From: Bacteroidota bacterium
GTDB taxonomy: Bacteria > Bacteroidota > Ignavibacteria > Ignavibacteriales > Melioribacteraceae
DNA length: 64,000 nucleotides
Direction of reading: 5' to 3'
NCBI GenBank assembly: GCA_018818065.1
Contig: JAHISV010000009.1
Location: forward strand, 186,001 to 250,000
Numbering within the stretch: the stretch's first letter is position 1; every line of letters starts with the position of its first letter. The notes below the pieces were generated by a model, which searched no databases, was not told the DNA's origin, and worked only from the letters and a program-made list of their open reading frames with translations. This document shows, in pieces, positions 1-64,000 of this stretch. The position numbers were made by a program, and so were the translations under genes.

Positions 1-715
1 GCCAGCAAACATATCTTGGTTCATGTTCTGCCAGATCTATTTGAGGCACACCTGGATAATCTTCATTTTCTTCAGCATGACACTTCCCGCAGAATTCCCG
101 CGTAGCAGGCTTACTGGCTGCATTACCGCGAGGATCTAATTTGTGTTGTTCAGGTACCTCATGACAGGTTTTGCATTCCAGATAGGCGTGATGAGAAATT
201 GACTTCACCCTTGATATTTCAGCATGGCATGCCGAACATTCGTGCGGAGTTTCTGGCGGAACCGGATTGTGCGGTTCATGGCAGGTTATGCATGGCTTAA
301 CAGGATTATGCGAAGCCGATACAATTTGAGGAAATCCGGTAGGTCTTGAGGGTAAATACTCATGACAAACCGGGCAAAAATCACGCTTTCTTGGAGCAGA
401 TGGCAAAAATTCATCAGGTGCTTCAGAATGCTTAGCCGAAGGTCCATGACAAACTTCGCAATTAACTGATCTGTGATATCCGTTGCTCTTCGTTTCCAAT
501 ATGTCATCATGACACATCTCACAAGTTTCCTGTCCCGCATACTTCAGTTCAAGTGATGCAATTTCATCAACTGCACCTTTTCTGTAATGTCCAAGTTCTC
601 CAAAATCATCAGGTACAAGTTCAGCTCGGACAATAACAAAGACTACAACAATTATTACCAAAATCACAGCAAGTCTGATTACCTGTTCCGGGATCGATTT
701 TAACTTTTTTAGCAT
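1..715 (-). CDS. Membrane-anchored multiheme cytochrome c (3' end outside window)
   Basis: The reading frame runs from an ATG at 715 off the window edge, giving 238 codons without a stop. Residues 11-29 form one hydrophobic segment, probably an uncleaved anchor, and the rest should lie in the periplasm. Seven complete CxxCH heme-attachment motifs are visible, starting at residues 65, 86, 114, 142, 160, 181 and 209. An eighth probably begins at C237 where the window ends. Extra histidines (for example H81, H136, H175, H176) could be distal ligands. A good ribosome site (AGGAAAGG) precedes the ATG. Proteins of this kind carry electrons between the quinone pool and periplasmic partners. I cannot tell whether it belongs to a nitrite reductase, an alternative complex III or another system. 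It lies 46 bp after the DUF2339-like gene, so co-transcription from the sigma-54 promoter at 2445-2460 is likely. Confidence 0.9.
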   Translation of the reverse strand, partial: MLKKLKSIPEQVIRLAVILVIIVVVFVIVRAELVPDDFGELGHYRKGAVDEIASLELKYAGQETCEMCHDDILETKSNGYHRSVNCEVCHGPSAKHSEAPDEFLPSAPRKRDFCPVCHEYLPSRPTGFPQIVSASHNPVKPCITCHEPHNPVPPETPHECSACHAEISRVKSISHHAYLECKTCHEVPEQHKLDPRGNAASKPATREFCGKCHAEENEDYPGVPQIDLAEHEPRYVCW

Positions 716-761
716 TATCCTTTCCTGATTTATTCCTATAATTATTTTATTTGCACATCAG

Positions 762-2399
762 TTATTCTTGAATTTTGCTCCCGGTTGTTTTCTGTTTATT
801 TTTTGTAAAAAGTATTGATACTGCAATTAGCACTATTCCTAAGGCGAGAAAAGTTATTACTGTCCAGGTTGAATCAAATTCTTTTAGTCCTGCATATGCA
901 GAATAGATAATTGCAAAGATGAGTGAGAAATGTGCCATCCATCTGTACTTGGCATTTTTTAACACTATACTTAGCACGTAATAAATTATTGTAACGCCAA
1001 TTAAGAATAGCCCTGCAAGTTCTAGCGGGAGAGCTTCTATCAAAGTTATTGGAATTGAAAAGAAAGCAACAATAAGGTAAGTATTGCGCATCATTTCGGT
1101 TTTTAATGTTAGTCGGTCCTTTTGCCAATTGAGAGCTCTGGCACTAGTCAATGCAACAATACCAAAGCTAACTCCTATGATGCTGAAAGAAGTAACACTA
1201 GCCAGATAGGCTACAAAAACCAGTAGGAAAATCAAAAAGTTTGCAACAATAATATTTTTTGATTTGAACATGATTCCAGTCCCAATCACCAGCAGACTCT
1301 GCCAAATCAAGAAAATATAAGCATCTGGTATACCAGTTGTGAATATAATACCGATTGAAAGAGCCGCGTATCCAATGATAGCGTAAATAGCCTTTGAATA
1401 TTGATCCGATCCATATTTCCAGTGAAGTACAGCTATTAGTAAAAATAAAACAAATAGGCTTATCAGGTATTTCATCAAATCCATATCAGGATTGCTGACA
1501 ATGTTTACTATCGAGAGAGCGAAGGCGAAAAACCCATTAAGCAAAGATATTACAACAGATCGTTCTGTTTCGCCTTCTTCATACCTGTGGAATATATTGG
1601 AAAATGAAAAAATGATACAGACCAATATCGCGAACCAAATATTGGTACTGGCAAATTCACCAACTTTTATTTCTCCGGTTATAAATGGGTTATTTATGGT
1701 CCAGAACATTATTGCCAAAAAGACAAAAGCTATTCCGAATAGAATAAAACTTGTGGATGTATTTTTAGTAAATCTATAAAGAAATAATCCTGAACCTACA
1801 ATACAAAGAGAATAAAATAGGAATGGAGTATTAATGATAAGTCCGGTAAGAATTAATAGACCAAGATTCAAGCCAAATAGATAATTGGAATCACGTCTGT
1901 ATGCGATAAAAAGCCCTATTGAAGCAACACCAATGAGAAGAATAGACTCCAGAATTACATTTGATAGAAATGGTTCACTCGTAAAATGGAAAAGCCTGAG
2001 TGTGGTTAAATAAAAGAGTGCAAATCCGGAGGCAAATAGTTGTTTACTGACTAGCGAATAATTTACTTTAAGAATATTGGCCAGCAGGAAGAATATTGCA
2101 GTTATTACATAACCACCTGTTGACGGTATAAATGAGCCGTAACTTTCATACTTAAGTGTAAGTAAAAGCATAAAACCAAAAGTTAAAATTAATATTCCAA
2201 TATTTGCAAACCAATGTTCACCAAGATTTAATTCAACAAGGTTTGGTGTATCCTCACCAATTGAAGTATCACTTACCTGCTCATCCTTTAATTCGGAGTA
2301 AATGTTTAACTTATTTTCAATGTTTGAAATCCTGTTATCCAGGCTTTTGAGATAATTTATAATCTGTGAATTTCCCAGGTCATCATTAGCGCCGTTCAT
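762..2399 (-). CDS. Polytopic membrane protein, DUF2339-like
   Basis: 545 residues. The first ~40 residues are hydrophilic and look like a short coiled coil (NYLKSLDNRISNIENKL). From about residue 60 onward the protein is an almost continuous series of some 15-17 hydrophobic segments. The start of that region (HWFANIGILILTFGF) resembles the opening of DUF2339 membrane proteins, which pair an N-terminal coiled coil with many helices. Family members are often longer (about 800-900 residues), so this may be a short relative. No catalytic motif is seen and its function is unknown. It is the first gene after the sigma-54 promoter and its start codon is about 35 nt from the predicted transcription start. 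It is probably co-expressed with the multiheme cytochrome downstream. Confidence 0.62.
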   Translation of the reverse strand: MNGANDDLGNSQIINYLKSLDNRISNIENKLNIYSELKDEQVSDTSIGEDTPNLVELNLGEHWFANIGILILTFGFMLLLTLKYESYGSFIPSTGGYVITAIFFLLANILKVNYSLVSKQLFASGFALFYLTTLRLFHFTSEPFLSNVILESILLIGVASIGLFIAYRRDSNYLFGLNLGLLILTGLIINTPFLFYSLCIVGSGLFLYRFTKNTSTSFILFGIAFVFLAIMFWTINNPFITGEIKVGEFASTNIWFAILVCIIFSFSNIFHRYEEGETERSVVISLLNGFFAFALSIVNIVSNPDMDLMKYLISLFVLFLLIAVLHWKYGSDQYSKAIYAIIGYAALSIGIIFTTGIPDAYIFLIWQSLLVIGTGIMFKSKNIIVANFLIFLLVFVAYLASVTSFSIIGVSFGIVALTSARALNWQKDRLTLKTEMMRNTYLIVAFFSIPITLIEALPLELAGLFLIGVTIIYYVLSIVLKNAKYRWMAHFSLIFAIIYSAYAGLKEFDSTWTVITFLALGIVLIAVSILFTKNKQKTTGSKIQE

Positions 2400-2444
2400 A
2401 AATGACTCCTTTTATTATTAAAATGGTGTTTCTATGGTTTCTAG

Positions 2445-2460
2445 TGCAAGGTTTGTACCA
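2445..2460 (-). promoter_or_regulatory. Sigma-54 (-24/-12) promoter
   Basis: On the minus strand the sequence is TGGTACAAACCTTGCA. It fits every fixed position of the sigma-54 consensus TGGYACRNNNNTTGCW, with the required ten bases between GG and GC. Transcription would start near 2434, about 35 nt before the ATG at 2399. An NtrC-type activator is encoded just upstream, and a palindrome lies at a suitable enhancer distance (2625-2650). Confidence 0.85.
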
Positions 2461-2624
2461 AACAGAGTTTTCTTTCTGATGAAGATAAATAACAGGATTT
2501 TAAGGTCTATTCATCACTTATAATCAGATAAATAGTCCTTTGCTATTGTAAGATCTGTTCCATAACTAGGAATGAATTTGACAGGCAGCAGATTAAGTTG
2601 TTATAAACCAATAGGTTAGGGATG

Positions 2625-2650
2625 TGTGAAATTGGATTTCACAGTGAAAT
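2625..2650. promoter_or_regulatory. Palindromic enhancer-like site upstream of the sigma-54 promoter
   Basis: TGTGAAAT-TGG-ATTTCACA is a perfect 8+3+8 inverted repeat at 2625-2643. It is followed one base later by another half-site, GTGAAAT (2644-2650), which makes a second perfect inverted repeat with the preceding ATTTCAC. The array lies about 165-205 bp upstream of the -24/-12 element, the usual distance for an NtrC-family activator site, and just after the activator gene's stop codon. There is no T-run, so it is not a convincing terminator. That the adjacent regulator binds here is inference. Confidence 0.6.
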
Positions 2651-2672
2651 GAATGACACGCCTTAAATAAGC

Positions 2673-4058
2673 TTATCTCCAGGCATCGAGCGATATTTCA
2701 TAGCGGGTAATTAATCTGTAAACATTTCTTCTCGTCATATTTGCTTCTTCACTTACTCTTGTAATGTTGCCTTCATGAAGAGTTAACGAGTTGAGCAAAT
2801 ATCTTTTCTCTACATCTTCAAGAGCCTTTTGCTTGGCCTCTTTTAATGAAGAACCATAAAAGAGAGGTGAAGTTTTTGAGTTACTCTGTAAATGTGGAGG
2901 TAAATCCTCCATGGTTATCACTTCCTTTTTCGAAAAAGTAACGGCGCGTTCAATCACGTTTTCAAGTTCTCGTACATTCCCAGGCCAATTGTACGACTCA
3001 AGTGCTATAACTACCTCATTAGATATTTCATTAACATTCTTCTTCATTCGTTGATTATTTTCTTTGAGAAAATAATCAGCTAAAAGAATAATATCTTCCT
3101 TTCTTTTTCGAAGAGGTGGAAGGTCAATGTTAATCACGTTTAGTCTATAATAGAGATCGTCTCTTAACAATCCTTTTTCAAGATAGACTTTCGGGTCTTT
3201 GTTAGTAGCAGATATTAATCTGATGTCAACTTTAATGAGTTCATTTCCGCCAACCCGCCTTAATTGTCTGTCTTGTATCACTCTTAAAAGTTTTGTCTGC
3301 AGATTGACAGGCAATTCACAAACCTCATCAAAAAAGAAGGTCCCTTTATCAGCAAACTCCAGCAAACCTATTTTGCGATGAGTAGCATCTGTAAATGCAC
3401 CCTTCTCAGAACCAAAGATTTCTGCTTCAAATAAATTTTCGGGAAATGCCGCACAATTTATTGGGACAAAAGCTTCCTTCTTTCTTCCGCTTCTGGCATG
3501 TATTACTCTGGCAATCAGTTCTTTTCCTGTACCGCTTTCACCAGTAATTAAAATATTTGCCTCAGAATCGGCAACGCTTTCAACCGTATCAAATATCTTT
3601 TGCATTGCATTACTTCTGCCAATTATATTTTCAAACTGAAACTTTGTCTCGAGTTGCTTAAGAAGGTTATCCCGTTCGACAAATAGTTTTTTGTACTCAA
3701 GAGCTTTTTCGACCACAATTTTTAAATGGTCAGCCTCAAAAGGTTTTTCCAGAAAATCAATCGCCCCGGCCTTCATGCAATTAACAGCTCTGTCAATTGT
3801 GCCATAAGCAGAAAAAATAATTATTTGAGTAGGATATGAATATTCCTTTACTGCCTTAATTATCTGTATGCCATCTACTCCGGGCATCAATAAATCACAA
3901 AGCACCAGATCATAGTTATTGTTGCGTATCAGATCCAGAGCAATCTCAGTATCTTTAACCGGAATAGCCTCATAACCGAAGGCTGTCAATAATCTCGAAC
4001 TGAGATTCAACATCTCTTCTTCATCATCGATTACAAGTATTTTAACTTTGTTTTCCAT
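2673..4058 (-). CDS. NtrC-family sigma-54-dependent response regulator
   Basis: 461 residues with the standard three parts. The receiver (about 1-120) has the acidic pair D11/D12, phosphoacceptor D55 and K105. The AAA+ ATPase (about 143-380) has Walker A GESGTGK at 173-179 and Walker B FFFDE at 241-245. The Fis-type helix-turn-helix is at the C-terminus (about 425-455). The sigma-54 contact loop reads GAFTDA (220-225) instead of the commonest GAFTGA, a natural variant whose effect here is unknown. The gene overlaps the 3' end of the heme-sensor kinase gene by 17 bp, so the two are almost surely a cognate pair. The likely target is the sigma-54 promoter at 2445-2460. Confidence 0.95.
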   Translation of the reverse strand: MENKVKILVIDDEEEMLNLSSRLLTAFGYEAIPVKDTEIALDLIRNNNYDLVLCDLLMPGVDGIQIIKAVKEYSYPTQIIIFSAYGTIDRAVNCMKAGAIDFLEKPFEADHLKIVVEKALEYKKLFVERDNLLKQLETKFQFENIIGRSNAMQKIFDTVESVADSEANILITGESGTGKELIARVIHARSGRKKEAFVPINCAAFPENLFEAEIFGSEKGAFTDATHRKIGLLEFADKGTFFFDEVCELPVNLQTKLLRVIQDRQLRRVGGNELIKVDIRLISATNKDPKVYLEKGLLRDDLYYRLNVINIDLPPLRKRKEDIILLADYFLKENNQRMKKNVNEISNEVVIALESYNWPGNVRELENVIERAVTFSKKEVITMEDLPPHLQSNSKTSPLFYGSSLKEAKQKALEDVEKRYLLNSLTLHEGNITRVSEEANMTRRNVYRLITRYEISLDAWR

Positions 4059-5796
4059 CTTCCCCTTTCTCTCTTTTCATTGGAAGGTGAATTAAAAACT
4101 CTGTACCAGAAACAGGATCACTTTTGGCTTCCAATATTCCCTCATGCCGCTCAATAATTGCCTTTGAAATTGAGAGACCAAGTCCTGTTCCCTGAGCAAT
4201 TGGTTTTGTACTGAAAAATGGTTCGAAAATCGATTCTAAATTTTCAGGAGGTATACCCTTACCATTATCGGATACAGAAATTAAGACCCACTCATTTTCA
4301 TCTTTTTCATAATTATCAAGTTTAATAACTATCAATCCATCATGATCAACAAAATCTATAGCATTGTTAAGCAGATTAATAATAACCTGTTCAAGGCGTC
4401 CTCTGTCAAAAGTAAATTTCGGAAAAAATTCCGGCAGTATTTGCTGAATTTTGATTCTATTGGTTCTTAACTTAGGACCAACAATGAAGACACACTCGTT
4501 TATTAAATCGATAACATCATTAAGCTCAGGTAAAAATGGAAGCCTGCGCGAGAACCGAAGGAGACTTTTAGTGTACTTGCCAATCCGTTTGGTTTGATCT
4601 TTAATTACCTTAAGATCATTTGCACACTTGAGCTTCGTGCAGTCATCGAGTAAAAGAATATCAGCAGTCGAAGAAATTATCCCGGCTGGTGTATTTATTT
4701 CGTGAGCTACAGAATCCACCAGTTCACCTATTGATGCAAGTTTTGCCGCGTGGTTAAGTTTTTCCTGAAAGCTCTGTAATTGCTCCAGGTGCTTTTGAGA
4801 CTCCATAGCCCGTATTCTCTTTAAATTGATGTAATAAGCCGAATAACCTAAAACGATTAAGAGACTTATAAAAACTCCCGATAAAGCAAACACAATCAGG
4901 AAGCTATTTCTAACATCCTGAACAACCTGAGGGAGATACGTCGAAATTGCCAGAATCCATTTCTGATTAGGAAAATTAACCGGGTCATAAGCCATTATTT
5001 TGGCCGGCTCTCCTTCAATATAATATTCACCCATTGAAGATGCCCCTGTCAGCATATCGTTTTGAACTTCAAAAGATTTGTGACAATCCGTGCAATCCTC
5101 CGATAAATCTCTAGTGCTTCTTAAGAGCATTTCCCTATGGTTTGGATGATAGATTAATCTTCCTTCACCGTCCATTACCCAGACAAAATCACTTTCAGAT
5201 AATCTGTGTGGTGAAATATATTTTTCAATTAACCAGTCAAAATCAAGCACACAACCAATAAACCGCTTGCCTGTGCTCGTATTTCCCCTTCCGGGTTTAT
5301 CAGGAGCCTTAATCAATAATAATAGAATGAAGTCCTCATGAGAATTGTTTTGGCTTTTTGGTTTTACTTGCGAGAGCCAGTAGTTGATTTCCAACGAATT
5401 CGTTGATGAATCAAAAATAACTGTGGAGTTTCGTAACTCATCTTCTATCCAAACTGAAAGAGACTCTCCCTCGATTGAAAGAATTTTTATTCCCTCATCT
5501 AGAGAAAAAACAGACTCTATCCCCTCGCCCCAAAGTTTGTTTAGGAAAATACTTTTCTGCTCAGGGTCGGTTGGATTTATTTGTGCAAAAAGATTCAGAT
5601 CACTGACAAGATGTTCAATATTTGATTTAATTCCCAACCCGGCTGACTTGACAATTTCGAACTGCTTTTTCTGATGATTCAGCTTGGAGTTATCGAGAGT
5701 AAAATCATAAATTTCTATTACTCCATAAACAAAGAGTAAAAGAAGACAAAGGGTTGTCATAATTATTGAGGAATTACTAATCTTAAAATTGCTCAT
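4042..5796 (-). CDS. Sensor histidine kinase with a c-type heme motif in its sensor domain
   Basis: 584 residues from the ATG at 5796; an in-frame TTG at 5856 is an unlikely start. Two membrane segments (about 12-30 and 298-320) enclose a ~265-residue extracytoplasmic region. The later part of that region looks Cache/PAS-like (FVWVMDGEGRLIYHPNH, about 204-220) and carries CTDCH at 235-239, a covalent heme c attachment motif. The cytoplasmic part has a HisKA helix with H365 in SVAHEINTPAG and a HATPase_c domain with NLLNNAIDF, DNGKGI and GTGLGLS. Periplasmic PAS-type sensors with heme c are known from Geobacter chemoreceptors, so redox state or a gas ligand is a plausible signal. Its partner is the overlapping NtrC-type regulator. 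Confidence 0.93.
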   Translation of the reverse strand: MSNFKISNSSIIMTTLCLLLLFVYGVIEIYDFTLDNSKLNHQKKQFEIVKSAGLGIKSNIEHLVSDLNLFAQINPTDPEQKSIFLNKLWGEGIESVFSLDEGIKILSIEGESLSVWIEDELRNSTVIFDSSTNSLEINYWLSQVKPKSQNNSHEDFILLLLIKAPDKPGRGNTSTGKRFIGCVLDFDWLIEKYISPHRLSESDFVWVMDGEGRLIYHPNHREMLLRSTRDLSEDCTDCHKSFEVQNDMLTGASSMGEYYIEGEPAKIMAYDPVNFPNQKWILAISTYLPQVVQDVRNSFLIVFALSGVFISLLIVLGYSAYYINLKRIRAMESQKHLEQLQSFQEKLNHAAKLASIGELVDSVAHEINTPAGIISSTADILLLDDCTKLKCANDLKVIKDQTKRIGKYTKSLLRFSRRLPFLPELNDVIDLINECVFIVGPKLRTNRIKIQQILPEFFPKFTFDRGRLEQVIINLLNNAIDFVDHDGLIVIKLDNYEKDENEWVLISVSDNGKGIPPENLESIFEPFFSTKPIAQGTGLGLSISKAIIERHEGILEAKSDPVSGTEFLIHLPMKREKGEDGKQS

Positions 5797-5906
5797 GCAT
5801 TCAGTTTTATTAAATTTATTTAAAATGAAGATAGAGTACCTTGTGCATAAGTACAAACATAAAATGACACAAAACTTTCCAAAGTAATCCCGTAAGAAAG
5901 TTCGTG

Positions 5907-7151
5907 TTACAAATCCGTTTTATTTGTAATTAACCGAATACCCCTTTTCTGAAAAAGATAGTTGTAAATCCACTCAGCCATTACTTTGTATTTATTCCTA
6001 AAATTGATAAGAAAAAGAATGTGAACAAAACTCCATACAGCCCAGGCTGTAAATCCTGTTAATTTTAATCTGCCAATTTCACAAATCGCTTTGTCCCGAC
6101 CAATGGTAGCCATGCTCCCTTTATCTCTATAAATAAATCTTTCTCTCTTTTCTGATGGAATACTTTTTTTAATGATTTTGGATACATACTTCCCCTGTTG
6201 AATTGCTACCTGAGCAACACCGGGTAAGGACATTCCCTTTATATCTCTATAATTGCCGGCATCCCCAATTATAAATATTCTTTCATCCTCGGGAATTGTA
6301 CAATCACCTTTTACCATTACTCTGTCAAATCGATCCAGTTCAGTATCCAGCGTTGCTAATATTGACGAAGCAGAATTTCCGGCAGCCCAAATTATGTTTT
6401 TTGTTCTTATCGTTCTCTCATCCGTTGTAATTTCTTCAGATGTAATATTTATAACTTTCTGTCCAATAAGGGGTGTAACACCAAGATGAATCAAATCATT
6501 TCTGGCATGAATACTTAGTTTTTCATCATAAGAAGATAGTATCCTGTTTTGGCCCTCTACCAGGTAAATTTTTGTTTTAAGTGGATTGATTTTTCTAAAA
6601 TCCTTTAACATGGTTTGTTTGGATATCTCAGCAATTGCACCTGCCATCTCAACACCTGTCGGCCCGCCCCCAACAACAACAAAAGTAAGATAAGGTTCAA
6701 TATCTCGTTCATCGTAAAATCGCTCTGCCATCTCAAAAGATAGCAAAACACGTTCACGAATTTGAAGAGCATCCTGTATTGTTTTTAACCCGGGGGCATA
6801 TTTCTCCCATTCAGGATTGTTAAAATAAGAATGGCGCGTTCCCGGAGCTAAAACCAAATAATCATAATCAAGTTCGCCATGATGCAGTTTTACTTTTTTT
6901 AATTCCCTGTTTATAGAAACAACTTCACCCAGTAAGACCCGTACATTTTTCTGCTTTTTAAGTATAGACCTGATTGGTGTGGCGATATCACCAGGCGAAA
7001 GTGCAGCAGTAGCCACCTGATAAAGGAGCGGCTGGAATAAATGATGATTTGTTTTATCAATTAGAGTAATATCAAGATTTGCTTTTGCAAGTGATTTAGC
7101 GACATTGAGACCGCCGAATCCACCTCCGACAATTACTACTTTTTTCTTCAT
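5907..7151 (-). CDS. ndh: Type II NADH dehydrogenase (NDH-2)
   Basis: 414 residues. Two dinucleotide-binding motifs are visible: VIVGGGFGGLNVAKSL at the N-terminus for FAD and VVVGGGPTGVEMAGAIAE near residue 160 for NADH. The segment IFIIGDAGN near residue 295 is the second FAD motif. The C-terminal ~50 residues are hydrophobic and basic, as in the membrane-binding tail of NDH-2. The enzyme would pass electrons from NADH to quinone at the inner membrane face without pumping protons. AGGA lies ahead of the ATG. The heme-sensor kinase starts 110 bp downstream, so the regulated block begins close to a quinone-reducing enzyme. A sulfide:quinone reductase is less likely because the conserved cysteines of that family are not apparent. 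Confidence 0.9.
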   Translation of the reverse strand: MKKKVVIVGGGFGGLNVAKSLAKANLDITLIDKTNHHLFQPLLYQVATAALSPGDIATPIRSILKKQKNVRVLLGEVVSINRELKKVKLHHGELDYDYLVLAPGTRHSYFNNPEWEKYAPGLKTIQDALQIRERVLLSFEMAERFYDERDIEPYLTFVVVGGGPTGVEMAGAIAEISKQTMLKDFRKINPLKTKIYLVEGQNRILSSYDEKLSIHARNDLIHLGVTPLIGQKVINITSEEITTDERTIRTKNIIWAAGNSASSILATLDTELDRFDRVMVKGDCTIPEDERIFIIGDAGNYRDIKGMSLPGVAQVAIQQGKYVSKIIKKSIPSEKRERFIYRDKGSMATIGRDKAICEIGRLKLTGFTAWAVWSFVHILFLINFRNKYKVMAEWIYNYLFQKRGIRLITNKTDL

Positions 7152-7240
7152 TAATTTTCCTGATATGCGATATTAAGTTTTGAGGTTTAACAAGAGAATA
7201 GGAATAAAAGTGCCGTCTGGCAAATTAAGACCGGGTATTA

Positions 7241-7693
7241 TTAAACACCAAACAATTTTTTGATGTCGTCATTCTTAATCGATTTGATAGCATCCGATTC
7301 AGTCTTCGATTTTTTACTCCCCGCTAATTGCCGGGCAAAATCTTCGCTCTTAATTACTTTACAACTGCTCTTTTGCGCGAATTGCATTACACTATAATCC
7401 GAAGATATAACAGCCAGCAGCTTTGGATTATTTGAACGCATTATTTCCGTTTTAATATCATCATCAGCAGTTCGTTTATCACAATATTGCAGTCTTATTT
7501 TTGATGTGGGAATGGACTCAGCACCATACCCGTCAAAAAATATTTTAGCGTTTGGGGATTTTGAAATGAAATAATTGTCAACTTTGTAGGCGAGCTTTTC
7601 CCTGGAGGATTGCTTGTCTTTCTTTTGCAATTCCCATAACTCTGGCATTTTTCCAATTAAATTATTTCCATCAATCAGGTATTGCTTAATCAT
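7241..7693 (-). CDS. NYN-domain (YacP-like) RNA-binding protein or nuclease
   Basis: 150 residues. It opens with KQYLIDGNNLIGKMPEL, the first conserved acidic block of NYN/YacP PIN-like domains (DGNN). Further acidic residues occur in ADDDIKTEI (about 81-89) and SSDYSVMQFA (about 98-107), matching the PIN-like metal-binding pattern. The C-terminus is lysine-rich. The family is thought to act on RNA (Bacillus YacP is Rae1, a ribosome-associated nuclease), but I cannot assign a target. The start is 5 bp after the stop of the LptD-like gene, so the two are transcriptionally coupled. Confidence 0.75.
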   Translation of the reverse strand: MIKQYLIDGNNLIGKMPELWELQKKDKQSSREKLAYKVDNYFISKSPNAKIFFDGYGAESIPTSKIRLQYCDKRTADDDIKTEIMRSNNPKLLAVISSDYSVMQFAQKSSCKVIKSEDFARQLAGSKKSKTESDAIKSIKNDDIKKLFGV

Positions 7694-7698
7694 TATTT

Positions 7699-10299
7699 CT
7701 ACCTTCCGGAGAATCTGCCTGAACTACGTTCAACTTTTATATCTCTGAATTCAGGTGCTTTCATACGTAATTCGAATCGGAAACCCCTGTATGTACCCAA
7801 AGGATACCAGGAAAAATTCATTTCCCAGCAATGAAGATCTCGAAATACAGTAATTGCAGGTGCCAAAAATTCCTTGCGGATAAAATCGTAATTACTTCGT
7901 GCAGTAAATTTCCAATTTTTTGTAAGACTGAAACTTAGATTAAGCCCAATGCTGGAAGTTTCATTAATAAATTCCGGATTAGTTTTATTCATGTTGTAAT
8001 TGTAACTAAGGCTCAAATTCCAGGGAATTTCAAAATCCGGTGGCTTCTCATCATAAATCGAAATATATTCACTTTCTCTAAAGGCATCATATTCAGCCTC
8101 AGTTTCTTCTTCCTCTTTGCTCTTCTTTTCACTACTTCCTTTTAACTTATCACCAGATAAGGTTGTGGAAAGAGAAAAACTTAGATTTGTTAAACGGAAT
8201 ATTCCTCTCCCTTCATCCGAAAGAAATCTGTTTACTTTCCTACCTCCCACGTAATCATAAAACGTATAGGCAGTGGATCCGGAGAAGTTAAGTAAGTCTC
8301 CAATTTGGGTTCTGAAGGTTACCCGTAAATCATTAAGCCTTAGACTATCTGCTGCCAGATTGTAGCCCGAGCTGAGGTTAAGATTAAGTAGAGTAATCTT
8401 CTTCTCTTGAGAAGTAGTATCAGTCGGGTTTTTCATTGTTTTCATTTCAAAAATATTGCCCACTGAAAAATTCATATTTTGACTTTCCCCAGAACCAACT
8501 CCACCAAAGATTTCTCTCTGATACTTGTCATACCTTATTTCTTTCCCGGCCGCATTCACATAAGAATCGTAATAGCCCCACTGATCATCAGAAAAATCAG
8601 GACTAAGACTGTAAGTGATCTGAGGAATAATTGTATGCCTGAAAGCTTCAATCCCAAGTATTTTTGGCTGCATCATTCCATAGATTTTTGTTGAGGCAGA
8701 GAGATTCAGGCTGAAAGTTCGAACCATATTTATTTCGTGAATATCATCGTATACTAAGGAATCTCGATACGTTACATCACCAGTAGTGGTGTTAATACTT
8801 TCAAGATATTCACTTCTTATTCTGGTGCTTTTGTTGTACCATTTTTCATTATAATTAGCTGAGGTAGTAATATTAAAAAAACCAACTTTTGGAGAAGCGC
8901 TAATACTGGCTGTGTGCTGGATACCACCGCGAATGCTTAAGTCTCCCGCAACCTTTTTGCGAGTATTTTGAAACTGACCATTGTAATTCATTCCAATAAG
9001 TTCGTACCATCTCTGGTCGCCTCGCGAAGATTTATCGCTACGGAAGGGATAAAACGTTTGCTTCGAAAACCTGAGGCTTGGTAAAGTCTCGTTGATATCC
9101 CCGGACTGAAGGTTTTGATTACGGCTATATCCCACATTTAAACTTGCACCCCAGTCATCCCACCTTTTGCTGAAAGACGCGTTCGATGTCACATTCTGAC
9201 GCAGCAATTCATTATAACTAAGACTGTTATTATTCAGGTATGTCCCTGTTTGAAAACTGAGCCGAACATCCAGACTGGTTGTTGGAGTAAATTTTTGATT
9301 ATGATTCACATCAATTTTATAATCTTTAGATTCAGATTTATCAGGATCGCTGTCTTCTCCAATTTTTTGATTTGAGTAGCCAAGATTAATACTTCCGCTA
9401 TAATCGTATCGTTTGGCATACCGATAATTAGCCCTGGCGCCATAACCCCCACGGGTATAATAATCCCCTGTAAGCGCCAAATCCATATAATCGCTAAGTG
9501 CCAGGTAATAACCAAAATTTCTGAAATATTGTCCTCGATTAGCAACCGATCCGAATGTGGGAACCATCAATCCGCTTCTTCTTCCTTTTTCATTAGGAAA
9601 TACACCGAACGGGAGTGGTATTGGAAGGGGGACACCGCCGATATACATGAATACCCATTTTGCAATTATCTGGTCATTCTGAATAACCTTCATTTGAGAA
9701 GATTTGAAATAGGTATGTGGTGTATCGCTTTCACAGGAAGTAAATATACCATTTTCAATAAAGTAGGTATCTTTGTCAACCTTTTTAACCTTTTCGCCAC
9801 GATAACTAGTTGAAGAATTTTTATTCTTCGCCATTGATATAAAACCACTCTGCGTTTTGAAATTATATTTTAGTCGGGAACCCTCGAACGTTTGCCCGCC
9901 TTCAGAAAGTACCGGAGTTTGAATAATATTTATCCCTGTCGAGTCCTTTGGATCAACTATACCCTTGGCGTTAATATCGTTGGAGGTAAAATCAACTTCT
10001 ATTTCCCCGCTGTTGAGAATTGCCTTCTCGTACTTTAATTCACTATCACCGTAAAGAAACATCTTTTTATTAGTAATATCAAAACGTAAGGAATCAGTGG
10101 CTTTAGAATAAATAACAGAATTTATATCAACGCTATTCTTTTTTTTAGTGGAATCAGAAGTAGATAATTCAGACAGGATCGAAAGGGAATCAGCAATACT
10201 AACGGAAGAAGAATCCGGGTTAATCTGACTTACCCCATCCATTGGCTGAGCAAACATGGATAAGGTAACAAGGGACAGTATGCAGAGAATTAATTTCAT
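7699..10299 (-). CDS. lptD: LptD/OstA-like outer-membrane LPS assembly protein
   Basis: 866 residues from the ATG at 10299. A signal peptide (KLILCILSLVTLSMFAQP) is followed by a serine-rich linker. An OstA/LptA-like beta-jellyroll comes next (about 55-185; FDITNKKMFLYGDSELKY). The remaining ~650 residues are beta-barrel with alternating aromatic strands and many tyrosine/asparagine turns, ending close to the C-terminus. LptD inserts lipopolysaccharide into the outer leaflet. Bacteroidota-type members diverge from proteobacterial LptD, and I do not see an obvious disulfide cysteine set. It lies 5 bp ahead of the NYN gene. Other TonB-independent barrels are possible but the OstA region argues against them. 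Confidence 0.8.
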   Translation of the reverse strand: MKLILCILSLVTLSMFAQPMDGVSQINPDSSSVSIADSLSILSELSTSDSTKKKNSVDINSVIYSKATDSLRFDITNKKMFLYGDSELKYEKAILNSGEIEVDFTSNDINAKGIVDPKDSTGINIIQTPVLSEGGQTFEGSRLKYNFKTQSGFISMAKNKNSSTSYRGEKVKKVDKDTYFIENGIFTSCESDTPHTYFKSSQMKVIQNDQIIAKWVFMYIGGVPLPIPLPFGVFPNEKGRRSGLMVPTFGSVANRGQYFRNFGYYLALSDYMDLALTGDYYTRGGYGARANYRYAKRYDYSGSINLGYSNQKIGEDSDPDKSESKDYKIDVNHNQKFTPTTSLDVRLSFQTGTYLNNNSLSYNELLRQNVTSNASFSKRWDDWGASLNVGYSRNQNLQSGDINETLPSLRFSKQTFYPFRSDKSSRGDQRWYELIGMNYNGQFQNTRKKVAGDLSIRGGIQHTASISASPKVGFFNITTSANYNEKWYNKSTRIRSEYLESINTTTGDVTYRDSLVYDDIHEINMVRTFSLNLSASTKIYGMMQPKILGIEAFRHTIIPQITYSLSPDFSDDQWGYYDSYVNAAGKEIRYDKYQREIFGGVGSGESQNMNFSVGNIFEMKTMKNPTDTTSQEKKITLLNLNLSSGYNLAADSLRLNDLRVTFRTQIGDLLNFSGSTAYTFYDYVGGRKVNRFLSDEGRGIFRLTNLSFSLSTTLSGDKLKGSSEKKSKEEEETEAEYDAFRESEYISIYDEKPPDFEIPWNLSLSYNYNMNKTNPEFINETSSIGLNLSFSLTKNWKFTARSNYDFIRKEFLAPAITVFRDLHCWEMNFSWYPLGTYRGFRFELRMKAPEFRDIKVERSSGRFSGR

Positions 10300-10368
10300 C
10301 AAATAAGTTTATTCGGTTAAACCTTTATAAAGTTTTACTTCAGTAATGTTTCCAAAGTAATATTAAGT

Positions 10369-11325
10369 TTACATCTTATAGAAAACCAGCCCTGAAGCTC
10401 CTTTAATTCCTGCGTTATTTTTCAGTTTGGCAGGTTTAACGCAAATTCTTTCCCTCATTGTAGCCATCACATTTTCCCGCAAAGTTTTTGTGAGAGGGTC
10501 AAAAAGAAATTTACCAAAACCAGCAACACCACCACCTATAATAATATTTGTGATGTCAAGAACGTTCACAACAGAGCTAAGTCCCGAACCAACATTAAAG
10601 CCGACTTCGTTAATTATACCAAGGGCAAATTCGTCTCCTTTAAGGGCAGCTTCATGAATCAATTTTGGAGTTAGATTGTGCTCTCCGGAATTAACCCATT
10701 CATTTAGTAAAGACTGGTTATTTTTCAATCTTTCGCTAACAATTTTTATCAGATAATTGATGCCGGTATAAGCCTCAAGACAACCAGTTCCGCCACATTT
10801 GCATTTTATACCATCAGATTTTATTTTCAAATGTCCGATCTCACCAGCGGCTCCTGTAGAACCTTTGAAGAGTTTTTTATTGAAAACTATACCTCCGCCA
10901 ACACCAGTTCCAAGTGTAATCATAACATAATCATCAAAACCCTGACCGGCTCCAAATATTAATTCTCCCACAGCGGCAGCGTTAGCATCATTTTCAACAA
11001 ACACATTCGTTTTAAATTCTTTTTTAATAATATTGCCAAGTGGAAGAACATCCCAGCCGGGAAAATTAGGAGGGTTATGCACAATTCCTTTTTTTGAGGT
11101 TACAAGACCAGGCGAACCAATTCCTATTCCTTCAATCGGTCTATCATTATTCTTAAGGATTTTATGAATTCCCTTTTTTATCTGCTGTACAACCGCTTCT
11201 GGTCCTGCTTCTGCATGGGTTTCAAGAGTAAGCCTCTTTTTAATTTTTCCACTCTCAGAAACGATACCAATTTTAATAGAAGTGCCGCCTAAATCAACGC
11301 CCAAGGAATATCTGATCTTTGTCAC
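10369..11325 (-). CDS. ROK-family sugar kinase (glucokinase-like)
   Basis: 318 residues. The phosphate-1 motif VDLGGTSIKIGIV begins near residue 10. The active-site segment VENDANAAAVGE (about 115-126) holds the catalytic aspartate. The ROK zinc site is complete: GHLKIKSDGIKCKCGGTGCLEAYTG-like spacing, with one histidine and three cysteines (CxCGxxGC). The start is GTG at 11325, supported by GGAGA seven bases upstream; there is no nearby ATG. The enzyme would phosphorylate a hexose, most likely glucose. The C-terminal helix-turn-helix of ROK repressors is absent, which favours a kinase over a regulator. Confidence 0.88.
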   Translation of the reverse strand: MTKIRYSLGVDLGGTSIKIGIVSESGKIKKRLTLETHAEAGPEAVVQQIKKGIHKILKNNDRPIEGIGIGSPGLVTSKKGIVHNPPNFPGWDVLPLGNIIKKEFKTNVFVENDANAAAVGELIFGAGQGFDDYVMITLGTGVGGGIVFNKKLFKGSTGAAGEIGHLKIKSDGIKCKCGGTGCLEAYTGINYLIKIVSERLKNNQSLLNEWVNSGEHNLTPKLIHEAALKGDEFALGIINEVGFNVGSGLSSVVNVLDITNIIIGGGVAGFGKFLFDPLTKTLRENVMATMRERICVKPAKLKNNAGIKGASGLVFYKM

Positions 11326-11439
11326 TAATTTCTCCGAAGATTGATGATACAGAATCGCGTATAAATTTACTTTTAAAGGGTGAATTTACAAAATACTTGT
11401 CAAATTTATTTGTAAAATGCATAAAATGGCAGGAATATA

Positions 11440-11467
11440 AGCGACACCGGGTAATACCGGTATCGCT
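11440..11467 (-). terminator. Stem-loop after the GnnA-like gene
   Basis: An 11-bp stem with one mismatch on the plus strand (a G-U pair in minus-strand RNA), AGCGACACCGG/CCGGTATCGCT, has a six-base loop. It sits 9 bp beyond the stop of the 11476-12465 gene. The following bases are T-rich but not a clean T-run, so termination is plausible but not certain. Confidence 0.5.
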
Positions 11468-11475
11468 AATTATAT

Positions 11476-12465
11476 TTACACTATTTTAGATTTTTCAATT
11501 TCTTTTAGAATTTGCTGAGCAACAATTAATGCTCTCAATCCCTGAGCCCCGGTTACAACAGGTTCTGTATCATCATTAACACAATCGATGAAAAGTTGAA
11601 GTTCATGTTGAAGCGCGTTAACTTCTTTCTGTGGTGGCTGCTCGTAAACTATCATTTTCTTTTTTTCACCAACGCCCATTTCGCCAAATGATATTTTATT
11701 TGCCATATCAGGACTACCATCCTCAAGCAATCTGAAAACTTCCGCAACTCCATCATTGAAATCCAGGGAGATATATGCATCCCTTTGGAACATTCTCATT
11801 TTGCGCATTTTCTTTTGGGATATTCTGCTGGCTGTTACGTTGGCTACTGCACCATTTGCGAATTCCAGACGGGCATTTGCAATGTCTATATTGTCAGAAA
11901 CAACCGCAACACCATTCGCCTTAATATCGACTACTTCACTCTTAATTAAACTAAGAATTATATCAATATCATGAATCATTAAATCGAGAACGACGGCTAC
12001 GTCTGTTCCACGGGGATTGAACTGAGCTAACCTATCAGTTTGAATGAACATCGGATTTAATTCAATAGAATCTACAGATAACAGGGCCGGATTAAACCTT
12101 TCAATATGCCCTACCTGTAGCTTAAGCCCCTTCTCCCTGGCAATCTTAACAATTTCTTCGCCTTCTTCAATAGTTGCTGTAATTGGCTTTTCTACAAACA
12201 CGTTAACATTTTTCTCAAATGCCTTTTTTACAATTTCATAGTGCGCACTTGTTGTTGCAACAATTGAAACAGCATCCACATTATCAAAAAAATCATCTAA
12301 CGAACTATAATTTACAATACCGAACTCCTCAGCCACCTCTTTCGCTCTTGCGGTATCAATATCAAAGATACCAACCAGTTCAGCGTTTTTAATGTTCTTA
12401 AGCAATTTTGTATGAATTTTTCCTAAATGCCCGGTTCCAACAACACCAATTCTTGTAATACTCAT
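11476..12465 (-). CDS. Gfo/Idh/MocA oxidoreductase, GnnA-like
   Basis: 329 residues. The Rossmann fold begins RIGVVGTGHLGKIHTKLL, and EKP (in VFVEKPITATIEEGEE) is the family's catalytic lysine region. The block QVGHIERFNPALL and the later VVLDLMIHDIDIILSL resemble the branch containing GnnA. GnnA oxidises the 3-hydroxyl of UDP-GlcNAc on the way to GlcN3N lipid A. Assignment rests on motif resemblance only; no aminotransferase (GnnB) or lpx gene is next door. The start ATG overlaps the stop of the DUF5103 gene as ATGA, and GGAGTAAA just upstream is its ribosome site. Other sugar dehydrogenases of the family cannot be excluded. Confidence 0.8.
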   Translation of the reverse strand: MSITRIGVVGTGHLGKIHTKLLKNIKNAELVGIFDIDTARAKEVAEEFGIVNYSSLDDFFDNVDAVSIVATTSAHYEIVKKAFEKNVNVFVEKPITATIEEGEEIVKIAREKGLKLQVGHIERFNPALLSVDSIELNPMFIQTDRLAQFNPRGTDVAVVLDLMIHDIDIILSLIKSEVVDIKANGVAVVSDNIDIANARLEFANGAVANVTASRISQKKMRKMRMFQRDAYISLDFNDGVAEVFRLLEDGSPDMANKISFGEMGVGEKKKMIVYEQPPQKEVNALQHELQLFIDCVNDDTEPVVTGAQGLRALIVAQQILKEIEKSKIV

Positions 12466-13694
12466 TTTACTCCACCAGATAATTTGTAATACCCAATTAT
12501 TTTATCGTATCCGCCCAACTCAGTCGAATTATAAAACAGAAATATATGATAATCGCTTTTTGTCTCCCAGAAATTTCCTTCGATTCTGCTCCAATTTACA
12601 TTTTCGACAAATCCGTCTGCCAAGTTACCCGTTACATACTGATAATCGTATCTTCCCCGCTTTAGCTCAATATTTAATTCAAATCTCTCATCATCCCTGG
12701 CAAGTTTATATTCCGGAAGAACCTTCCAATTATTAAATGAACCTATCAGAAAAATATCATCCTTAATTCTTTCGGATGGTTGTAATCTGAAATTAACAGG
12801 GATGTAATCCGCATTATCATTGCTAAAATTAACTAATCGTGACCTGCCATTATTGTCCGGTCTGGCATGAAAATAATTTCTGCTGATATCAAATCCATCA
12901 ATATTCGCATTTAGTACGGGCTGAAAAAATCGTCTTGCATCACTAAAGTCGGTAGTTCTGTATTCGTTTCCCGCAATTATATCTTTTGCAACAAATGTAA
13001 ACCTTTTGCTGGCATCCCATTCAATGTACCTGAGATTATTGTATTCATATCTATCAATAATATAAGGATAGTCAATAACCTGATTTTCAATAATCTCAAC
13101 GCAATCAACTTCACCGGGAAACAATTCATCAGGCAAATTAAAATCAACACTAACACGAAAGGTTTTTTCGGGAAGGCTATTTGCCATATCCAGGTCATTT
13201 AAACGGTCTTGGTAAAGTCTTCCTTGAAGCTTAACCTCCGGTTGAACAACAAAAAATTTGCCTGTAGCGAGCGCAGTATTATTTGTATTATCAACAACAT
13301 AATAAATCCATTTGCCTGAAAACGGGAATGTCACATCGAAATTGGGAAAAGTACCTTTGAAATGATAATTTGCCCCTTCAACAGAAACCGGCAGGGTGTC
13401 GTACCATAGATTATAGGCGATATTACTCCCCTGATTACTAAAAAAATATGATTCGTAAGGTTTCCAGTTTTTATCGCAAAAATAAAACTCAATTATTAAA
13501 TCGGGCTGGAAATTTGACTCAATATCAAATTCAATGGCAAGCTCATTGTTTCCATTCTCATCAATAATAACAATCGGGAAAGAGCCTTCACTCTCGTTTG
13601 CGTAGGTGCGGTGACTTTTAATTTTGAAATCACTTCCAAAAACACAAAATACCTGAGAGAAAAAAGTAAGCGAAAAGAAAAGGATTTTAATCAA
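12462..13694 (-). CDS. DUF5103 protein (type IX secretion plug-like)
   Basis: 410 residues, predicted to be exported (hydrophobic N-terminus ILFFSLTFFSQVFCVFG). The central part has the DUF5103 pattern of aromatic beta strands (EFYFCDKNWKPYESYFF, then KWIYYVVDNTNN). Near residue 320 it has an E-set/CBM48-like segment (FLIGSFNNWKVLPEYKL). DUF5103 includes the plug protein found bound to the SprA translocon of the type IX secretion system. The start is TTG at 13694, which overlaps the stop of the upstream small gene as TTGA. No ATG alternative exists, so translational coupling is likely. No other type IX gene is in the window. Confidence 0.72.
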   Translation of the reverse strand: MIKILFFSLTFFSQVFCVFGSDFKIKSHRTYANESEGSFPIVIIDENGNNELAIEFDIESNFQPDLIIEFYFCDKNWKPYESYFFSNQGSNIAYNLWYDTLPVSVEGANYHFKGTFPNFDVTFPFSGKWIYYVVDNTNNTALATGKFFVVQPEVKLQGRLYQDRLNDLDMANSLPEKTFRVSVDFNLPDELFPGEVDCVEIIENQVIDYPYIIDRYEYNNLRYIEWDASKRFTFVAKDIIAGNEYRTTDFSDARRFFQPVLNANIDGFDISRNYFHARPDNNGRSRLVNFSNDNADYIPVNFRLQPSERIKDDIFLIGSFNNWKVLPEYKLARDDERFELNIELKRGRYDYQYVTGNLADGFVENVNWSRIEGNFWETKSDYHIFLFYNSTELGGYDKIIGYYKLSGGVK

Positions 13695-13930
13695 AATATT
13701 TCAGCACATTTTATTGAGATATAGGGAACATAAATTAGAAATGATTGTCCTTCTCTTACAGCTTCAATGACAAGTCCTTCCTCATTAGATTCAATTAATT
13801 TACCGGTTTTAAAAACGATTTCATAAAAGGTGGGCTGCTCATCTTCTTTAGAACCGTAAACGACTCCATAATTCTCATTCATAGTAATATTAATAGTGCG
13901 ATCAATGTATTTGCTCCAGTCCATTTTCAT
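13691..13930 (-). CDS. Small conserved-looking protein of unknown function (79 aa)
   Basis: The ORF has a strong ribosome site (AAGGAG, six bases before the ATG at 13930). Its stop overlaps the start of the DUF5103 gene by four bases, so it is probably real. The protein is acidic, has no signal peptide or membrane segment and looks like a small beta-rich domain (YGVVYGSKEDEQPTFYEIVF; GQSFLIYVPYISIKC). I do not recognise the family. It heads the short operon 79-aa protein, DUF5103 protein, GnnA-like oxidoreductase. Confidence 0.7.
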   Translation of the reverse strand: MKMDWSKYIDRTINITMNENYGVVYGSKEDEQPTFYEIVFKTGKLIESNEEGLVIEAVREGQSFLIYVPYISIKCAEIF

Positions 13931-14040
13931 TTAGATCTCCTTTTGGGATTTAAAAATCCATTCATCAAATTATTCAGAGTAAAGGTACCCAAAAAACAAA
14001 ATTTATCAAAATGAAAGAATAGAGTCTTTAAAATAGAAAA

Positions 14041-14075
14041 GCCGTGCTGAGTCCCATTGAGCGGGAAAGCACGAC
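14041..14075 (-). terminator. Intrinsic terminator after the DUF4097 gene
   Basis: In the minus-strand RNA an 8-bp stem (GTCGTGCT with AGCACGGC, one G-U pair) is followed by TTTTCTATTTT. The stem has a C-A mismatch on the plus strand, so it is stronger for minus-strand transcription. It lies 30 bp past the stop of the 14106-15011 gene. Confidence 0.65.
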
Positions 14076-14105
14076 CTTTTTTAACAGGACTAAGTATATG
14101 AAAAA

Positions 14106-15011
14106 TTATTTTACTTCGACATCTCCGCCGGAAGTCTTGCAGTAAACTCTCTCTCCGCCCCCATTAATCTCAGCTTCAAAATTTCTTTTTGAATCACGAT
14201 AAACTTTGGTTGCATCAAGATCACAATAAACTCTGCCGCCGGAGGCTTTCAGGTCAAAATCACCTTTAATGTCCTTTGGAACCGTTAAATTGATATCACC
14301 ACCCGAAGTGCCCAGTTCGATCCCTTTATTTGGTCCGGCTAAATCCACATCTATATCGCCGCCGGAAGTATGTGCCTCAACTTTTGCGTTTTTTACAAAA
14401 AGCTCTATATCGCCACCGGAAGTAGAAGCTTTAACATCACCTACAAGGTCTCTGGCTTTAATATCCCCACCGCTTGTTGAAAGTCTTGAATCCCCTTTGT
14501 GGTTATTTGCTAAAACATCCCCCCCGGATGTTCCGGCATAAAGACTACCAATAGTATTTTTAAGATCAATATCACCACCAGATGTTTTCACTTCAATTTC
14601 GCCTTCGAGATTATCAAGAAGAATGTCACCTCCGGATGTTTTTACGTAAGCGTCAAATTTTTCCGGCACCATTACTTCAATTCGGCATTGTATTGATGAA
14701 AACCAACTGCCGAAAAATCCCCCTCTTTTTTCAGCGTATACTTCAACCCCATCTGATGTCTGTTCAAATTCAAAATCTAATTTATCTTCAGCCCTGCTGT
14801 TGCCGTAAACTTTCACTTCAACAATGTTTTTATTCCATGTATCAACCTTCAAATCACAACCTTCAGCCTCAACTTTAAGCTGCTGACCTGCAGATACGTT
14901 AAAAGTTTTTTCTACAATTATGCGCTTCTGAGCGTTTAAAGATGAGAATGAGAATACCACAATAACTACTGCAGCTAAAACAAATGAGAATTTACTCTTA
15001 AGATTGTTCAT
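14106..15011 (-). CDS. Exported DUF4097 beta-repeat protein with TSGGD repeats
   Basis: 301 residues from the ATG at 15011. That start has an ideal GGAGG seven bases upstream, while the in-frame GTG at 15023 lies upstream of it and has none. A signal peptide (FVLAAVVIVVFSFSSLNAQ) is followed by a right-handed beta-helix type domain. TSGGD occurs eight times, plus one degenerate copy (ASGGR), spaced about 17-30 residues apart. DUF4097/DUF4098 domains are common in exported proteins, sometimes linked to anti-sigma or PspC systems. No such partner is adjacent here. Function is unknown; it may be a surface or periplasmic scaffold. Confidence 0.85.
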   Translation of the reverse strand: MNNLKSKFSFVLAAVVIVVFSFSSLNAQKRIIVEKTFNVSAGQQLKVEAEGCDLKVDTWNKNIVEVKVYGNSRAEDKLDFEFEQTSDGVEVYAEKRGGFFGSWFSSIQCRIEVMVPEKFDAYVKTSGGDILLDNLEGEIEVKTSGGDIDLKNTIGSLYAGTSGGDVLANNHKGDSRLSTSGGDIKARDLVGDVKASTSGGDIELFVKNAKVEAHTSGGDIDVDLAGPNKGIELGTSGGDINLTVPKDIKGDFDLKASGGRVYCDLDATKVYRDSKRNFEAEINGGGERVYCKTSGGDVEVK

Positions 15012-15068
15012 TAATTCCTCCACCGTTTTTCGATTAACTGGAGTTTTAGACTCATTTTTTCTGAAAAG

Positions 15069-15094
15069 GTTGCAAAGAATATTTATCTTGCAAC
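15069..15094. promoter_or_regulatory. Inverted repeat in a divergent promoter region
   Basis: GTTGCAA (15069-15075) and TTGCAAC (15088-15094) are perfect inverted halves, 19 bp centre to centre. They lie between the divergent DUF4097 and PAP2 genes. The geometry suits a dimeric regulator, but no binding protein can be named. Confidence 0.35.
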
Positions 15095-15155
15095 GAATTT
15101 TGAGGTACTTTTATAAAATAAATTGATTTCTATTATTCATATATCAAAGGCAGCA

Positions 15156-15941
15156 TTGAAACTTACAAAGCTCTCTTTCTTCATTCTTACAACTTTTCTA
15201 CTGCTGGCGCAGGGTTCTGTAAATGCACAGGGCGGATATACTCTAAAACAGTTCTTTTCTGAAGGCGGAGATCTTTACTCTCAACCTGCAAAATGGAATG
15301 AGGCAGATTGGTTAAAGGTTGGTTTTGTAGCTGCCGGTAGTTTTGCCTTAATGAACTTTGATGAGGATATAAAAGACTGGTCACAAACCGAGCAGAATTA
15401 TCTGGGAACATTCCCCATAGATTATGGAAGAAGGTGGGGAGAGCCAAGTGCAACACTGCTAATGAGTGGTTTACTTTTTCTCCATGGTGTTTTAGCCGAT
15501 AATCAGAGAAACCAGAATACTGCTTTCGAGATTCTGCAATCGACTTTCTACGCAACATCTGTAACTCAAATTGGTAAAATGCTGTTTGGACGCGCAAGAC
15601 CTTACATGAATAAGGGAGCCTGGGATTTTAACCCTGTGTATTTTGCGCCGGACGATTTTTGGTCTTATCCTTCCGGCCATACCACCTCTGCATTTGCCCT
15701 TTCAACCACACTTGCCCAAAGTGTAAAAGCGGACTGGCTGAAAGTACTTTGCTATTTACCAGCTTTTACAACAGCATTTGCGCGTATTTATGAAAATAAA
15801 CATTGGGCGAGTGACGTATTTGCGGGAGCAGCTATAGGCTATTTCGTGGCAAAATACTTGACTGAACTTCATAAAAAAAATGAACTGATGCCACATGAAG
15901 AGCCGCCCGCTCCACTCATAAATATTTCTTTCCCTCTATAA
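15156..15941 (+). CDS. PAP2-family membrane-associated phosphatase
   Basis: About 261 residues. No ATG exists near the start. TTG at 15156 gives a typical signal peptide (KLTKLSFFILTTFLLLAQGSVNAQ) and has AAAGG five bases upstream; a TTG at 15123 is less supported. All three phosphatidate-phosphatase signature blocks are present: KMLFGRARP, PSGH (in WSYPSGHTTSAFALS) and ARIYENKHWASD with the catalytic histidine and aspartate. Likely substrates are lipid phosphates such as undecaprenyl diphosphate or phosphatidate, processed on the periplasmic side. It stands alone, divergent from the DUF4097 gene. Confidence 0.87.
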   Translation: MKLTKLSFFILTTFLLLAQGSVNAQGGYTLKQFFSEGGDLYSQPAKWNEADWLKVGFVAAGSFALMNFDEDIKDWSQTEQNYLGTFPIDYGRRWGEPSATLLMSGLLFLHGVLADNQRNQNTAFEILQSTFYATSVTQIGKMLFGRARPYMNKGAWDFNPVYFAPDDFWSYPSGHTTSAFALSTTLAQSVKADWLKVLCYLPAFTTAFARIYENKHWASDVFAGAAIGYFVAKYLTELHKKNELMPHEEPPAPLINISFPL

Positions 15942-15949
15942 AATTCTAC

Positions 15950-15978
15950 TTGACACACTTAGCTTATTGCCTTATATT
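15950..15978 (+). promoter_or_regulatory. Sigma-70-type promoter of the GntR-slipin operon
   Basis: A perfect -35 box TTGACA (15950-15955) is followed by a 17-bp spacer and the -10 box TATATT (15973-15978). Transcription would begin near 15985, inside the inverted repeat at 15983-16004. Confidence 0.75.
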
Positions 15979-15982
15979 ACCA

Positions 15983-16004
15983 TTGTACTAGTTGTATAGT
16001 GCAA
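15983..16004. promoter_or_regulatory. Operator-like inverted repeat over the transcription start
   Basis: TTGTACTA (15983-15990) and TAGTGCAA (15997-16004) form an inverted repeat with seven of eight positions matched and a 6-bp spacer. It covers the predicted start of transcription of the GntR gene. YtrA-type GntR repressors usually bind such repeats and control their own operon. Autoregulation is inferred. Confidence 0.6.
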
Positions 16005-16047
16005 TATTACAATTAAACATAATCTAAATTAATAAAAGGATAAGAGT

Positions 16048-16413
16048 ATGATTGACTTCAAACTCGATCCCAAAAGTGGCGTTCCCTTTTACCGCCAAAT
16101 AGTTGACCAGATAAAATTTGGTATCGCAACAGGAAAATTAACAATAGGAGAACAACTCCCTACTGTAAGGGCTTTGGCTGTACACCTGAAAGTTAATTTA
16201 AATACTGTAACAAAGGCTTACAATGAGCTTGGTATTCAGAACATATTAGAAACTCAACAAGGTACCGGCACTTTTATTGGATCAGCGAAAATTGAAATTT
16301 CGGATAAGGAGAAAAAAGCCAAGCTGAAGAATATTTGCACGGAATTTCTTGCTATCGCTTCAAGTTATGGGTTTACTGTTAATGAATTAGTAAACGAATT
16401 AAAACAAGATTAA
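16048..16413 (+). CDS. GntR-family regulator, YtrA subfamily
   Basis: 121 residues. The winged helix (about 10-75) begins FKLDPKSGVPFYRQIVDQIKFG and includes TVRALAVHLKVNLNTVTKAYNEL and the wing LETQQGTGTFI. The C-terminus is only a short helical dimerisation segment, the hallmark of the YtrA subfamily, so there is no large effector domain. The gene starts 10 bp before the slipin gene and they share one promoter. YtrA regulators usually control transporters or envelope-stress proteins encoded beside them. Confidence 0.9.
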   Translation: MIDFKLDPKSGVPFYRQIVDQIKFGIATGKLTIGEQLPTVRALAVHLKVNLNTVTKAYNELGIQNILETQQGTGTFIGSAKIEISDKEKKAKLKNICTEFLAIASSYGFTVNELVNELKQD

Positions 16414-16423
16414 GGAGGATAAA

Positions 16424-17344
16424 ATGTATTCAAGTGTTAACCGAAAGCTTATTTTTAATCCCCTCTCCTTTACTGTTCTTATTATTCTAGCGACAGGTGT
16501 TTTTATACTCCAAATCCTGCAAATAACTCCCTATCCCGTAACAATCATTCTTGCTATCTTGTCAATTTTACTTGCTACTTCAATACGAATCGCTGACCAA
16601 TGGGAAAAAGCAGTAGTTCTCAGACTCGGAAGATTTAAAGGACTGAAAGGCCCGGGACCGTTTATAGTATATCCAATAATTGAACGAGTTGATAATTTTA
16701 TTGACCAGAGAGTACGTGTTACTGAGTTTTCAGCAGAGGAAACCTTAACAAAAGATACTGTTCCCGTAAATGTTGATGCAGTTGTTTACTGGACGGTCTG
16801 GGATGTTGAAAAGGCTGCCCTGGAAGTACAGGAATATATTCAGGCTGTATTTTTTGTGGCACAGACTACATTACGTGATACCATAGGAAAACATGAACTG
16901 GCAGACCTTCTGCAAAACCGTGATAAAATTGCCGCTGATTTGCAAAAAACCCTGGACGAACATACAAATCCATGGGGTATTACCTGCCAATCCGTTGGAA
17001 TAAAAGATATCGTTATTCCCGCTAATCTAAATGATGCTATGAGTAAGCAGGCACAGGCTGAACGTGAAAGACAGGCTAGAATTATTCTGGGAACAGCTGA
17101 AACAGAAATCGCTGAGAAATTCGCATTGGCAAGTGAAAACTATAAGAACAATCCTGTTGCATTGCAATTGAGAGGAATGAATATGCTCTTTGAAGGATTG
17201 AAGGAGAAAGGTTCTTTAATTATTGTGCCAAGTTCAGCGTTGGAATCGATGAACCTGGGTGCCATTGGGGGGCTAACAGCTTTAGCTGAACAAAGCGAAA
17301 AGGATAAGAAGGAGACGGGGACTACTCCAACTCATACTTCTTAA
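16424..17344 (+). CDS. Slipin (SPFH/stomatin-like membrane protein)
   Basis: 306 residues. Two N-terminal hydrophobic stretches (about 12-50) form a membrane hairpin. The SPFH domain (about 52-240) includes RIADQWEKAVVLRLGRFKG, VDNFIDQRVRVTEFSAEE and the closing AMSKQAQAERERQARIILG. Slipins organise membrane microdomains and often partner NfeD proteases, but no nfeD is present here. AGGAGG precedes the ATG. The stop codon lies inside the end of the convergent regulator gene (23-bp overlap at 17322-17344). Confidence 0.9.
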   Translation: MYSSVNRKLIFNPLSFTVLIILATGVFILQILQITPYPVTIILAILSILLATSIRIADQWEKAVVLRLGRFKGLKGPGPFIVYPIIERVDNFIDQRVRVTEFSAEETLTKDTVPVNVDAVVYWTVWDVEKAALEVQEYIQAVFFVAQTTLRDTIGKHELADLLQNRDKIAADLQKTLDEHTNPWGITCQSVGIKDIVIPANLNDAMSKQAQAERERQARIILGTAETEIAEKFALASENYKNNPVALQLRGMNMLFEGLKEKGSLIIVPSSALESMNLGAIGGLTALAEQSEKDKKETGTTPTHTS

Positions 17345-18689
17345 TCTTCGAAAGAAGATTAACTCTTGAAATTCCGAGTATTTCAGAGGCTTTTGAGCGG
17401 TTATTATTTGTGTATTCCAGGACAATCTTTATATGCTTCTTTTCAATCTCGCATAGTGATGGAGGAACTATATCGCTGTCAAAATCGCTATAACCATTGT
17501 TATTGTTATCCAGGAAATAATTGGGTAGTGACTTCTTCCGTAATTCGTTTGAAGATTCTACAATAAGAGAGCTATTAATAATATTCATTAACTCTCTAAC
17601 ATTACCGGGGAACGGGTAGCATTTAAGGCAATTAAGAACCGGTGTTGTAATACGCCCAACATTCTTGCCATATTTTTTATTGAAGACTTCGAGAAAGTGA
17701 TAAGCAAGAAGTTCGATATCCTCTTTTCTTTCCCGCAAAGGAGGAAGATTGATCGAGTTTATATTGAGCCTGAAGAAGAGATCTTTACGGAAGTGACCTT
17801 CTTTTATTTCTTCAAACAGGTCTTTGTTTGTTGCGGCAATAATCCTTACGTCAACTTTCTGATTCTTTGTTGAACCAAGTTTGTAAAATTCCTCTTCCTG
17901 CAAAACGCGTAAAAGTTTAACCTGAATTGGAAGTGACAACTCCCCTATTTCGTCAAGAAAGAGAGTTCCTCCATTGGCTTCTTCAAGAAATCCTGTTTTA
18001 GTAGATGAGGCTCCCGTAAAAGCGCCCTTTTCATGTCCAAAAAACTCTGATGAAAAAAGCTCCTGGGCGAAGGCGCCCGCGTTAACAGCAACAAACTTAT
18101 TGTCTCTTCGGTTACTTATTTTGTGTATTGCCTGAGCGATCAATTCTTTACCGGCACCACTTTCACCCCAGATAAGCACTGAGTTATCAGTCTGTGCAAA
18201 TTTTTCAACTGTGTGAAATATTTTGATAATTTTTTCATCACGGGTTATGATACCGCCAAAAGCTTCGGGGTTTTTCAGTGAAAGGTCGTATGCCTGATCA
18301 AGATCAATTTCTCTCGTCTTTATATCTTTGGCTGAGATTGCATTTTCGATGTTCTTGAGAAGTTTTTCCTCTTCAATTGGTTTTAGCATATAATCAAAAG
18401 TACCATGCTTCATAGCTGCAATTGCTAAATCTATGTCTTCAACACCAGTCAGTACTATTGTAGTTAGATTGATTTCTTTCTCTTTCATATACTTAAGTAT
18501 ATCCAAACCGGTGACATTCGGCATATCCATATCGAGCAAAAGAATGTCAAACTCATTCTTTTCGATAAGCTCGTAAGCCTTAGTGCTATCTTGCAGAGTC
18601 GTCACTTCATACTTGCCAGTCTGCAAAAAGAAAATTTGTAAAAAGTTTAATACTGCCTGATTATCATCAATTAAAAGAATCTTTCTCAT
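17322..18689 (-). CDS. NtrC-family response regulator of the transhydrogenase operon
   Basis: 455 residues. The receiver (1-120) has D8/D9, phosphoacceptor D53 and K103. The AAA+ domain (about 145-375) has Walker A GESGAGK, a canonical GAFTGA loop and the Walker B motif LFLDE. The C-terminal Fis-type helix-turn-helix ends NRSKASEILGISRVNLLSKIKKYELE. It follows the PAS kinase gene by 3 bp, so the two are a cognate pair. Both are at the end of the operon that encodes the NuoE/NuoF/NuoG-like complex. Its stop overlaps the convergent slipin gene. I found no sigma-54 consensus upstream of the operon itself, so its target may lie outside the window. Confidence 0.94.
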   Translation of the reverse strand: MRKILLIDDNQAVLNFLQIFFLQTGKYEVTTLQDSTKAYELIEKNEFDILLLDMDMPNVTGLDILKYMKEKEINLTTIVLTGVEDIDLAIAAMKHGTFDYMLKPIEEEKLLKNIENAISAKDIKTREIDLDQAYDLSLKNPEAFGGIITRDEKIIKIFHTVEKFAQTDNSVLIWGESGAGKELIAQAIHKISNRRDNKFVAVNAGAFAQELFSSEFFGHEKGAFTGASSTKTGFLEEANGGTLFLDEIGELSLPIQVKLLRVLQEEEFYKLGSTKNQKVDVRIIAATNKDLFEEIKEGHFRKDLFFRLNINSINLPPLRERKEDIELLAYHFLEVFNKKYGKNVGRITTPVLNCLKCYPFPGNVRELMNIINSSLIVESSNELRKKSLPNYFLDNNNNGYSDFDSDIVPPSLCEIEKKHIKIVLEYTNNNRSKASEILGISRVNLLSKIKKYELE

Positions 18690-18692
18690 TTT

Positions 18693-20567
18693 TTAAGTGC
18701 CATTTGCCGGAATTGAAATTTTAAAAGTAGTCCCCTCACCAAGTTGTGAGTCAACTTCAATTATACCTTTGTGATCTTCTATAATACCGTAAGTTATCGA
18801 TAATCCTAACCCGGTTCCACCCTTATCGCGTTTAGTAGTGTAGAAAGGATCAAAAATGTTGCGCCGGGTCTGATCATCCATACCGCATCCATTATCGGTT
18901 ATTATCAAGCACACCATATTCTTTTCTTTATTGAATTTAGTGTGGATGGAAATAACACCGTCACCATTCTGAATAGCTTCAGTAGCATTGAGAATCAAAT
19001 TAATTAACACTTGTTCCATTTTCTGACAGCTGCCCTTGAAAGTTGGAAGATTATCCTCCAAATAAATTTCGAAGTTACCTTGCTTTTTTACATGCTTCCT
19101 GGTTATAGTAAGATGATTACTTATAATATCATTTAGGTCTACATTCTCAGTCAGCAAGCCCTCATCTTTCTTTGCAAAATTTCTTAAATCACCCACTATC
19201 TTTTTCGTTCTGTTAGCGCCGTTTATCATATCCTTAACAAGTACTTCAATATTATCCTTGAATATGTCATAATTCAATCGTGCAATTTTAAGATCGGGGT
19301 TTTTCGAGTAATACTCATCCAGAATGGGGAAAATGTCATGGAAGGATTCTTCAACTATTTTCAGGTTACCAAGTATAAAGGTGTTCGGATTATTTATTTC
19401 GTGAGCCACTCCTGCAACCAGTTTACCCAACGAAGTGAGTTTGGAAGCCTGAATCAGCTGGTCTTCCATTTTTTTCTGCTTAGTAATATCTCGGCAAACT
19501 TCCAGAACGCCATCTACTCTTCCCTTTTTATCAACAATCGGGTAGGATCGGAGAATATAGTTAAAACCGTCATCCTCAAATTCGTGAACCGCGTTTTTCC
19601 CATCTTCAAAAGTTAAAGATGCGGGACAGTTCTCACACTTGCTAAGCCTGCTGAATAATTTTTCGTAGCACTTTCCACTATCACCAATATCATTTTTGTT
19701 GGACATAGTAATATTAAATTCCTGGTCAATTACAATAATTGGATCAGTAATAGCACTAAAAAAGGTGCGTAATCTTTCCCGACGACTATTGCAGACTTCC
19801 GTTAGTCTTAAGAGTGATTCATTCTTTATAGTTAGAATCTTTTTTTGTTTTTCGAGGTTAATGGTTTTTCTGTGTTTTTCAATTGCCCTGGATATTTTGC
19901 CCGCAACTTCTTCAATGAGATGTTTTTCTTCATCAAGAAAGCTGTACCCTTTGTCTAGATATATCCTTAATTCACCTCTTTTAATTTTACCAAGATATAT
20001 GTCGCTACTCAGAAAATGAAATTTCTCATCTGATAGTAATTCCTTAAAACCAAAAGTGTTTTTACCCACCGTTAGCGATACGCGGGAGTAAGCCGGGAAC
20101 TGAAAGCCCTCCTTAATAATCATCACTATTTGTTCATATACTTCTTCAAGTGTCTTTCCGGATTCAAGCTCTCTGGTAATCTTGTAAAGGCATCTTAATT
20201 CCTTCACACGTTCTTCCAGATCGTGCTCCATCCTATTGATTTGTACGACCTCTTCCCGGAGTCCAAAAATAACATCAAAGGAGCCATTAAAGTTTGCAGG
20301 AAATACAACAAAGCTTTTATCCGTGTTTACAAGAGTAGTAGTCTGGGGCTGCATATTCTCACGGACTTCTTCAACAATCTTAATCAGATCTTCGTGGTTT
20401 TTGCCCAGATCATTCCTGTTTCCGGAAAAAAAAGCGAGGTCTATACCCGCGTGGAGCAAGACCTCACTAATTTTACTACCATTAAATGTTACATTATTTT
20501 CAGAGTCAAAAATTACTATACTATCTACCAGATCGTAAATAACTTTTGAATTTGAGTATTCTCTCAT
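18693..20567 (-). CDS. Soluble PAS/GAF sensor histidine kinase
   Basis: 624 residues with no membrane segment. An N-terminal PAS-like part (about 1-105) is followed by a GAF-like segment starting ELRCLYKITRELESGKTLEEV (about 122-240). A second PAS (about 270-370) carries GKCYEKLFSRLSKCENCPA. The HisKA helix has H389 in VAGVAHEINNP, and the HATPase_c domain has NLILNATEAI, DNGCGM and GTGLGLS. PAS domains with this CY-C-x2-CP pattern are frequent in anaerobes and may bind a metal or sense thiol redox state, which has not been proven here. The gene begins 1 bp after the 1252-residue redox subunit, so sensing the state of that complex or its substrates is a natural guess. Confidence 0.93.
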   Translation of the reverse strand: MREYSNSKVIYDLVDSIVIFDSENNVTFNGSKISEVLLHAGIDLAFFSGNRNDLGKNHEDLIKIVEEVRENMQPQTTTLVNTDKSFVVFPANFNGSFDVIFGLREEVVQINRMEHDLEERVKELRCLYKITRELESGKTLEEVYEQIVMIIKEGFQFPAYSRVSLTVGKNTFGFKELLSDEKFHFLSSDIYLGKIKRGELRIYLDKGYSFLDEEKHLIEEVAGKISRAIEKHRKTINLEKQKKILTIKNESLLRLTEVCNSRRERLRTFFSAITDPIIVIDQEFNITMSNKNDIGDSGKCYEKLFSRLSKCENCPASLTFEDGKNAVHEFEDDGFNYILRSYPIVDKKGRVDGVLEVCRDITKQKKMEDQLIQASKLTSLGKLVAGVAHEINNPNTFILGNLKIVEESFHDIFPILDEYYSKNPDLKIARLNYDIFKDNIEVLVKDMINGANRTKKIVGDLRNFAKKDEGLLTENVDLNDIISNHLTITRKHVKKQGNFEIYLEDNLPTFKGSCQKMEQVLINLILNATEAIQNGDGVISIHTKFNKEKNMVCLIITDNGCGMDDQTRRNIFDPFYTTKRDKGGTGLGLSITYGIIEDHKGIIEVDSQLGEGTTFKISIPANGT

Positions 20568-20568
20568 A

Positions 20569-23500
20569 TTATATCAGGTTTCGTTTAACATTTCTTATAT
20601 AATAATTCTCAGCGTAATCAATAATTTGTTTTTCAGGTGCAACAGTTGAAAAATCAATCTCATAAACCGAGAAACTAACCTTATTCTTTTCGCTAATGTA
20701 TCCATTTGTAAATAATGCCTTAGACCATGATCCATTGTTAACCTTGTAGTATCTGTTAACTACTTTGATCTCATCCTTCAGCTCTTCCTGACTCGAATAA
20801 CTTAACTTGTCATCCATATCCTCAGAAAGTTTTGATACCATTTGCCACGGTGCCAGAACATTTCTGCCATTGGTAACCTGAACTGTTTGCTGAACAGTGC
20901 CATCACAACGTGTATAAGATCCTGATTTTTCGATGAAACCAGCCATCGGAACCCGAACGTCAGCCTCATCTGTAGTTTCAGTATTATATGTATCTGCTAC
21001 AAAAGTAAATTCCGCCGAGTTAAAATATTTACGGTTTTCTTTTGCAGAAAGAGGATCTTCACCAAAGATTAGCAAGGCTTTGATATTGCCTTTTAGAAGC
21101 TGTGATGAGATGTTCGTAGGTTTGAATACATCATCAAGATTTACCTTCCAGCTATCGCCTATCTTCTTTATTTCCTCTTTATCATTATGTTTAACATACC
21201 CAGGCAAATAGTTTGGATTCACACCCATATCAAGCAATCCAGTGGAATTTGCAAACTCCCTCAATATCAAAATACCATTATTCTCTTTGTTAATTCGTCC
21301 AGTAACCATCAGATAATTTGAAATACTATTCAAATCATTAATTGATTTATCTGAACGCGAATCAATATTATAGATAAAAATAGTATTAGAATCGGACTTT
21401 GACAACTCATTATATAATTTATCGAACTTTTCTTTCATAATTTCCGTGAGTAACGGAATGTCTTTGGCATCAAAATAGGATACCATCTCTTTCAACTGTT
21501 CATAACCCTTGGTTTTTTCCGAAATGAATTTGCTGCTGATTTTGCCATCTGTTATCAACTGATTGATTATAGTATTGAAGAGCGCAGTGTTAGTTCCTTT
21601 CTTCGTATCAATCCACTCGTCAGCAAATTTAGTAAGTTTAATTTCAGAAGAGTTTACCACAATAAGCTTAGCACCTTTCTTCTGTGCAGCTTTTATCTTC
21701 AATTCCATTACCAGGTTTTCTTCGGATAAGTTGCTGTTCACAACAACAATTGTGTCGGCATTCTGAATATCATCCATGGAAACAGTTGAAACTGTCATAC
21801 CAAGTGAATTATCCAGTTCGTGCAGATTATCATTATAGAGCAAATTTGACCAGCTGGTAATGTTATTAGTCCCAACGGAAGCTCTGGCAAATTTTTGGAT
21901 GCTGTAAAGATCTTCGTTAGAAAGTTTAGGCGAAGCAAATATAGCAACCGATTCAGGGCCATACTTTTCAACTATTCCTTTTATTTTGGCGGAAGTATAC
22001 TCAAGCGCTTCTTCAGTTGATTTTTTGTTAAATATCCCTTTCTCTCTAATTAAGGATTCTTCAATTCTATTTCTCGTACCAAGGTACCTGTGACCAAATC
22101 TGCCTTTTACACACAAGTACCCCCTATTATGGGTTTCCTTAATCGATTCAGTAGAGTTAGCAACATAAACAATATCATCAGATATTTTTTTGTAGTTAAC
22201 CTTGCACCCGATTGAACAGAAACTGCAAACGCCTTCGTAATTTTCTTTTGGTAAAGTACCCAATGTTTTGAACGGGAATACTTCGCTGATAGCCCCGGTT
22301 GGGCAGGTATCCAGGCAATTGCCACAAGCAATACAATTTGTATCCTGTAATTGTTTTTCCATAGCAGGCATAACTATTGATTTGAATCCACGATGAACAA
22401 ACCCAAGAGCCGATACCTTAAGAATTTCAGCGCAGGTGCGAACACAACGACCACAGTTAATGCACTTATTAGGATCCAGTGAAATGAACGGGTGACTTTT
22501 GTCAACCATATATTTTTTAGTCTCTCCCACGAACTCAGAAATATCAACATCGTATTCCTGTGAGTAACGAACCAGATCACAATCGTAGTATTCCGAACAA
22601 CCGCACTCAAGACATCTGCCAGTCTCACAGGCTACTTCTTCAAAGTCTAGTCCCTGTTCAACTTCCTTAAAATTCTTGATGCGCTCTTCAGCTTTCATCT
22701 CTTTCATTTTCGAGCGTGCCGCTTTTTCATGCTGATCAAATTCACGGTCGGCAAGTGTGCCAAGATTATGGCGCAGACTGACAAAGTTGCTTTTTCTCTT
22801 TCCTTCGTTAAGCGGGTCAAGAAAATTCATAATTGAACGAGCAGCTTGTTTACCCTGACCAATTGATGCAACGGCAGTAAGAGGACCAGTAACGGCATCG
22901 CCACCGGCAAACACACCCGGGATAGCTGTTTCAAGAGTTTTTTCGTTAACGATGATTGTACCCCAGTCTTCAAGCTGAAGTTTGCCGTCTTTGTTAACAA
23001 AAGTTGTATCAACACCCTGACCAATTGCACTTACAAGGTAGTTGCAATCGATAATATGTTCCGATCCTTCCATGGGAACCGGACGAGGACGAGAACCATC
23101 ACTGGCATCTTTCAATTCCATCTTGATACACTGAACGCCTTTAAGCTTGCCCTTTTCAGAAACTATGGCAGTAGGATTAGTTAAGAACAACATCTCAACA
23201 CCCTCTTCCTGAGCAGCATGTATTTCATCAATATGAGCAGGCATTTCTTTTATGCTTCTTCTGTAAACCAATTTAACTTTATCTGCTCCGCATCTAACAG
23301 CCGTTCTTGCTGCATCAATTGCTGTGTTACCACCGCCAACAATTACAACGGTTCCCTTTAGTTCCGGAATGTAGCTCAGAATCAATTCACGCAAAAAGTC
23401 GATACCGCGGAAAACGCCTTCTGTTATGTCCTCACCGTCTAATCTCATTTTGCTCGCTTTATGAGCACCAACGCCAACAAACACGGAGTCGAAGCCCTGA

Positions 23501-24327
23501 GCTTTTAAGTCATCAAGTCCAAAATCAGTACCAAGTTCCCTGCCCGTTTCAACTTCAATTCCAAGATCAAGGATCCACTGAATTTCGGTATCAAGAATTG
23601 CTTTTGGAAGACGATATTCAGGAATACCATAACGAAGCATACCGCCAAGCTGAGGTAGTTTTTCAAATATTTTTACAGAGTAACCTTCCAGCGTAAGATA
23701 ATATGCTGCTGTTAAACCTGCAGGTCCGCCGCCAATTATTGCAACCTTTTTGCCGTTACGGTCTTTAACTTCAGGCACCCACTTATGTTCATTATCCAAA
23801 TCGGCGATAAATCGTTTTAAATAGTTAACCGCAACAGGTTCGTCAACATGATGCCTGCGGCAGGCGTTTTCACAATCACGCACGCAAACACGCCCTATTG
23901 AAAGAGGCAGCGGATTGTTTTCTTTTACCAGCTTTAAAGCTTCTTCATACTTACCAATAGAGATAAGCGCGATGTATGCCTGTGCGTCAACATCTGCAGG
24001 ACAGTTGTCTTTACATGGACCAACACAATCTGCGTTGTGGTTTGACATAAGCAGTTCAAGAGCGGTTTTGCGAGACCCGCGAATTTTTTCATTGTTCGTT
24101 GTTATCTTCATGCCCTCATAAACATAGGTGGAGCAGGAAGGAATCATTTTATTCTGACCTTCAACTTCCACTACGCATAAAAAACATGAGGTGAAGTGTT
24201 CCAATCTTTGGTCATGACACATAGTTGGTATTTCATCTATTTTATTGCCGTGTACAACTTCAAGGATGGTCTTATCTGAAGTTGTAGTAATCTCTTTTCC
24301 ATTTACTATTACTTTTATTTCTTTCAT
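20569..24327 (-). CDS. Fused NuoG-type FeS / GltD-like flavoprotein / degenerate molybdopterin subunit
   Basis: 1252 residues. A 2Fe-2S domain (1-95) has C37, C48, C51 and C65. A GltD-type FeS segment follows, with C101, C105, C109 and C148, C152, C156. The GltD/NfnB-like oxidoreductase spans about 190-505, with GGGPAG at 199-204 for FAD and VVIVGGGNTAIDAAR (327-341) for NAD(P)H. A further cysteine cluster lies at 567-583. Two 4Fe-4S motifs follow (C622/625/628/632 and C665/668/671/675). A molybdopterin-oxidoreductase fold has its FeS ligands (C701, C704, C708, C739). Where formate dehydrogenases have the metal-binding Cys/Sec and catalytic His, this protein has L830 and Y831, so formate chemistry is unlikely. 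It resembles NuoG in this respect. Together with the NuoE and NuoF partners it suggests an NAD(P)H/ferredoxin transhydrogenase. Confidence 0.88.
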   Translation of the reverse strand: MKEIKVIVNGKEITTTSDKTILEVVHGNKIDEIPTMCHDQRLEHFTSCFLCVVEVEGQNKMIPSCSTYVYEGMKITTNNEKIRGSRKTALELLMSNHNADCVGPCKDNCPADVDAQAYIALISIGKYEEALKLVKENNPLPLSIGRVCVRDCENACRRHHVDEPVAVNYLKRFIADLDNEHKWVPEVKDRNGKKVAIIGGGPAGLTAAYYLTLEGYSVKIFEKLPQLGGMLRYGIPEYRLPKAILDTEIQWILDLGIEVETGRELGTDFGLDDLKAQGFDSVFVGVGAHKASKMRLDGEDITEGVFRGIDFLRELILSYIPELKGTVVIVGGGNTAIDAARTAVRCGADKVKLVYRRSIKEMPAHIDEIHAAQEEGVEMLFLTNPTAIVSEKGKLKGVQCIKMELKDASDGSRPRPVPMEGSEHIIDCNYLVSAIGQGVDTTFVNKDGKLQLEDWGTIIVNEKTLETAIPGVFAGGDAVTGPLTAVASIGQGKQAARSIMNFLDPLNEGKRKSNFVSLRHNLGTLADREFDQHEKAARSKMKEMKAEERIKNFKEVEQGLDFEEVACETGRCLECGCSEYYDCDLVRYSQEYDVDISEFVGETKKYMVDKSHPFISLDPNKCINCGRCVRTCAEILKVSALGFVHRGFKSIVMPAMEKQLQDTNCIACGNCLDTCPTGAISEVFPFKTLGTLPKENYEGVCSFCSIGCKVNYKKISDDIVYVANSTESIKETHNRGYLCVKGRFGHRYLGTRNRIEESLIREKGIFNKKSTEEALEYTSAKIKGIVEKYGPESVAIFASPKLSNEDLYSIQKFARASVGTNNITSWSNLLYNDNLHELDNSLGMTVSTVSMDDIQNADTIVVVNSNLSEENLVMELKIKAAQKKGAKLIVVNSSEIKLTKFADEWIDTKKGTNTALFNTIINQLITDGKISSKFISEKTKGYEQLKEMVSYFDAKDIPLLTEIMKEKFDKLYNELSKSDSNTIFIYNIDSRSDKSINDLNSISNYLMVTGRINKENNGILILREFANSTGLLDMGVNPNYLPGYVKHNDKEEIKKIGDSWKVNLDDVFKPTNISSQLLKGNIKALLIFGEDPLSAKENRKYFNSAEFTFVADTYNTETTDEADVRVPMAGFIEKSGSYTRCDGTVQQTVQVTNGRNVLAPWQMVSKLSEDMDDKLSYSSQEELKDEIKVVNRYYKVNNGSWSKALFTNGYISEKNKVSFSVYEIDFSTVAPEKQIIDYAENYYIRNVKRNLI

Positions 24328-24345
24328 GATAGATTATCCCCGGAA

Positions 24346-26109
24346 TTATATTTTTTCAACAGCATTTAATCTACATATATCAAAACACTTACCGCATTTG
24401 ATACATGTAATTTGATCGATATTATGAGGCATCTTTTTATCCCCTGTTATTGCCCCAACAGGACATTCCTTAATACACAATCCGCATCCCTTACAGTTAT
24501 CATCAAGAATGCTGTAAACCAGCAGAGAAGGACAACTATGAGCGGGACATTTCTTATCATTAATGTGTGCTTCGTACTCTTCGCGGAAATATTTAATTGT
24601 AGTTAGAACAGGATTTGGAGCCGTCTGGCCTAAACCGCATAATGAGGCAGCTTTAATCTTTCCGCCAAGGTCTTCCAGTAATTCAATATCACCCTGTTTG
24701 CCTTCGCCATCTGTAATGCGTTCCAAAATCTCCAGCATCCTTTTTGTACCTATACGACAGAAGGTACACTTACCACAAGATTCATTCTGCGTGAAAGTCA
24801 AAAAGAACTTGGCTAGGTCAACCATGCAAGTCGTCTCGTCAAGAACAATTAAACCACCGGAACCCATAATAGCGCCGGTTTTATTTATTTCATCGTAGTC
24901 AATTTTTAGTTCGCCCATTGAAGCAGGTATACAACCACCGGAAGGACCGCCCATTTGAACAGCTTTAAATTCACGCCCTTCTTTAATGCCGCCGCCAATC
25001 TCGTAGATGATTTCATTTATTGTTGTGCCCATTGGTACTTCGGCAAGTCCGCTTCGCCTTATCTTACCGGCAAGCGCGAATACTTTTGTGCCTTTACTCT
25101 TTTCTGTACCGAGGGAATTATATGCTGATGCGCCATTTAACATTATCCATGGTACATTCGCAAACGACTCAACATTATTAATGTTGGTAGGCTTGTTCCA
25201 TAAACCTTTAATTGCCGGGAACGGCGGGCGAAGTTTTGGAACGCCACGTTTCCCTTCAATGGAAGCAATCAGGGCAGTTTCTTCACCGCAGACAAAAGCA
25301 CCGGCTCCCTCTTTAATATTTATCTTTATGCTAAAGTCCGAGCCAAAGATATTATTGCCTAAAAATCCTTTCGCTTCTGCCTGACTGATAGCATTCTTAA
25401 GTCTCTTTATTGCCAATGGATATTCGGCTCTTACATAAAAGTAAGCTTCGTCAGCGCCAATTGAGTAAGCTGCAATCAACATCCCTTCAAGAACTGAGTG
25501 AGGATCACCTTCAAGAATGGAACGATCCATGAATGCACCAGGATCACCTTCATCCGCATTACAAATAATATATTTTTTATCACCAACAGCGTCATGGGCA
25601 AATTGCCATTTCATACCTGTTGAGAATCCACCGCCGCCACGACCGCGGAGCCCGGACTCTTTAATGATATTAATTACTTCCTGAGGAGTTTTATTTTTCA
25701 CAGCATCTTTAATTGCCTCGTAACCTTTTTTAGCAATGTACTCATCAATCACAGAAGGATTGATTACACCGCAATTTCTTAACACAATTCTATTCTGGTT
25801 TTTAAGAAAAGAATCTTCTTTGCTTATTTCACTGCTTCTTATAATCCATTCTTCAACAGGATTTCTATTAACAACATGGTCTTCAACAATTCTTTCAACT
25901 TTATCTTCAGTCACTTTAGCGTAGAGAAATGATTCGCCATTTTCTTCTATCTCTACTAAAGCCTCTTCATAACACATGCCCATGCAGCCTGTCTCACAAA
26001 GCTCAACATTCAAATTTCTTTCTTTAATCACTGATTCGAGTTTGTTGTAAACCAACTCGCCCCCTGCTGAAATACCGCAGGTACCTAGTCCAACTTTAAT
26101 TTTCATCAT
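24346..26109 (-). CDS. NuoF/HydB-like NADH-binding flavoprotein subunit
   Basis: 587 residues from the ATG at 26109 (an ATG at 26106 is equally possible). An in-frame ATG at 26133 would overlap the upstream gene by 23 bp. The N-terminal thioredoxin-like 2Fe-2S domain has CG near residue 10 and CETGCMGMC. The NuoF core has GRGGGGFSTGMKW (FMN/NADH), NADEGDPGAFMDR, and the 4Fe-4S site ESCGKCTFCRIGT. Two ferredoxin-type 4Fe-4S clusters close the protein (CKGCGLCIKECP and CIKCGKCFDIC). This arrangement is that of HydB of bifurcating hydrogenases and of HndC. It oxidises or reduces NAD(H) and passes electrons to the FeS chain of the 1252-residue subunit 18 bp downstream. Confidence 0.93.
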   Translation of the reverse strand: MMKIKVGLGTCGISAGGELVYNKLESVIKERNLNVELCETGCMGMCYEEALVEIEENGESFLYAKVTEDKVERIVEDHVVNRNPVEEWIIRSSEISKEDSFLKNQNRIVLRNCGVINPSVIDEYIAKKGYEAIKDAVKNKTPQEVINIIKESGLRGRGGGGFSTGMKWQFAHDAVGDKKYIICNADEGDPGAFMDRSILEGDPHSVLEGMLIAAYSIGADEAYFYVRAEYPLAIKRLKNAISQAEAKGFLGNNIFGSDFSIKINIKEGAGAFVCGEETALIASIEGKRGVPKLRPPFPAIKGLWNKPTNINNVESFANVPWIMLNGASAYNSLGTEKSKGTKVFALAGKIRRSGLAEVPMGTTINEIIYEIGGGIKEGREFKAVQMGGPSGGCIPASMGELKIDYDEINKTGAIMGSGGLIVLDETTCMVDLAKFFLTFTQNESCGKCTFCRIGTKRMLEILERITDGEGKQGDIELLEDLGGKIKAASLCGLGQTAPNPVLTTIKYFREEYEAHINDKKCPAHSCPSLLVYSILDDNCKGCGLCIKECPVGAITGDKKMPHNIDQITCIKCGKCFDICRLNAVEKI

Positions 26110-26110
26110 T

Positions 26111-26629
26111 TTACACCTGCTCTTTTTCAACATTAGTAAATTTCTTAAGTACCTTTCTCAATGAATCGGGAGTAAGATTACCAAAGGTTTCATCATTGAT
26201 TGTTATTACAGGTGCCAAAGAACAACAACCAATACAAGCAACTGACTGTAGTGAATATTTACCATCTTTGGATGTCTCATCCACACCAACACCCAACTGG
26301 TTTTTTAGAACACTAAGAATACCTTTAGCGCCATTTACGTGACACGCAGTGCCTTCACAGATTCTTATAATGTTCTCGCCAAGCGGTTGAAGACGGAATT
26401 GAGAATAGAAGGTAATTACGCCATAAATATCGGCGGCAGGTATATCAACTAATTCACTGATATAATAAATTATTTTTTCAGGTATGTAACCATAGGAATC
26501 CTGAGCGGATTGTAAGAGAGGAATTAAAGAACCGCTCATTTTGCGTTTTTTAATTAAGTCGATTTTGAAATTCAAAATTTCTTTTTTTCTATCGGTCGAT
26601 TTGACCTCTTCAATAACCATTTCACTCAT
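26111..26629 (-). CDS. NuoE/HydC-like 2Fe-2S subunit
   Basis: 172 residues. The N-terminal helical part (LIPLLQSAQDSYGYIPEKIIYYIS) and the thioredoxin-like domain are typical of NuoE. The four 2Fe-2S ligands are the two cysteines of CEGTACHVNG and the pair in CIGCCSLAP. The protein docks on the NuoF-like subunit as in complex I and HydABC. Its stop lies one base before the ATG of that gene. It is the first enzyme gene of the complex, 145 bp after the tandem-domain response regulator. Confidence 0.93.
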   Translation of the reverse strand: MSEMVIEEVKSTDRKKEILNFKIDLIKKRKMSGSLIPLLQSAQDSYGYIPEKIIYYISELVDIPAADIYGVITFYSQFRLQPLGENIIRICEGTACHVNGAKGILSVLKNQLGVGVDETSKDGKYSLQSVACIGCCSLAPVITINDETFGNLTPDSLRKVLKKFTNVEKEQV

Positions 26630-26683
26630 GATAGCAATCTTTTTTTTGTGAATAGCTCTGTTAAATTTTGTTCAATAGAACGC

Positions 26684-26727
26684 ACGAATGCCGTGTAATT
26701 ACCTTTCGGTAAAAACCCGGCATCCGT
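26684..26727. promoter_or_regulatory. Nested inverted repeat ahead of the transhydrogenase genes
   Basis: ACGAATGCCG (26684-26693) pairs with CGGCATCCGT (26718-26727), nine of ten positions. Inside the loop TTACC/GGTAA (26699-26703 and 26708-26712) makes a second stem with loop TTTC. It lies between the regulator gene and the NuoE-like gene, about 55-100 bp before the latter's ATG. There is no T-run, so an operator or a structured leader is more likely than a terminator. Confidence 0.5.
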
Positions 26728-26774
26728 GATCAGTTCTAATGTAACAGGGAAAATCATATATGTATTTCTTGTAT

Positions 26775-27767
26775 TTACATTTCAAAAATATTAATTACAG
26801 GGTATTCCTTAACCTTTAGCACACCATTAAGATTGATTATTTTGTTTTCAATAAATTTATCTATTTCTGCAAAGTGTGTTCCATGAACCATTAATACCAG
26901 ATTGTATTTGCCTGTTGTATAGTCGCAGTAAAGAACGTTTTCATATAACCTGAGCACAGGATAAATATCTTCCATCTTTTCTCTTTCAACATCCAGCATA
27001 ACGTATGAACATACTGACTGTTCGGAATTTCTTCCCTTTTCGGTACCCTGCATGTCATCGCTAAATGTTATACCGGCAGACTCAATAATCTCTTTAATTG
27101 AATTGTTTAAGACAGGTACGCCAACTGGCAGGTATTGAGCTTCAGTAATACCATCAATTGATCTGATTTTTTCTTCAAGGAATTTTGCACATTCCGCCTG
27201 GTTTTCAGCTTGAATTAATAATACAATATCAATATCGCCACGTGTGGCGTCGCAATACAAAACGTTATCCATGTAATATAGTTTTCTGTAAATCTGAATG
27301 AAGTCAGCTTTTTCATCAACATTGAGGAGTAAGAATGATGATTTGGTTTTTGTGTCTTCTTCATCCTTAGTCTCAAAATCTTTTGTTACTTTTTTTGCTT
27401 CAATTTTCTTGAAGATTGCCGCCAGGTCTTCCACGCTAAATGGCTTTTCTAAAAGCCCTTCTGCTTTAAGATCATCTATTTCATTTTCATTTAACTTATC
27501 AGCGTAACCTGTTATATAAATCAAGGGAAGATTTGGATATTTGGCTTTGATCAACTTGCCTAGTTTAATACCATCGATATCGGGTAAATTTATATCTACA
27601 ACAACTGATTCAAGCTCGATATTATTTTTTTCATAAGTATCTAATTTGTGTAACGCGCTAATTCCACTCTCGCAAGGCTCAACATCGTAGCCATTTTGAT
27701 TAAGACCTAATTGAAGAGATCTTCTTAAGGATGACTCGTCATCGACTAAAAGAATTCTTTTTTGCAT
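26775..27767 (-). CDS. Response regulator with two tandem Lrp/AsnC-like ligand domains
   Basis: 330 residues. The receiver (1-120) has D9/D10, phosphoacceptor D58 and K108 (EKPF). The rest has no DNA-binding motif. It consists of two related ~78-residue domains, about 143-220 and 252-330. Both contain NVLYCDxTxG, a VL(L/M) strand, AExxKFxExKI and a closing P(V)xN. The alpha-beta pattern resembles the ligand-binding (RAM) domain of Lrp/AsnC proteins, judged by eye. Without an effector of known type it may act by protein contact or by sensing a small ligand. It leads the transhydrogenase operon; the next gene starts 145 bp later. Confidence 0.82.
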   Translation of the reverse strand: MQKRILLVDDESSLRRSLQLGLNQNGYDVEPCESGISALHKLDTYEKNNIELESVVVDINLPDIDGIKLGKLIKAKYPNLPLIYITGYADKLNENEIDDLKAEGLLEKPFSVEDLAAIFKKIEAKKVTKDFETKDEEDTKTKSSFLLLNVDEKADFIQIYRKLYYMDNVLYCDATRGDIDIVLLIQAENQAECAKFLEEKIRSIDGITEAQYLPVGVPVLNNSIKEIIESAGITFSDDMQGTEKGRNSEQSVCSYVMLDVEREKMEDIYPVLRLYENVLYCDYTTGKYNLVLMVHGTHFAEIDKFIENKIINLNGVLKVKEYPVINIFEM

Positions 27768-27870
27768 GTCTATTTACTCCGTTTATGTAATCTTGTTTAA
27801 TAAGTTTTCTGCCTCCTATTATACAAGCAACGTGCCAAAGTACTTTTCTTGCCTTTTCGCTCTTTATTCA

Positions 27871-27894
27871 ACGTTTCCACGTTTCCACGTTTCC
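27871..27894. repeat. Three tandem copies of an 8-bp unit
   Basis: ACGTTTCC is repeated three times without variation, followed by a partial fourth unit (ACGG). It is a short array that could vary by slippage. It lies about 105-125 bp upstream of the regulator start at 27767. Confidence 0.8.
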
Positions 27895-28021
27895 ACGGTT
27901 ACTGTAAAGAAATTTTATAGTGGATGGCTAACTCCCTTTAATGAAACGATTTAGTTGGTGTAAAGAAATTTAGCACCTGAACAGAGATATGTACATTAAT
28001 TTTATACAATGTTTATAGGGG

Positions 28022-28062
28022 TGTAATAGATTTTGCTAAATCGTGTAGTTGGAATTATTACA
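28022..28062. promoter_or_regulatory. TGTAATA inverted repeat, copy 1
   Basis: TGTAATA (28022-28028, within GGTGTAATAGAT) and TATTACA (28056-28062, within ATTACAAAG) are perfect inverted halves. Nearly the same element, with the same flanking words, occurs at 43910-43957. A shared regulator site or a remnant of a dispersed repeat are both possible. Confidence 0.35.
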
Positions 28063-28217
28063 AAGAGTCAACTAATAATGTAAATAAGGGAATTCCACTT
28101 AAGCTTAGTGAACCTTGTTTATGTAATAGTGTTTACAAAATAGTAGGTATCCGAAAATCATATTTGGAGGATCCACAATTTGAAACTTGAGCAAGTTTTT
28201 GCGAAAATGAATAGTCA

Positions 28218-28711
28218 ATGAAAAGTGGTATCTCCTCAAAATATTGGGATAATGTAGCCGAGTTCTTAGATAAGGATAGTTATTACTATAATCTGTTCAC
28301 TGGTGATTACAAGGCAAAGATTGTCATCGATTATTTGAGTAATTATCTGGGTGATCTTGCTAATAAATCATTACTGAAAACAGATTTGTATGAAGAAGCC
28401 AAAGGCAGCGATCAATTGCTATTCAGAGAGATTTTCATTTTATCAAAAACATTGGTATTGATATCTCCCATTCTCTGGTTCAATCTGCCTTATTGAGAAA
28501 TGAAAACTCTGCGAACATTTTTCTTTGCTCTGATGTTTTACAACTACCGTTTAAACGTGACACATTTGATATAATTCTTTCGGTTTCCACACTCGATCAC
28601 TTCGAAAAAAAAGAGAAATTTTTAAAAAGTATGAATGAACTTTTAAGAGTTCTGAAATCCGGAGGCAAATTTGCAGCCTCATTTCTATTTGTTACTATAA
28701 TCAAGAAATAA
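28218..28711 (+). pseudogene. Frameshifted class I SAM-dependent methyltransferase
   Basis: Two overlapping frames together give a recognisable methyltransferase. The first (28218-28496) begins SSKYWDNVAEFLDKDSYYYN and holds LLKTDLYEEAKGSDQLLF. The second frame, readable from about 28460, continues IGIDISHSLVQSALLRNENS (not open from an ATG) and then DVLQLPFKRDTFDIILSVSTLDHF and LLRVLKSGGKF. One frameshift near 28440-28460 separates them. The usual glycine-rich SAM motif is not intact, and the protein ends soon after the GG of the post-motif, well short of a normal enzyme. Gene loss is the simplest reading; a sequencing error could explain the frameshift but not the short end. Confidence 0.78.
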
Positions 28712-28821
28712 TAATAACCTTACGTTAATTTTATTAACTAATTGCATAATGCCCCAAACGGGTTATTGAAAGAGATTAATAATTCCTCTATTCTTACTCC
28801 TACAAAGAAGAAAGGATTTGA

Positions 28822-29862
28822 ATGAGACACCAATATATATGCATGATAGTAACTTCCGTTTTATTTATATTCCCATCCTGCACAACGGAAACTGTAGATA
28901 TCGAAATACCCTCCACAGAAAGGAATTACCAATGGGATACAGCATCTCCTTCTTCTGTTGGTCTCGACTCATTAAGGATTGAGTCCTCATTTGCAGTTGC
29001 CGATTCAGCCGGGTTTTTAAGAAGCATACTTGTTATAAAAGATGGGAAAGCTGTCGCGGAAAAGTATTACGGTTATGTGCGCCCTGAATCGTGGCACGAT
29101 TTACGTTCAGCTACAAAAAGTTTTACTTCAGCACTAGTAGGAATTGCAATTGACAAAGGTCTTTTGAGGCTGAATGATAAAATTGCTGAAATCCTCCATG
29201 AGGCTGTTCATGCTGAAGCCGACTCAAGGATATATGATGTGACAATAAAAGATATTTTGCAGATGAAAAGCGGAATCGGAGGAGATTTTTATTTCGAAAA
29301 TGTAGAATCTGATCAACAAACACTTATCGAGTACATTATCAATGCACCTATGCAGGCTGATCCGGGCGATCGGTTTATTTACTCCTCAAATTCCAACACT
29401 TTGCTAACGGCGGCTATTGCAAAAGTCTCCGGGAAAAGCGCAAAGGAATTTGCTGATGAATTTTTGTGTGAACCACTTGGTATTTCAATCTCCTGGTGGG
29501 AAAAGGATATTCAGGGGAATAACTTTGGCGGCGGCGGATTATTTTTAAGCACTCGTAACATGGCGGCATTTGGTTATCTTTTTTTGAATGATGGAAATTT
29601 AAATGGGCAGCAAATTATTTCTCAAAACTGGGTAAGAGCTTCATTTAATGATGAAGCTGGATATGGGTATCTCTGGTGGATAGGTACTTTAAATGGATAT
29701 AAAACTTATTCGGCTCGGGGATTTGGTGGCCAGGTTATATTAATTGTTCCAGAATTGAATATGGTTGTTGCCGCAACCTGTGATACAGAGATCGATTTAA
29801 ACCAGGCGTATTATCAGGGCGATTTCATTCTTGCACTAATAAGAGATTATATTCTTCAATAA
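28822..29862 (+). CDS. Lipoprotein serine hydrolase (class C beta-lactamase fold)
   Basis: 346 residues. The signal peptide ends in a lipobox (LFIFPSC), so the mature protein is a lipoprotein. The catalytic SxxK is SATK in DLRSATKSFTSALVG (about residue 95), followed by YSSNSN as the YxN motif. The C-terminal part has the GGG-rich beta segments of the family (GNNFGGGGLFLSTRNM; SARGFGGQVI). Members include penicillin-binding proteins, esterases and D-aminopeptidases; true beta-lactamase activity cannot be inferred. It has its own ribosome site (AAAGGA) and ends at a strong shared terminator. Confidence 0.87.
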   Translation: MRHQYICMIVTSVLFIFPSCTTETVDIEIPSTERNYQWDTASPSSVGLDSLRIESSFAVADSAGFLRSILVIKDGKAVAEKYYGYVRPESWHDLRSATKSFTSALVGIAIDKGLLRLNDKIAEILHEAVHAEADSRIYDVTIKDILQMKSGIGGDFYFENVESDQQTLIEYIINAPMQADPGDRFIYSSNSNTLLTAAIAKVSGKSAKEFADEFLCEPLGISISWWEKDIQGNNFGGGGLFLSTRNMAAFGYLFLNDGNLNGQQIISQNWVRASFNDEAGYGYLWWIGTLNGYKTYSARGFGGQVILIVPELNMVVAATCDTEIDLNQAYYQGDFILALIRDYILQ

Positions 29863-29881
29863 CTGAAAATTAACTGAATAG

Positions 29882-29909
29882 AATTAACCCCGCGTGAACG
29901 GGGTTAATT
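29882..29909. terminator. Bidirectional intrinsic terminator
   Basis: A perfect 11-bp stem (AATTAACCCCG / CGGGGTTAATT) with a six-base loop is flanked by T-rich sequence on the plus side and A-rich sequence on the other. It lies between the convergent serine hydrolase and M61 peptidase genes and should serve both. Confidence 0.92.
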
Positions 29910-29916
29910 TTTATTT

Positions 29917-31728
29917 TTATAAATTTTTCATCCAGGCTTCTCTTAATTTCAATTGTTCAGTCGTTGGGTTTTCATCAACCTCAAACACGTAGAAGTCGAG
30001 ACGCTGGATAAGCTTCGCATCAAGTTCAATTTCCTCATCGCCTCGTTTTACCTTTACTTTTACATCGTCACCCATTTTGTATTTTGAATACAGCTCCTTA
30101 AATACCTCAGGCATGTTTCTTGGCTCGAGCTTAATTCCCTGCATTTCAAGCACAGTATCATCAACCTGATATCCGAAGACTTTAGCTTCATCATATATTT
30201 TTCTAATAAAGTTATACTTGTCTGGTCTTGAGGCAATCCAAATACCGAATGTTGGTCTTGGATCTTTTGAAATGCGACTTGGATAATAATTTATCCCAAT
30301 TTTCCTAAAATAATCAGCTATTGGTAACGGGCTGGTTCCCTTTATATAATTATCAATAAAATCCTTAATCTCCGGATATGTTTTTTCTACCAATAGATCA
30401 AAAAAGGTTTTATCATCAAAGGGCTTGTTTTCTCCATGCTCCTTTATTAACTCCATAAAAACTTCTCTTAAACCCCGCTCACCACCCGACAATTCAAGTA
30501 ATCTAATATCAAGTAAGGCAGCTACAATAGCGCCGCGTCTGTAAAAATCAATAAAATTAACTGCATACTCAGGAGAATAAATATTCAGGCTCAGTTCACT
30601 CAGGCTTATTGTTTGATCCAACTCCTGGCCTTCCTCTATTTTTTGCGATTGCATTTTCAGGTATTCTTCAAGGGTTATTTTCCCTCCTCTCATCAACAAT
30701 ATATTAGAGGCCCATTCAGTTACACCTTCATATAACCATAGGTGCTCCGAAGCCTCGGGTTCAATAAAGTTGAATTTACTAATCTTTTCACTACGCAGGT
30801 TAAGTGGAGTAAGAATATGACAAAATTCATGAGTCATGGTTTCTCTTACATCAAGAAGTTGATTCTCTGGGTCTCCAAATAACGGTAACGCATATAGCGA
30901 ACTGGTATTATGTTCAAGAGCTCCAAAACCCCTAAAGTTTAATGAACGGGCGTATTCCATATCCCAAAAACACATTAAAAAAGAATATTTGGCAACCGGA
31001 GAATAGCCGATAAATTCTTCGGAAGCTTGTAACACATCATTTGATACTTCCGCTAGTTTAGCAGCGTTAATGCCCTCATTTGTGGAGTAAACATAAATGT
31101 TAACTTCAACCTGATTCACCATAAAAGTTGAGTGGGTCAATTCTCCGATTAGAATTGGATTATCAACAAGTTCATTATAATTATCAGCAATAAAATAACC
31201 ATTACTTCCCTCTTCAAGAGAAGTGCCTAAAGTCCACTCACTCTTATACTCCACTTTTATCTGAAGAGGCTCAAATTGTTGCCCTTCAAAATATCCGGCT
31301 ACTCCATGAGTGTTCAAAACCACATAATTTGAATCGATTCCGGTTCCGCTCATAGGCATCACATTCCCACCATCAACTTCAGAATCGTAAGTATCTTCAA
31401 CATTGTAGGTCAGCTTAAATATTTTTTCGGGTTCATTAAGCAGCCAGGAATTATCAGATACTTTTTCGGTTAGAATTTCATTCCCGTTTACATCCAGTGC
31501 TTTTAGGTCATGTACGAAACGTCCAAAATTTTCACGTCCATAGGTGCCCGGCACATTGGCAGGAAAATGATACATATTATTTTCAGCAGATAAACTGACT
31601 GGATAGACAGTTACATGAAACAAGTCATCAAGATAGTTAGTGAGATCAACATCATAAGTAATTACAGTTGGTGTTTGCGCAAAATGCACATAAGATATAA
31701 GTAATAAGAATAGCAAGTATTTTTTCAT
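29917..31728 (-). CDS. M61-family metallopeptidase (glycyl aminopeptidase-like)
   Basis: 603 residues from the ATG at 31728, which has a run of seven Gs plus AG directly upstream and gives a clean signal peptide (KKYLLFLLLISYVHFAQ). The in-frame start at 31818 adds a charged tail and is less likely. The zinc motif is HEFCH in TMTHEFCHILTPL, with the downstream glutamate expected in ASEHLWLYEGVTEW (the WLYEG motif). A PDZ-like domain (about 475-590; GYQVDDTVLEMQGI) is at the C-terminus. Family members cleave peptides with N-terminal glycine or alanine, probably in the periplasm. Confidence 0.9.
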   Translation of the reverse strand: MKKYLLFLLLISYVHFAQTPTVITYDVDLTNYLDDLFHVTVYPVSLSAENNMYHFPANVPGTYGRENFGRFVHDLKALDVNGNEILTEKVSDNSWLLNEPEKIFKLTYNVEDTYDSEVDGGNVMPMSGTGIDSNYVVLNTHGVAGYFEGQQFEPLQIKVEYKSEWTLGTSLEEGSNGYFIADNYNELVDNPILIGELTHSTFMVNQVEVNIYVYSTNEGINAAKLAEVSNDVLQASEEFIGYSPVAKYSFLMCFWDMEYARSLNFRGFGALEHNTSSLYALPLFGDPENQLLDVRETMTHEFCHILTPLNLRSEKISKFNFIEPEASEHLWLYEGVTEWASNILLMRGGKITLEEYLKMQSQKIEEGQELDQTISLSELSLNIYSPEYAVNFIDFYRRGAIVAALLDIRLLELSGGERGLREVFMELIKEHGENKPFDDKTFFDLLVEKTYPEIKDFIDNYIKGTSPLPIADYFRKIGINYYPSRISKDPRPTFGIWIASRPDKYNFIRKIYDEAKVFGYQVDDTVLEMQGIKLEPRNMPEVFKELYSKYKMGDDVKVKVKRGDEEIELDAKLIQRLDFYVFEVDENPTTEQLKLREAWMKNL

Positions 31729-31965
31729 CTCCCCCCCTGGGATTTTGTAAACATAAATTGTTATTTGCTCTTTTTTGCCTCTTATTTGACGAACTAATTG
31801 AAAGAAAGGTAACAACATTTTTAATATAAAATCTTAATAAGGGAAGAAATTAACAATTCTTAACATTTTCTTTTAATGTATTAAATAATGATTTCCCCTT
31901 CAACTTCTTTCCTGGTGAACTTTATTTTTGGAAAAGAAGTTTAGCCCATGCAAATATTATAGAAG

Positions 31966-31994
31966 TTCAAAACCCTACTTTTTCCCCATATAAT
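31966..31994 (+). promoter_or_regulatory. Probable promoter of the NmrA-like gene
   Basis: The -10 box is a perfect TATAAT (31989-31994), 17 bp after TTCAAA (31966-31971; four of six positions match TTGACA). AAAGG follows about seven bases before the ATG at 32024. The remaining upstream sequence to 31728 shows no gene. Confidence 0.55.
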
Positions 31995-32023
31995 AATTTA
32001 ATAATAACCAGAAAGGTAATATC

Positions 32024-32974
32024 ATGGCACAAAAGAAATTGATTGCCATTGTTGGCGCTACAGGCGCTCAGGGCGGTGGTTTAGCAAGAGCAATATTAAA
32101 TGACGGGAACTCAGAATTTTCAGTGAGAGCCATTACGCGAAACCCGGAAAGCGAAAATGCTAAGACATTATTACAAATGGGTGCTGAAGTTGTAAAAGCT
32201 GACATCGATAATGTTGAGAGTATTACAGAAGCATTTAAGGGCGCCTACGGGGCATATTGCGTTACAAATTTTTGGGAACATTTTTCTCCTGAAAAAGAAG
32301 TCCGGCAAGTTAAAAACATGGCCTTAGCCGCTAAAGCGGCTGAATTGCACCACGTCATTTGGTCTACTTTAGAAGATACAAGAATTTGGGTGCCTTTATC
32401 CAGCAATGCAATGCCGACTCTAATGAACAATTACAAAGTCCCGCATTTTGATGCAAAGGGCGAATCAAATAAATTCTTCGCGGAGCAGGGAGTGCCTACA
32501 ACTAACCTGTTAACATCTTTCTATTGGGAAAATTTAATCTATTTCCAAATGGGACCTCAAAAAGGTGAAGAAGGTAAATATAACTTTAACTTGCCAATGG
32601 GTGATAAAAAATTGCCGGGTATTTCTGTGGAAGATATTGGTAAATGCGCGTATGGAGTTTTTAAGGCTGGTGGAGAGTATATTGGAAAAACCATTGGGAT
32701 AACTGGTGAACATCTTACCGGATTGGAAATGGCTGCTAAGCAAAGTTCAATACTTAATAAGGATATCAAATATAATCATATTCCATTTGATGTTTATAGG
32801 AGCTTCGATTTTCCGGGTGCTGCCGATCTTGGAAACATGTTTCAATTCAAACATGATTACGAAGATTATTTTTGTGGTATAAGAGATATTGACTTATCAA
32901 AAAAACTTAATCCCGAACTCCTGGACTTTAACAGCTGGCTCGTTAAAAACAAAGAAAAAATTCAACTGGATTAG
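32024..32974 (+). CDS. NmrA-like NAD(P)-binding protein
   Basis: 316 residues. The N-terminal Rossmann motif is AIVGATGAQGGGLARAIL, the NmrA/HSCARG version of GxxGxxG. KADIDNVESITEAFKGAYG is the second conserved strand and helix. Members are atypical short-chain dehydrogenases that often sense the NADPH/NADP ratio and lack the YxxxK catalytic pair, as here. It stands alone with its own promoter and terminator. A redox-sensing role would fit the neighbourhood, but the enzyme or partner is unknown. Confidence 0.88.
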   Translation: MAQKKLIAIVGATGAQGGGLARAILNDGNSEFSVRAITRNPESENAKTLLQMGAEVVKADIDNVESITEAFKGAYGAYCVTNFWEHFSPEKEVRQVKNMALAAKAAELHHVIWSTLEDTRIWVPLSSNAMPTLMNNYKVPHFDAKGESNKFFAEQGVPTTNLLTSFYWENLIYFQMGPQKGEEGKYNFNLPMGDKKLPGISVEDIGKCAYGVFKAGGEYIGKTIGITGEHLTGLEMAAKQSSILNKDIKYNHIPFDVYRSFDFPGAADLGNMFQFKHDYEDYFCGIRDIDLSKKLNPELLDFNSWLVKNKEKIQLD

Positions 32975-32995
32975 TAAAAATTACACTTCAATACA

Positions 32996-33026
32996 ACTGC
33001 TCTGATTATTTCAGAGCAGTTTATTT
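32996..33026 (+). terminator. Intrinsic terminator of the NmrA-like gene
   Basis: A perfect 10-bp stem (ACTGCTCTGA / TCAGAGCAGT) with a five-base loop is followed by TTTATTTAAT. It begins 22 bp after the stop. Confidence 0.85.
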
Positions 33027-33071
33027 AATCACTGAACTCTTCCAAATTTATCCCCTTTAACATTAAAGACT

Positions 33072-33087
33072 TCGAATAAATATTCGA
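33072..33087. promoter_or_regulatory. Perfect palindrome upstream of the orphan kinase
   Basis: TCGAATA-AA-TATTCGA is a perfect 7+2+7 inverted repeat about 95 bp before the ATG at 33181. It has the geometry of a dimeric regulator site; the binder is unknown. Confidence 0.4.
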
Positions 33088-33180
33088 TTATATTTTATTA
33101 TTGTGAACAAATTACATCAAAACCCCGTTTTCAAAAAGTGGAGTAAGCAAATATAATTTATTGAACAGGCGGAATTAGCG

Positions 33181-35367
33181 ATGTCAGAGAAATCAGCTAA
33201 GGAAAAGATTCAGGATTTAATATTTGGGAATAAGATTAATTCCCCATTTGAGGATAGAATCTTCGTTTTAATGACATTTCTTACCACTTTAACTCTGCTT
33301 AGTTTTACAATAATAAATATCATTTACATACTTCCGGAAATTCTGGTTCTCATTAATCTTGTTTCAACCCTAACAGCGGCTGTTTATTTTTTGATTGTCA
33401 GAAAGTTCGAAAACCTTTCAAAACTGAGGTTTCCTTTTTTCATTATTTCACTCCCATTCCTTTTTGTTGCATGGTTTGTTAACGCCGGAATTGATGGCTT
33501 ATCGATCATATTTACTATTGCCTATTTTGTTGGATTATATTCAATTACTGACAAAAAATATAGATTTTGGGTTTTTGCCTGTCTTATCGTTATGGTTTCA
33601 GGTCTTATATTAATTCAGCACTTTTTTCCAGATTCGATTATCGGGTTTATGAATGATAGTCAGAGATATGCCCATTATTTCTTTGGGACTATAGTATGTT
33701 TTGTATTCATATATCTTTTAATTGACCTGATAATCAAAAATTATGAGAAGGAAAACACAAAAGTTGAAGAATCAAATAAAAAACTCTCTTTGAATGAAGA
33801 AAAGCTTAGAGACTTAAATGAATTTCAAAGAGCTATACTCGATAGTGCCGGATATGCAATAATAACAACAGACACGAAGGGGGTTATAAAATCCTTTAAT
33901 CCCGCAGCTGAACAAATGTTAGGATATAAAGCTGACGAGGTAATAGACAAAACCTCGCCAGATATATTTCATTCTCCTGCAGATGTAAAAGCAAGAGCTG
34001 AAAAATTATTGATTGATACAGACGAGAGTTTCAAATCTGCTTTTGAATTAACTGTCTATCAAACAAGAAAGAATTTGGTGAATGAACAGGAGTGGACATA
34101 CTGCCACAAAGATGGAAGTGAATTCCCTGTCTTGCTGAAAATTACAGGTTTGTATGATAATAATGGATCTATAACCGGATTTTTAGGAATCGCAAACGAT
34201 ATAAAAAAGCGTAAAATTGCAGAAACAGAATTAAGGCAAAGAACAATTGAATTAGAAGAAAGTGAAGAGAAATATCGAACCCTTTTTGAAGAATCCCATG
34301 ATGCTATTTTGATTATTGATAATCATGTGTTTGTTGACTGTAATAATGCAGCCTTAGAAATTCTAAAGTGTAAATCGAAATCGGAATTGGCGAATACACA
34401 TCCTTCAAAACTGTCTCCTCCATTTCAGCCAGATGGCAGAGCATCATTCGAGAAAGCTGAAGAAATGATGACAATTGCACAAACCAAAGGAAGCCACAGA
34501 TTTGAATGGGTACACAGAAGATCAAATGGTGAAGATTTTTATGCTGAAGTTTCTCTTACAATTATCCCCTTCCAGGGACGACAAATAATTCATACAGCCT
34601 GGCGTGACATCTCAGAACGTCAGATGATGATTGAAGAAATCATAAAAACGAAAGAAAAAGCTGAAAAAGCAAATCAATTAAAGTCAGAATTTTTGGCTCA
34701 AATGTCCCATGAAATAAGGAGCCCGATTAACTCTATCCTGAACTTCACAAGTCTGGTTGAAGAGTTAACAATTGGCTACGGTAACCATGAACTGGAAGAA
34801 TGTTTCTCTAGTATTGATAATTCCAGTAAAAGGGTTATCAGAACAATTGACGCAATACTTAATATGTCAGAGCTGCAATTGGGAACATATCAAAAGAGTT
34901 TTAGAAAAACCGATATAAAAGATATGCTGGAAAGATTAGTGGCTGAATATAGAAGAACTGCCGCTACAAAAAATCTTTCTCTTAAACTGAATATCACCAC
35001 TAGTGAGACTGTTCATTATACTGATGAGTATGCAGCTAATCAAATCTTTGCAAATCTTATTGACAATGCTATTAAGTATACCAACGAGGGTGAAATCAGT
35101 GTTAGTTTGAATAGATCTTTAAATGGATCATTATTCGCAAGAGTTCAAGATACTGGTCAAGGGATATCTAAAGAATACCTTCCCTACTTATTTGAACCTT
35201 TTTCTCAAGAACAGCAGGGCTATTCAAGAAAATTTGATGGCAATGGACTGGGCATGTCTCTGGTAAAAAGGTATTGCGAAATAATTGGCGCTGAGATCAG
35301 CGTAAAAAGTAATGTAGGCACAGGAACAGAATTTCAGGTGCTTTTCAATTCCAGGGCTAAAAAGTAA
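33181..35367 (+). CDS. Membrane-bound PAS sensor histidine kinase (orphan)
   Basis: 728 residues. Six hydrophobic segments (about 28-185) form a compact membrane sensor. A PAS domain (about 213-345, SAGYAIITTDTKGVIKSFNP) and a second PAS (about 360-485) follow. The HisKA helix has H510 in AQMSHEIRSPINSIL, and the HATPase_c domain has NLIDNAIKYTN, DTGQGIS and NGLGMSLVKRY. There is no receiver domain and no response regulator gene nearby, so the partner is unknown. The gene stands alone between the NmrA-like gene and a lipoprotein gene. Confidence 0.93.
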   Translation: MSEKSAKEKIQDLIFGNKINSPFEDRIFVLMTFLTTLTLLSFTIINIIYILPEILVLINLVSTLTAAVYFLIVRKFENLSKLRFPFFIISLPFLFVAWFVNAGIDGLSIIFTIAYFVGLYSITDKKYRFWVFACLIVMVSGLILIQHFFPDSIIGFMNDSQRYAHYFFGTIVCFVFIYLLIDLIIKNYEKENTKVEESNKKLSLNEEKLRDLNEFQRAILDSAGYAIITTDTKGVIKSFNPAAEQMLGYKADEVIDKTSPDIFHSPADVKARAEKLLIDTDESFKSAFELTVYQTRKNLVNEQEWTYCHKDGSEFPVLLKITGLYDNNGSITGFLGIANDIKKRKIAETELRQRTIELEESEEKYRTLFEESHDAILIIDNHVFVDCNNAALEILKCKSKSELANTHPSKLSPPFQPDGRASFEKAEEMMTIAQTKGSHRFEWVHRRSNGEDFYAEVSLTIIPFQGRQIIHTAWRDISERQMMIEEIIKTKEKAEKANQLKSEFLAQMSHEIRSPINSILNFTSLVEELTIGYGNHELEECFSSIDNSSKRVIRTIDAILNMSELQLGTYQKSFRKTDIKDMLERLVAEYRRTAATKNLSLKLNITTSETVHYTDEYAANQIFANLIDNAIKYTNEGEISVSLNRSLNGSLFARVQDTGQGISKEYLPYLFEPFSQEQQGYSRKFDGNGLGMSLVKRYCEIIGAEISVKSNVGTGTEFQVLFNSRAKK

Positions 35368-35565
35368 TTCAACGCATTCAATAATCTTTTTCAAACGAGC
35401 ACCAACTATTTTTGATATTAAATGTGTATTCCAGAAGGAACTTGCTATTAAATAGCCTAAAAATTAACTTAAGTGTCATTTGTTACTCTTCTATTTAAGC
35501 TCTCATCCATTCTAGTCTATCTGCTGAATAATTTATTATCTAAATCTCTCAACCTGGAGGTAAAG

Positions 35566-36702
35566 ATGAACAAGCAAAACCCTTTCTCAATTATAGCTTC
35601 TCTTGTAATAGTAATAACTATCGCTATGTTTTTTAACAGTTGCGACCTATCAAGTCCGGATGAAGAAGATAACTGGGGTGGCAATACTACAGTAAAGGGA
35701 ACATTAATACTTCCATATGATGTGACCGGAAGTGAATACTCAATCACCATTGATGTTGACGGGAACCCTGATGTTGATGGATTTACGGCAAGTTCCGGAG
35801 GTACATGTGGATCCGGCACCGAGATACCATATTCAATTGAACAGGTGCCCGGCGGCACCTACTATATTATTGTTATTGTGTACGCTACAGGAAACAATAC
35901 AGGATCACCACAGGAAGGTGATTTAATAGGTATTTATGGTATGAACGAAAATGAAGATCCACCTTCAGCGCCAAATGCCGTGGTTCCTGATTCCGGTGAA
36001 GTGACTTTTAATATCACTCTTTTTGTCTGGGAAGGTGATAATATTGGTGAAAATGAAAAAATAAGAGGCAATTTGATTTTACCGGCTGAATCAACCGGTT
36101 CACTCTGGTGGGTTCTTGTTGACGATGATCTTATTGGAGATAACGGAATAACCGCGGAATCTGAGGGATATTGCAGCAGCGCATTAAACATCCCATATAG
36201 CATTTATGATATTGCCGCTGGTACATATAATATAAAAGCCACGGTGTATGTAGTCGGTTTAAGGATTGGAGAACCGATTGGCGGCGATTACTACACTGTA
36301 TTATCCAACATAGTTGTTCCTTCAACCGGATCTGTTGCACAAGATATTACCATGGTTACTTACTCACATCCGGAAGGGAAAAATTCTGCCGTTTACGGAA
36401 CATTGACTCTGCCGCGGACTGCAAATGGAAAAGAGATAAGCGTTTACCTTGATGATGACGAGGATTATTCGAATGGGGTTTATGAAGATTTTTACGGGAT
36501 GTGTGGTACCAGTTTAACTTCGGAATACTACCTTAATCATACTCCGACCGGAACATATAAAATAAGAGCTATGGTGCATGTTGTCAGTACACCTGGTGGT
36601 AATCCTGTAATTGGTGATTTCATTGGCACTATTGAATCGGCTGCTGTCCCTGCAACAGGATTAGTTACATATAATATTACGTTAAGTGTAAAAACCGAAT
36701 AG
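35566..36702 (+). CDS. Lipoprotein with three related beta-rich repeats
   Basis: 378 residues from the ATG at 35566, which has GGAGG upstream; a longer frame from 35473 lacks support. The signal peptide ends in a lipobox (MFFNSC). After a short acidic linker the protein consists of three similar ~110-residue units. Each opens G-x-L-x-LP (GTLILPYDVTGSEY; GNLILPAESTGSLW; GTLTLPRTANGKEI) and continues with a D-rich strand, a cysteine-containing segment, a Y-x-(I/L) strand and GTY. Each closes VVP or AVP, then TG(x)V and a strand. One cysteine is kept per repeat. The pattern suggests carbohydrate-binding-like or Ig-like beta domains on the cell surface. I do not recognise the family. Confidence 0.8.
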   Translation: MNKQNPFSIIASLVIVITIAMFFNSCDLSSPDEEDNWGGNTTVKGTLILPYDVTGSEYSITIDVDGNPDVDGFTASSGGTCGSGTEIPYSIEQVPGGTYYIIVIVYATGNNTGSPQEGDLIGIYGMNENEDPPSAPNAVVPDSGEVTFNITLFVWEGDNIGENEKIRGNLILPAESTGSLWWVLVDDDLIGDNGITAESEGYCSSALNIPYSIYDIAAGTYNIKATVYVVGLRIGEPIGGDYYTVLSNIVVPSTGSVAQDITMVTYSHPEGKNSAVYGTLTLPRTANGKEISVYLDDDEDYSNGVYEDFYGMCGTSLTSEYYLNHTPTGTYKIRAMVHVVSTPGGNPVIGDFIGTIESAAVPATGLVTYNITLSVKTE

Positions 36703-36819
36703 CAGTTTTAGTAGCTATAAGTGCTATAAATAAAGTATGAGTAGCAAAAAAAAAATGTGACAATATTAAACCTTACCTATCACCATTGGTAAAATTGGTT
36801 TGCAAAATAAAATAATAAT

Positions 36820-38016
36820 TTAGTCATTTTTTTCCGGCGGTTCTTTCATAAGGTTATGTTCTTCCAGATAATTCACCCAATCCTGGGGGTGAACTCCCAG
36901 ATTTAACTTTTGCATATCATGAAGATCAAGATTCTTATCATGCGCCAGAAGGTTTGCAATAAATACGGCATTTTCCACCGTGAATTTATTAAAGTCAACC
37001 ATTGTTGGATTGTTGTGTGAAAAAACAGCATTAGCTGTCCTTTCCGGAAGCCCCCATAAAGTAAGAAAATAGGCACCAATTTCTGAATGAGATGTTCCGT
37101 AGATATTGTATTCAGCGTTAGTAAAACGAATTTTTTTATTCTCAACCATTGAGAAAATGTTGTCTGGATAACCATCTACAGATAGCATGACAATCTTACC
37201 AATATCGTGAAGCAAGCCGGCAATATAAGCTTCTTCCATCAATTCAATTTCATTACTGGTTGTATCAAATAATATTTGTTCAGCATACCGGCCTACTTTG
37301 TTACTATGAAGCCACAATTCTTCAAAATATTTTTGATGTCTGGGACCAATAGGAGAGATAGAAAAAGTATGATGATATAGGACCAGTGATTTTATTATGT
37401 TTACACCAAGAAGGCTGACTGCCTGTAGAACGTTATTTATTCTATATTTCAACCCAAAAAAGGGTGAATTTACTATATGGAGAATCTTTACAGTAAACGA
37501 AAGATCTTCGGATAAAATTGAACTGATTCTCTGTAAGGACATGTTAGAGCTATTCAGCTCATTTTCCAGCCTAATGTATGTCTCGGGTATTGTGGGTAAA
37601 TCATTAACTTTATTAATAATCCCCATCAGTTTGCCGTCGTGCAGATACTTTACCATTCTATCCCTTCTGGCAAAACTTAAAATCAATTTGTCAAAATCAC
37701 ATGGGGCAGAAAGTATTTGGTGTGCGAATCTGTATATATCATTTACACTTAATTTGTTTTCCTGACTTACAATTGTAACAATAAAAATCTGTGGGTACTC
37801 ATCTTTGATCTTTGTGAGAATTTCAATTTCATTCCTATCGTCAAGAGTGAGATTACTTACGACAATCTCAATTTCTGATTTTTGAATGGCTTCCATTACT
37901 TTAGTAACATTGTCTACTAAGTGGAATTCATATTTTCCCAAAAGATCATTTTTGCCGGAAGTTAAAATACTATTGATTCTATTTCCTTCATCAATAATCA
38001 ACACATCAGTTTTCAT
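36820..38016 (-). CDS. HDOD-domain protein with a degenerate receiver
   Basis: 398 residues. Residues 1-120 have a response-regulator fold (acidic D9/E10), but the phosphoacceptor position is N55 (IVVSNLTLDD), so normal phosphorylation is unlikely. The HDOD domain (about 140-345) begins IINKVNDLPTIPETYIRLENEL and includes the typical ISSILSEDLSFTVKILHIVNSPFFG. It has kept an HD pair (AGLLHDIGKIVML), which most HDOD proteins lose. HDOD proteins act in signalling, often linked to cyclic nucleotides or chemotaxis. No partner gene is adjacent. Confidence 0.88.
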   Translation of the reverse strand: MKTDVLIIDEGNRINSILTSGKNDLLGKYEFHLVDNVTKVMEAIQKSEIEIVVSNLTLDDRNEIEILTKIKDEYPQIFIVTIVSQENKLSVNDIYRFAHQILSAPCDFDKLILSFARRDRMVKYLHDGKLMGIINKVNDLPTIPETYIRLENELNSSNMSLQRISSILSEDLSFTVKILHIVNSPFFGLKYRINNVLQAVSLLGVNIIKSLVLYHHTFSISPIGPRHQKYFEELWLHSNKVGRYAEQILFDTTSNEIELMEEAYIAGLLHDIGKIVMLSVDGYPDNIFSMVENKKIRFTNAEYNIYGTSHSEIGAYFLTLWGLPERTANAVFSHNNPTMVDFNKFTVENAVFIANLLAHDKNLDLHDMQKLNLGVHPQDWVNYLEEHNLMKEPPEKND

Positions 38017-38180
38017 TTTCGAATTTCCAAAGATAAATTATGGAATAGCATCTTGATATTACAACAACTAAGATATTCATAGAATTCAGTTTTAGAAACA
38101 AATATTTTCGATTTTAGATTATTAATATACTTCTGGAACAACATCTCAGAAAGTCGAACTTATTAATAATGATAATAGCA

Positions 38181-38209
38181 AAGCCCCCACTAAAAGTGAG
38201 GGCTTTTTT
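38181..38209 (+). terminator. Orphan intrinsic terminator (plus strand)
   Basis: AAGCCCCCACT pairs with AGTGAGGGCTT (ten of eleven positions) around a three-base loop and is followed by TTTT. The minus strand lacks a comparable T-run. No plus-strand gene ends here; both neighbours are on the minus strand. It may end a small RNA that starts between about 38020 and 38150. Confidence 0.75.
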
Positions 38210-38582
38210 ATACAGGGGTAATTTTTCTTTGAGGTGTAAGCTTATCCTGCTTTTCACTTCACATATGCTAATCTTTAACTTTTTAGCGCCATATCGAACT
38301 AATGATATTTCATGTCTTTACACCTACAAATAGCAATTAACCCCATGCTTAATTTTGAATATAAATTTAGAGAATATTTGCGCCCAGTAAGAATTGATTT
38401 CAAAAGAGAAAATGAATATTAATTAGGAAGGAAAAACTTGCCGTGAATAATTGCTAATGCTTTTTTAACTGAATTAGTTCACAAATTCTATTCAGAATTC
38501 TAAAAAAATACTTGCTTAATCTTATTTGCTTTCAAATTTGCTAATTTCGCCCTTTTTGCCCAACTAACTTCTTAAAATGCAT

Positions 38583-38613
38583 AAAAAAAGAGGCACTCCA
38601 AATAAAGTGCCTC
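38583..38613 (-). terminator. Intrinsic terminator of the pnt operon
   Basis: In minus-strand RNA the stem GAGGCACT/AGTGCCTC (8 bp, perfect) with an eight-base loop is followed by seven Us (38583-38589). It begins 25 bp past the pntB stop. Confidence 0.9.
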
Positions 38614-38637
38614 CTCTATCAATTTATTCAAAGTAAC

Positions 38638-40059
38638 TTATAGTTCTTTCAATTCATTATTAAGTTTACTAATTGCGTCCTTTGCATCACCAAAATACAT
38701 AAGTGTATTTGGATAGTAGAATATCTCATTTTGGATGCCCGCGTAACCGGCATTCATAGAACGTTTGTTCATAATTACAGTTTTAGCATAATCTGCGTTA
38801 AGTATCGGCATTCCATAGATCGGGCTGGATTTATCATGCCTGGCGGCGGGGTTGACAACGTCATTTGCACCAACAATGAAGGCAACATCAGTATTATTGA
38901 AATCATCATTAATATCTTCCAGGGCAAATAATTTATCGTAGCTTACCTGTGCTTCTGCCAGCAATACATTCATATGACCTGGCATACGACCAGCTACCGG
39001 GTGAATAGCAAACCTAACCTGAATACCCTTTTTCTCAAGGATATTTGTTAAATCACGCACCGCGTGCTGTGCCTGCGCCACGGCCATTCCATAGCCGGGA
39101 ATAATAATAACACTGGACGCGGCATCAAATATCATTGCGAGTTCTTCGCTATCAACTGATTTTACATCCCCCTGAGGAGTAGATCCGCTGCTTTCACCTG
39201 TACCACCGGATCCTGCTGAATCCCAACCGCCTAGAAGAACATTCATCAAAGACCGGTTCATTCCGCGGCACATAATAAGGGTTAAAATAATACCCGATGC
39301 CCCGACAAGTGCGCCGGCAATAATCAGCATATTGTTATTCAGTACAAAGCCAGTCATTGATGCGGCAATACCGGAATATGAGTTAAGTAGTGAAACAGCA
39401 ACCGGCATGTCAGCACCGCCAATTGGCAGAACTAACAAAACTCCAAGTATAAGAGAAACACCTACTATTCCCAAAACAAGTTCCGGCTGAGCAAAATCCA
39501 TAACAAATAATACACCACCACCGAGGACAAGAAGAATCAATAGTGCATTAATAGCGTGCTGACCTGGATATTTAACCACCGCTCCTGTTACAAATCCCTG
39601 CAGCTTACCAAAGGCAATAAATGAACCCATAAACGTTATGGAACCAATCAGAATTGATAAAATAATGGTAACCAGTGTTGAGACCTCGGGGCCGCCAACT
39701 CCGGCAACCTGATTAACAACATTATGGTGTGATAATAAATTATAATACTCGGCAAGCGCAACAAGAGCTGAAGCTCCACCACCAAATCCGTTTAACAGAC
39801 CAACCATTTGAGGCATACCGGTCATCTCAACCTTTAATGCCATAATTACACCAATAGCAGAGCCAATTACCAGACCAATAATTATCCATTCAAAAGTTAA
39901 AACTCTATGATCAAGTAAAGTAACAACTATGGCAAGGAACATACCCAGGGAAGCTAGTTGATTTCCCTGACGGGCTGTTTTTGGCGAACCCAGTTTTTTT
40001 ATTCCGAAAATGAACAAAACTGAGGCAACCAGATATACTAAATATAAGACTATTTGCAT
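38638..40059 (-). CDS. pntB: NAD(P) transhydrogenase subunit beta
   Basis: 473 residues. About nine hydrophobic segments (1-275) form the membrane domain II. The cytoplasmic NADP(H)-binding domain III follows (about 295-473), with IIPGYGMAVAQAQHAV (the GxGxxxA motif), HPVAGRMPGHMNVLLAEA, VAFIVGANDVVNPAAR and MNKRSMNAGYAGI. The enzyme couples proton entry to hydride transfer from NADH to NADP+. It is the last gene of the pntAA-pntAB-pntB operon, 7 bp after pntAB. Confidence 0.96.
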   Translation of the reverse strand: MQIVLYLVYLVASVLFIFGIKKLGSPKTARQGNQLASLGMFLAIVVTLLDHRVLTFEWIIIGLVIGSAIGVIMALKVEMTGMPQMVGLLNGFGGGASALVALAEYYNLLSHHNVVNQVAGVGGPEVSTLVTIILSILIGSITFMGSFIAFGKLQGFVTGAVVKYPGQHAINALLILLVLGGGVLFVMDFAQPELVLGIVGVSLILGVLLVLPIGGADMPVAVSLLNSYSGIAASMTGFVLNNNMLIIAGALVGASGIILTLIMCRGMNRSLMNVLLGGWDSAGSGGTGESSGSTPQGDVKSVDSEELAMIFDAASSVIIIPGYGMAVAQAQHAVRDLTNILEKKGIQVRFAIHPVAGRMPGHMNVLLAEAQVSYDKLFALEDINDDFNNTDVAFIVGANDVVNPAARHDKSSPIYGMPILNADYAKTVIMNKRSMNAGYAGIQNEIFYYPNTLMYFGDAKDAISKLNNELKEL

Positions 40060-40066
40060 TTTTCAC

Positions 40067-40342
40067 TCACCTCTTTTTGAACATTTTTAGCATTCTGTCG
40101 GTGACCACAAATCCACCAACCACATTAATAGTTGCAAATACAATGGCAATAACACCAAGTATCGTACTAATTGTAAAATCCTCCATCCCTGCACTTAAAA
40201 TGGCACCAACAACGGTTATACCCGAAATTGCATTGGAACCAGACATCAAAGGGGTGTGCAATGTAGGAGGAACTTTTGTTATCAGTTCGAACCCGACAAA
40301 AATTGCCAGAACGAATACGTAGATAAGCATTAATAATTCCAT
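40067..40342 (-). CDS. pntAB: NAD(P) transhydrogenase subunit alpha part 2
   Basis: 91 residues with three hydrophobic segments and the family motif TKVPPTLHTPLMSGSNAISG near residue 23. It supplies part of the proton channel. The split alpha subunit (PntAA plus PntAB) is common outside enterobacteria. GGGAG precedes the ATG by six bases. Confidence 0.95.
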   Translation of the reverse strand: MELLMLIYVFVLAIFVGFELITKVPPTLHTPLMSGSNAISGITVVGAILSAGMEDFTISTILGVIAIVFATINVVGGFVVTDRMLKMFKKR

Positions 40343-40358
40343 TAAAAGCTCCCTTTTT

Positions 40359-40426
40359 AGGAGATAGAACTTAGAATTTAGGAGTTAGGTAAATTATTCG
40401 TTTCTACCTCCTACATTCTATCTCCT
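40359..40426. repeat. Large imperfect hairpin between pntAA and pntAB
   Basis: AGGAGATAGAA (40359-40369) is a perfect inverted repeat of TTCTATCTCCT (40416-40426). Inside it TAGGAG..GGTA pairs with TACC..TCCTA. It fills most of the 89-bp gap between the two genes. It could be a processing or attenuation element, or a small dispersed repeat; no other copy is seen in this window. Confidence 0.6.
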
Positions 40427-40431
40427 GAATT

Positions 40432-41568
40432 CTATAATAATTTTTCTTTAGTTCTCTCGTTTATTACTTCCCCATCTTTAGTGATGAGCGATCCTTTTAC
40501 TATTTCATCTTCCATGTTAAGTTCTACTTTGCCATCAGTGGAAATATGGTCCAACAAAGCAAGAAGATTTTTAGAATATACTTCACTGGAATTTGTAGGT
40601 ACGAGACTTGGTAGATTAGATTCACCGACAATGGTTACATTATACTTTTTCACCGTCTTATTCAGTTCACTAATTTCACAGTTTCCGCCAAATTCAACAG
40701 CCATATCCAGGATCACTGATCCGGGACGCATATTCTTTACCATATCTTCTGTAACCAAAATTGGTGCTTTTCTACCAGGTACGAGCGCTGTTGTAATAAC
40801 TATATCCGCTCCGGTAATATGCTTAAAAAGTAATTCCTTCTGTTTCATCAGGAACTCTTCAGATGCTTCCTTAGCATAACCCCCCTCATCCTGCATATCC
40901 TCATCAGTATCAACTTCTATGAACCTTCCGCCAAGAGATTGAACCTCTTCTTTAACGGCAGGACGAATATCAGAAACTTCGACAATTGCACCTAGCCGTT
41001 TTGCTGTTCCCAGCGCCTGAAGTCCTGCTACACCGGCACCCATTATCACAACTTTCGCAGGCTGAATGGTACCAGCAGCAGTCATCATTAATGGGAATAT
41101 TTTTCCAAGTTCGTTTGCTGTTACTAAAACTGATTTGTAGCCGGCAATATTGGCTTGCGATGAGAGAGCATCCATTTTCTGAGCTAGTGTCGTTCTCGGA
41201 ATAGCTTCCATTGCAATGACGTCAATACCCTTATCTGCACATTCCTTAGCAACTTCCGGATAATTAAGCGAATACATAAATGTAACCAGTAACGACCCCT
41301 TTTTTATCAGATCGATTTCTTTCTTCCCCTCAAATTCCAGGGGACGTTGAACCTTTAATATAATATCTGCTGAGAATGCTTCTTCAGCTGTCTCAACTAT
41401 TTTTGCTCCCGCTGCCGTGTAAGCTTCATCTGTAAAATTAGCATTAAAACCAGCGTTCTTTTGAACGATAATTTCGAAACCCTTTTTTATAAGTTTTGAG
41501 GCTACATCCGGAACGAGGGCAACTCTGTTTTCTCCCGGTAGTACTTCCCGTGGTACACCGATAACCAT
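40432..41568 (-). CDS. pntAA: NAD(P) transhydrogenase subunit alpha part 1
   Basis: 378 residues from the ATG at 41568, which has GAGGAG about eight bases upstream; an in-frame TTG at 41583 is rejected. The domain I signature is clear: IGVPREVLPGENRVALVP at the N-terminus. GAGVAGLQALGTAKRLGA (about 173-190) binds NAD(H), and VEVSDIRP follows it. The absence of a catalytic pattern for deamination and the downstream pntAB and pntB rule out alanine dehydrogenase. It is the first gene of the operon. Confidence 0.95.
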   Translation of the reverse strand: MVIGVPREVLPGENRVALVPDVASKLIKKGFEIIVQKNAGFNANFTDEAYTAAGAKIVETAEEAFSADIILKVQRPLEFEGKKEIDLIKKGSLLVTFMYSLNYPEVAKECADKGIDVIAMEAIPRTTLAQKMDALSSQANIAGYKSVLVTANELGKIFPLMMTAAGTIQPAKVVIMGAGVAGLQALGTAKRLGAIVEVSDIRPAVKEEVQSLGGRFIEVDTDEDMQDEGGYAKEASEEFLMKQKELLFKHITGADIVITTALVPGRKAPILVTEDMVKNMRPGSVILDMAVEFGGNCEISELNKTVKKYNVTIVGESNLPSLVPTNSSEVYSKNLLALLDHISTDGKVELNMEDEIVKGSLITKDGEVINERTKEKLL

Positions 41569-41821
41569 ATGGTCACTCCTCAAGTTTTGTTTTAATAATC
41601 GATAAGGCTAAACTGAATATGATGCATCTTAGTTCAATAAGTAAACACAACTTTAGTATTAAAAAATTCTCTTTTAAGAAAAAACGTTCTGTTTTTGCTT
41701 ATCATATGGTGAGCATAATTGTTAAATATGCGTATTTGCCTTGTATGGCAATCCATAATAGGAAATAGGGTAAATTGGAGGAAGGATAGAGAGAATTAGT
41801 TTGACTATATAAAATATCTAC

Positions 41822-43798
41822 TTACTTAAAGTATTTATCCATCCATTCAAGTTCCTGAGATATTTTATATATCTGAGTTTTTACATCTGTGAGAACATGC
41901 CCTTCGTTAGGAATAATAAGAAACCGGCTGGGAATATTATACCGCATCAGCCCCCGGTACATTTCCAGATTTTGTGTGTACGGCACCCGTTTATCAGTTT
42001 CGCCACAAATAAAAAGTGTCGGGGTTTTTACACTGGAAATATAAGTGACCGGAGAAGACTCCAGAAGAAAATCAGTATTTTCATAGGGCAAGCCGTCAAG
42101 CCAAATCTCACGGAGATAAGGGACTTCTGTTTGGGCATAAAAACTTAGCCAATTTGCCAGGCCTGCATGTGAGATAGCCACTTTAAATATATCTGTCTGC
42201 GTTATAATCCAATTGGTGAAATGCGCTCCCGCGCTATAGCCCATAATGGCCAGCATTGATTCATCAGCTATACCATTCTCTATAAGATATTCAGTGCCGG
42301 AAAGAATATCCTCAGTAGCCTTAGCAAAAAAATCTCCAATAATGCCTCGCATAAATTTATCACCAAATCCTGCAGAACCTCTGTAATTTGGCTGAAATAC
42401 CATATACCCTCTGTCAGTAAGAATTTTTGGATATGTTACCCAGGAGTTTGAGAAGTCCATCTGGCAGCTTGAATTTGGACCTTCATGAAGTTGAACAACA
42501 AGAGGATATTTACGTTTGCGGTCATATTTAGCCGGTACTATAAGTACCCCGGAAACCTTTGTCCCATCTTTACTCCGCCATTCCTGCACGTGGTAAACTG
42601 GCTGTTTGGACATATCCATGTCATTATTAGAATCCGTTATTCTTGTGAAACTTATTTTGTTTATATCAGAGATGTAATAATCATCGGGTGTTTTGGGATC
42701 AGAATATAACATTACAAGCTTTTCACCATTGGCAATAATTTCCTTTACTACTCCTTTGAAGGTGGTTAATTGTAAATAAGTTTTCCTTTCAATATCAAAA
42801 CAGAATAACTGCTGAGTAACCCCAAGATTAGCGATGAAGAATATCTTGTTTTTATCTTTGTTTTGAATATAAGAGACTACCTGATAACCAAAATCAGGAA
42901 GAATATCAACAACCTGATTCTCTTTTAGATCAATCCTGAAAATTGATTCCTGATAATAGGGTTGCAGATCACTGCTGCAGGCGGACACAAATAATATGCT
43001 GTTACCTTTATTTCCCCGTTGCAATTGCTTTTCAATAATTGAATTATTTGTTAGGCGTTTCACTCCTCTTGTTGCAAGATCAAGAAGATATATTTCTGTA
43101 CTCTGTTCGAAGGAAGAATATGGTTTAGAAGTTGCCGTAAAAGCTATTAATTGCTTATCCGGAGAATAAATGAATGACTTAACTGTGATACCAAAAGTAA
43201 GTTTTTTTCTAAGTTTTTTTTCGGGGTCGTACTCATACAACGATGAATGCTTACGGTTCTCCTCAAAATAATAAGAATTGCAGTTTTCTACTCCATCCAG
43301 TTTTTCCCTAGCAGAGGTTGTGTCCTCAGCAATGAAATAGACAATTTTCTTCTCCAAGTTAAATTGATATTGTTGAATGGAAGTAGGATTTTCTGTAACC
43401 TGAGTTTGTTTCCCGCCAATTTCCAGGTTGTAAACCTGGGTCCCTAAGCCTTTGTTGCTCATAAAAGCAATCTTATTCTTATCCAGCCAGCTTATAGAAT
43501 TATATGAAGTTTCACTATTGGCAGATACACTCATAACAGTTTTCTTTGTTGAAAAATCAACGAGAAAAAGATCCGATAAGTACTTTTTTTTCACCTTGTC
43601 AACTGACGAAAGGGTGTAAATAAACTGGTTTCCGTTTAAGGATAGTTTCCCATTTGAGGGCTTTTTAATTTGGTACAAATCATTAAAAATCGAATCCCTT
43701 TCGGCTGCAAATATAGATGATCCGACAAAAAGTGAAGAAATCATCAACAGTAAAAAAATAATTGAATTCGTTTTTTTCAGCAAAAGAATATTCCGCAT
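41822..43798 (-). CDS. Exported S9-family (prolyl oligopeptidase-like) serine peptidase
   Basis: 658 residues. The N-terminal signal peptide (SIIFLLLMISSLFVGSSIFAAE) is followed by a beta-propeller-like region (about 35-400; for example SWLDKNKIAFMSNKG). The alpha/beta-hydrolase domain (about 405-658) has the nucleophile in GYSAGA, the acid in CGETDKRVPYTQ and the histidine in PNEGHVLTD. The segment HEGPNSSCQMDFSNSWVTYP is typical of acylaminoacyl-peptidase or DPP-type members. It probably trims peptides in the periplasm. It stands alone on the minus strand. Confidence 0.92.
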   Translation of the reverse strand: MRNILLLKKTNSIIFLLLMISSLFVGSSIFAAERDSIFNDLYQIKKPSNGKLSLNGNQFIYTLSSVDKVKKKYLSDLFLVDFSTKKTVMSVSANSETSYNSISWLDKNKIAFMSNKGLGTQVYNLEIGGKQTQVTENPTSIQQYQFNLEKKIVYFIAEDTTSAREKLDGVENCNSYYFEENRKHSSLYEYDPEKKLRKKLTFGITVKSFIYSPDKQLIAFTATSKPYSSFEQSTEIYLLDLATRGVKRLTNNSIIEKQLQRGNKGNSILFVSACSSDLQPYYQESIFRIDLKENQVVDILPDFGYQVVSYIQNKDKNKIFFIANLGVTQQLFCFDIERKTYLQLTTFKGVVKEIIANGEKLVMLYSDPKTPDDYYISDINKISFTRITDSNNDMDMSKQPVYHVQEWRSKDGTKVSGVLIVPAKYDRKRKYPLVVQLHEGPNSSCQMDFSNSWVTYPKILTDRGYMVFQPNYRGSAGFGDKFMRGIIGDFFAKATEDILSGTEYLIENGIADESMLAIMGYSAGAHFTNWIITQTDIFKVAISHAGLANWLSFYAQTEVPYLREIWLDGLPYENTDFLLESSPVTYISSVKTPTLFICGETDKRVPYTQNLEMYRGLMRYNIPSRFLIIPNEGHVLTDVKTQIYKISQELEWMDKYFK

Positions 43799-44121
43799 TT
43801 ATTAATAGCCATCACTCAAAAATAGCAGAAATCAGTTCTCATCAAAATATTTTAGCGTAAATCATTTTTAAAAATATTTTCAATAAATAAAACCTTTCTA
43901 TTTTTGAGGTGTAATAGATATCAACAATCTGTTAGATGTGTAACAATTTCTATTACAAAGCCCTAACAATATCTGTGAAATTATAAAAAGGGCTGATTTC
44001 AGATAATTTTGACTTTGGCGCCTTCTCATAATTTGATAATTTATAGGTGTGAAAGCCTTATATTCGTAATTAATACAAGTTTGTTCTTCACAATAATCAT
44101 GAATGTTACAGGGAAAAAATC
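43799..44121. other. Divergent intergenic region (323 bp)
   Basis: It lies between the S9 peptidase gene (minus) and nfnA (plus). It contains the second copy of the TGTAATA inverted repeat (43910-43957). A weaker pair, AGCCC (43959-43963) and GGGCT (43990-43994), follows. No gene is seen. Confidence 0.5.
43910..43957. promoter_or_regulatory. TGTAATA inverted repeat, copy 2
   Basis: TGTAATAGA (43910-43918, within GAGGTGTAATAGAT) and TCTATTACA (43949-43957, followed by AAG) are perfect 9-base inverted halves. The element at 28022-28062 has the same halves (7 bases) and the same flanking words. It lies about 165 bp before nfnA and 110 bp before the peptidase gene. Confidence 0.4.
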
Positions 44122-44976
44122 ATGAGCAAAATACTTTTCAAAAAACGATTATCGCAGGATGTTTACCTGATGAGACTGGAAGCGCCCCTAATCGCGGAAG
44201 AACGCGAAGCCGGCCAGTTTATTATGCTTCAGGTAGATAATGACTACGGTGAAAGAATTCCTCTGACTATTGCTGACGCAGATAAGGAAGAAGGATCAAT
44301 CACAATTATATTTCAGGTCGTCGGTAAATCAACCGATGAATTATCCAAAATGGTTGAAGGTGATAATGTACCAACTCTGGTTGGACCTCTTGGTACACCA
44401 ACTCACATCGAAAATTTTGGACGTGTTGTTTGTGTTGGTGGCGGCATAGGTGTTGCCCCGCTCCATCCAATTGCACAAGCTCTTAAAAATGCAGGAAATC
44501 ATGTGACAATAATAATTGGAGCTAGAAATAAAGAGCTTATTATTCTTGAAGAAGAAATGAAGGCAATTGCCGATGAATTTATTGTATGTACCGACGACGG
44601 TTCATATGGTAGAAAGGATTTGGTTACAGCCCCATTAAAAGAAGAATGCGAAAAATCACCAAAACCTGATCTTGCTATTGCTATTGGCCCTCCGGTTATG
44701 ATGAAATTTTGCGCCTTAACCACAAAACCTTATGATGTTCATACTCTTGTTTCACTCAATACAATAATGGTTGATGGCACAGGTATGTGCGGCGGATGCC
44801 GGGTTGACGTTGGTGGAGTAGTTAAATTCGTTTGTGTAGATGGTCCTGAATTTGACGGACACAAAGTTGATTTCGACAATATGATTTCGCGCTTAAACTC
44901 CTACAAGGCTATTGAACGTAAAGATCATGATTGCCATCTGGAAAAAGCTGCTAATGAGAAGGAGGGACAATTATGA
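44122..44976 (+). CDS. nfnA: NfnA-like NADH/ferredoxin transhydrogenase subunit alpha
   Basis: 284 residues. The ferredoxin-reductase fold has an FAD segment (ERIPLTIADADKEEG) and an NAD-binding part (VVCVGGGIGVAPLHPIAQAL). A C-terminal 2Fe-2S motif is present (GTGMCGGCRVDVGG with a fourth cysteine in VKFVCVDGPEFDG). It is the NAD-binding half of NfnAB, also known as sulfide dehydrogenase subunit SudB in older annotation. The stop overlaps the nfnB start as ATGA. Bifurcating function follows from the pair and is not shown by sequence alone. Confidence 0.93.
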   Translation: MSKILFKKRLSQDVYLMRLEAPLIAEEREAGQFIMLQVDNDYGERIPLTIADADKEEGSITIIFQVVGKSTDELSKMVEGDNVPTLVGPLGTPTHIENFGRVVCVGGGIGVAPLHPIAQALKNAGNHVTIIIGARNKELIILEEEMKAIADEFIVCTDDGSYGRKDLVTAPLKEECEKSPKPDLAIAIGPPVMMKFCALTTKPYDVHTLVSLNTIMVDGTGMCGGCRVDVGGVVKFVCVDGPEFDGHKVDFDNMISRLNSYKAIERKDHDCHLEKAANEKEGQL

Positions 44977-46481
44977 GTCATCAATCACCCGAAATGTTAG
45001 CTGAAAAAGCGAAAGAACTATTGGTGGAATATCTTGCACGTTACGATGAGATGAAACCAAAAGAAAAGATGGCTATTCCGGCTCAGCCAATGCGCGAGCA
45101 AGACCCCGATGTACGGAACAAGAATCTGGAAGAAGTAGCAATTGGCTACACCATGGAACAGGCAAGAGTTGAAGCCATGCGCTGCCTGCAGTGTAAAAAA
45201 CAACAATGCGTTGCCGACTGTCCCGTTGAAATTGATATACCGGAATTTATTAAGCACGTTGCTAATGGAGATATTCAAACAGCAATTGATGTTATAAAAC
45301 GTACCAGCCTTCTCCCCGCTATTTGCGGACGTGTTTGCCCTCAGGAAGCGCAATGCCAGATGAACTGCACTGTTGGAAAAGGACTGAAGGATGTGAATCA
45401 GGCAGTTGCTATCGGTCGGCTTGAAAGATTTGTTGCCGATTGGGAAAGAGAGCAAGGCGTTGTTAAAATTCCCGATGTGAAACCTGAAACAGGCAAAAAA
45501 GTAGCCGTTGTTGGATCGGGTCCGGCAGGACTTGTTGTGGCCGCCGATGTCCGTCGTGAGGGTCACGATGTGACTATGTATGAGGCGTTCCACAAACTTG
45601 GTGGAGTAATGCGTTATGGTATACCTGAATTTAGATTGCCAAACAGCATTATTGATCAGGAGTTGGATACGCTCGATAAGATGGGTGTTAAGATTCAAAC
45701 CAATTTTGTGGTAGGCAGAACGAGAAAATTAGTCGACCTGATAGAGAAAGACGGTTTTGATGCGGTCTTCCTGGGTACTGGTGCCGGTTTGCCAATATTC
45801 ATGGGCATTGAAGGCGAAAACCTTGTTGGTGTATTTTCAGCAAACGAATACTTAACCCGTGCCAACCTGATGCGTGCTTACGATAAAGATTTTGCCGATA
45901 CTCCAATTTATCCATCAAAAAACGTTGCCGTTGTTGGCGGTGGCAACGTGGCAATGGATGCCGCCCGTATGGCTAAACGCCTGGGCGCGGAAAATGTTTA
46001 CGTTATTTATCGCAGAACAGAAAATGAAATGCCGGCACGTAATGAAGAAATTCACCATGCTAAGGAAGAAGGGATTCAATTCCACTTCCTGCGTAACCCC
46101 AAGAAAATATTTGGGACTGAAGATGGCAGAGTAAAAGCTATTGAAGTAACCAAATTTGAATTGGGTGAACCTGATGCATCAGGACGCCGTAGACCGATCG
46201 CTATACCAGGCAGCGAGTATATAATGGATGTTGATACCGTTCTGGTTTCCATTGGTAACGGTAGTAATCCGCTGATCAGCAGGACCACACCAGATATGAA
46301 GGTTAACAAGTGGGGTAATATTACCGTAGATGAAAGCCAAAAAACATCGATGAATAAAATTTACGCAGGTGGCGATATTGTCCTTGGTGCAGCCACGGTT
46401 ATCCTTGCCATGGGCGAAGGAAGACGTGCCGCCGCGGCAATTAATAAACAACTAAAAGAAGAAATCGAAGCTGGTAAATAA
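44973..46481 (+). CDS. nfnB: NfnB-like NADPH-binding subunit (GltD family)
   Basis: 502 residues. An N-terminal FeS region has CLQCKKQQCVADCPVEIDIPEF and CGRVCPQEAQCQMNC, the two four-cysteine clusters expected. FAD binds at VAVVGSGPAGLVVAADV (about 173-189), and NADPH at NVAVVGGGNVAMDAARMAKRLG (about 315). AGGDIVLGAATVILAMGEGR is the closing flavin motif. NfnAB couples NADPH oxidation to ferredoxin and NAD+ reduction. GltD of glutamate synthase is the alternative, but the overlapping nfnA and the absence of a GltB gene favour NfnB. Confidence 0.93.
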   Translation: MSHQSPEMLAEKAKELLVEYLARYDEMKPKEKMAIPAQPMREQDPDVRNKNLEEVAIGYTMEQARVEAMRCLQCKKQQCVADCPVEIDIPEFIKHVANGDIQTAIDVIKRTSLLPAICGRVCPQEAQCQMNCTVGKGLKDVNQAVAIGRLERFVADWEREQGVVKIPDVKPETGKKVAVVGSGPAGLVVAADVRREGHDVTMYEAFHKLGGVMRYGIPEFRLPNSIIDQELDTLDKMGVKIQTNFVVGRTRKLVDLIEKDGFDAVFLGTGAGLPIFMGIEGENLVGVFSANEYLTRANLMRAYDKDFADTPIYPSKNVAVVGGGNVAMDAARMAKRLGAENVYVIYRRTENEMPARNEEIHHAKEEGIQFHFLRNPKKIFGTEDGRVKAIEVTKFELGEPDASGRRRPIAIPGSEYIMDVDTVLVSIGNGSNPLISRTTPDMKVNKWGNITVDESQKTSMNKIYAGGDIVLGAATVILAMGEGRRAAAAINKQLKEEIEAGK

Positions 46482-46482
46482 A

Positions 46483-46524
46483 GACAGTTCCGTGAAGTAA
46501 CTGTCATTCCGGATATGTCCGGAA
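46483..46524 (+). repeat. Two successive hairpins after nfnB
   Basis: GACAGTT (46483-46489) pairs with AACTGTC (46499-46505), and TTCCGGA (46507-46513) with TCCGGAA (46518-46524). Both are perfect and precede the terminator at 46559. They may stabilise the 3' end of the nfnAB mRNA. Confidence 0.55.
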
Positions 46525-46558
46525 TCAAAATACTTGTCCTGAACTTTGGGAGGATAAG

Positions 46559-46587
46559 CCCGGACTAATTTAGTCCGGGTTTTTTAT
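46559..46587 (+). terminator. Intrinsic terminator of nfnAB
   Basis: CCCGGACT and AGTCCGGG form a perfect 8-bp stem (nine with the flanking A-T) followed by TTTTTTATT. It is 78 bp after the nfnB stop. Confidence 0.9.
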
Positions 46588-46744
46588 TGAAACTGGTTTA
46601 CTGGTTAGCATGTCTGCTTATAACCTACAAAAAGAAAAGCAGCCTTAAGAACTTATTGGCTGCTTTTAACAGAATTTGGTTAACCCCTGAGCTATGACAA
46701 CAACCCCAAATTCCGGGAAGGAAAGTATTTAGTATACCCACTTA

Positions 46745-47275
46745 TTATGCTTTTTTTAAAACCGACAAATAATTTCTTTGTGTCCCATCAAATATCCCAG
46801 GGTGTGCTCTTTCAATTATTCCCAGCAGTTTAGGCAGACCAACAAGGTAACTACTTATTCTATAAGTCTCCCCCTTATCAGTCTTTAACAAGAAGGAGCC
46901 GTTTCCCCCGGGATAGCAGATGCTTGTAATGTGATTTATTTTAATTACACTTCTCTTGAGAAATTTTGAAAGAATTAATTCGGAATTTGAAACAAATTTC
47001 ACTGATTCTGTGAGATGTAAAAATGCTTGAAAGATGCAATAGACATCTAATATTATAATAATTGAATGCATAAAGATATTATCGTGAATACTTCTGAATC
47101 CATAAAGGTAATTAATAATATAGGCGGCGTTTGGAAGCATTAAAATAAACAGCCATAAATTTTTCAATTTAAAGTCATGCTGAAAGAGATAAGAATCATT
47201 TTCATAATCATATACCGGATCCATGTTCGCGTATTTCTTATTAGAAGGATAAATAAGTAAACTAAAAATTTTCAT
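46745..47275 (-). CDS. Small membrane protein of unknown function (176 aa)
   Basis: Two or three hydrophobic segments (about 38-62 and 68-88) follow a polar N-terminus. The last ~80 residues (KFVSNSELILSKFLKRSVIKINHITSIC) look like a small beta-rich, PH-like cytoplasmic domain. GAGGAG lies three bases before the ATG at 47275, close for a ribosome site but better than that of the inner ATG at 47224. I do not recognise the family. It stands alone, downstream of the nitrilase-like gene. Confidence 0.65.
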   Translation of the reverse strand: MKIFSLLIYPSNKKYANMDPVYDYENDSYLFQHDFKLKNLWLFILMLPNAAYIINYLYGFRSIHDNIFMHSIIIILDVYCIFQAFLHLTESVKFVSNSELILSKFLKRSVIKINHITSICYPGGNGSFLLKTDKGETYRISSYLVGLPKLLGIIERAHPGIFDGTQRNYLSVLKKA

Positions 47276-47409
47276 CTTCTCCTCTTGTACTTACGCTGGC
47301 GGTCACTGCTCGGATTGTGTAGGGCTGAATATATAATGGTCTGGTTTTAAAGTAAATAGGGGCTAGCCCCTGTAATGAATGAGGCTTTAAAGTTGGAAAG
47401 ACTACTGCA

Positions 47410-48225
47410 TTATCTCAATAATAGGGTTCTCCAGTATTCCGAAGGGTCATTATATTTCTTATCCGGTTCAATTCCAGTGATAGTTACTCCTGCCACATTT
47501 CTTTTGTGCTTACTTAGAATCAATCCATCGGGACGAATAACAAAACTTGCAAAATTACTTTCTTTCATACTCGTATTACTCGCGCTAATCCAGAGCGCAT
47601 TGTTAGCAGCCATACTTCTAATGGTGCCAACAATCACCTCGCCAAGTGTCTTTCCCTCCTTCTTAAATTTTGCGGAAGAGTAGTTGCCATCGTACCAGGA
47701 TTGAAAAATCAATTCAACGCCCATCTTTTTATATTCTCTATAGAATTCAGGGTAACGCCATTCGTGACATATAAGCAGTCCACACTTAACATCTTTTATA
47801 GTGAAAGTGAGAGGTTTTTCACCCAACGAGTAGTGTAACTGCTCAACTTCTTCAGGTCCGCCCATCAGGTATCTTTTGTCATAACGGTGGATTACTTTTC
47901 CGGAATCGTCAATTACAAACAACGAGTTGAAAGGTTTCTTCTTTCCCTTGCCGTAATAGTGCCTTCCAACAATCACGTGAACTTTAAAATCAGCGGCGAG
48001 TTTCTTAACTTTTTCGAAGGATTGTTCAAGCAATGATTCAGGACGCCCATTCAAACTCTTAAAATCCTCCCCCGCATAGCCGCTTAAATTGCACTCACTG
48101 AAGTGGATAATGTCAGCGCCTTTTTGTACGGATTGCCTGATGAATCGTTTAAGGTAATCAAGATTCTTTTTGATATCTGCGCTAACAGGGTGTTGGCAGG
48201 TTGCAACAATTAATTTTCTGGACAT
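47410..48225 (-). CDS. Carbon-nitrogen hydrolase (nitrilase superfamily)
   Basis: 271 residues. The catalytic triad is visible: glutamate in IIHFSECNLSGYAGE (about residue 43), lysine in YDKRYLMGGPEEVEQ and cysteine in LLICHEWRYPEFYRE (about residue 150). The family hydrolyses amides, carbamoyl groups or nitriles; the substrate is not evident. AGGA precedes the start. It follows the DUF1805 gene by 8 bp, so they are co-transcribed. Confidence 0.9.
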   Translation of the reverse strand: MSRKLIVATCQHPVSADIKKNLDYLKRFIRQSVQKGADIIHFSECNLSGYAGEDFKSLNGRPESLLEQSFEKVKKLAADFKVHVIVGRHYYGKGKKKPFNSLFVIDDSGKVIHRYDKRYLMGGPEEVEQLHYSLGEKPLTFTIKDVKCGLLICHEWRYPEFYREYKKMGVELIFQSWYDGNYSSAKFKKEGKTLGEVIVGTIRSMAANNALWISASNTSMKESNFASFVIRPDGLILSKHKRNVAGVTITGIEPDKKYNDPSEYWRTLLLR

Positions 48226-48233
48226 ATAACTTC

Positions 48234-48506
48234 CTAAGCCATTTTAAGTAAAGCATCTTTCCCGCTCATTCCAATTTTAACGCCGAATCCCTTAGCAGCA
48301 TTGCTAACAAACTTAACCTCAGCGGCAAGTAGTTCATCAAAATTAGTAACACCAGTAACAATTGCACATGCATCACCAACCTTGTCAGCTGTCTCAACTT
48401 TCAAATAACCGCAGGCAAGAAAACCTTTGGGTGCAGCAAGGATAAGAACATGAGTATTTTGCGTCGGGATGTGGCAGGTTTGTAATTTTACTCCGTTAAT
48501 TTCCAT
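48234..48506 (-). CDS. DUF1805 (YunC-like) protein
   Basis: 90 residues. The pattern KGFLACGYLKVETADKVGDA and AIVTGVTNFDELLAAEV with a closing VKIGMSGKDALLKM matches DUF1805, a small alpha/beta family of unknown role. The gene shares an operon with the nitrilase-like hydrolase. A near-perfect palindrome at 48567-48581 lies upstream. Confidence 0.8.
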   Translation of the reverse strand: MEINGVKLQTCHIPTQNTHVLILAAPKGFLACGYLKVETADKVGDACAIVTGVTNFDELLAAEVKFVSNAAKGFGVKIGMSGKDALLKMA

Positions 48507-48566
48507 ATCAACCTTCAGAATAGTTAAATATAATTTATTATTTCAAAGACAATCGAACACGGATAG

Positions 48567-48581
48567 TCATGATTATCATGA
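48567..48581. promoter_or_regulatory. Near-perfect palindrome upstream of the DUF1805 gene
   Basis: TCATGATTATCATGA is self-complementary at every base pair around its central T. A further CATGAT follows at 48587. It lies about 65 bp upstream of the ATG at 48506 and may be an operator. Confidence 0.4.
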
Positions 48582-48701
48582 AATAGCATGATTAAAAACC
48601 TCACTCTTGATAATTTATCTATCCTTCTGCTAGCGCAGAGCATGTTTTTAACTTTATAAACTTTCTACTTTATGAACTTTACAAACTTGATAAACTTTCT
48701 A

Positions 48702-50657
48702 CTACTCTCTTATCGCCCCTCTCCACTTCAAAATAAATTTCGATCTGTCAAGCGGGTTTATTCCTTTATAGTTACGAACAACTCCAAGGTCAGTAGGACA
48801 CAGTTCATAACCATCAAAATTGTTTGATAGTTTAGCCTTTCCGCTAGTTAGTGAATTAAGACGAATTGAGTAATCCAATGATGTTGATAAGGGATATTTC
48901 CCTCGCAAGGTGAAAGAACCGTTACCAATCTCCACCGGATCGAATGATCCGCGCATATTAATTATATCACTCGTTACTTTTCCCAAGTATTCTTCGGGAG
49001 CAGAAATCCTGAATGCAATTATCGGTTCGAGCAATTTAGTGTCAGTATTTTCTAGTCCTCGCATAATGCCCATCATGGTCGCAAGTTTGAAATCTCCAGG
49101 TCGGCTGTGTACAACGTGATGTTCTCCATCAACAAGTTTGATTTTTATATCTGTAACATTCCATCCCTTAATTCCCTGCTTAAGCGCCTCAGGCAAAATC
49201 ATTTCAATTTCATTCTGGTACTTCCGCTCAATATCATTAACGCCTACTTCCGAAGAGTATGAAATTCCACTTCCCGGTTCGCCTGGTTCTATTTCGAATT
49301 TTACAACGGCCCAACAGGGTTTTGGCATGGTATAACTTTCACTCCCGTAACCTTTCTTTGCGGGTGTCTCTTTATAGATAACTGTAGGCGGTGTAATGCG
49401 TGAACCAAGATTAAATTTATTTTGAAGAAGTTCTGTCAGGATTTCAATTTGGATAGGTCCCATAATATTAACCTGCATTTCACGGTCTTCCTTGAACCAG
49501 GTAAAATTAAGATGTGGATCTTCACTACTCAGTTTTTGTAAAGCCTCGGCGAGCTCGGAATAATCCTTATCTTCCATCGGCATAACCTTAACAGTTAGCA
49601 ATGGTTCAACAAGAGAATAACCTCCGGGCACTTTTGATGGGTCACCAAGAATATCTCCAATCATCACTTCCGGCATTCCCGAAATAAACGCAATGTCGCC
49701 AGCTTCCAGTAAAGAAGTATCCTCAAATCGATCAGAAAAATACTTTTTAATCTGACTAACCTTCTCATCGCGATTGGCGGTATAGTTTTTAATAATATCA
49801 CGGTTCTTCAATGTGCCGGCAAAAAGTCGCACACCTGCTATCCTGCCCAATTTAGGATCGTGTTCAATCTTATATACAACTCCTGAAACCGGTGCATCCA
49901 CATCGTTTACCGCATCAGGGAAATATTCAATTATCATATCCAGTAACTCTTCAACTGCAATATTATTTTTTGAAACACCACATAATACCGGAAATATTTT
50001 ACAGGATATCGTCGCTTGTTTCAGAACGGTTTTCAATGCATGTAATTCAACTTTTTCCTCGTTCAAATATTTCCCGGTAAGAATGTCATCATGCTCAGAA
50101 ATGGTTTCAATCAATGATTCATTCTCAAGTGTAAAATTATCTTTCGTTGTGGCGTGTGATTCCGCCTCATTAACAGGATAGTTCAGAAGAATAAAATCTT
50201 CCCTGAACTCATGCTTTAAATCATTCATAACTCTTTGAGTACAGGCGCCAATTCTATCAACCTTGTTAATAAAAATCATAGTGGGAATTTTCATTTCCCT
50301 AAGTGCATTCCAAATCGTTTCTGTCTGCGCCTGAATACCTTCGACGGCAGAGATGACCAGAACAGCACAGTCCAGCACACGCAATGATCTCTCAACTTCG
50401 GCGGAAAAGTCAACGTGTCCCGGTGTATCAATAAGATTAATCTGAACACCTTTCCACTCGAATGAAACAGAAGCAGCTCGCACAGAAATACCACGCTCTT
50501 TTTCAACAGGCATCAGATCAGTATGACTTGTTCCTTTATCAACGTTCCCTGCTGATTTTATGCTGCCGCTGTTGAACAGCATCTGTTCGGTTAATGTGGT
50601 TTTCCCCGCATCAACGTGGGCCAGTATTCCTAAATTTCTAATTCTTCTCTTATCCAT
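48702..50657 (-). CDS. TetM-like translational GTPase with altered domain IV loop
   Basis: 651 residues, the size of ribosomal protection proteins (about 640) rather than EF-G (about 690-700). The G domain has GILAHVDAGKTTLTEQML, the switch region RGISVRAASVSF, DTPGH and NKVD. The body and C-terminus align with Tet(M)/Tet(O): GWNVTDIKI and LLEPIIAFRISAPEEYL. Where Tet(M) has the loop YYSPVSTPADF that reaches the decoding centre, this protein has HVVHSRPGDF, one residue shorter and lacking the SPV tip. Tetracycline protection is therefore doubtful, and a ribosome-rescue or unknown antibiotic role is possible. It stands alone. Confidence 0.88.
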   Translation of the reverse strand: MDKRRIRNLGILAHVDAGKTTLTEQMLFNSGSIKSAGNVDKGTSHTDLMPVEKERGISVRAASVSFEWKGVQINLIDTPGHVDFSAEVERSLRVLDCAVLVISAVEGIQAQTETIWNALREMKIPTMIFINKVDRIGACTQRVMNDLKHEFREDFILLNYPVNEAESHATTKDNFTLENESLIETISEHDDILTGKYLNEEKVELHALKTVLKQATISCKIFPVLCGVSKNNIAVEELLDMIIEYFPDAVNDVDAPVSGVVYKIEHDPKLGRIAGVRLFAGTLKNRDIIKNYTANRDEKVSQIKKYFSDRFEDTSLLEAGDIAFISGMPEVMIGDILGDPSKVPGGYSLVEPLLTVKVMPMEDKDYSELAEALQKLSSEDPHLNFTWFKEDREMQVNIMGPIQIEILTELLQNKFNLGSRITPPTVIYKETPAKKGYGSESYTMPKPCWAVVKFEIEPGEPGSGISYSSEVGVNDIERKYQNEIEMILPEALKQGIKGWNVTDIKIKLVDGEHHVVHSRPGDFKLATMMGIMRGLENTDTKLLEPIIAFRISAPEEYLGKVTSDIINMRGSFDPVEIGNGSFTLRGKYPLSTSLDYSIRLNSLTSGKAKLSNNFDGYELCPTDLGVVRNYKGINPLDRSKFILKWRGAIRE

Positions 50658-50722
50658 TCACCATTCAGTATTTGATTTTGACAAATATACTTAAATCATT
50701 ATTCGAGTGCATACACATTCAC

Positions 50723-50761
50723 GCTCCTGCTCCTGATCCTGCTCCTGATCCTGCTCTTGAT
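50723..50761. repeat. 12-bp tandem repeat
   Basis: The unit GCTCCTGATCCT occurs twice, preceded by GCTCCT and followed by GCTCTTGATC, a total of about 39 bp. It lies in the 281-bp spacer between the divergent TetM-like and CarboxypepD_reg genes. It may vary in copy number between strains. Confidence 0.8.
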
Positions 50762-50938
50762 CGTTTTTCATTCAATTAGCCTTTCTCCCGCTCAATTATT
50801 CTCGATAATTCCTTCAACCTATTATTTATCTAATATAAATTTATTAGCACAGGGACTAGAATTGTCATTGCAACAGATGAACTTTTACATTAAGTTTAAT
50901 TATTATCGTTTCTACAACAAAATGAGTGTAAACGGCTA

Positions 50939-51991
50939 ATGAAAAAACATCCCTTCACTATTATGTTTCTAATTTTATCCTTCCTTACAATTGATTCATT
51001 TTCACAAGAATTTGGGAAAGCTACAGGAAGAGTTCTTGATAAGCAAACAGGCGCGCCTTTGGAAAATGCCAATGTTTATCTGGTTAACACCACACTCGGT
51101 TCGGCAACCAATAATGCCGGAAGATACACTATTGAGAATGTACCCCCTGGGAAGTATTTTATAATTGTTACAAATGTTGGTTATGGTAGAGAACAGTCAA
51201 CCATACAAATACAGGGTAACAAAATCACACAATTAAATTTTGAAATGAAAAAGCAGGCAGTACAACTTTCCGAAGTAATTGTAATTAATGATGATGATTG
51301 GGAAGAAAACCTTGAAACTTTCGAGGAAAAACTTTTTGGAAAAACAATGTTTGCGGAATCATGTGAGATAGTGAATCCACAAAACATCAAATTTGCGACC
51401 GATAATGATGATAATTTTGTTGCTGAATCAGATAGCCTGATTGAAATCCACAATAATGCACTGGGTTATAAAATTGATTTACTAATCAACCGTTTTGTTT
51501 GGAATACTTCTACAGATATTGGTTCATTTTCATTTTATCCAAAATTTGAGGAGATGCAGACCGAAGACGCAGACCAAAAGCTGATGTGGAAGAATAACCG
51601 TCAGAAAGCATATGTTGGTTCGTTACGGCATTTTCTACGAACGATTGTAAAAGATTCCTTACTTGAATCGGAGTATGTGCTCTTCCAGGGAACCGTTGCA
51701 GATTTCAAGTTTAATGATCAACTTCCAGTGAAACTAAAGGAAATGCCCGTAGAACGCAGTGAGGATTATATTCGACTGTGTCTTCCTGAGCCATATCTCG
51801 TGCGTAATAATTACTTAAAAATGGATAGATTCGATTTGATTCGAAATCAGAATTGTGTAATTGTTCCTCAGGATTGTCTGATTTTCAATTATGATGGAAT
51901 CCTGCTAAATCCTGAAAAAATTCAGCTAAGTGGTTACTGGGCAAATCAGCGCATAGCAGATGCATTGCCTTATGATTACAAAGTGGAATAA
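50939..51991 (+). CDS. Exported protein with a CarboxypepD_reg-like domain
   Basis: 350 residues. The signal peptide (FTIMFLILSFLTIDSFSQ) is followed by the beta-sandwich GRVLDKQTGAPLENANVYLVNTTLGSATNNAGRY (about 30-115, split here by description) ending IVTNVGYGREQSTIQI. That domain usually precedes a TonB-dependent barrel, but here only about 235 polar residues follow, so no barrel is formed. Such short proteins occur in Bacteroidota and may sit in the outer membrane or the periplasm. The following lipoprotein gene starts 5 bp after its stop. Confidence 0.8.
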   Translation: MKKHPFTIMFLILSFLTIDSFSQEFGKATGRVLDKQTGAPLENANVYLVNTTLGSATNNAGRYTIENVPPGKYFIIVTNVGYGREQSTIQIQGNKITQLNFEMKKQAVQLSEVIVINDDDWEENLETFEEKLFGKTMFAESCEIVNPQNIKFATDNDDNFVAESDSLIEIHNNALGYKIDLLINRFVWNTSTDIGSFSFYPKFEEMQTEDADQKLMWKNNRQKAYVGSLRHFLRTIVKDSLLESEYVLFQGTVADFKFNDQLPVKLKEMPVERSEDYIRLCLPEPYLVRNNYLKMDRFDLIRNQNCVIVPQDCLIFNYDGILLNPEKIQLSGYWANQRIADALPYDYKVE

Positions 51992-51995
51992 TAAT

Positions 51996-53234
51996 ATGTG
52001 GAAGTCAGCCTGTAAATATTGTTTACTCTCAATAGGGCTAATGTTAGTGTTGTTTTCTTTTTCTGCATGTAATGAATCTGCGATTGCCCCCGGAGAGAAA
52101 ACAAGAGAAGAGTTGTGGATGGAGGATATTGACTTTATTAAGGAGAACCTCCCACGCCTCCATCCGGATTTATATTTAAGAATGAATGAGGAATTTTTTC
52201 TGACCGGACTTGATGAAATAAAACCAGATCTGGAATGGAAATCCGACAAAACAATCCTTATTCAAATAGCTGAAGTACTTTCCAAAGTTCAGGATGTAAA
52301 CACTTACATCTATCCTCAGTTTGGTTTTTCACAACTACCCATAAAAATGGAATGGTTTTCAGATGGACTATTTGTAACGGGAGTGGGTAGCAATTATAAT
52401 TACTTATTCGGTCAGCAAGTACTTTCCATTGAAGATACCAATATTGATGAAGCATTATCATTATTCAGCAGCTGCGTCTCAGCAGATAATGAGTTTAGCC
52501 GTCGATATCTAACCAAAAACCTATTTAATATTCCTGAATATCTGATTTATCTTGGTATCAGTCAGTTATACTATAATATTGGGTTTGAGTTTTCTGGTTT
52601 TCCCATGCAAAGAATTCTTGAAGCGCCAACGGACGATTTTCATTCCTTCTTCACTTTCGAAAACATTCAACTGCCGCTTTATTTGCAGAACAGGGCTGAA
52701 GCAATCTGGTTTGAGATAAATGAAGAACAGCAATATGTTTATATCAAAATTAACGATACAGAGAGTGATAGTTCAGTTTACAATTCATTCTACACTATTC
52801 TCCAAAGCTATACTCCCCTGAATGCTACAAAAAAAGTAATTATTGATTTGCGTTCAGCACAAAACAGTGTGAACAATATTTCTCTTGAGTATCTAATGGA
52901 TGCTTTAACCCAATATTCGCTCTCCAATGCAAAATTGTATACACTGATTGATAACTCAACATTTAACTGTGGAGTAGATTTAGCATACAAACTGAAAAAT
53001 ACTTTCAGCTCTACAGTTATAGGTGAACCAACTGGCGGACGTATAAATCATTCCACTGCCATTGAAAGAATGGTACTTCCTAATTACCGTCATATAATTT
53101 ACTCCCCCACGGCTCGGGTGCTCAATTCTGAAGCTGACGAAGAATTTCTTGAGCCTGACATATTTATCGAGTTAGACTCCGAAGACTATTTCAATCTTAA
53201 GGATCCTCTGCTTCAGTACATCCTGGCTCAATAA
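51996..53234 (+). CDS. Lipoprotein with an S41-like fold lacking the usual serine
   Basis: 412 residues from the ATG at 51996; a frame from 51960 would overlap the upstream gene. The signal peptide ends in a lipobox (FSFSAC). The C-terminal half follows the S41 (C-terminal processing peptidase) layout: KKVIIDLRSAQNSVNN, then a segment TLIDNSTFNCGVDLAYKL and the strand VIGEPTGGR. In active enzymes the middle segment reads TFSxA with the nucleophilic serine; here it is TFNCG, so the serine is replaced by asparagine with a cysteine next to it. It may be an inactive pseudoenzyme or use another nucleophile. It is co-transcribed with the CarboxypepD_reg gene. Confidence 0.75.
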   Translation: MWKSACKYCLLSIGLMLVLFSFSACNESAIAPGEKTREELWMEDIDFIKENLPRLHPDLYLRMNEEFFLTGLDEIKPDLEWKSDKTILIQIAEVLSKVQDVNTYIYPQFGFSQLPIKMEWFSDGLFVTGVGSNYNYLFGQQVLSIEDTNIDEALSLFSSCVSADNEFSRRYLTKNLFNIPEYLIYLGISQLYYNIGFEFSGFPMQRILEAPTDDFHSFFTFENIQLPLYLQNRAEAIWFEINEEQQYVYIKINDTESDSSVYNSFYTILQSYTPLNATKKVIIDLRSAQNSVNNISLEYLMDALTQYSLSNAKLYTLIDNSTFNCGVDLAYKLKNTFSSTVIGEPTGGRINHSTAIERMVLPNYRHIIYSPTARVLNSEADEEFLEPDIFIELDSEDYFNLKDPLLQYILAQ

Positions 53235-53261
53235 AAATATCACCAGTTCAAAATTATTTAA

Positions 53262-53291
53262 TTGACAATGAGGTCAGTTTTTTCTTATTTT
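53262..53291 (+). promoter_or_regulatory. Probable promoter of the GbsR-type regulator gene
   Basis: A perfect -35 box TTGACA (53262-53267) is followed, after 18 bp, by TATTTT (53286-53291), a four-of-six -10 match. The operator-like repeat begins directly downstream. Confidence 0.5.
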
Positions 53292-53293
53292 CA

Positions 53294-53326
53294 ATCGTTT
53301 CAAATTTTTCAAACAATCAAAACGAT
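53294..53326. promoter_or_regulatory. Operator-like repeat before the GbsR-type regulator
   Basis: ATCGTTT (53294-53300) is a perfect inverted repeat of AAACGAT (53320-53326). Within it, CGTTT...CAAAC is shared with the operator before the next gene: positions 53295-53317 match 53846-region at 17 of 23 bases. It lies immediately before the ATG at 53328, so a bound regulator would repress its own gene. Confidence 0.6.
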
Positions 53327-53327
53327 C

Positions 53328-53807
53328 ATGGATAAGAAAGAACAACTTCAGAATGACTTCATAATGAATTTTGGATATGCTTATAAATCCTTTGGGTTAA
53401 GTAAGCTAATGGGGCATGTTGTTGCTCTCCTTATCTCTTCTCCAAAACCTGTCGCACTCGAAGATATTGCCTTAACCCTTAACAGAAGTAAGGGACCAAT
53501 AAGTCAGTTGACCAGGAGACTGAGGGATAAGAATTTAATTCGCCGCGTATGGCAGCCGACTTCCAGAAAAGATTTTTACGAGATTCAACCTGAGATATTT
53601 GAAAATGCTTTCCGAAATAACCTTGACCTTATAAGAAATAACACGAACTTAGCTAAACAATATAAAGACCGAATAAAAAAGGAAGATATTAAAGATCTTG
53701 AGGTGCTAAACGAACGATTAACTGAAATGTCACGATTCTATGAGTTAATGGATAAGCACTATAAAAACTTTCTTGATGAATGGGAATTAGAAAGAAACAA
53801 TAAATAA
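53328..53807 (+). CDS. GbsR/MarR-type transcriptional regulator
   Basis: 159 residues from the ATG at 53328; an in-frame TTG at 53262 is part of a likely -35 box. The winged helix (about 25-95) includes SKLMGHVVALLISSPKPVALEDIALTLNRSKG and ISQLTRRLRDKNLIRRVW. The C-terminal half is a long helical dimerisation region. This is the pattern of GbsR (PadR/MarR-like) regulators. Related repeats lie before it and before the downstream gene, so it probably represses the whole 53.9-64 kb operon until an acid or CoA-ester inducer appears. Confidence 0.85.
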   Translation: MDKKEQLQNDFIMNFGYAYKSFGLSKLMGHVVALLISSPKPVALEDIALTLNRSKGPISQLTRRLRDKNLIRRVWQPTSRKDFYEIQPEIFENAFRNNLDLIRNNTNLAKQYKDRIKKEDIKDLEVLNERLTEMSRFYELMDKHYKNFLDEWELERNNK

Positions 53808-53845
53808 TTATATGCCCTGTTAATCAGGTGCTTTTTTGTGAATTT

Positions 53846-53878
53846 AACGTTTGATTTTTTTCAAACGTTGCAAACGTT
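53846..53878. promoter_or_regulatory. Operator-like repeat before the dehydrogenase gene
   Basis: AACGTTTGA (53846-53854) and TCAAACGTT (53861-53869) form a perfect 9+6+9 inverted repeat with a T-only spacer. A third half-site CAAACGTT follows at 53871-53878. It resembles the repeat before the regulator gene and lies 14 bp before the ATG at 53892. Confidence 0.75.
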
Positions 53879-53891
53879 AATCGAGGATTAC

Positions 53892-54629
53892 ATGAAGAAG
53901 TTAGAAAACAAGATAGCAGTAATCACAGGCGGATCACGAGGAATAGGTAAAGCTGCTGTAGAAAAATTTGTGGCTGAAGGTGCGAAAGTTGCAATATGGG
54001 ATGTGGACCAGGCAGCAGGCGCAAGTATCCAAAAAGAACTGGGTGCAGACAATATATTTGTTCAGGTTGTTGATGTTGCCTCTTTTGAGAGTGTAACAGA
54101 TGCAACAAACAAAACAGTTGAGGCTTTTGGTAAAATTGACATTCTTATTAATAATGCCGGAATTACCCGTGACGCTTCCCTGAAAAAGATGACACCCGAG
54201 CAATGGCAGCAGGTAATTGACGTAAACCTGACAGGTGTGTTTAATTGCACAAAAACTGTTTCTGCTGTTATGTTGGAAAATGGTTTTGGCCGAATTATAA
54301 ATACATCATCAGTCGTCGGATTATATGGTAACTTCGGTCAGACAAATTATGTGGCTACAAAAGCTGGCGTAATTGGAATGACAAAAGTCTGGGCGCGAGA
54401 ACTGGGACGTAAAGGAATTACTGTTAACGCTATTGCCCCCGGTTTCATAGCAACTGAAATGGTTCAGAAAATGCCGGAAAACATCCTTGCATCAATGAAA
54501 GACAAAACACCAGTTGGTCGCCTTGGGTTACCCGAAGATATCGCTAATGCATATGCTTTCCTTGCAAGTGATGAAGCATCTTTTATAAATGGAGCCGTTC
54601 TTAGTGTTGACGGCGGCTTGGTAATTTAA
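53892..54629 (+). CDS. FabG/PhaB-like short-chain dehydrogenase
   Basis: 245 residues from the ATG at 53892 (GAGG five bases upstream); a GTG at 53838 would place the operator inside the gene. The cofactor motif is VITGGSRGIGKAAVEKF, with DVAS and NNAGIT. The catalytic residues are S in NTSSVVGLYGN and Y/K in TNYVATKAGV, and the closing motif is FLASDEASFINGAVLSVDGG. It probably reduces or oxidises a 3-oxoacyl/3-hydroxyacyl thioester. In this operon it is first, before two KASIII-like enzymes. Confidence 0.93.
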   Translation: MKKLENKIAVITGGSRGIGKAAVEKFVAEGAKVAIWDVDQAAGASIQKELGADNIFVQVVDVASFESVTDATNKTVEAFGKIDILINNAGITRDASLKKMTPEQWQQVIDVNLTGVFNCTKTVSAVMLENGFGRIINTSSVVGLYGNFGQTNYVATKAGVIGMTKVWARELGRKGITVNAIAPGFIATEMVQKMPENILASMKDKTPVGRLGLPEDIANAYAFLASDEASFINGAVLSVDGGLVI

Positions 54630-54632
54630 TTA

Positions 54633-55631
54633 ATGGATAATATGAGAAATGCATATATACATTCATCCGGGTTCTTTGTACCGGAACAGGTAATTAAGAA
54701 TGATTACTTCGATAAATTACTAAACGAAAACGTTAGTGACTGGCTTGAGAAGCATGTTCAAATATTCGAGCGGAGATGGTGCAGTGAAAATGAATCAACA
54801 TCTTTTCTTGCAAAACAAGCCGCTCTCCAGGCACTTGAGAGAGGCAACGTTAATCCGGAGGATGTTGATCTTCTAATTATCGCTACTGATACGCCGGAGT
54901 TCATCTCCCCTTCTACTTCATCAAAAGTGCAGTATGAAATGGGCTTAATAAATGCTGGTACTTTCGACATTAATACAGCCTGTGCCGGGTTTGTAACAGC
55001 ACTTGATACAGCTGCCAAATATATTAAAGCTGATGAGCGATATAAAACAATTCTGGTTGTCGGCGCTTATGCCATGAGCAAGTTTCTGAACAAACTTGAT
55101 AAAAAAACTGCAAACCTTTTTGCCGATGGAGCCGGAGCGGTAGTTCTTAAATCCACTGGTTCAATAGATCAGGGATATCTTGCGAGCAAACTTATTACCA
55201 TGGGTGAATACTACTCTTATATGGGAATTTATGCGGGCGGGACCAATCAGCCAATAACAAATGAAATAATTGAGAAGAATGAGCATCTGCTTACTATCGC
55301 CAAAAAGTTTCCACCGGAAATAAATCCTAACACATGGTCTCAAATTGCCCTGGACTTATGTGTTCAGGCTAAGATAACTTTGGATGATGTGAAAATGTTT
55401 TTCTTCACTCAGATAAATATCAATAGTATCTGGGAAACAATGGAATTACTAAAACAACCCAGAGAGAAAGCGCAGACCAGCATGCACTACTATGGTTATA
55501 CAGGCTCGGCATGTATACCTATTGCATTTGAGGATGCACTAAAGCAAAATAAATTTGGAAGAGGCGATATTGTTTTATTTATCGGCTCAGGCGGCGGACT
55601 CGCATTTGCGGGCTCTGCGTTTAGATATTAA
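54633..55631 (+). CDS. KASIII-like condensing enzyme 1, incomplete triad
   Basis: 332 residues with a thiolase-fold layout like FabH. The nucleophile is kept (C117 in NTACAGF). The histidine of PHQAN is replaced by T259 (FTQIN), and the asparagine of GNTS by Y289 (GYTG). So two of the three classical residues are missing. It may transfer an acyl group without decarboxylative condensation or work with the second KASIII-like protein in the operon. The ATG lies 3 bp after the previous stop. Confidence 0.88.
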   Translation: MDNMRNAYIHSSGFFVPEQVIKNDYFDKLLNENVSDWLEKHVQIFERRWCSENESTSFLAKQAALQALERGNVNPEDVDLLIIATDTPEFISPSTSSKVQYEMGLINAGTFDINTACAGFVTALDTAAKYIKADERYKTILVVGAYAMSKFLNKLDKKTANLFADGAGAVVLKSTGSIDQGYLASKLITMGEYYSYMGIYAGGTNQPITNEIIEKNEHLLTIAKKFPPEINPNTWSQIALDLCVQAKITLDDVKMFFFTQININSIWETMELLKQPREKAQTSMHYYGYTGSACIPIAFEDALKQNKFGRGDIVLFIGSGGGLAFAGSAFRY

Positions 55632-55645
55632 TACACAGGGATATT

Positions 55646-57187
55646 ATGGCATCAAGTGAACAGATAATCGGCACCTGGATACTAATAACACTTTACTCAG
55701 TATTTATTCTCTACTTTGTTGTTAAAGGTGCTTTGAAGATTAAGAATATGTCAGATTATGCCGTGGGAAATATTTCCTTCTCACCATACGCTGTCGGTCT
55801 TTCACTTGCAGCTTCCATGACAAGCGCGGCCACTTTCGTAATTAACCCTGGCTTTATTGCTAATTACGGGTTTAGCGGTTTCATTTCTTTTGGTATTGTT
55901 TTCCCAATCGCTTCCGTAACCTCATTGATCGTTTTAACAAAAAGTTTCAGGAAATACGGAGATACCATAAAAGCACTCACTCTTGCTCAGTGGATTGGAA
56001 CAAGATACCAGAGTAAACGCTATTCACTTTTCATGGCTTTCCTCTCATTGCTGCTTATTACTTTTATTGTATTGATTATTGTTGCGCTAACCAAAGTGCT
56101 CTCAAAATCACTTAATATTGACGAATTATATATTTTGATAAGCATTGTTGTTTTCGTTTTCGGATACATGATGTTCGGCGGCGCGAATTCAATGGTATAT
56201 ACAAACACCATCCAGGCAATTATAATGCTGGTTGTCGCCTTCATTCTCTTAGGCTCGGGATATGAACATTTTCAGAATGGCATTTCAGCTTTCTTTGATG
56301 AGTTAGCTGCTATCAGTCCGGTGTTGGCGAAAACAACAAATCCCCAAAGTCCACTATTCAGGGATTTCTTTGAAATAATTTTCTGTCAGGCTGTCGTCGG
56401 ATTCGCAGTAGTATGTCAACCACATATTATTACGAAATCGCTTCTTCTAAAAAAAGAGAGTGATGTAAATAAATTTTTAATAGTGGCTGTAATTGCAGAG
56501 GTTATATTCTTCCTCGTGGTATTGACAGGTTTATATGCCAGATTCACCTTCCCTGACCTGACAGTTGCAGGCGAGCAACTTAGAAATGACGGGATCATTC
56601 CTGCATATGTTGTTAATGTATTTTCCGGAAGCGGAATTGGAGTTGCGGTTGGTCTTCTCGTTGTTCTTGGTCTAATATCCGCTGGTATGTCAACACTGGA
56701 AGGATTGGTTCAGTCCGTATCTACAACAATCACTTCTGATATTATAAAGCCTATTTTTGGAAACAGGATAAAGACTGACAAAGCACTGGTAACCATAAAC
56801 AAGTTAACAATTGCAGCGTTGGCTGTCATCTCAATAATTATTTCATACGATCAATTAATCAATCCAAAACTAAGTGTTGGTATTCTCGCTCAGAATGGTG
56901 TTTACGCCTATTTCTCAGTCGCGTTTATACCCATCCTCTTTGGGATATTTATAAAGGATGTTGATAAACGAGCACCGATAATTGCATCCCTGACAGCTTT
57001 CGTTGTGCATTTCGGCATCTATTACCTTCTGCCGGTTTTAGTCGAACAGTTCGGATTCAGTTTTGGATTTTTTGATAAGTATCTAACAGGCATTGTAAGA
57101 AATCCGGCAATTGCTTCTGCATGCGCAATCGTAACTTCTTCTCTGGTTGGATTTATTGTCCATAAATTAACAAAGCGGGCGGTGTAG
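55646..57187 (+). CDS. Sodium:solute symporter (SSS family)
   Basis: 513 residues with about 13 hydrophobic segments. The N-terminal part (SDYAVGNISFSPYAVGLSLAA, SMTSAATFVINPGFIANYG) matches the SSS family, in which the sodium site is formed by helices 1 and 8. The motif around residue 340-365 (GLISAGMSTLEGLVQSVSTTI) is the conserved helix 8 region. Neighbouring acyl-CoA ligase and KASIII genes suggest uptake of a carboxylic acid. GGGATATT precedes the ATG. Confidence 0.9.
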   Translation: MASSEQIIGTWILITLYSVFILYFVVKGALKIKNMSDYAVGNISFSPYAVGLSLAASMTSAATFVINPGFIANYGFSGFISFGIVFPIASVTSLIVLTKSFRKYGDTIKALTLAQWIGTRYQSKRYSLFMAFLSLLLITFIVLIIVALTKVLSKSLNIDELYILISIVVFVFGYMMFGGANSMVYTNTIQAIIMLVVAFILLGSGYEHFQNGISAFFDELAAISPVLAKTTNPQSPLFRDFFEIIFCQAVVGFAVVCQPHIITKSLLLKKESDVNKFLIVAVIAEVIFFLVVLTGLYARFTFPDLTVAGEQLRNDGIIPAYVVNVFSGSGIGVAVGLLVVLGLISAGMSTLEGLVQSVSTTITSDIIKPIFGNRIKTDKALVTINKLTIAALAVISIIISYDQLINPKLSVGILAQNGVYAYFSVAFIPILFGIFIKDVDKRAPIIASLTAFVVHFGIYYLLPVLVEQFGFSFGFFDKYLTGIVRNPAIASACAIVTSSLVGFIVHKLTKRAV

Positions 57188-57188
57188 C

Positions 57189-58685
57189 ATGAGTCAATTT
57201 GACTGGTTTTCAAAATGGAATATTTATACACCTGATAAAATTGCCTTTAAGGAATTAGAATCCGGCAGAAAGTTTACTTTCAAAGAGATGAATACATATT
57301 CGAGCTCGATTGCAAATATATTACAGACTAAGTATAGTATAAAAAAAGGCGACAGGGTTGGAATACTGGCTGAGAACTGTGTTGAGTTCTACATGCTTCT
57401 TGGTGCAGCACAGAAAACCGGGATAGTCATCCTTCCCTTAAACTACAGACTGACAGCAAACGAATTAGATTTTATAATCTCTGATGGCGACCCTTCACTA
57501 ATTATTTACGAAGATATATTTTTTGATAAACTGAACAATACCAATTCGTTCAAAAAGGTTTCTCAAAAACTTTCACTGGTGGAATTCAGAGAATTACTTA
57601 CAAGTGATGTTGCCGAATATATTGGCGCACCTGTCGAAGCGGATGATACTGCTCTGCTTTTATATACTGCTGGTACTACCGCTTTTCCTAAAGGAGCATA
57701 TTACACCCACGGAATGATGTTTTGGAATAGTCTGAACTCTGAAATCAGACTTGATATTACTTCAGAAGACAGGTCGATAACTGCCACACCGGCGTTTCAT
57801 ACCGGCTTTTGGAATGTGCTTGCCTCCCCGTTCATTCATCATGGAGCTTACACACTAATTGTAAAGAACTTCGACTCTGAAAAAGTTTTGCAAGCTCTTG
57901 AGGATGAAGAAGCAACAATATGGTGGGCTGTTCCTACCATGTTAAAAATGATGTCTGACTCCCCTCTCTTCGATGAAGTAAAACTAACCAACCTACGCTA
58001 CTTTATTGTCGGTGGCGAAGCCATGCCAATTCCATTAATTGAAAAATGGCATAAGAAGGGCGTGCTAATTCGTCAGGGTTATGGTTTAACTGAAGTTGGA
58101 CCGAATGTAACATCTCTGAACGCTGAGCACGCTGTTTCAAAACAAGGTTCCATTGGTACTCCAAACTTTTATATAAATACTAAGCTTGTTGATGATAAAG
58201 GAAACGAAGTAATTGGAGAAGGGACCGGTGAACTATTGTTGAATGGACCAAACGTTACACCAGGATACTGGAAGAATGAGGAAGCCACAAAAGAAACAAT
58301 AACAGATGGCTGGTTTCACACGGGTGATGTTGTAAAACGTGACGTGGATGGTTTCCTCTTTGTCGTGGATCGTATAAAAAACATGTATATCTCGGGGGGT
58401 GAAAATGTCTACCCGGTTCAGGTTGAGTGTGTAATCCGTGAGCATCCCAAGGTTGATGATGTAGCCATAATAGGCGTGCCTGACGAAAAATGGGGCGAGA
58501 CAGGGAAAGCATTTGTAGTACTTAAGAAGAATGAAACATTCACACTTGAGGAAATGACAGAGTATTGTCTCGATAAACTAGCCAAATATAAGATTCCCAA
58601 GCATCTTGAGATTATTGACGAACTGCCAAAAAATGTTGCTGGGAAAATCGACCGAAAAAGATTACACAAAGGTAAAAAGTGGTAA
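57189..58685 (+). CDS. AMP-forming acyl-CoA ligase
   Basis: 498 residues. The AMP-binding motif is LLYTAGTTAFPKGAYYTHG, in which the usual TTG-x-PKG has alanine in place of glycine. Other family motifs are normal: GYGLTEVGPN, TGDVVKRDVDGFLFVVDRIKN, SGGENVYPVQVE and the C-terminal lysine in NVAGKIDRKRL. It would make a CoA thioester from the imported acid. The product presumably feeds the SDR, KASIII-like enzymes and thiolase. Confidence 0.93.
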   Translation: MSQFDWFSKWNIYTPDKIAFKELESGRKFTFKEMNTYSSSIANILQTKYSIKKGDRVGILAENCVEFYMLLGAAQKTGIVILPLNYRLTANELDFIISDGDPSLIIYEDIFFDKLNNTNSFKKVSQKLSLVEFRELLTSDVAEYIGAPVEADDTALLLYTAGTTAFPKGAYYTHGMMFWNSLNSEIRLDITSEDRSITATPAFHTGFWNVLASPFIHHGAYTLIVKNFDSEKVLQALEDEEATIWWAVPTMLKMMSDSPLFDEVKLTNLRYFIVGGEAMPIPLIEKWHKKGVLIRQGYGLTEVGPNVTSLNAEHAVSKQGSIGTPNFYINTKLVDDKGNEVIGEGTGELLLNGPNVTPGYWKNEEATKETITDGWFHTGDVVKRDVDGFLFVVDRIKNMYISGGENVYPVQVECVIREHPKVDDVAIIGVPDEKWGETGKAFVVLKKNETFTLEEMTEYCLDKLAKYKIPKHLEIIDELPKNVAGKIDRKRLHKGKKW

Positions 58686-59713
58686 ATGAAAAAACACATA
58701 TAGGAATTTTAGGCACCGGAATCTATTTGCCTAACAATAAAGTGACAGCTGAAGAAATTGCTGATAGCACGAAAGGCAATTGGACAAAGGAAGCCATCAT
58801 TGAAAAACTTGGCATTGTTGAAAAAACAATTCCGGGCAAAAATGATGGTACTCAGGAAATGGGAGTCCGTGCCTCTTTGGATGCACTTAAAAATACCGGG
58901 ACTGATCCGGCTAAAATTGATCTAATTCTTAGCGTAGGCGAAGAGTGGAAAGAGTATCCACTGACAACAACGGGCATTTACATACAGGAAAAGATTGGCG
59001 CAACAAACGCGTGGGCAATAGACCTACAGCAAAGATGCTGCACAACAATCACGGCTATGAAAATTGCCAAAGATATGATGATAGCTGATAATGATATTAA
59101 CACCGTTCTTATCGCTGGTGGTTACCGCAATGGTGACTTTGTAAACTATGCCGATCCAAACATGTCAATGATGTATAATCTGGGCACAGGCGGTGGAGCA
59201 ATCATCCTGAAAAAGAATTTAGGAAAAAATTTACTTCTCGGTTCACATATCATCTCCGATGGCAGCATGGCGCGTGATGCTGGAGTAGAGTTTGGCGGCA
59301 CGGAAAAACCGATCACATGTGAGAACATAAATGAAGCGTCAAAATCACTTAGACTTTTCAACGCGCAGCATATGAAGGACAGGTTGAATGATATTTCCAT
59401 GGATAACTGGATGCTATGCATAAACAAGGCATTTGAGAAAAGCGGAATAGATAAATCGGAACTCGGCTATCTGGCTGTTCTCCACTTCAAGCGTTCCATG
59501 TATCATTACATGCTAAATGAGTTGGGGCTTACAGAAGAACAATCAATTTATTTAGAAAATATCGGGCATGTTGGTCAAATTGACCAGATAATTTCCATAC
59601 ACATTGCACTGGAACAAAAGAAAATAAAAGACGGAACTGTAATTGCGATGATAGCTGCCGGCATAGGGTATGCCTGGGCTGCAAATATTATACAATGGGG
59701 AACCATACATTAA
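58679..59713 (+). CDS. KASIII-like condensing enzyme 2 with a Cys-His-His set
   Basis: 344 residues. The start is GTG at 58679, overlapping the ligase stop by 7 bases, with AAAGG six bases upstream; there is no nearby ATG. The aligned nucleophile is C120 (DLQQRCC, with C121 beside it). H269 (LAVLHFK) takes the place of the PHQAN histidine, and H297 (NIGHVGQ) the place of the asparagine. The Asn-to-His change is unusual and could alter the chemistry. A heterodimer with the first KASIII-like protein is a reasonable hypothesis. Confidence 0.88.
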   Translation: MVNEKTHIGILGTGIYLPNNKVTAEEIADSTKGNWTKEAIIEKLGIVEKTIPGKNDGTQEMGVRASLDALKNTGTDPAKIDLILSVGEEWKEYPLTTTGIYIQEKIGATNAWAIDLQQRCCTTITAMKIAKDMMIADNDINTVLIAGGYRNGDFVNYADPNMSMMYNLGTGGGAIILKKNLGKNLLLGSHIISDGSMARDAGVEFGGTEKPITCENINEASKSLRLFNAQHMKDRLNDISMDNWMLCINKAFEKSGIDKSELGYLAVLHFKRSMYHYMLNELGLTEEQSIYLENIGHVGQIDQIISIHIALEQKKIKDGTVIAMIAAGIGYAWAANIIQWGTIH

Positions 59714-59735
59714 TTAATTCAAAGGAGGCTTTACA

Positions 59736-60230
59736 ATGAAAAACATTCTAGCAATTTTACTTATGCTTACACTTACAATTGGTTTTGTTGGCTGCAGCAG
59801 TGATGACGGTGGTTCAACACCAGTAGTTGAAACAGATCCATGGATTGGAACCTGGATAAGTGCGGGCGCAAATGTAGCCCCAGTACTTGCCACATATTTC
59901 AGTATTGACAGTGTACGTGTAACAATGAACGAAGATTTAACAGTTATTACTGAACAGCATGTTACAGACCAGGCATGGTCCACAACTACTGGAGTCTATG
60001 TTGTTACTAGATCTGCAACAGGTAATGTTCATAAAGTACGTTTCAACTATGCTGCATTTGAGCAAGAAGGTATATTCGAAATTACTGAAGGAAATCCAGA
60101 TACTTTCAAATTAGAAGCAGTTCAGGTAATACCGGATTATGGATTTGTACCAAGAACTCCTGAAAGTGGATTTGGATCGGATCCAACCATCGGGACAACA
60201 AATATCCAAACATATGTTAGAATTAATTAG
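59736..60230 (+). CDS. Small lipoprotein of unknown function (164 aa)
   Basis: The signal peptide ends in a lipobox (IGFVGC) followed by SSDDGG. The remainder is beta-rich with WIGTWISAGANVAPVL near the start and GVYVVTRSATGNVHKVRF later, a lipocalin-like arrangement judged by eye. AAAGGAGG precedes the ATG. Its place in the operon suggests a periplasmic or outer-membrane role in substrate handling. Confidence 0.8.
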   Translation: MKNILAILLMLTLTIGFVGCSSDDGGSTPVVETDPWIGTWISAGANVAPVLATYFSIDSVRVTMNEDLTVITEQHVTDQAWSTTTGVYVVTRSATGNVHKVRFNYAAFEQEGIFEITEGNPDTFKLEAVQVIPDYGFVPRTPESGFGSDPTIGTTNIQTYVRIN

Positions 60231-60240
60231 TATTACTCCC

Positions 60241-60264
60241 GGGGGAAGTTCATCTTCCCCCTTT
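60241..60264 (+). terminator. Stem-loop after the small lipoprotein gene
   Basis: GGGGGAAG and CTTCCCCC form a perfect 8-bp stem with a five-base loop followed by TTTAATT. The short T-run suggests partial termination inside the operon, or 3' protection of an upstream transcript segment, rather than a complete stop. Confidence 0.6.
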
Positions 60265-60301
60265 AATTCCCTTGAATTGATTTAAAAGTATGGGACTAAT
60301 C

Positions 60302-61837
60302 ATGAAAAAAATTATCTATATACCATTACTAATACTTTTCGTTATTTCACCTCTTCTGGCACAAACGGAAAAGGATTATGAGATTAAAAAAGAAATTGCG
60401 GACAAAGACGAGTTTAAATTTATTGGCTATTATTTTGTCCGCTCCGAAATATCAAATACTTACCCGACAAATGAATTCCTCAAAGGACAGGTAGTGGGAC
60501 GGTTATTCGGGGGGAATTCAACTCAAACGGGCCAGCAGTCACGATTTACTGAACAGCGCTTTATACCAATTATCGCATACTCTCCACGCCTCTTCGATGG
60601 CTACGCTACTATGCGCATGTCATTCGAATTTGACTGGACATGGGGTGATGCCAACTATGGCGCAGGTGGTAACTTTGGTGGAGCATTTGGTGCTGACTTT
60701 GTGAACATGCAGACACAGAATTTATTTATTGAATTCAGACCGCAGAAAAACTTCTTTCTGAATGTGGGTTTGACGAGACTATTTGATAATATCAGAGTTC
60801 CGGCATATACATTTACCGAGGATCTCGTTCATACCGGCTACCGACTAGCCCTTTTCGGATCTGATGCTACAGGCGCGGCAGCGCATTATCTGTTGGATGA
60901 TATGAGATTTAAAGCAGGTGTTTACCAACTCTACGAAAATAATGTAAATGAAAATGATGATGTCGGGTTATTCGAGTTTGATTTTGAATATGATCTCGAT
61001 ATTAAAAATTCAATAGGACTTTCACTTTATTATCTTAAAGATCATGGCAATGGCGAAGGTGGTGTCTCAATCCTCGGACAGGGTTTAAACTCCGGTCTAA
61101 GCAATTACAACGGTGTTTTCAATTTCGATTTTGGCAACGAAGATTACATAGCAAATGTACTTTGGCTGGGAACACACTTCCATGGCGATCCAACCTTAAA
61201 ACAAGGTCGTTTCGGATACGGAGGTTTTGCCTTTGCCAACCTTGGAACTGCTGAGACGGCTACTCAGAAAGTTGATATTTTGGGTTTTGGTGCGAATCTT
61301 AGATTAGCATACAAATACGGCAGAAATCGGAATGACTTTGTTGCACTCGATGGTACATTTACAACAGGAGATAAGCAAAACATTCGTGACGGTAAATATA
61401 ATGGTGTTCTAACTGGTAATAACTGGACGGCGCCCGGTGCAGTATTTTTCAGTCATGGTTTGTACTTACTTCTACCTCATGGTAACGTCGTAAACCGCTT
61501 TAATGCTGCAGTTATAGACATTCAAAATGTTGGTTATGGTCTTGCCGCGGCATCCTTGGTTGGATCGTATGATATAATCCCAAATAAGTTAAAAGCTAAA
61601 ACCGGTTTGGGTATGGGGATAGCAACAGTATCACCAACTGACGGTGGAAGCACAATTGGAACAGAAATAAACTTCAACCTGCTCTACAAGCTAAAGGTTT
61701 TTATGGATCTTGAACTCCATGCAGCTTATCTAAGCCTTGGTGATTTTTACGATTCGAAAGTCGTTAATGGTAATTCTCTCACCCGACCAGAGAACCCATG
61801 GGTGTTCTTTGCATCACTAAAATGGATAATGTTTTAA
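60302..61837 (+). CDS. Outer-membrane beta-barrel protein
   Basis: 511 residues from the ATG at 60302 (an ATG at 60290 is also possible). The signal peptide (KKIIYIPLLILFVISPLLAQ) is followed by alternating amphipathic strands rich in aromatic residues, for example NLFIEFRPQKNFFLNVGLTRLF and KLKVFMDLELHAAYLSLG. The chain ends in an aromatic residue (SLKWIMF), as outer-membrane barrels do. No plug or TonB box is seen, so a porin-like channel for the operon's substrate is the best guess. Confidence 0.78.
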   Translation: MKKIIYIPLLILFVISPLLAQTEKDYEIKKEIADKDEFKFIGYYFVRSEISNTYPTNEFLKGQVVGRLFGGNSTQTGQQSRFTEQRFIPIIAYSPRLFDGYATMRMSFEFDWTWGDANYGAGGNFGGAFGADFVNMQTQNLFIEFRPQKNFFLNVGLTRLFDNIRVPAYTFTEDLVHTGYRLALFGSDATGAAAHYLLDDMRFKAGVYQLYENNVNENDDVGLFEFDFEYDLDIKNSIGLSLYYLKDHGNGEGGVSILGQGLNSGLSNYNGVFNFDFGNEDYIANVLWLGTHFHGDPTLKQGRFGYGGFAFANLGTAETATQKVDILGFGANLRLAYKYGRNRNDFVALDGTFTTGDKQNIRDGKYNGVLTGNNWTAPGAVFFSHGLYLLLPHGNVVNRFNAAVIDIQNVGYGLAAASLVGSYDIIPNKLKAKTGLGMGIATVSPTDGGSTIGTEINFNLLYKLKVFMDLELHAAYLSLGDFYDSKVVNGNSLTRPENPWVFFASLKWIMF

Positions 61838-61848
61838 GGAGGACACCA

Positions 61849-62799
61849 ATGAAAAATTTAATAAAATCTATAATAATTTTGGCAACCATTATGGTAACAG
61901 GATGTTCGACTTCCTACTTCTACAACATGGAATCCAAAGAGTTTGATGAAATTGATTACCAGTACAAGGTAGAAAAAGTTAAAATCAAAAATATAAATCT
62001 AGCCTATATTGATGAGGGCTCTGGCGACCAGACTTTCCTCTTAATTCATGGTCTTGGCTCCAATGCAAAAGGCTGGCTGAAGAATATTGATGCACTGTCG
62101 AAAGAAGGGCGTGTTCTTGCAATAGACCTCCCGGGTTATGGTAAATCCGATAAAGAATACTATAAATACTCCCTGGAATTTTATGCTGATGTTCTTACTC
62201 AATTTCTAACAAAGTGTGATGTTGAAAAAGCTATTTTTGTCGGTCACTCCATGGGCGGACAAATCAGCATGATCACTTCCATGAAATATCCTGACAGAGT
62301 TGAAAAACTTGTACTCATCTCCCCTGCCGGATTTGAAAAGTTTGATGAAGGCGAAGGCGCGTGGATGAAAAAGGTAATGACAGTTGAACTGATACAGGAT
62401 ACGCCGACACGCAGCATTGATATGAATCTTCGCTCGAATTTTTATGATACTCCTGATGAAGCGCTGTTCATGGTTACAGACCGCATTCAGGTTAAAGGCG
62501 CAAAGGATTTTGAGAAGTATTGTTATGCAGTCTCAAAAAATGTAACTTCCATGATTGATGAGCCGGTCTGGGATAAATTAGAGCTGATTTCTCACCCAAC
62601 TCTTATTATATTTGGGGAGAATGATGGACTGATTCCAAATCCTTATTTGCATGGCGGCAATACTGTCTCTATTGGCAATATCGGCAAGGAAACTATTCCC
62701 GATAGTAAACTCGTTATGATACCAGAGTGCGGACATTTTGCACAGTTCGAAAAATTTGAGATTGTAAATAAAGAGATAATTGATTTTACCAAAGAATGA
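61849..62799 (+). CDS. Alpha/beta-hydrolase lipoprotein
   Basis: 316 residues from the ATG at 61849, with AAGGAGG upstream; the longer frame would overlap the barrel gene. The lipobox is IMVTGC. The fold shows the oxyanion segment LIHGLGSNAKGW, the nucleophile elbow GHSMGG, the acid in FGENDGLIP and the histidine in ECGHFAQFE. It could hydrolyse an ester or lactone outside the inner membrane before uptake. Its stop overlaps the thiolase region by four bases. Confidence 0.9.
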   Translation: MKNLIKSIIILATIMVTGCSTSYFYNMESKEFDEIDYQYKVEKVKIKNINLAYIDEGSGDQTFLLIHGLGSNAKGWLKNIDALSKEGRVLAIDLPGYGKSDKEYYKYSLEFYADVLTQFLTKCDVEKAIFVGHSMGGQISMITSMKYPDRVEKLVLISPAGFEKFDEGEGAWMKKVMTVELIQDTPTRSIDMNLRSNFYDTPDEALFMVTDRIQVKGAKDFEKYCYAVSKNVTSMIDEPVWDKLELISHPTLIIFGENDGLIPNPYLHGGNTVSIGNIGKETIPDSKLVMIPECGHFAQFEKFEIVNKEIIDFTKE

Positions 62800-62807
62800 G
62801 GATTATA

Positions 62808-63998
62808 ATGGCTGAATTAAGAGAAGTATACATTGTCGATGCTGTAAGGACACCTATTGGTTCCTTCATGGGTTCGCTAAGTACAATATCAGCTCCAAAA
62901 CTCGGGAGTGTTGTTATTAAAGCCTTACTTGAAAGAACAGGTGTTAGCAAAGACATTATTGATGAAGTAATTATGGGAAATGTTGTTCAAGCGGGTGTTG
63001 GCCAGGCGCCGGCCAGACAAGCTGCCCTTGGGGCCGGTTTGAATGAGTCAACACAATGCTTGACTATTAATAAAGTGTGTGGTTCCGGACTAAAATCTGT
63101 TATGTTAGGTGCTCAAGCTATTATGACAGGTGACGCCGACGTAATCATTGCCGGCGGCATGGAAAACATGAGTCAGATCCCTCATTACCTTATGGGTACA
63201 AGAACCGGGTATAAAATGGGTGATCAGAAGCTGATTGACGGTATGATTAAAGATGGACTTTGTAATCCTTACGACGGACAGCATATGGGAAGCATAGCTG
63301 AAATGACCGCGAAGGAATATAACATTACCCGTGAAGATCAGGATACATTTGCGGAAGAGAGTTATAAAAAATCATTAGCCGCCATAGAAGCTGGGACTTT
63401 CAAGGCAGAAATTGTACCGGTCGAAATTCCACAAAGAAAAGGCGACCCGATAGTTGTCGACACAGACGAAGAACCGGGTAATGTGAAATTTGATAAAATC
63501 AGGACTCTTCGTCCAGCCTTTGACAAGGAAGGAACGATTACTGCCGCAAATGCATCTTCAATAAATGACGGCGCCGCAGCAATTTTATTAATGTCCGGTG
63601 AAAAAGTCAAAGAGCTTAATCTAACTCCAATGGCTAAGATTGTTGCTCAGGCTTCTGCGGCAAAAGCTCCTCACTGGTTCACAACTGCTCCGGCTGATGC
63701 TATCAGCAAAGTATTGAATAAAGCAGGTCTTACTAAAGACGACATTGATTTATTCGAAATTAATGAAGCATTTTCAGTTGTTTCACTTGTGGTGAATAAA
63801 ATAGCTGAGTTAGATTCATCCAAAATAAATATTGATGGCGGAGCGGTTTCACTAGGTCATCCTATTGGCGCCAGCGGCGCAAGAATACTAACTACACTGT
63901 TGCATGCTATGAAGCGAAAAGATGTTAAAACTGGTTTAGCTTCTTTATGTATTGGAGGTGGCGAGGCTTCTGCATTGGTTTTAGAGAGGATTATCTAA
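62808..63998 (+). CDS. Acetyl-CoA C-acetyltransferase (thiolase)
   Basis: 396 residues from the ATG at 62808, with GAGG six bases upstream; an ATG at 62796 overlaps the previous stop and is possible. The acyl-binding nucleophile is C91 in NKVCGSGLKSV. The other thiolase motifs are NEAF, GGAVSLGHPIGASGARI and the second cysteine in LCIGGGEAS. It reversibly cleaves 3-oxoacyl-CoA to acetyl-CoA and a shorter acyl-CoA. It is the last visible gene of the operon and ends 2 bp before the window edge. Confidence 0.96.
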   Translation: MAELREVYIVDAVRTPIGSFMGSLSTISAPKLGSVVIKALLERTGVSKDIIDEVIMGNVVQAGVGQAPARQAALGAGLNESTQCLTINKVCGSGLKSVMLGAQAIMTGDADVIIAGGMENMSQIPHYLMGTRTGYKMGDQKLIDGMIKDGLCNPYDGQHMGSIAEMTAKEYNITREDQDTFAEESYKKSLAAIEAGTFKAEIVPVEIPQRKGDPIVVDTDEEPGNVKFDKIRTLRPAFDKEGTITAANASSINDGAAAILLMSGEKVKELNLTPMAKIVAQASAAKAPHWFTTAPADAISKVLNKAGLTKDDIDLFEINEAFSVVSLVVNKIAELDSSKINIDGGAVSLGHPIGASGARILTTLLHAMKRKDVKTGLASLCIGGGEASALVLERII

Positions 63999-64000
63999 GA

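Follow-up and report, generated by a model that had tools for sequence, protein, structure and literature searches.

The window, a stretch of 64,000 nucleotides from a member of the Bacteroidota, contains a conserved block of ten genes (Table 1), two of which are intact open reading frames for KASIII-like proteins of 332 and 344 amino acids, here referred to as E1 and E2. For the regulator that opens the block the match to Pfam HTH_27 was just under the cut-off, and the gene adjoins the SDR-E1 pair in most Bacteroidota operons. The SDR, whose relatives in the PDB include FabG, (3R)-hydroxyacyl-CoA dehydrogenase and acetoacetyl-CoA reductase, is by its sequence likely an (R)-3-hydroxyacyl-CoA dehydrogenase, with an internal ATG near 53892 as the probable start. 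Several components are exchanged in related clusters. In Bacillota a LIV-type ABC transporter stands in for the SSF symporter, as does an MFS transporter in some Bacteroidota. Bacteroidales and Bacillota have a gene resembling butyryl-CoA:acetate CoA-transferase in place of the ligase (443 bits to the PRK06839-type model, under the cut-off of 748), and a TonB-dependent receptor occurs in some E1-only clusters that lack the barrel protein. The alpha/beta hydrolase, which probably starts near 61849, is syntenic in Bacteroidota, and Bacillota clusters have cytosolic alpha/beta hydrolases. The thiolase was the only one found in this 87%-complete genome; it is followed by unrelated cytochrome genes.

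Table 1. Genes of the conserved block at 53262–63998 of the window.
Feature	Position	Strand	Basis or remark
GbsR/MarR-type winged-helix regulator, first gene of the block	53262..53807	+	NCBIfam CudC choline regulator, 31 bits (weak)
SDR, FabG/acetoacetyl-CoA-reductase type	53838..54629	+	NF004198, 305.7 bits (cut-off 296); AcAcCoA_reduct, 277.6 bits
E1, KASIII fold; C117/T259/N262/Y289, acidic D86	54633..55631	+	Domains, alignment, model
Sodium:solute symporter (SSF)	55646..57187	+	Pfam SSF, 135 bits
Acyl-CoA ligase (AMP-binding)	57189..58685	+	Pfam AMP-binding, 245.6 bits
E2, KASIII fold, NCBIfam PRK06840; C120/L268/K271/H297, acidic E89	58679..59713	+	NF005308, alignment, model
Small lipoprotein, syntenic in Bacteroidota	59736..60230	+	No Pfam family
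Signal-peptide protein, probable outer-membrane barrel	60290..61837	+	No Pfam family; barrel inferred from sequence
Alpha/beta hydrolase, lipoprotein-type N-terminus	61798..62799	+	Abhydrolase_1, 108.5 bits
Acetyl-CoA acetyltransferase (thiolase), last operon gene	62796..63998	+	TIGR01930, 461 bits (cut-off 240)

E1 and E2 are genuine members of the KASIII/FabH-like fold within the thiolase superfamily. Both exceeded the Pfam cut-offs for ACP_syn_III and ACP_syn_III_C, their AF2 models reached pLDDT values of 91.3 (E1) and 93.3 (E2), and Foldseek comparison of these models with FabH gave TM scores of about 0.80–0.93. Scores against the fabH model TIGR00747 (206 bits for E1, 94 for E2) remained below its cut-off of 292 bits. 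E2 was assigned to NCBIfam NF005308 (PRK06840; 457.5 bits, curated cut-off 315), and at least 412 relatives of E2 were confirmed among the matches listed; the name PRK06840 did not occur in any paper listed by a literature search. In a three-way alignment, E1 and E2 share 23% identity, and the genome's own FabH is 33% identical to E1 and 23% to E2. As E1 is thus nearer to FabH and E2 forms a separate long branch, the two are not recent duplicates.

The ordinary FabH, which is encoded elsewhere in the genome (C9), has an intact Cys-His-Asn triad, so the deviations in E1 (Cys-Thr-Tyr) and E2 (Cys-Leu-His) at the same positions are not an alignment artefact. C117, T259 and Y289 of E1 correspond to C112, H244 and N274 of EcFabH, in agreement with the sequence-only reading, which had described a retained Cys with Thr and Tyr in place of His and Asn. 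All three residues were invariant in an alignment of 45 operon-associated members; among a further 20, Cys and Tyr were found in 20/20 and Thr in 19/20 (one Ser). The acidic D86 was also near-invariant in the E1 family. In E2, C120 occupies the nucleophile position, K271 the N247 position and H297 the N274 position, the first and last of these as proposed earlier. H269, previously taken for the catalytic His, had been misread by one residue: phmmer, a MAFFT alignment that took in 129 relatives and the three-way alignment all placed L268 at H244 and H269 at Q245, and the AF2 secondary structure (strand end +1, helix start -4) likewise pointed to T259 in E1 and L268 in E2. Although 83 close relatives of E2 share H269, the divergent L010 (45% identical) has Leu there and L191 (32%) has Phe. 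Both retain C120, K271, H297 and E89, which are near-invariant in the E2 family. The register and these divergent members rule out H269 as catalytic His. With E2 thus reading Cys-Leu-His plus K271, both paralogs have lost the FabH His and both keep the Cys; the changes are not complementary, contrary to the initial proposal, and aligning the sequences restored a classical His and Asn in neither of them.

A division of labor in a heterodimer had been suggested by analogy with PqsBC. The genes for E1 and E2 belong to one operon in the window as well as in Bacteroidales, and KASIII heterodimers have precedent: PqsB lacks all three catalytic residues while PqsC keeps Cys-129 and His-269 (PMC4807248), and LstB is always co-clustered with LstA according to a review (PMC12141560), which also reports for LstA and LstB the same identity as found for E1 and E2. 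However, E2 was missing from 49 of the 56 Bacteroidota genomes that carry E1, and E1 from 29 of the 32 Bacillota genomes that carry E2. The operons were otherwise similar in gene content, and the catalytic residues of both proteins were unchanged with or without the partner. The constant co-occurrence expected of partners in a heterodimer of the PqsBC or LstAB kind is not seen here. E1 and E2 resemble PqsBC in being KASIII-fold proteins with non-standard triads, but both possess the Cys, neither has a His at the H244 position, and no subunit lacks the nucleophile. Since each often occurs without the other, it is improbable that E1 and E2 are complementary parts of a single enzyme. The genomic distribution contradicts an obligate heterodimer, and a functional pair of the PqsBC or LstAB kind is very improbable; a facultative complex may form where both genes co-occur.

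The gene neighborhoods of this widespread operon suggest a catabolic role. Of the 49 E2 loci flanked by 7 kb or more of sequence in either direction, all had a CoA ligase or CoA-transferase, 43 a transporter and 38 an SDR, and E1 loci without E2 had the same gene content. Shared neighbors comprise a 3-hydroxyacyl-CoA dehydrogenase-like SDR, the CoA ligase or CoA-transferase, an acid transporter, an alpha/beta hydrolase and often a thiolase; MaoC hydratase genes lie beside some E2 loci, and AtoDA/AtoE-like genes adjoin some of those in Clostridium. The name of NF005308 implies an ACP synthase, whereas its members lack the FabH His and Asn and are located beside CoA-activation and uptake genes.

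The neighbor of E2 in the Bacillota locus L051 scored 412 bits against the PHB depolymerase family NF050089 (cut-off 300) and 337 bits against PDB 8ynv, which identifies it by sequence as a predicted intracellular scl-PHA depolymerase (PhaZ). A PHB depolymerase was located within 9.5 kb of E2 in 11 of 21 LIV-type loci and was present in 22 of 33 Bacillota genomes with E2. Of 148 genomes of one class, 3 carried E2, and precisely these 3 carried the depolymerase (Fisher p = 1.9e-6, with genomes that are not independent of each other). A search of seven E1/E2 genomes from the Bacteroidota side, that of the window among them, yielded no PHB depolymerase, so that for the window a 3-hydroxybutyrate substrate rests on the shared SDR, CoA-activation and hydrolase genes. 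Storage PHB was rejected as substrate source, the PHB synthase N-domain being above the cut-off in only 3 of 30 genomes and with weak scores. Carnitine and phloroglucinol catabolism were also rejected, as the literature examined contained no KASIII step for either, and the triacetate lyase that acts in phloroglucinol breakdown is a member of another family. The LIV-type binding protein and the ligase did not narrow the substrate. The same enzymes could act on another short acid, such as a branched or aromatic 3-hydroxy-acid, crotonate, 4-hydroxybutyrate or an acetoacetate derivative: the CoA-transferase reached 298 bits against butyryl-CoA:acetate CoA-transferase (cut-off 675), the ligase exceeded no listed equivalog cut-off, and the transporter class differs between clusters. 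We regard this as unlikely in view of the depolymerase association in Bacillota and the similarity of the SDR to acetoacetyl-CoA reductase.

Regarding the chemistry, E1 and E2 have the fold and the nucleophilic Cys in common with FabH but differ in the replacement of His244/Asn274 by Thr/Tyr and Leu/His, respectively, and in their catabolic context. In a sequence alignment, the catalytic TES Glu of HMG-CoA synthase coincided with D86 of E1 and E89 of E2. The loss of the His/Asn pair together with an acid at this position in both families supports non-decarboxylating chemistry, which lends indirect backing to the earlier suggestion of acyl transfer without decarboxylation. The best reading takes E1 and E2 for Cys-dependent acyl-CoA enzymes that evolved independently and do not decarboxylate, and whose reaction would most likely be retro-Claisen (thiolase-like) or ester-thiolysing. 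HMG-CoA synthase is very distant in the tree and has a His at the H244 position that both proteins lack; the best score against its family was about 69 bits, below the cut-off of 244. Within the KASIII fold, OleA sets a precedent for a Claisen reaction that proceeds without decarboxylation and has a Glu as base (PMC7064751), but its Glu117 is donated by the other subunit, differs in position from D86 and E89, and serves a biosynthetic enzyme. The site estimated to correspond to OleA Glu117-Pro (F87-P88 of FabH) aligned with S92-P93 in E1 and Y93-P94 in E2. A forward, non-decarboxylating Claisen or aldol synthesis in the manner of OleA or HMG-CoA synthase, yielding a branched or 3-oxo product, would agree with the acid at the HMG-CoA-synthase-type position and with OleA and other condensing KASIII enzymes among the Foldseek matches of E2. 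It appears improbable, however, given the non-acidic residues at the estimated OleA position, the dominance of uptake, hydrolase and CoA-activation genes in the operon, and the fact that no export or tailoring genes were seen in the examined E1/E2 clusters.

We tentatively interpret the operon, with somewhat less than even confidence, as serving the uptake and catabolism of (R)-3-hydroxybutyrate-type acids or oligomers, with E1 and E2 as putative non-decarboxylating, retro-Claisen enzymes. The substrate, presumably one of the short 3-hydroxy-acids, would most likely be (R)-3-hydroxybutyrate or its small oligomers from environmental PHB, which the surface hydrolase and the barrel protein may cleave and admit. 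Import of the acid by the SSF symporter, formation of the CoA thioester by the ligase (elsewhere by the CoA-transferase) and oxidation of the 3-hydroxyl group by the SDR could then follow, and the thiolase would yield acetyl-CoA. E1 and E2 would act separately, presumably as homodimers. Their Cys would take up the acyl group, D86 or E89 could serve as general acid/base, and T259/Y289 in E1 or K271/H297 in E2 may stand in for the His/Asn pair of oxyanion stabilization and decarboxylation. CoA-dependent C-C cleavage of a 3-oxoacyl-CoA would be the most likely reaction.

In an alternative for the same operon, E1 and E2 would work as acyltransferases and use CoA to split the esters of oligo-(3-hydroxyacids): the ester carbonyl would be attacked by the Cys, the alcohol would leave and the acyl-enzyme would be released to CoA, thereby saving the energy of the ester bond. 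The KASIII fold includes O-acyltransferases such as CerJ, which was among the weak PDB matches of E2; the association with PHB depolymerases and hydrolases and the CoA-activating gene at every E2 locus counted would also fit. CerJ-type enzymes, however, retain the His at the H244 position that is missing from E1 and E2, and with a hydrolase nearly always close by ester thiolysis is not required, so that we assign this alternative a low probability.

A classical thiolase, which the window operon itself encodes and which 34 of the 35 genomes tested possess, speaks against the retro-Claisen reading, as it leaves no obvious need for a second thiolase of KASIII fold. The exception, G243, does not prove that E1 or E2 replaces thiolase, since a more sensitive search revealed a divergent protein with a thiolase domain in the same cluster. 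Where thiolases have their second catalytic residue, as part of a Gly-His pair, E2 carries such a pair as well. In contrast to thiolases, E2 showed no match to a Pfam thiolase family at E 0.001 and no second thiolase Cys by eye, and a separate thiolase is encoded in the operon. A wider reading is conceivable but doubtful, namely that two KASIII lineages annotated as 3-oxoacyl-ACP synthases in Bacteroidota, Bacillota and Bdellovibrionota independently lost His and Asn and gained an acid, giving the new sites Cys-Asp-Thr-Tyr and Cys-Glu-Lys-His for catabolic CoA-dependent cleavage of C-C (or ester) bonds, devoted to the use of PHB-derived 3-hydroxybutyrate oligomers. If this chemistry is true, the KASIII fold was turned catabolic twice with different catalytic residues, which would make the two families a clean test case for loss and replacement of decarboxylating condensation. 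Relatives of E2 occur in hundreds of genomes, in a family that bears the name 3-oxoacyl-ACP synthase, and an unrecognized step in the use of short hydroxy-acids, possibly derived from bioplastics, as carbon source may thus be hidden as fatty-acid synthesis.

Both KASIII open reading frames (ORFs) of the sequence-only reading, E1 and E2, were recovered intact on the plus strand among mechanically called ORFs. Each contains the Pfam domains ACP_syn_III and ACP_syn_III_C; E2 clearly belongs to NCBIfam PRK06840 (457.5 bits versus a cut-off of 315), and E1 matches no NCBIfam equivalog. AlphaFold2 modelled both proteins with confidence (pLDDT 91.3 for E1, 93.3 for E2), and both match FabH structures in Foldseek; none of the solved structures falls within either family. 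In a quick tree of 48 rows, E2 formed one long branch with full support and E1 was set apart from it, closer to FabH. A lone oddity on a very long branch inside the E1 group (L132, from the genome of locus L112) is an E1-like KAS with Ser replacing Thr259 and Tyr retained, possibly another remodelled variant.

Residues were compared with E. coli FabH as numbering reference, whose register was confirmed independently by PDB alignments and the window genome's own FabH. This separate, ordinary FabH has an intact Cys-His-Asn triad. E1 has C117, T259 at His244, N262 at Asn247 and Y289 at Asn274, in agreement with the Thr and Tyr replacements originally proposed. Its Cys, Thr and Tyr are invariant in all 45 operon-associated members; 20 further E1 proteins, encoded at loci that lack E2, all keep Cys and Tyr, and Thr is found in 19 of them, with Ser in one. 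E2 has C120, L268 at His244, K271 at Asn247 and H297 at Asn274, none of which varies across 84 aligned sequences. The earlier assignment of C120 and of His at the Asn position thus held, whereas H269, the supposed catalytic His, falls at Gln245 in every alignment, a placement also supported by predicted secondary-structure boundaries. Close E2 relatives keep H269; two divergent ones, L010 and L191, have Leu and Phe there, respectively, and retain the Cys, Lys, His297 and Glu89 of E2. No alignment restored a classical His and Asn, the pairs being Thr/Tyr in E1 and Leu/His in E2. Each family also has an invariant acid (D86 in E1, E89 in E2), which in the sequence alignment matches the TES-motif Glu of HMG-CoA synthase homologues, the general base of that enzyme.

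Since decarboxylation of malonyl-ACP is carried out by the His and Asn pair (PMC4807248), E1 and E2 lack the decarboxylating residues. OleA, of KASIII-type fold, performs Claisen chemistry without decarboxylation using a Glu base (PMC7064751) and offers a precedent. With His and Asn lost and OleA as precedent, a retro-Claisen or related acyl-CoA reaction is the favoured reading; its main rival is ester thiolysis. Thiolases are already encoded in these genomes; the simplest answer to why an extra enzyme would be needed is that it may serve another chain length or substitution. Genome G243, whose locus L039 encodes a thiolase-like ORF (see table), contains no standard thiolase.

The window block comprises, with short gaps or overlaps, a regulator, a short-chain dehydrogenase (SDR), E1, a sodium:solute symporter, an acyl-CoA ligase, E2, a lipoprotein, a probable barrel, a lipoprotein alpha/beta hydrolase and a thiolase, followed downstream by an unrelated multihaem cytochrome set. 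Related genomes from the same family as the window keep this order. The ligase is replaced by a butyryl-CoA:acetate CoA-transferase-like gene in Bacteroidales and the symporter by a LIV-type ABC transporter in Bacillota, and a ligase or CoA-transferase lies at most 9.5 kb from E2 in all 49 E2 loci that are flanked on both sides by 7 kb or more. Five loci (L089, L096, L097, L105 and L117) carry a minimal module of sigma-54 regulator, E2 and CoA-transferase, beside arginine deiminase pathway genes in L089, L096 and L117. The divergent E2-type gene of L191 adjoins a CoA ligase, two alpha/beta hydrolases and a LIV-type ABC transporter.

A survey of the window's phylum, covering about 390 genomes, found E1 (E <= 1e-70) in 56 and E2 (over cut-off) in seven; like the other homologue counts, these numbers vary with the score cut-offs. 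All seven also have E1, which occurs alone in 49 of 56; in 20 E1 loci read closely, the SDR, ligase, transporter and hydrolase were found again with no E2 nearby. An E1-level match, scoring at least 460 bits, occurs in only three of 32 E2-bearing Bacillota genomes (the next best match, at 255 bits, is taken to be FabH), leaving E2 without E1 in 29. The suggested PqsBC-like heterodimer is therefore not an obligate pairing: found separately in similar operons, E1 and E2 are exchangeable or additive parts.

A substrate clue came from several Bacillota, in which the alpha/beta hydrolase adjoining E2 is an intracellular short-chain PHA depolymerase (NF050089, 412 bits versus a cut-off of 300; 337 bits against PDB 8ynv). 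Of 148 genomes sampled from a single class, three contain the depolymerase and the same three contain E2, counted over cut-off (p 1.9e-6, which overstates the case because the genomes are not independent). The depolymerase is common in Bacillota E2 genomes (22/33), yet PHB synthase is rare among the tested genomes, suggesting an external source of substrate, either polymer or oligomers. A search of the window's own lineage found no intracellular depolymerase; a surface hydrolase is present there. The KAS-like run in Maledivibacter halophilus looks like a biosynthetic cluster.

Coordinates of E1, E2 and further features in the window and in other loci
Feature	Location	Strand	Length (aa)
E1, KASIII fold	window 54633-55631	+	332
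E2, KASIII fold	window 58679-59713	+	344
Putative EF-G-like GTPase, resembling ribosomal-protection (Tet-type) protein	window 48702-50657	-	651
Ferredoxin/oxidoreductase-like protein, then two consecutive multihaem cytochrome proteins very rich in CxxCH	L190 (just downstream of window) 1308-7638		521, 1149 (cytochromes)
Two adjacent, closely similar TetR-type regulators	L190 9340-10825		195 each
Second, divergent E2-type gene (32% identical)	L191 9691-10785		
ORF in cluster, weak thiolase C-terminal domain	L039 16472-17732		419
Six KAS-like matches in a run, Maledivibacter halophilus (G419, genome of L108)	C16:114833-125418
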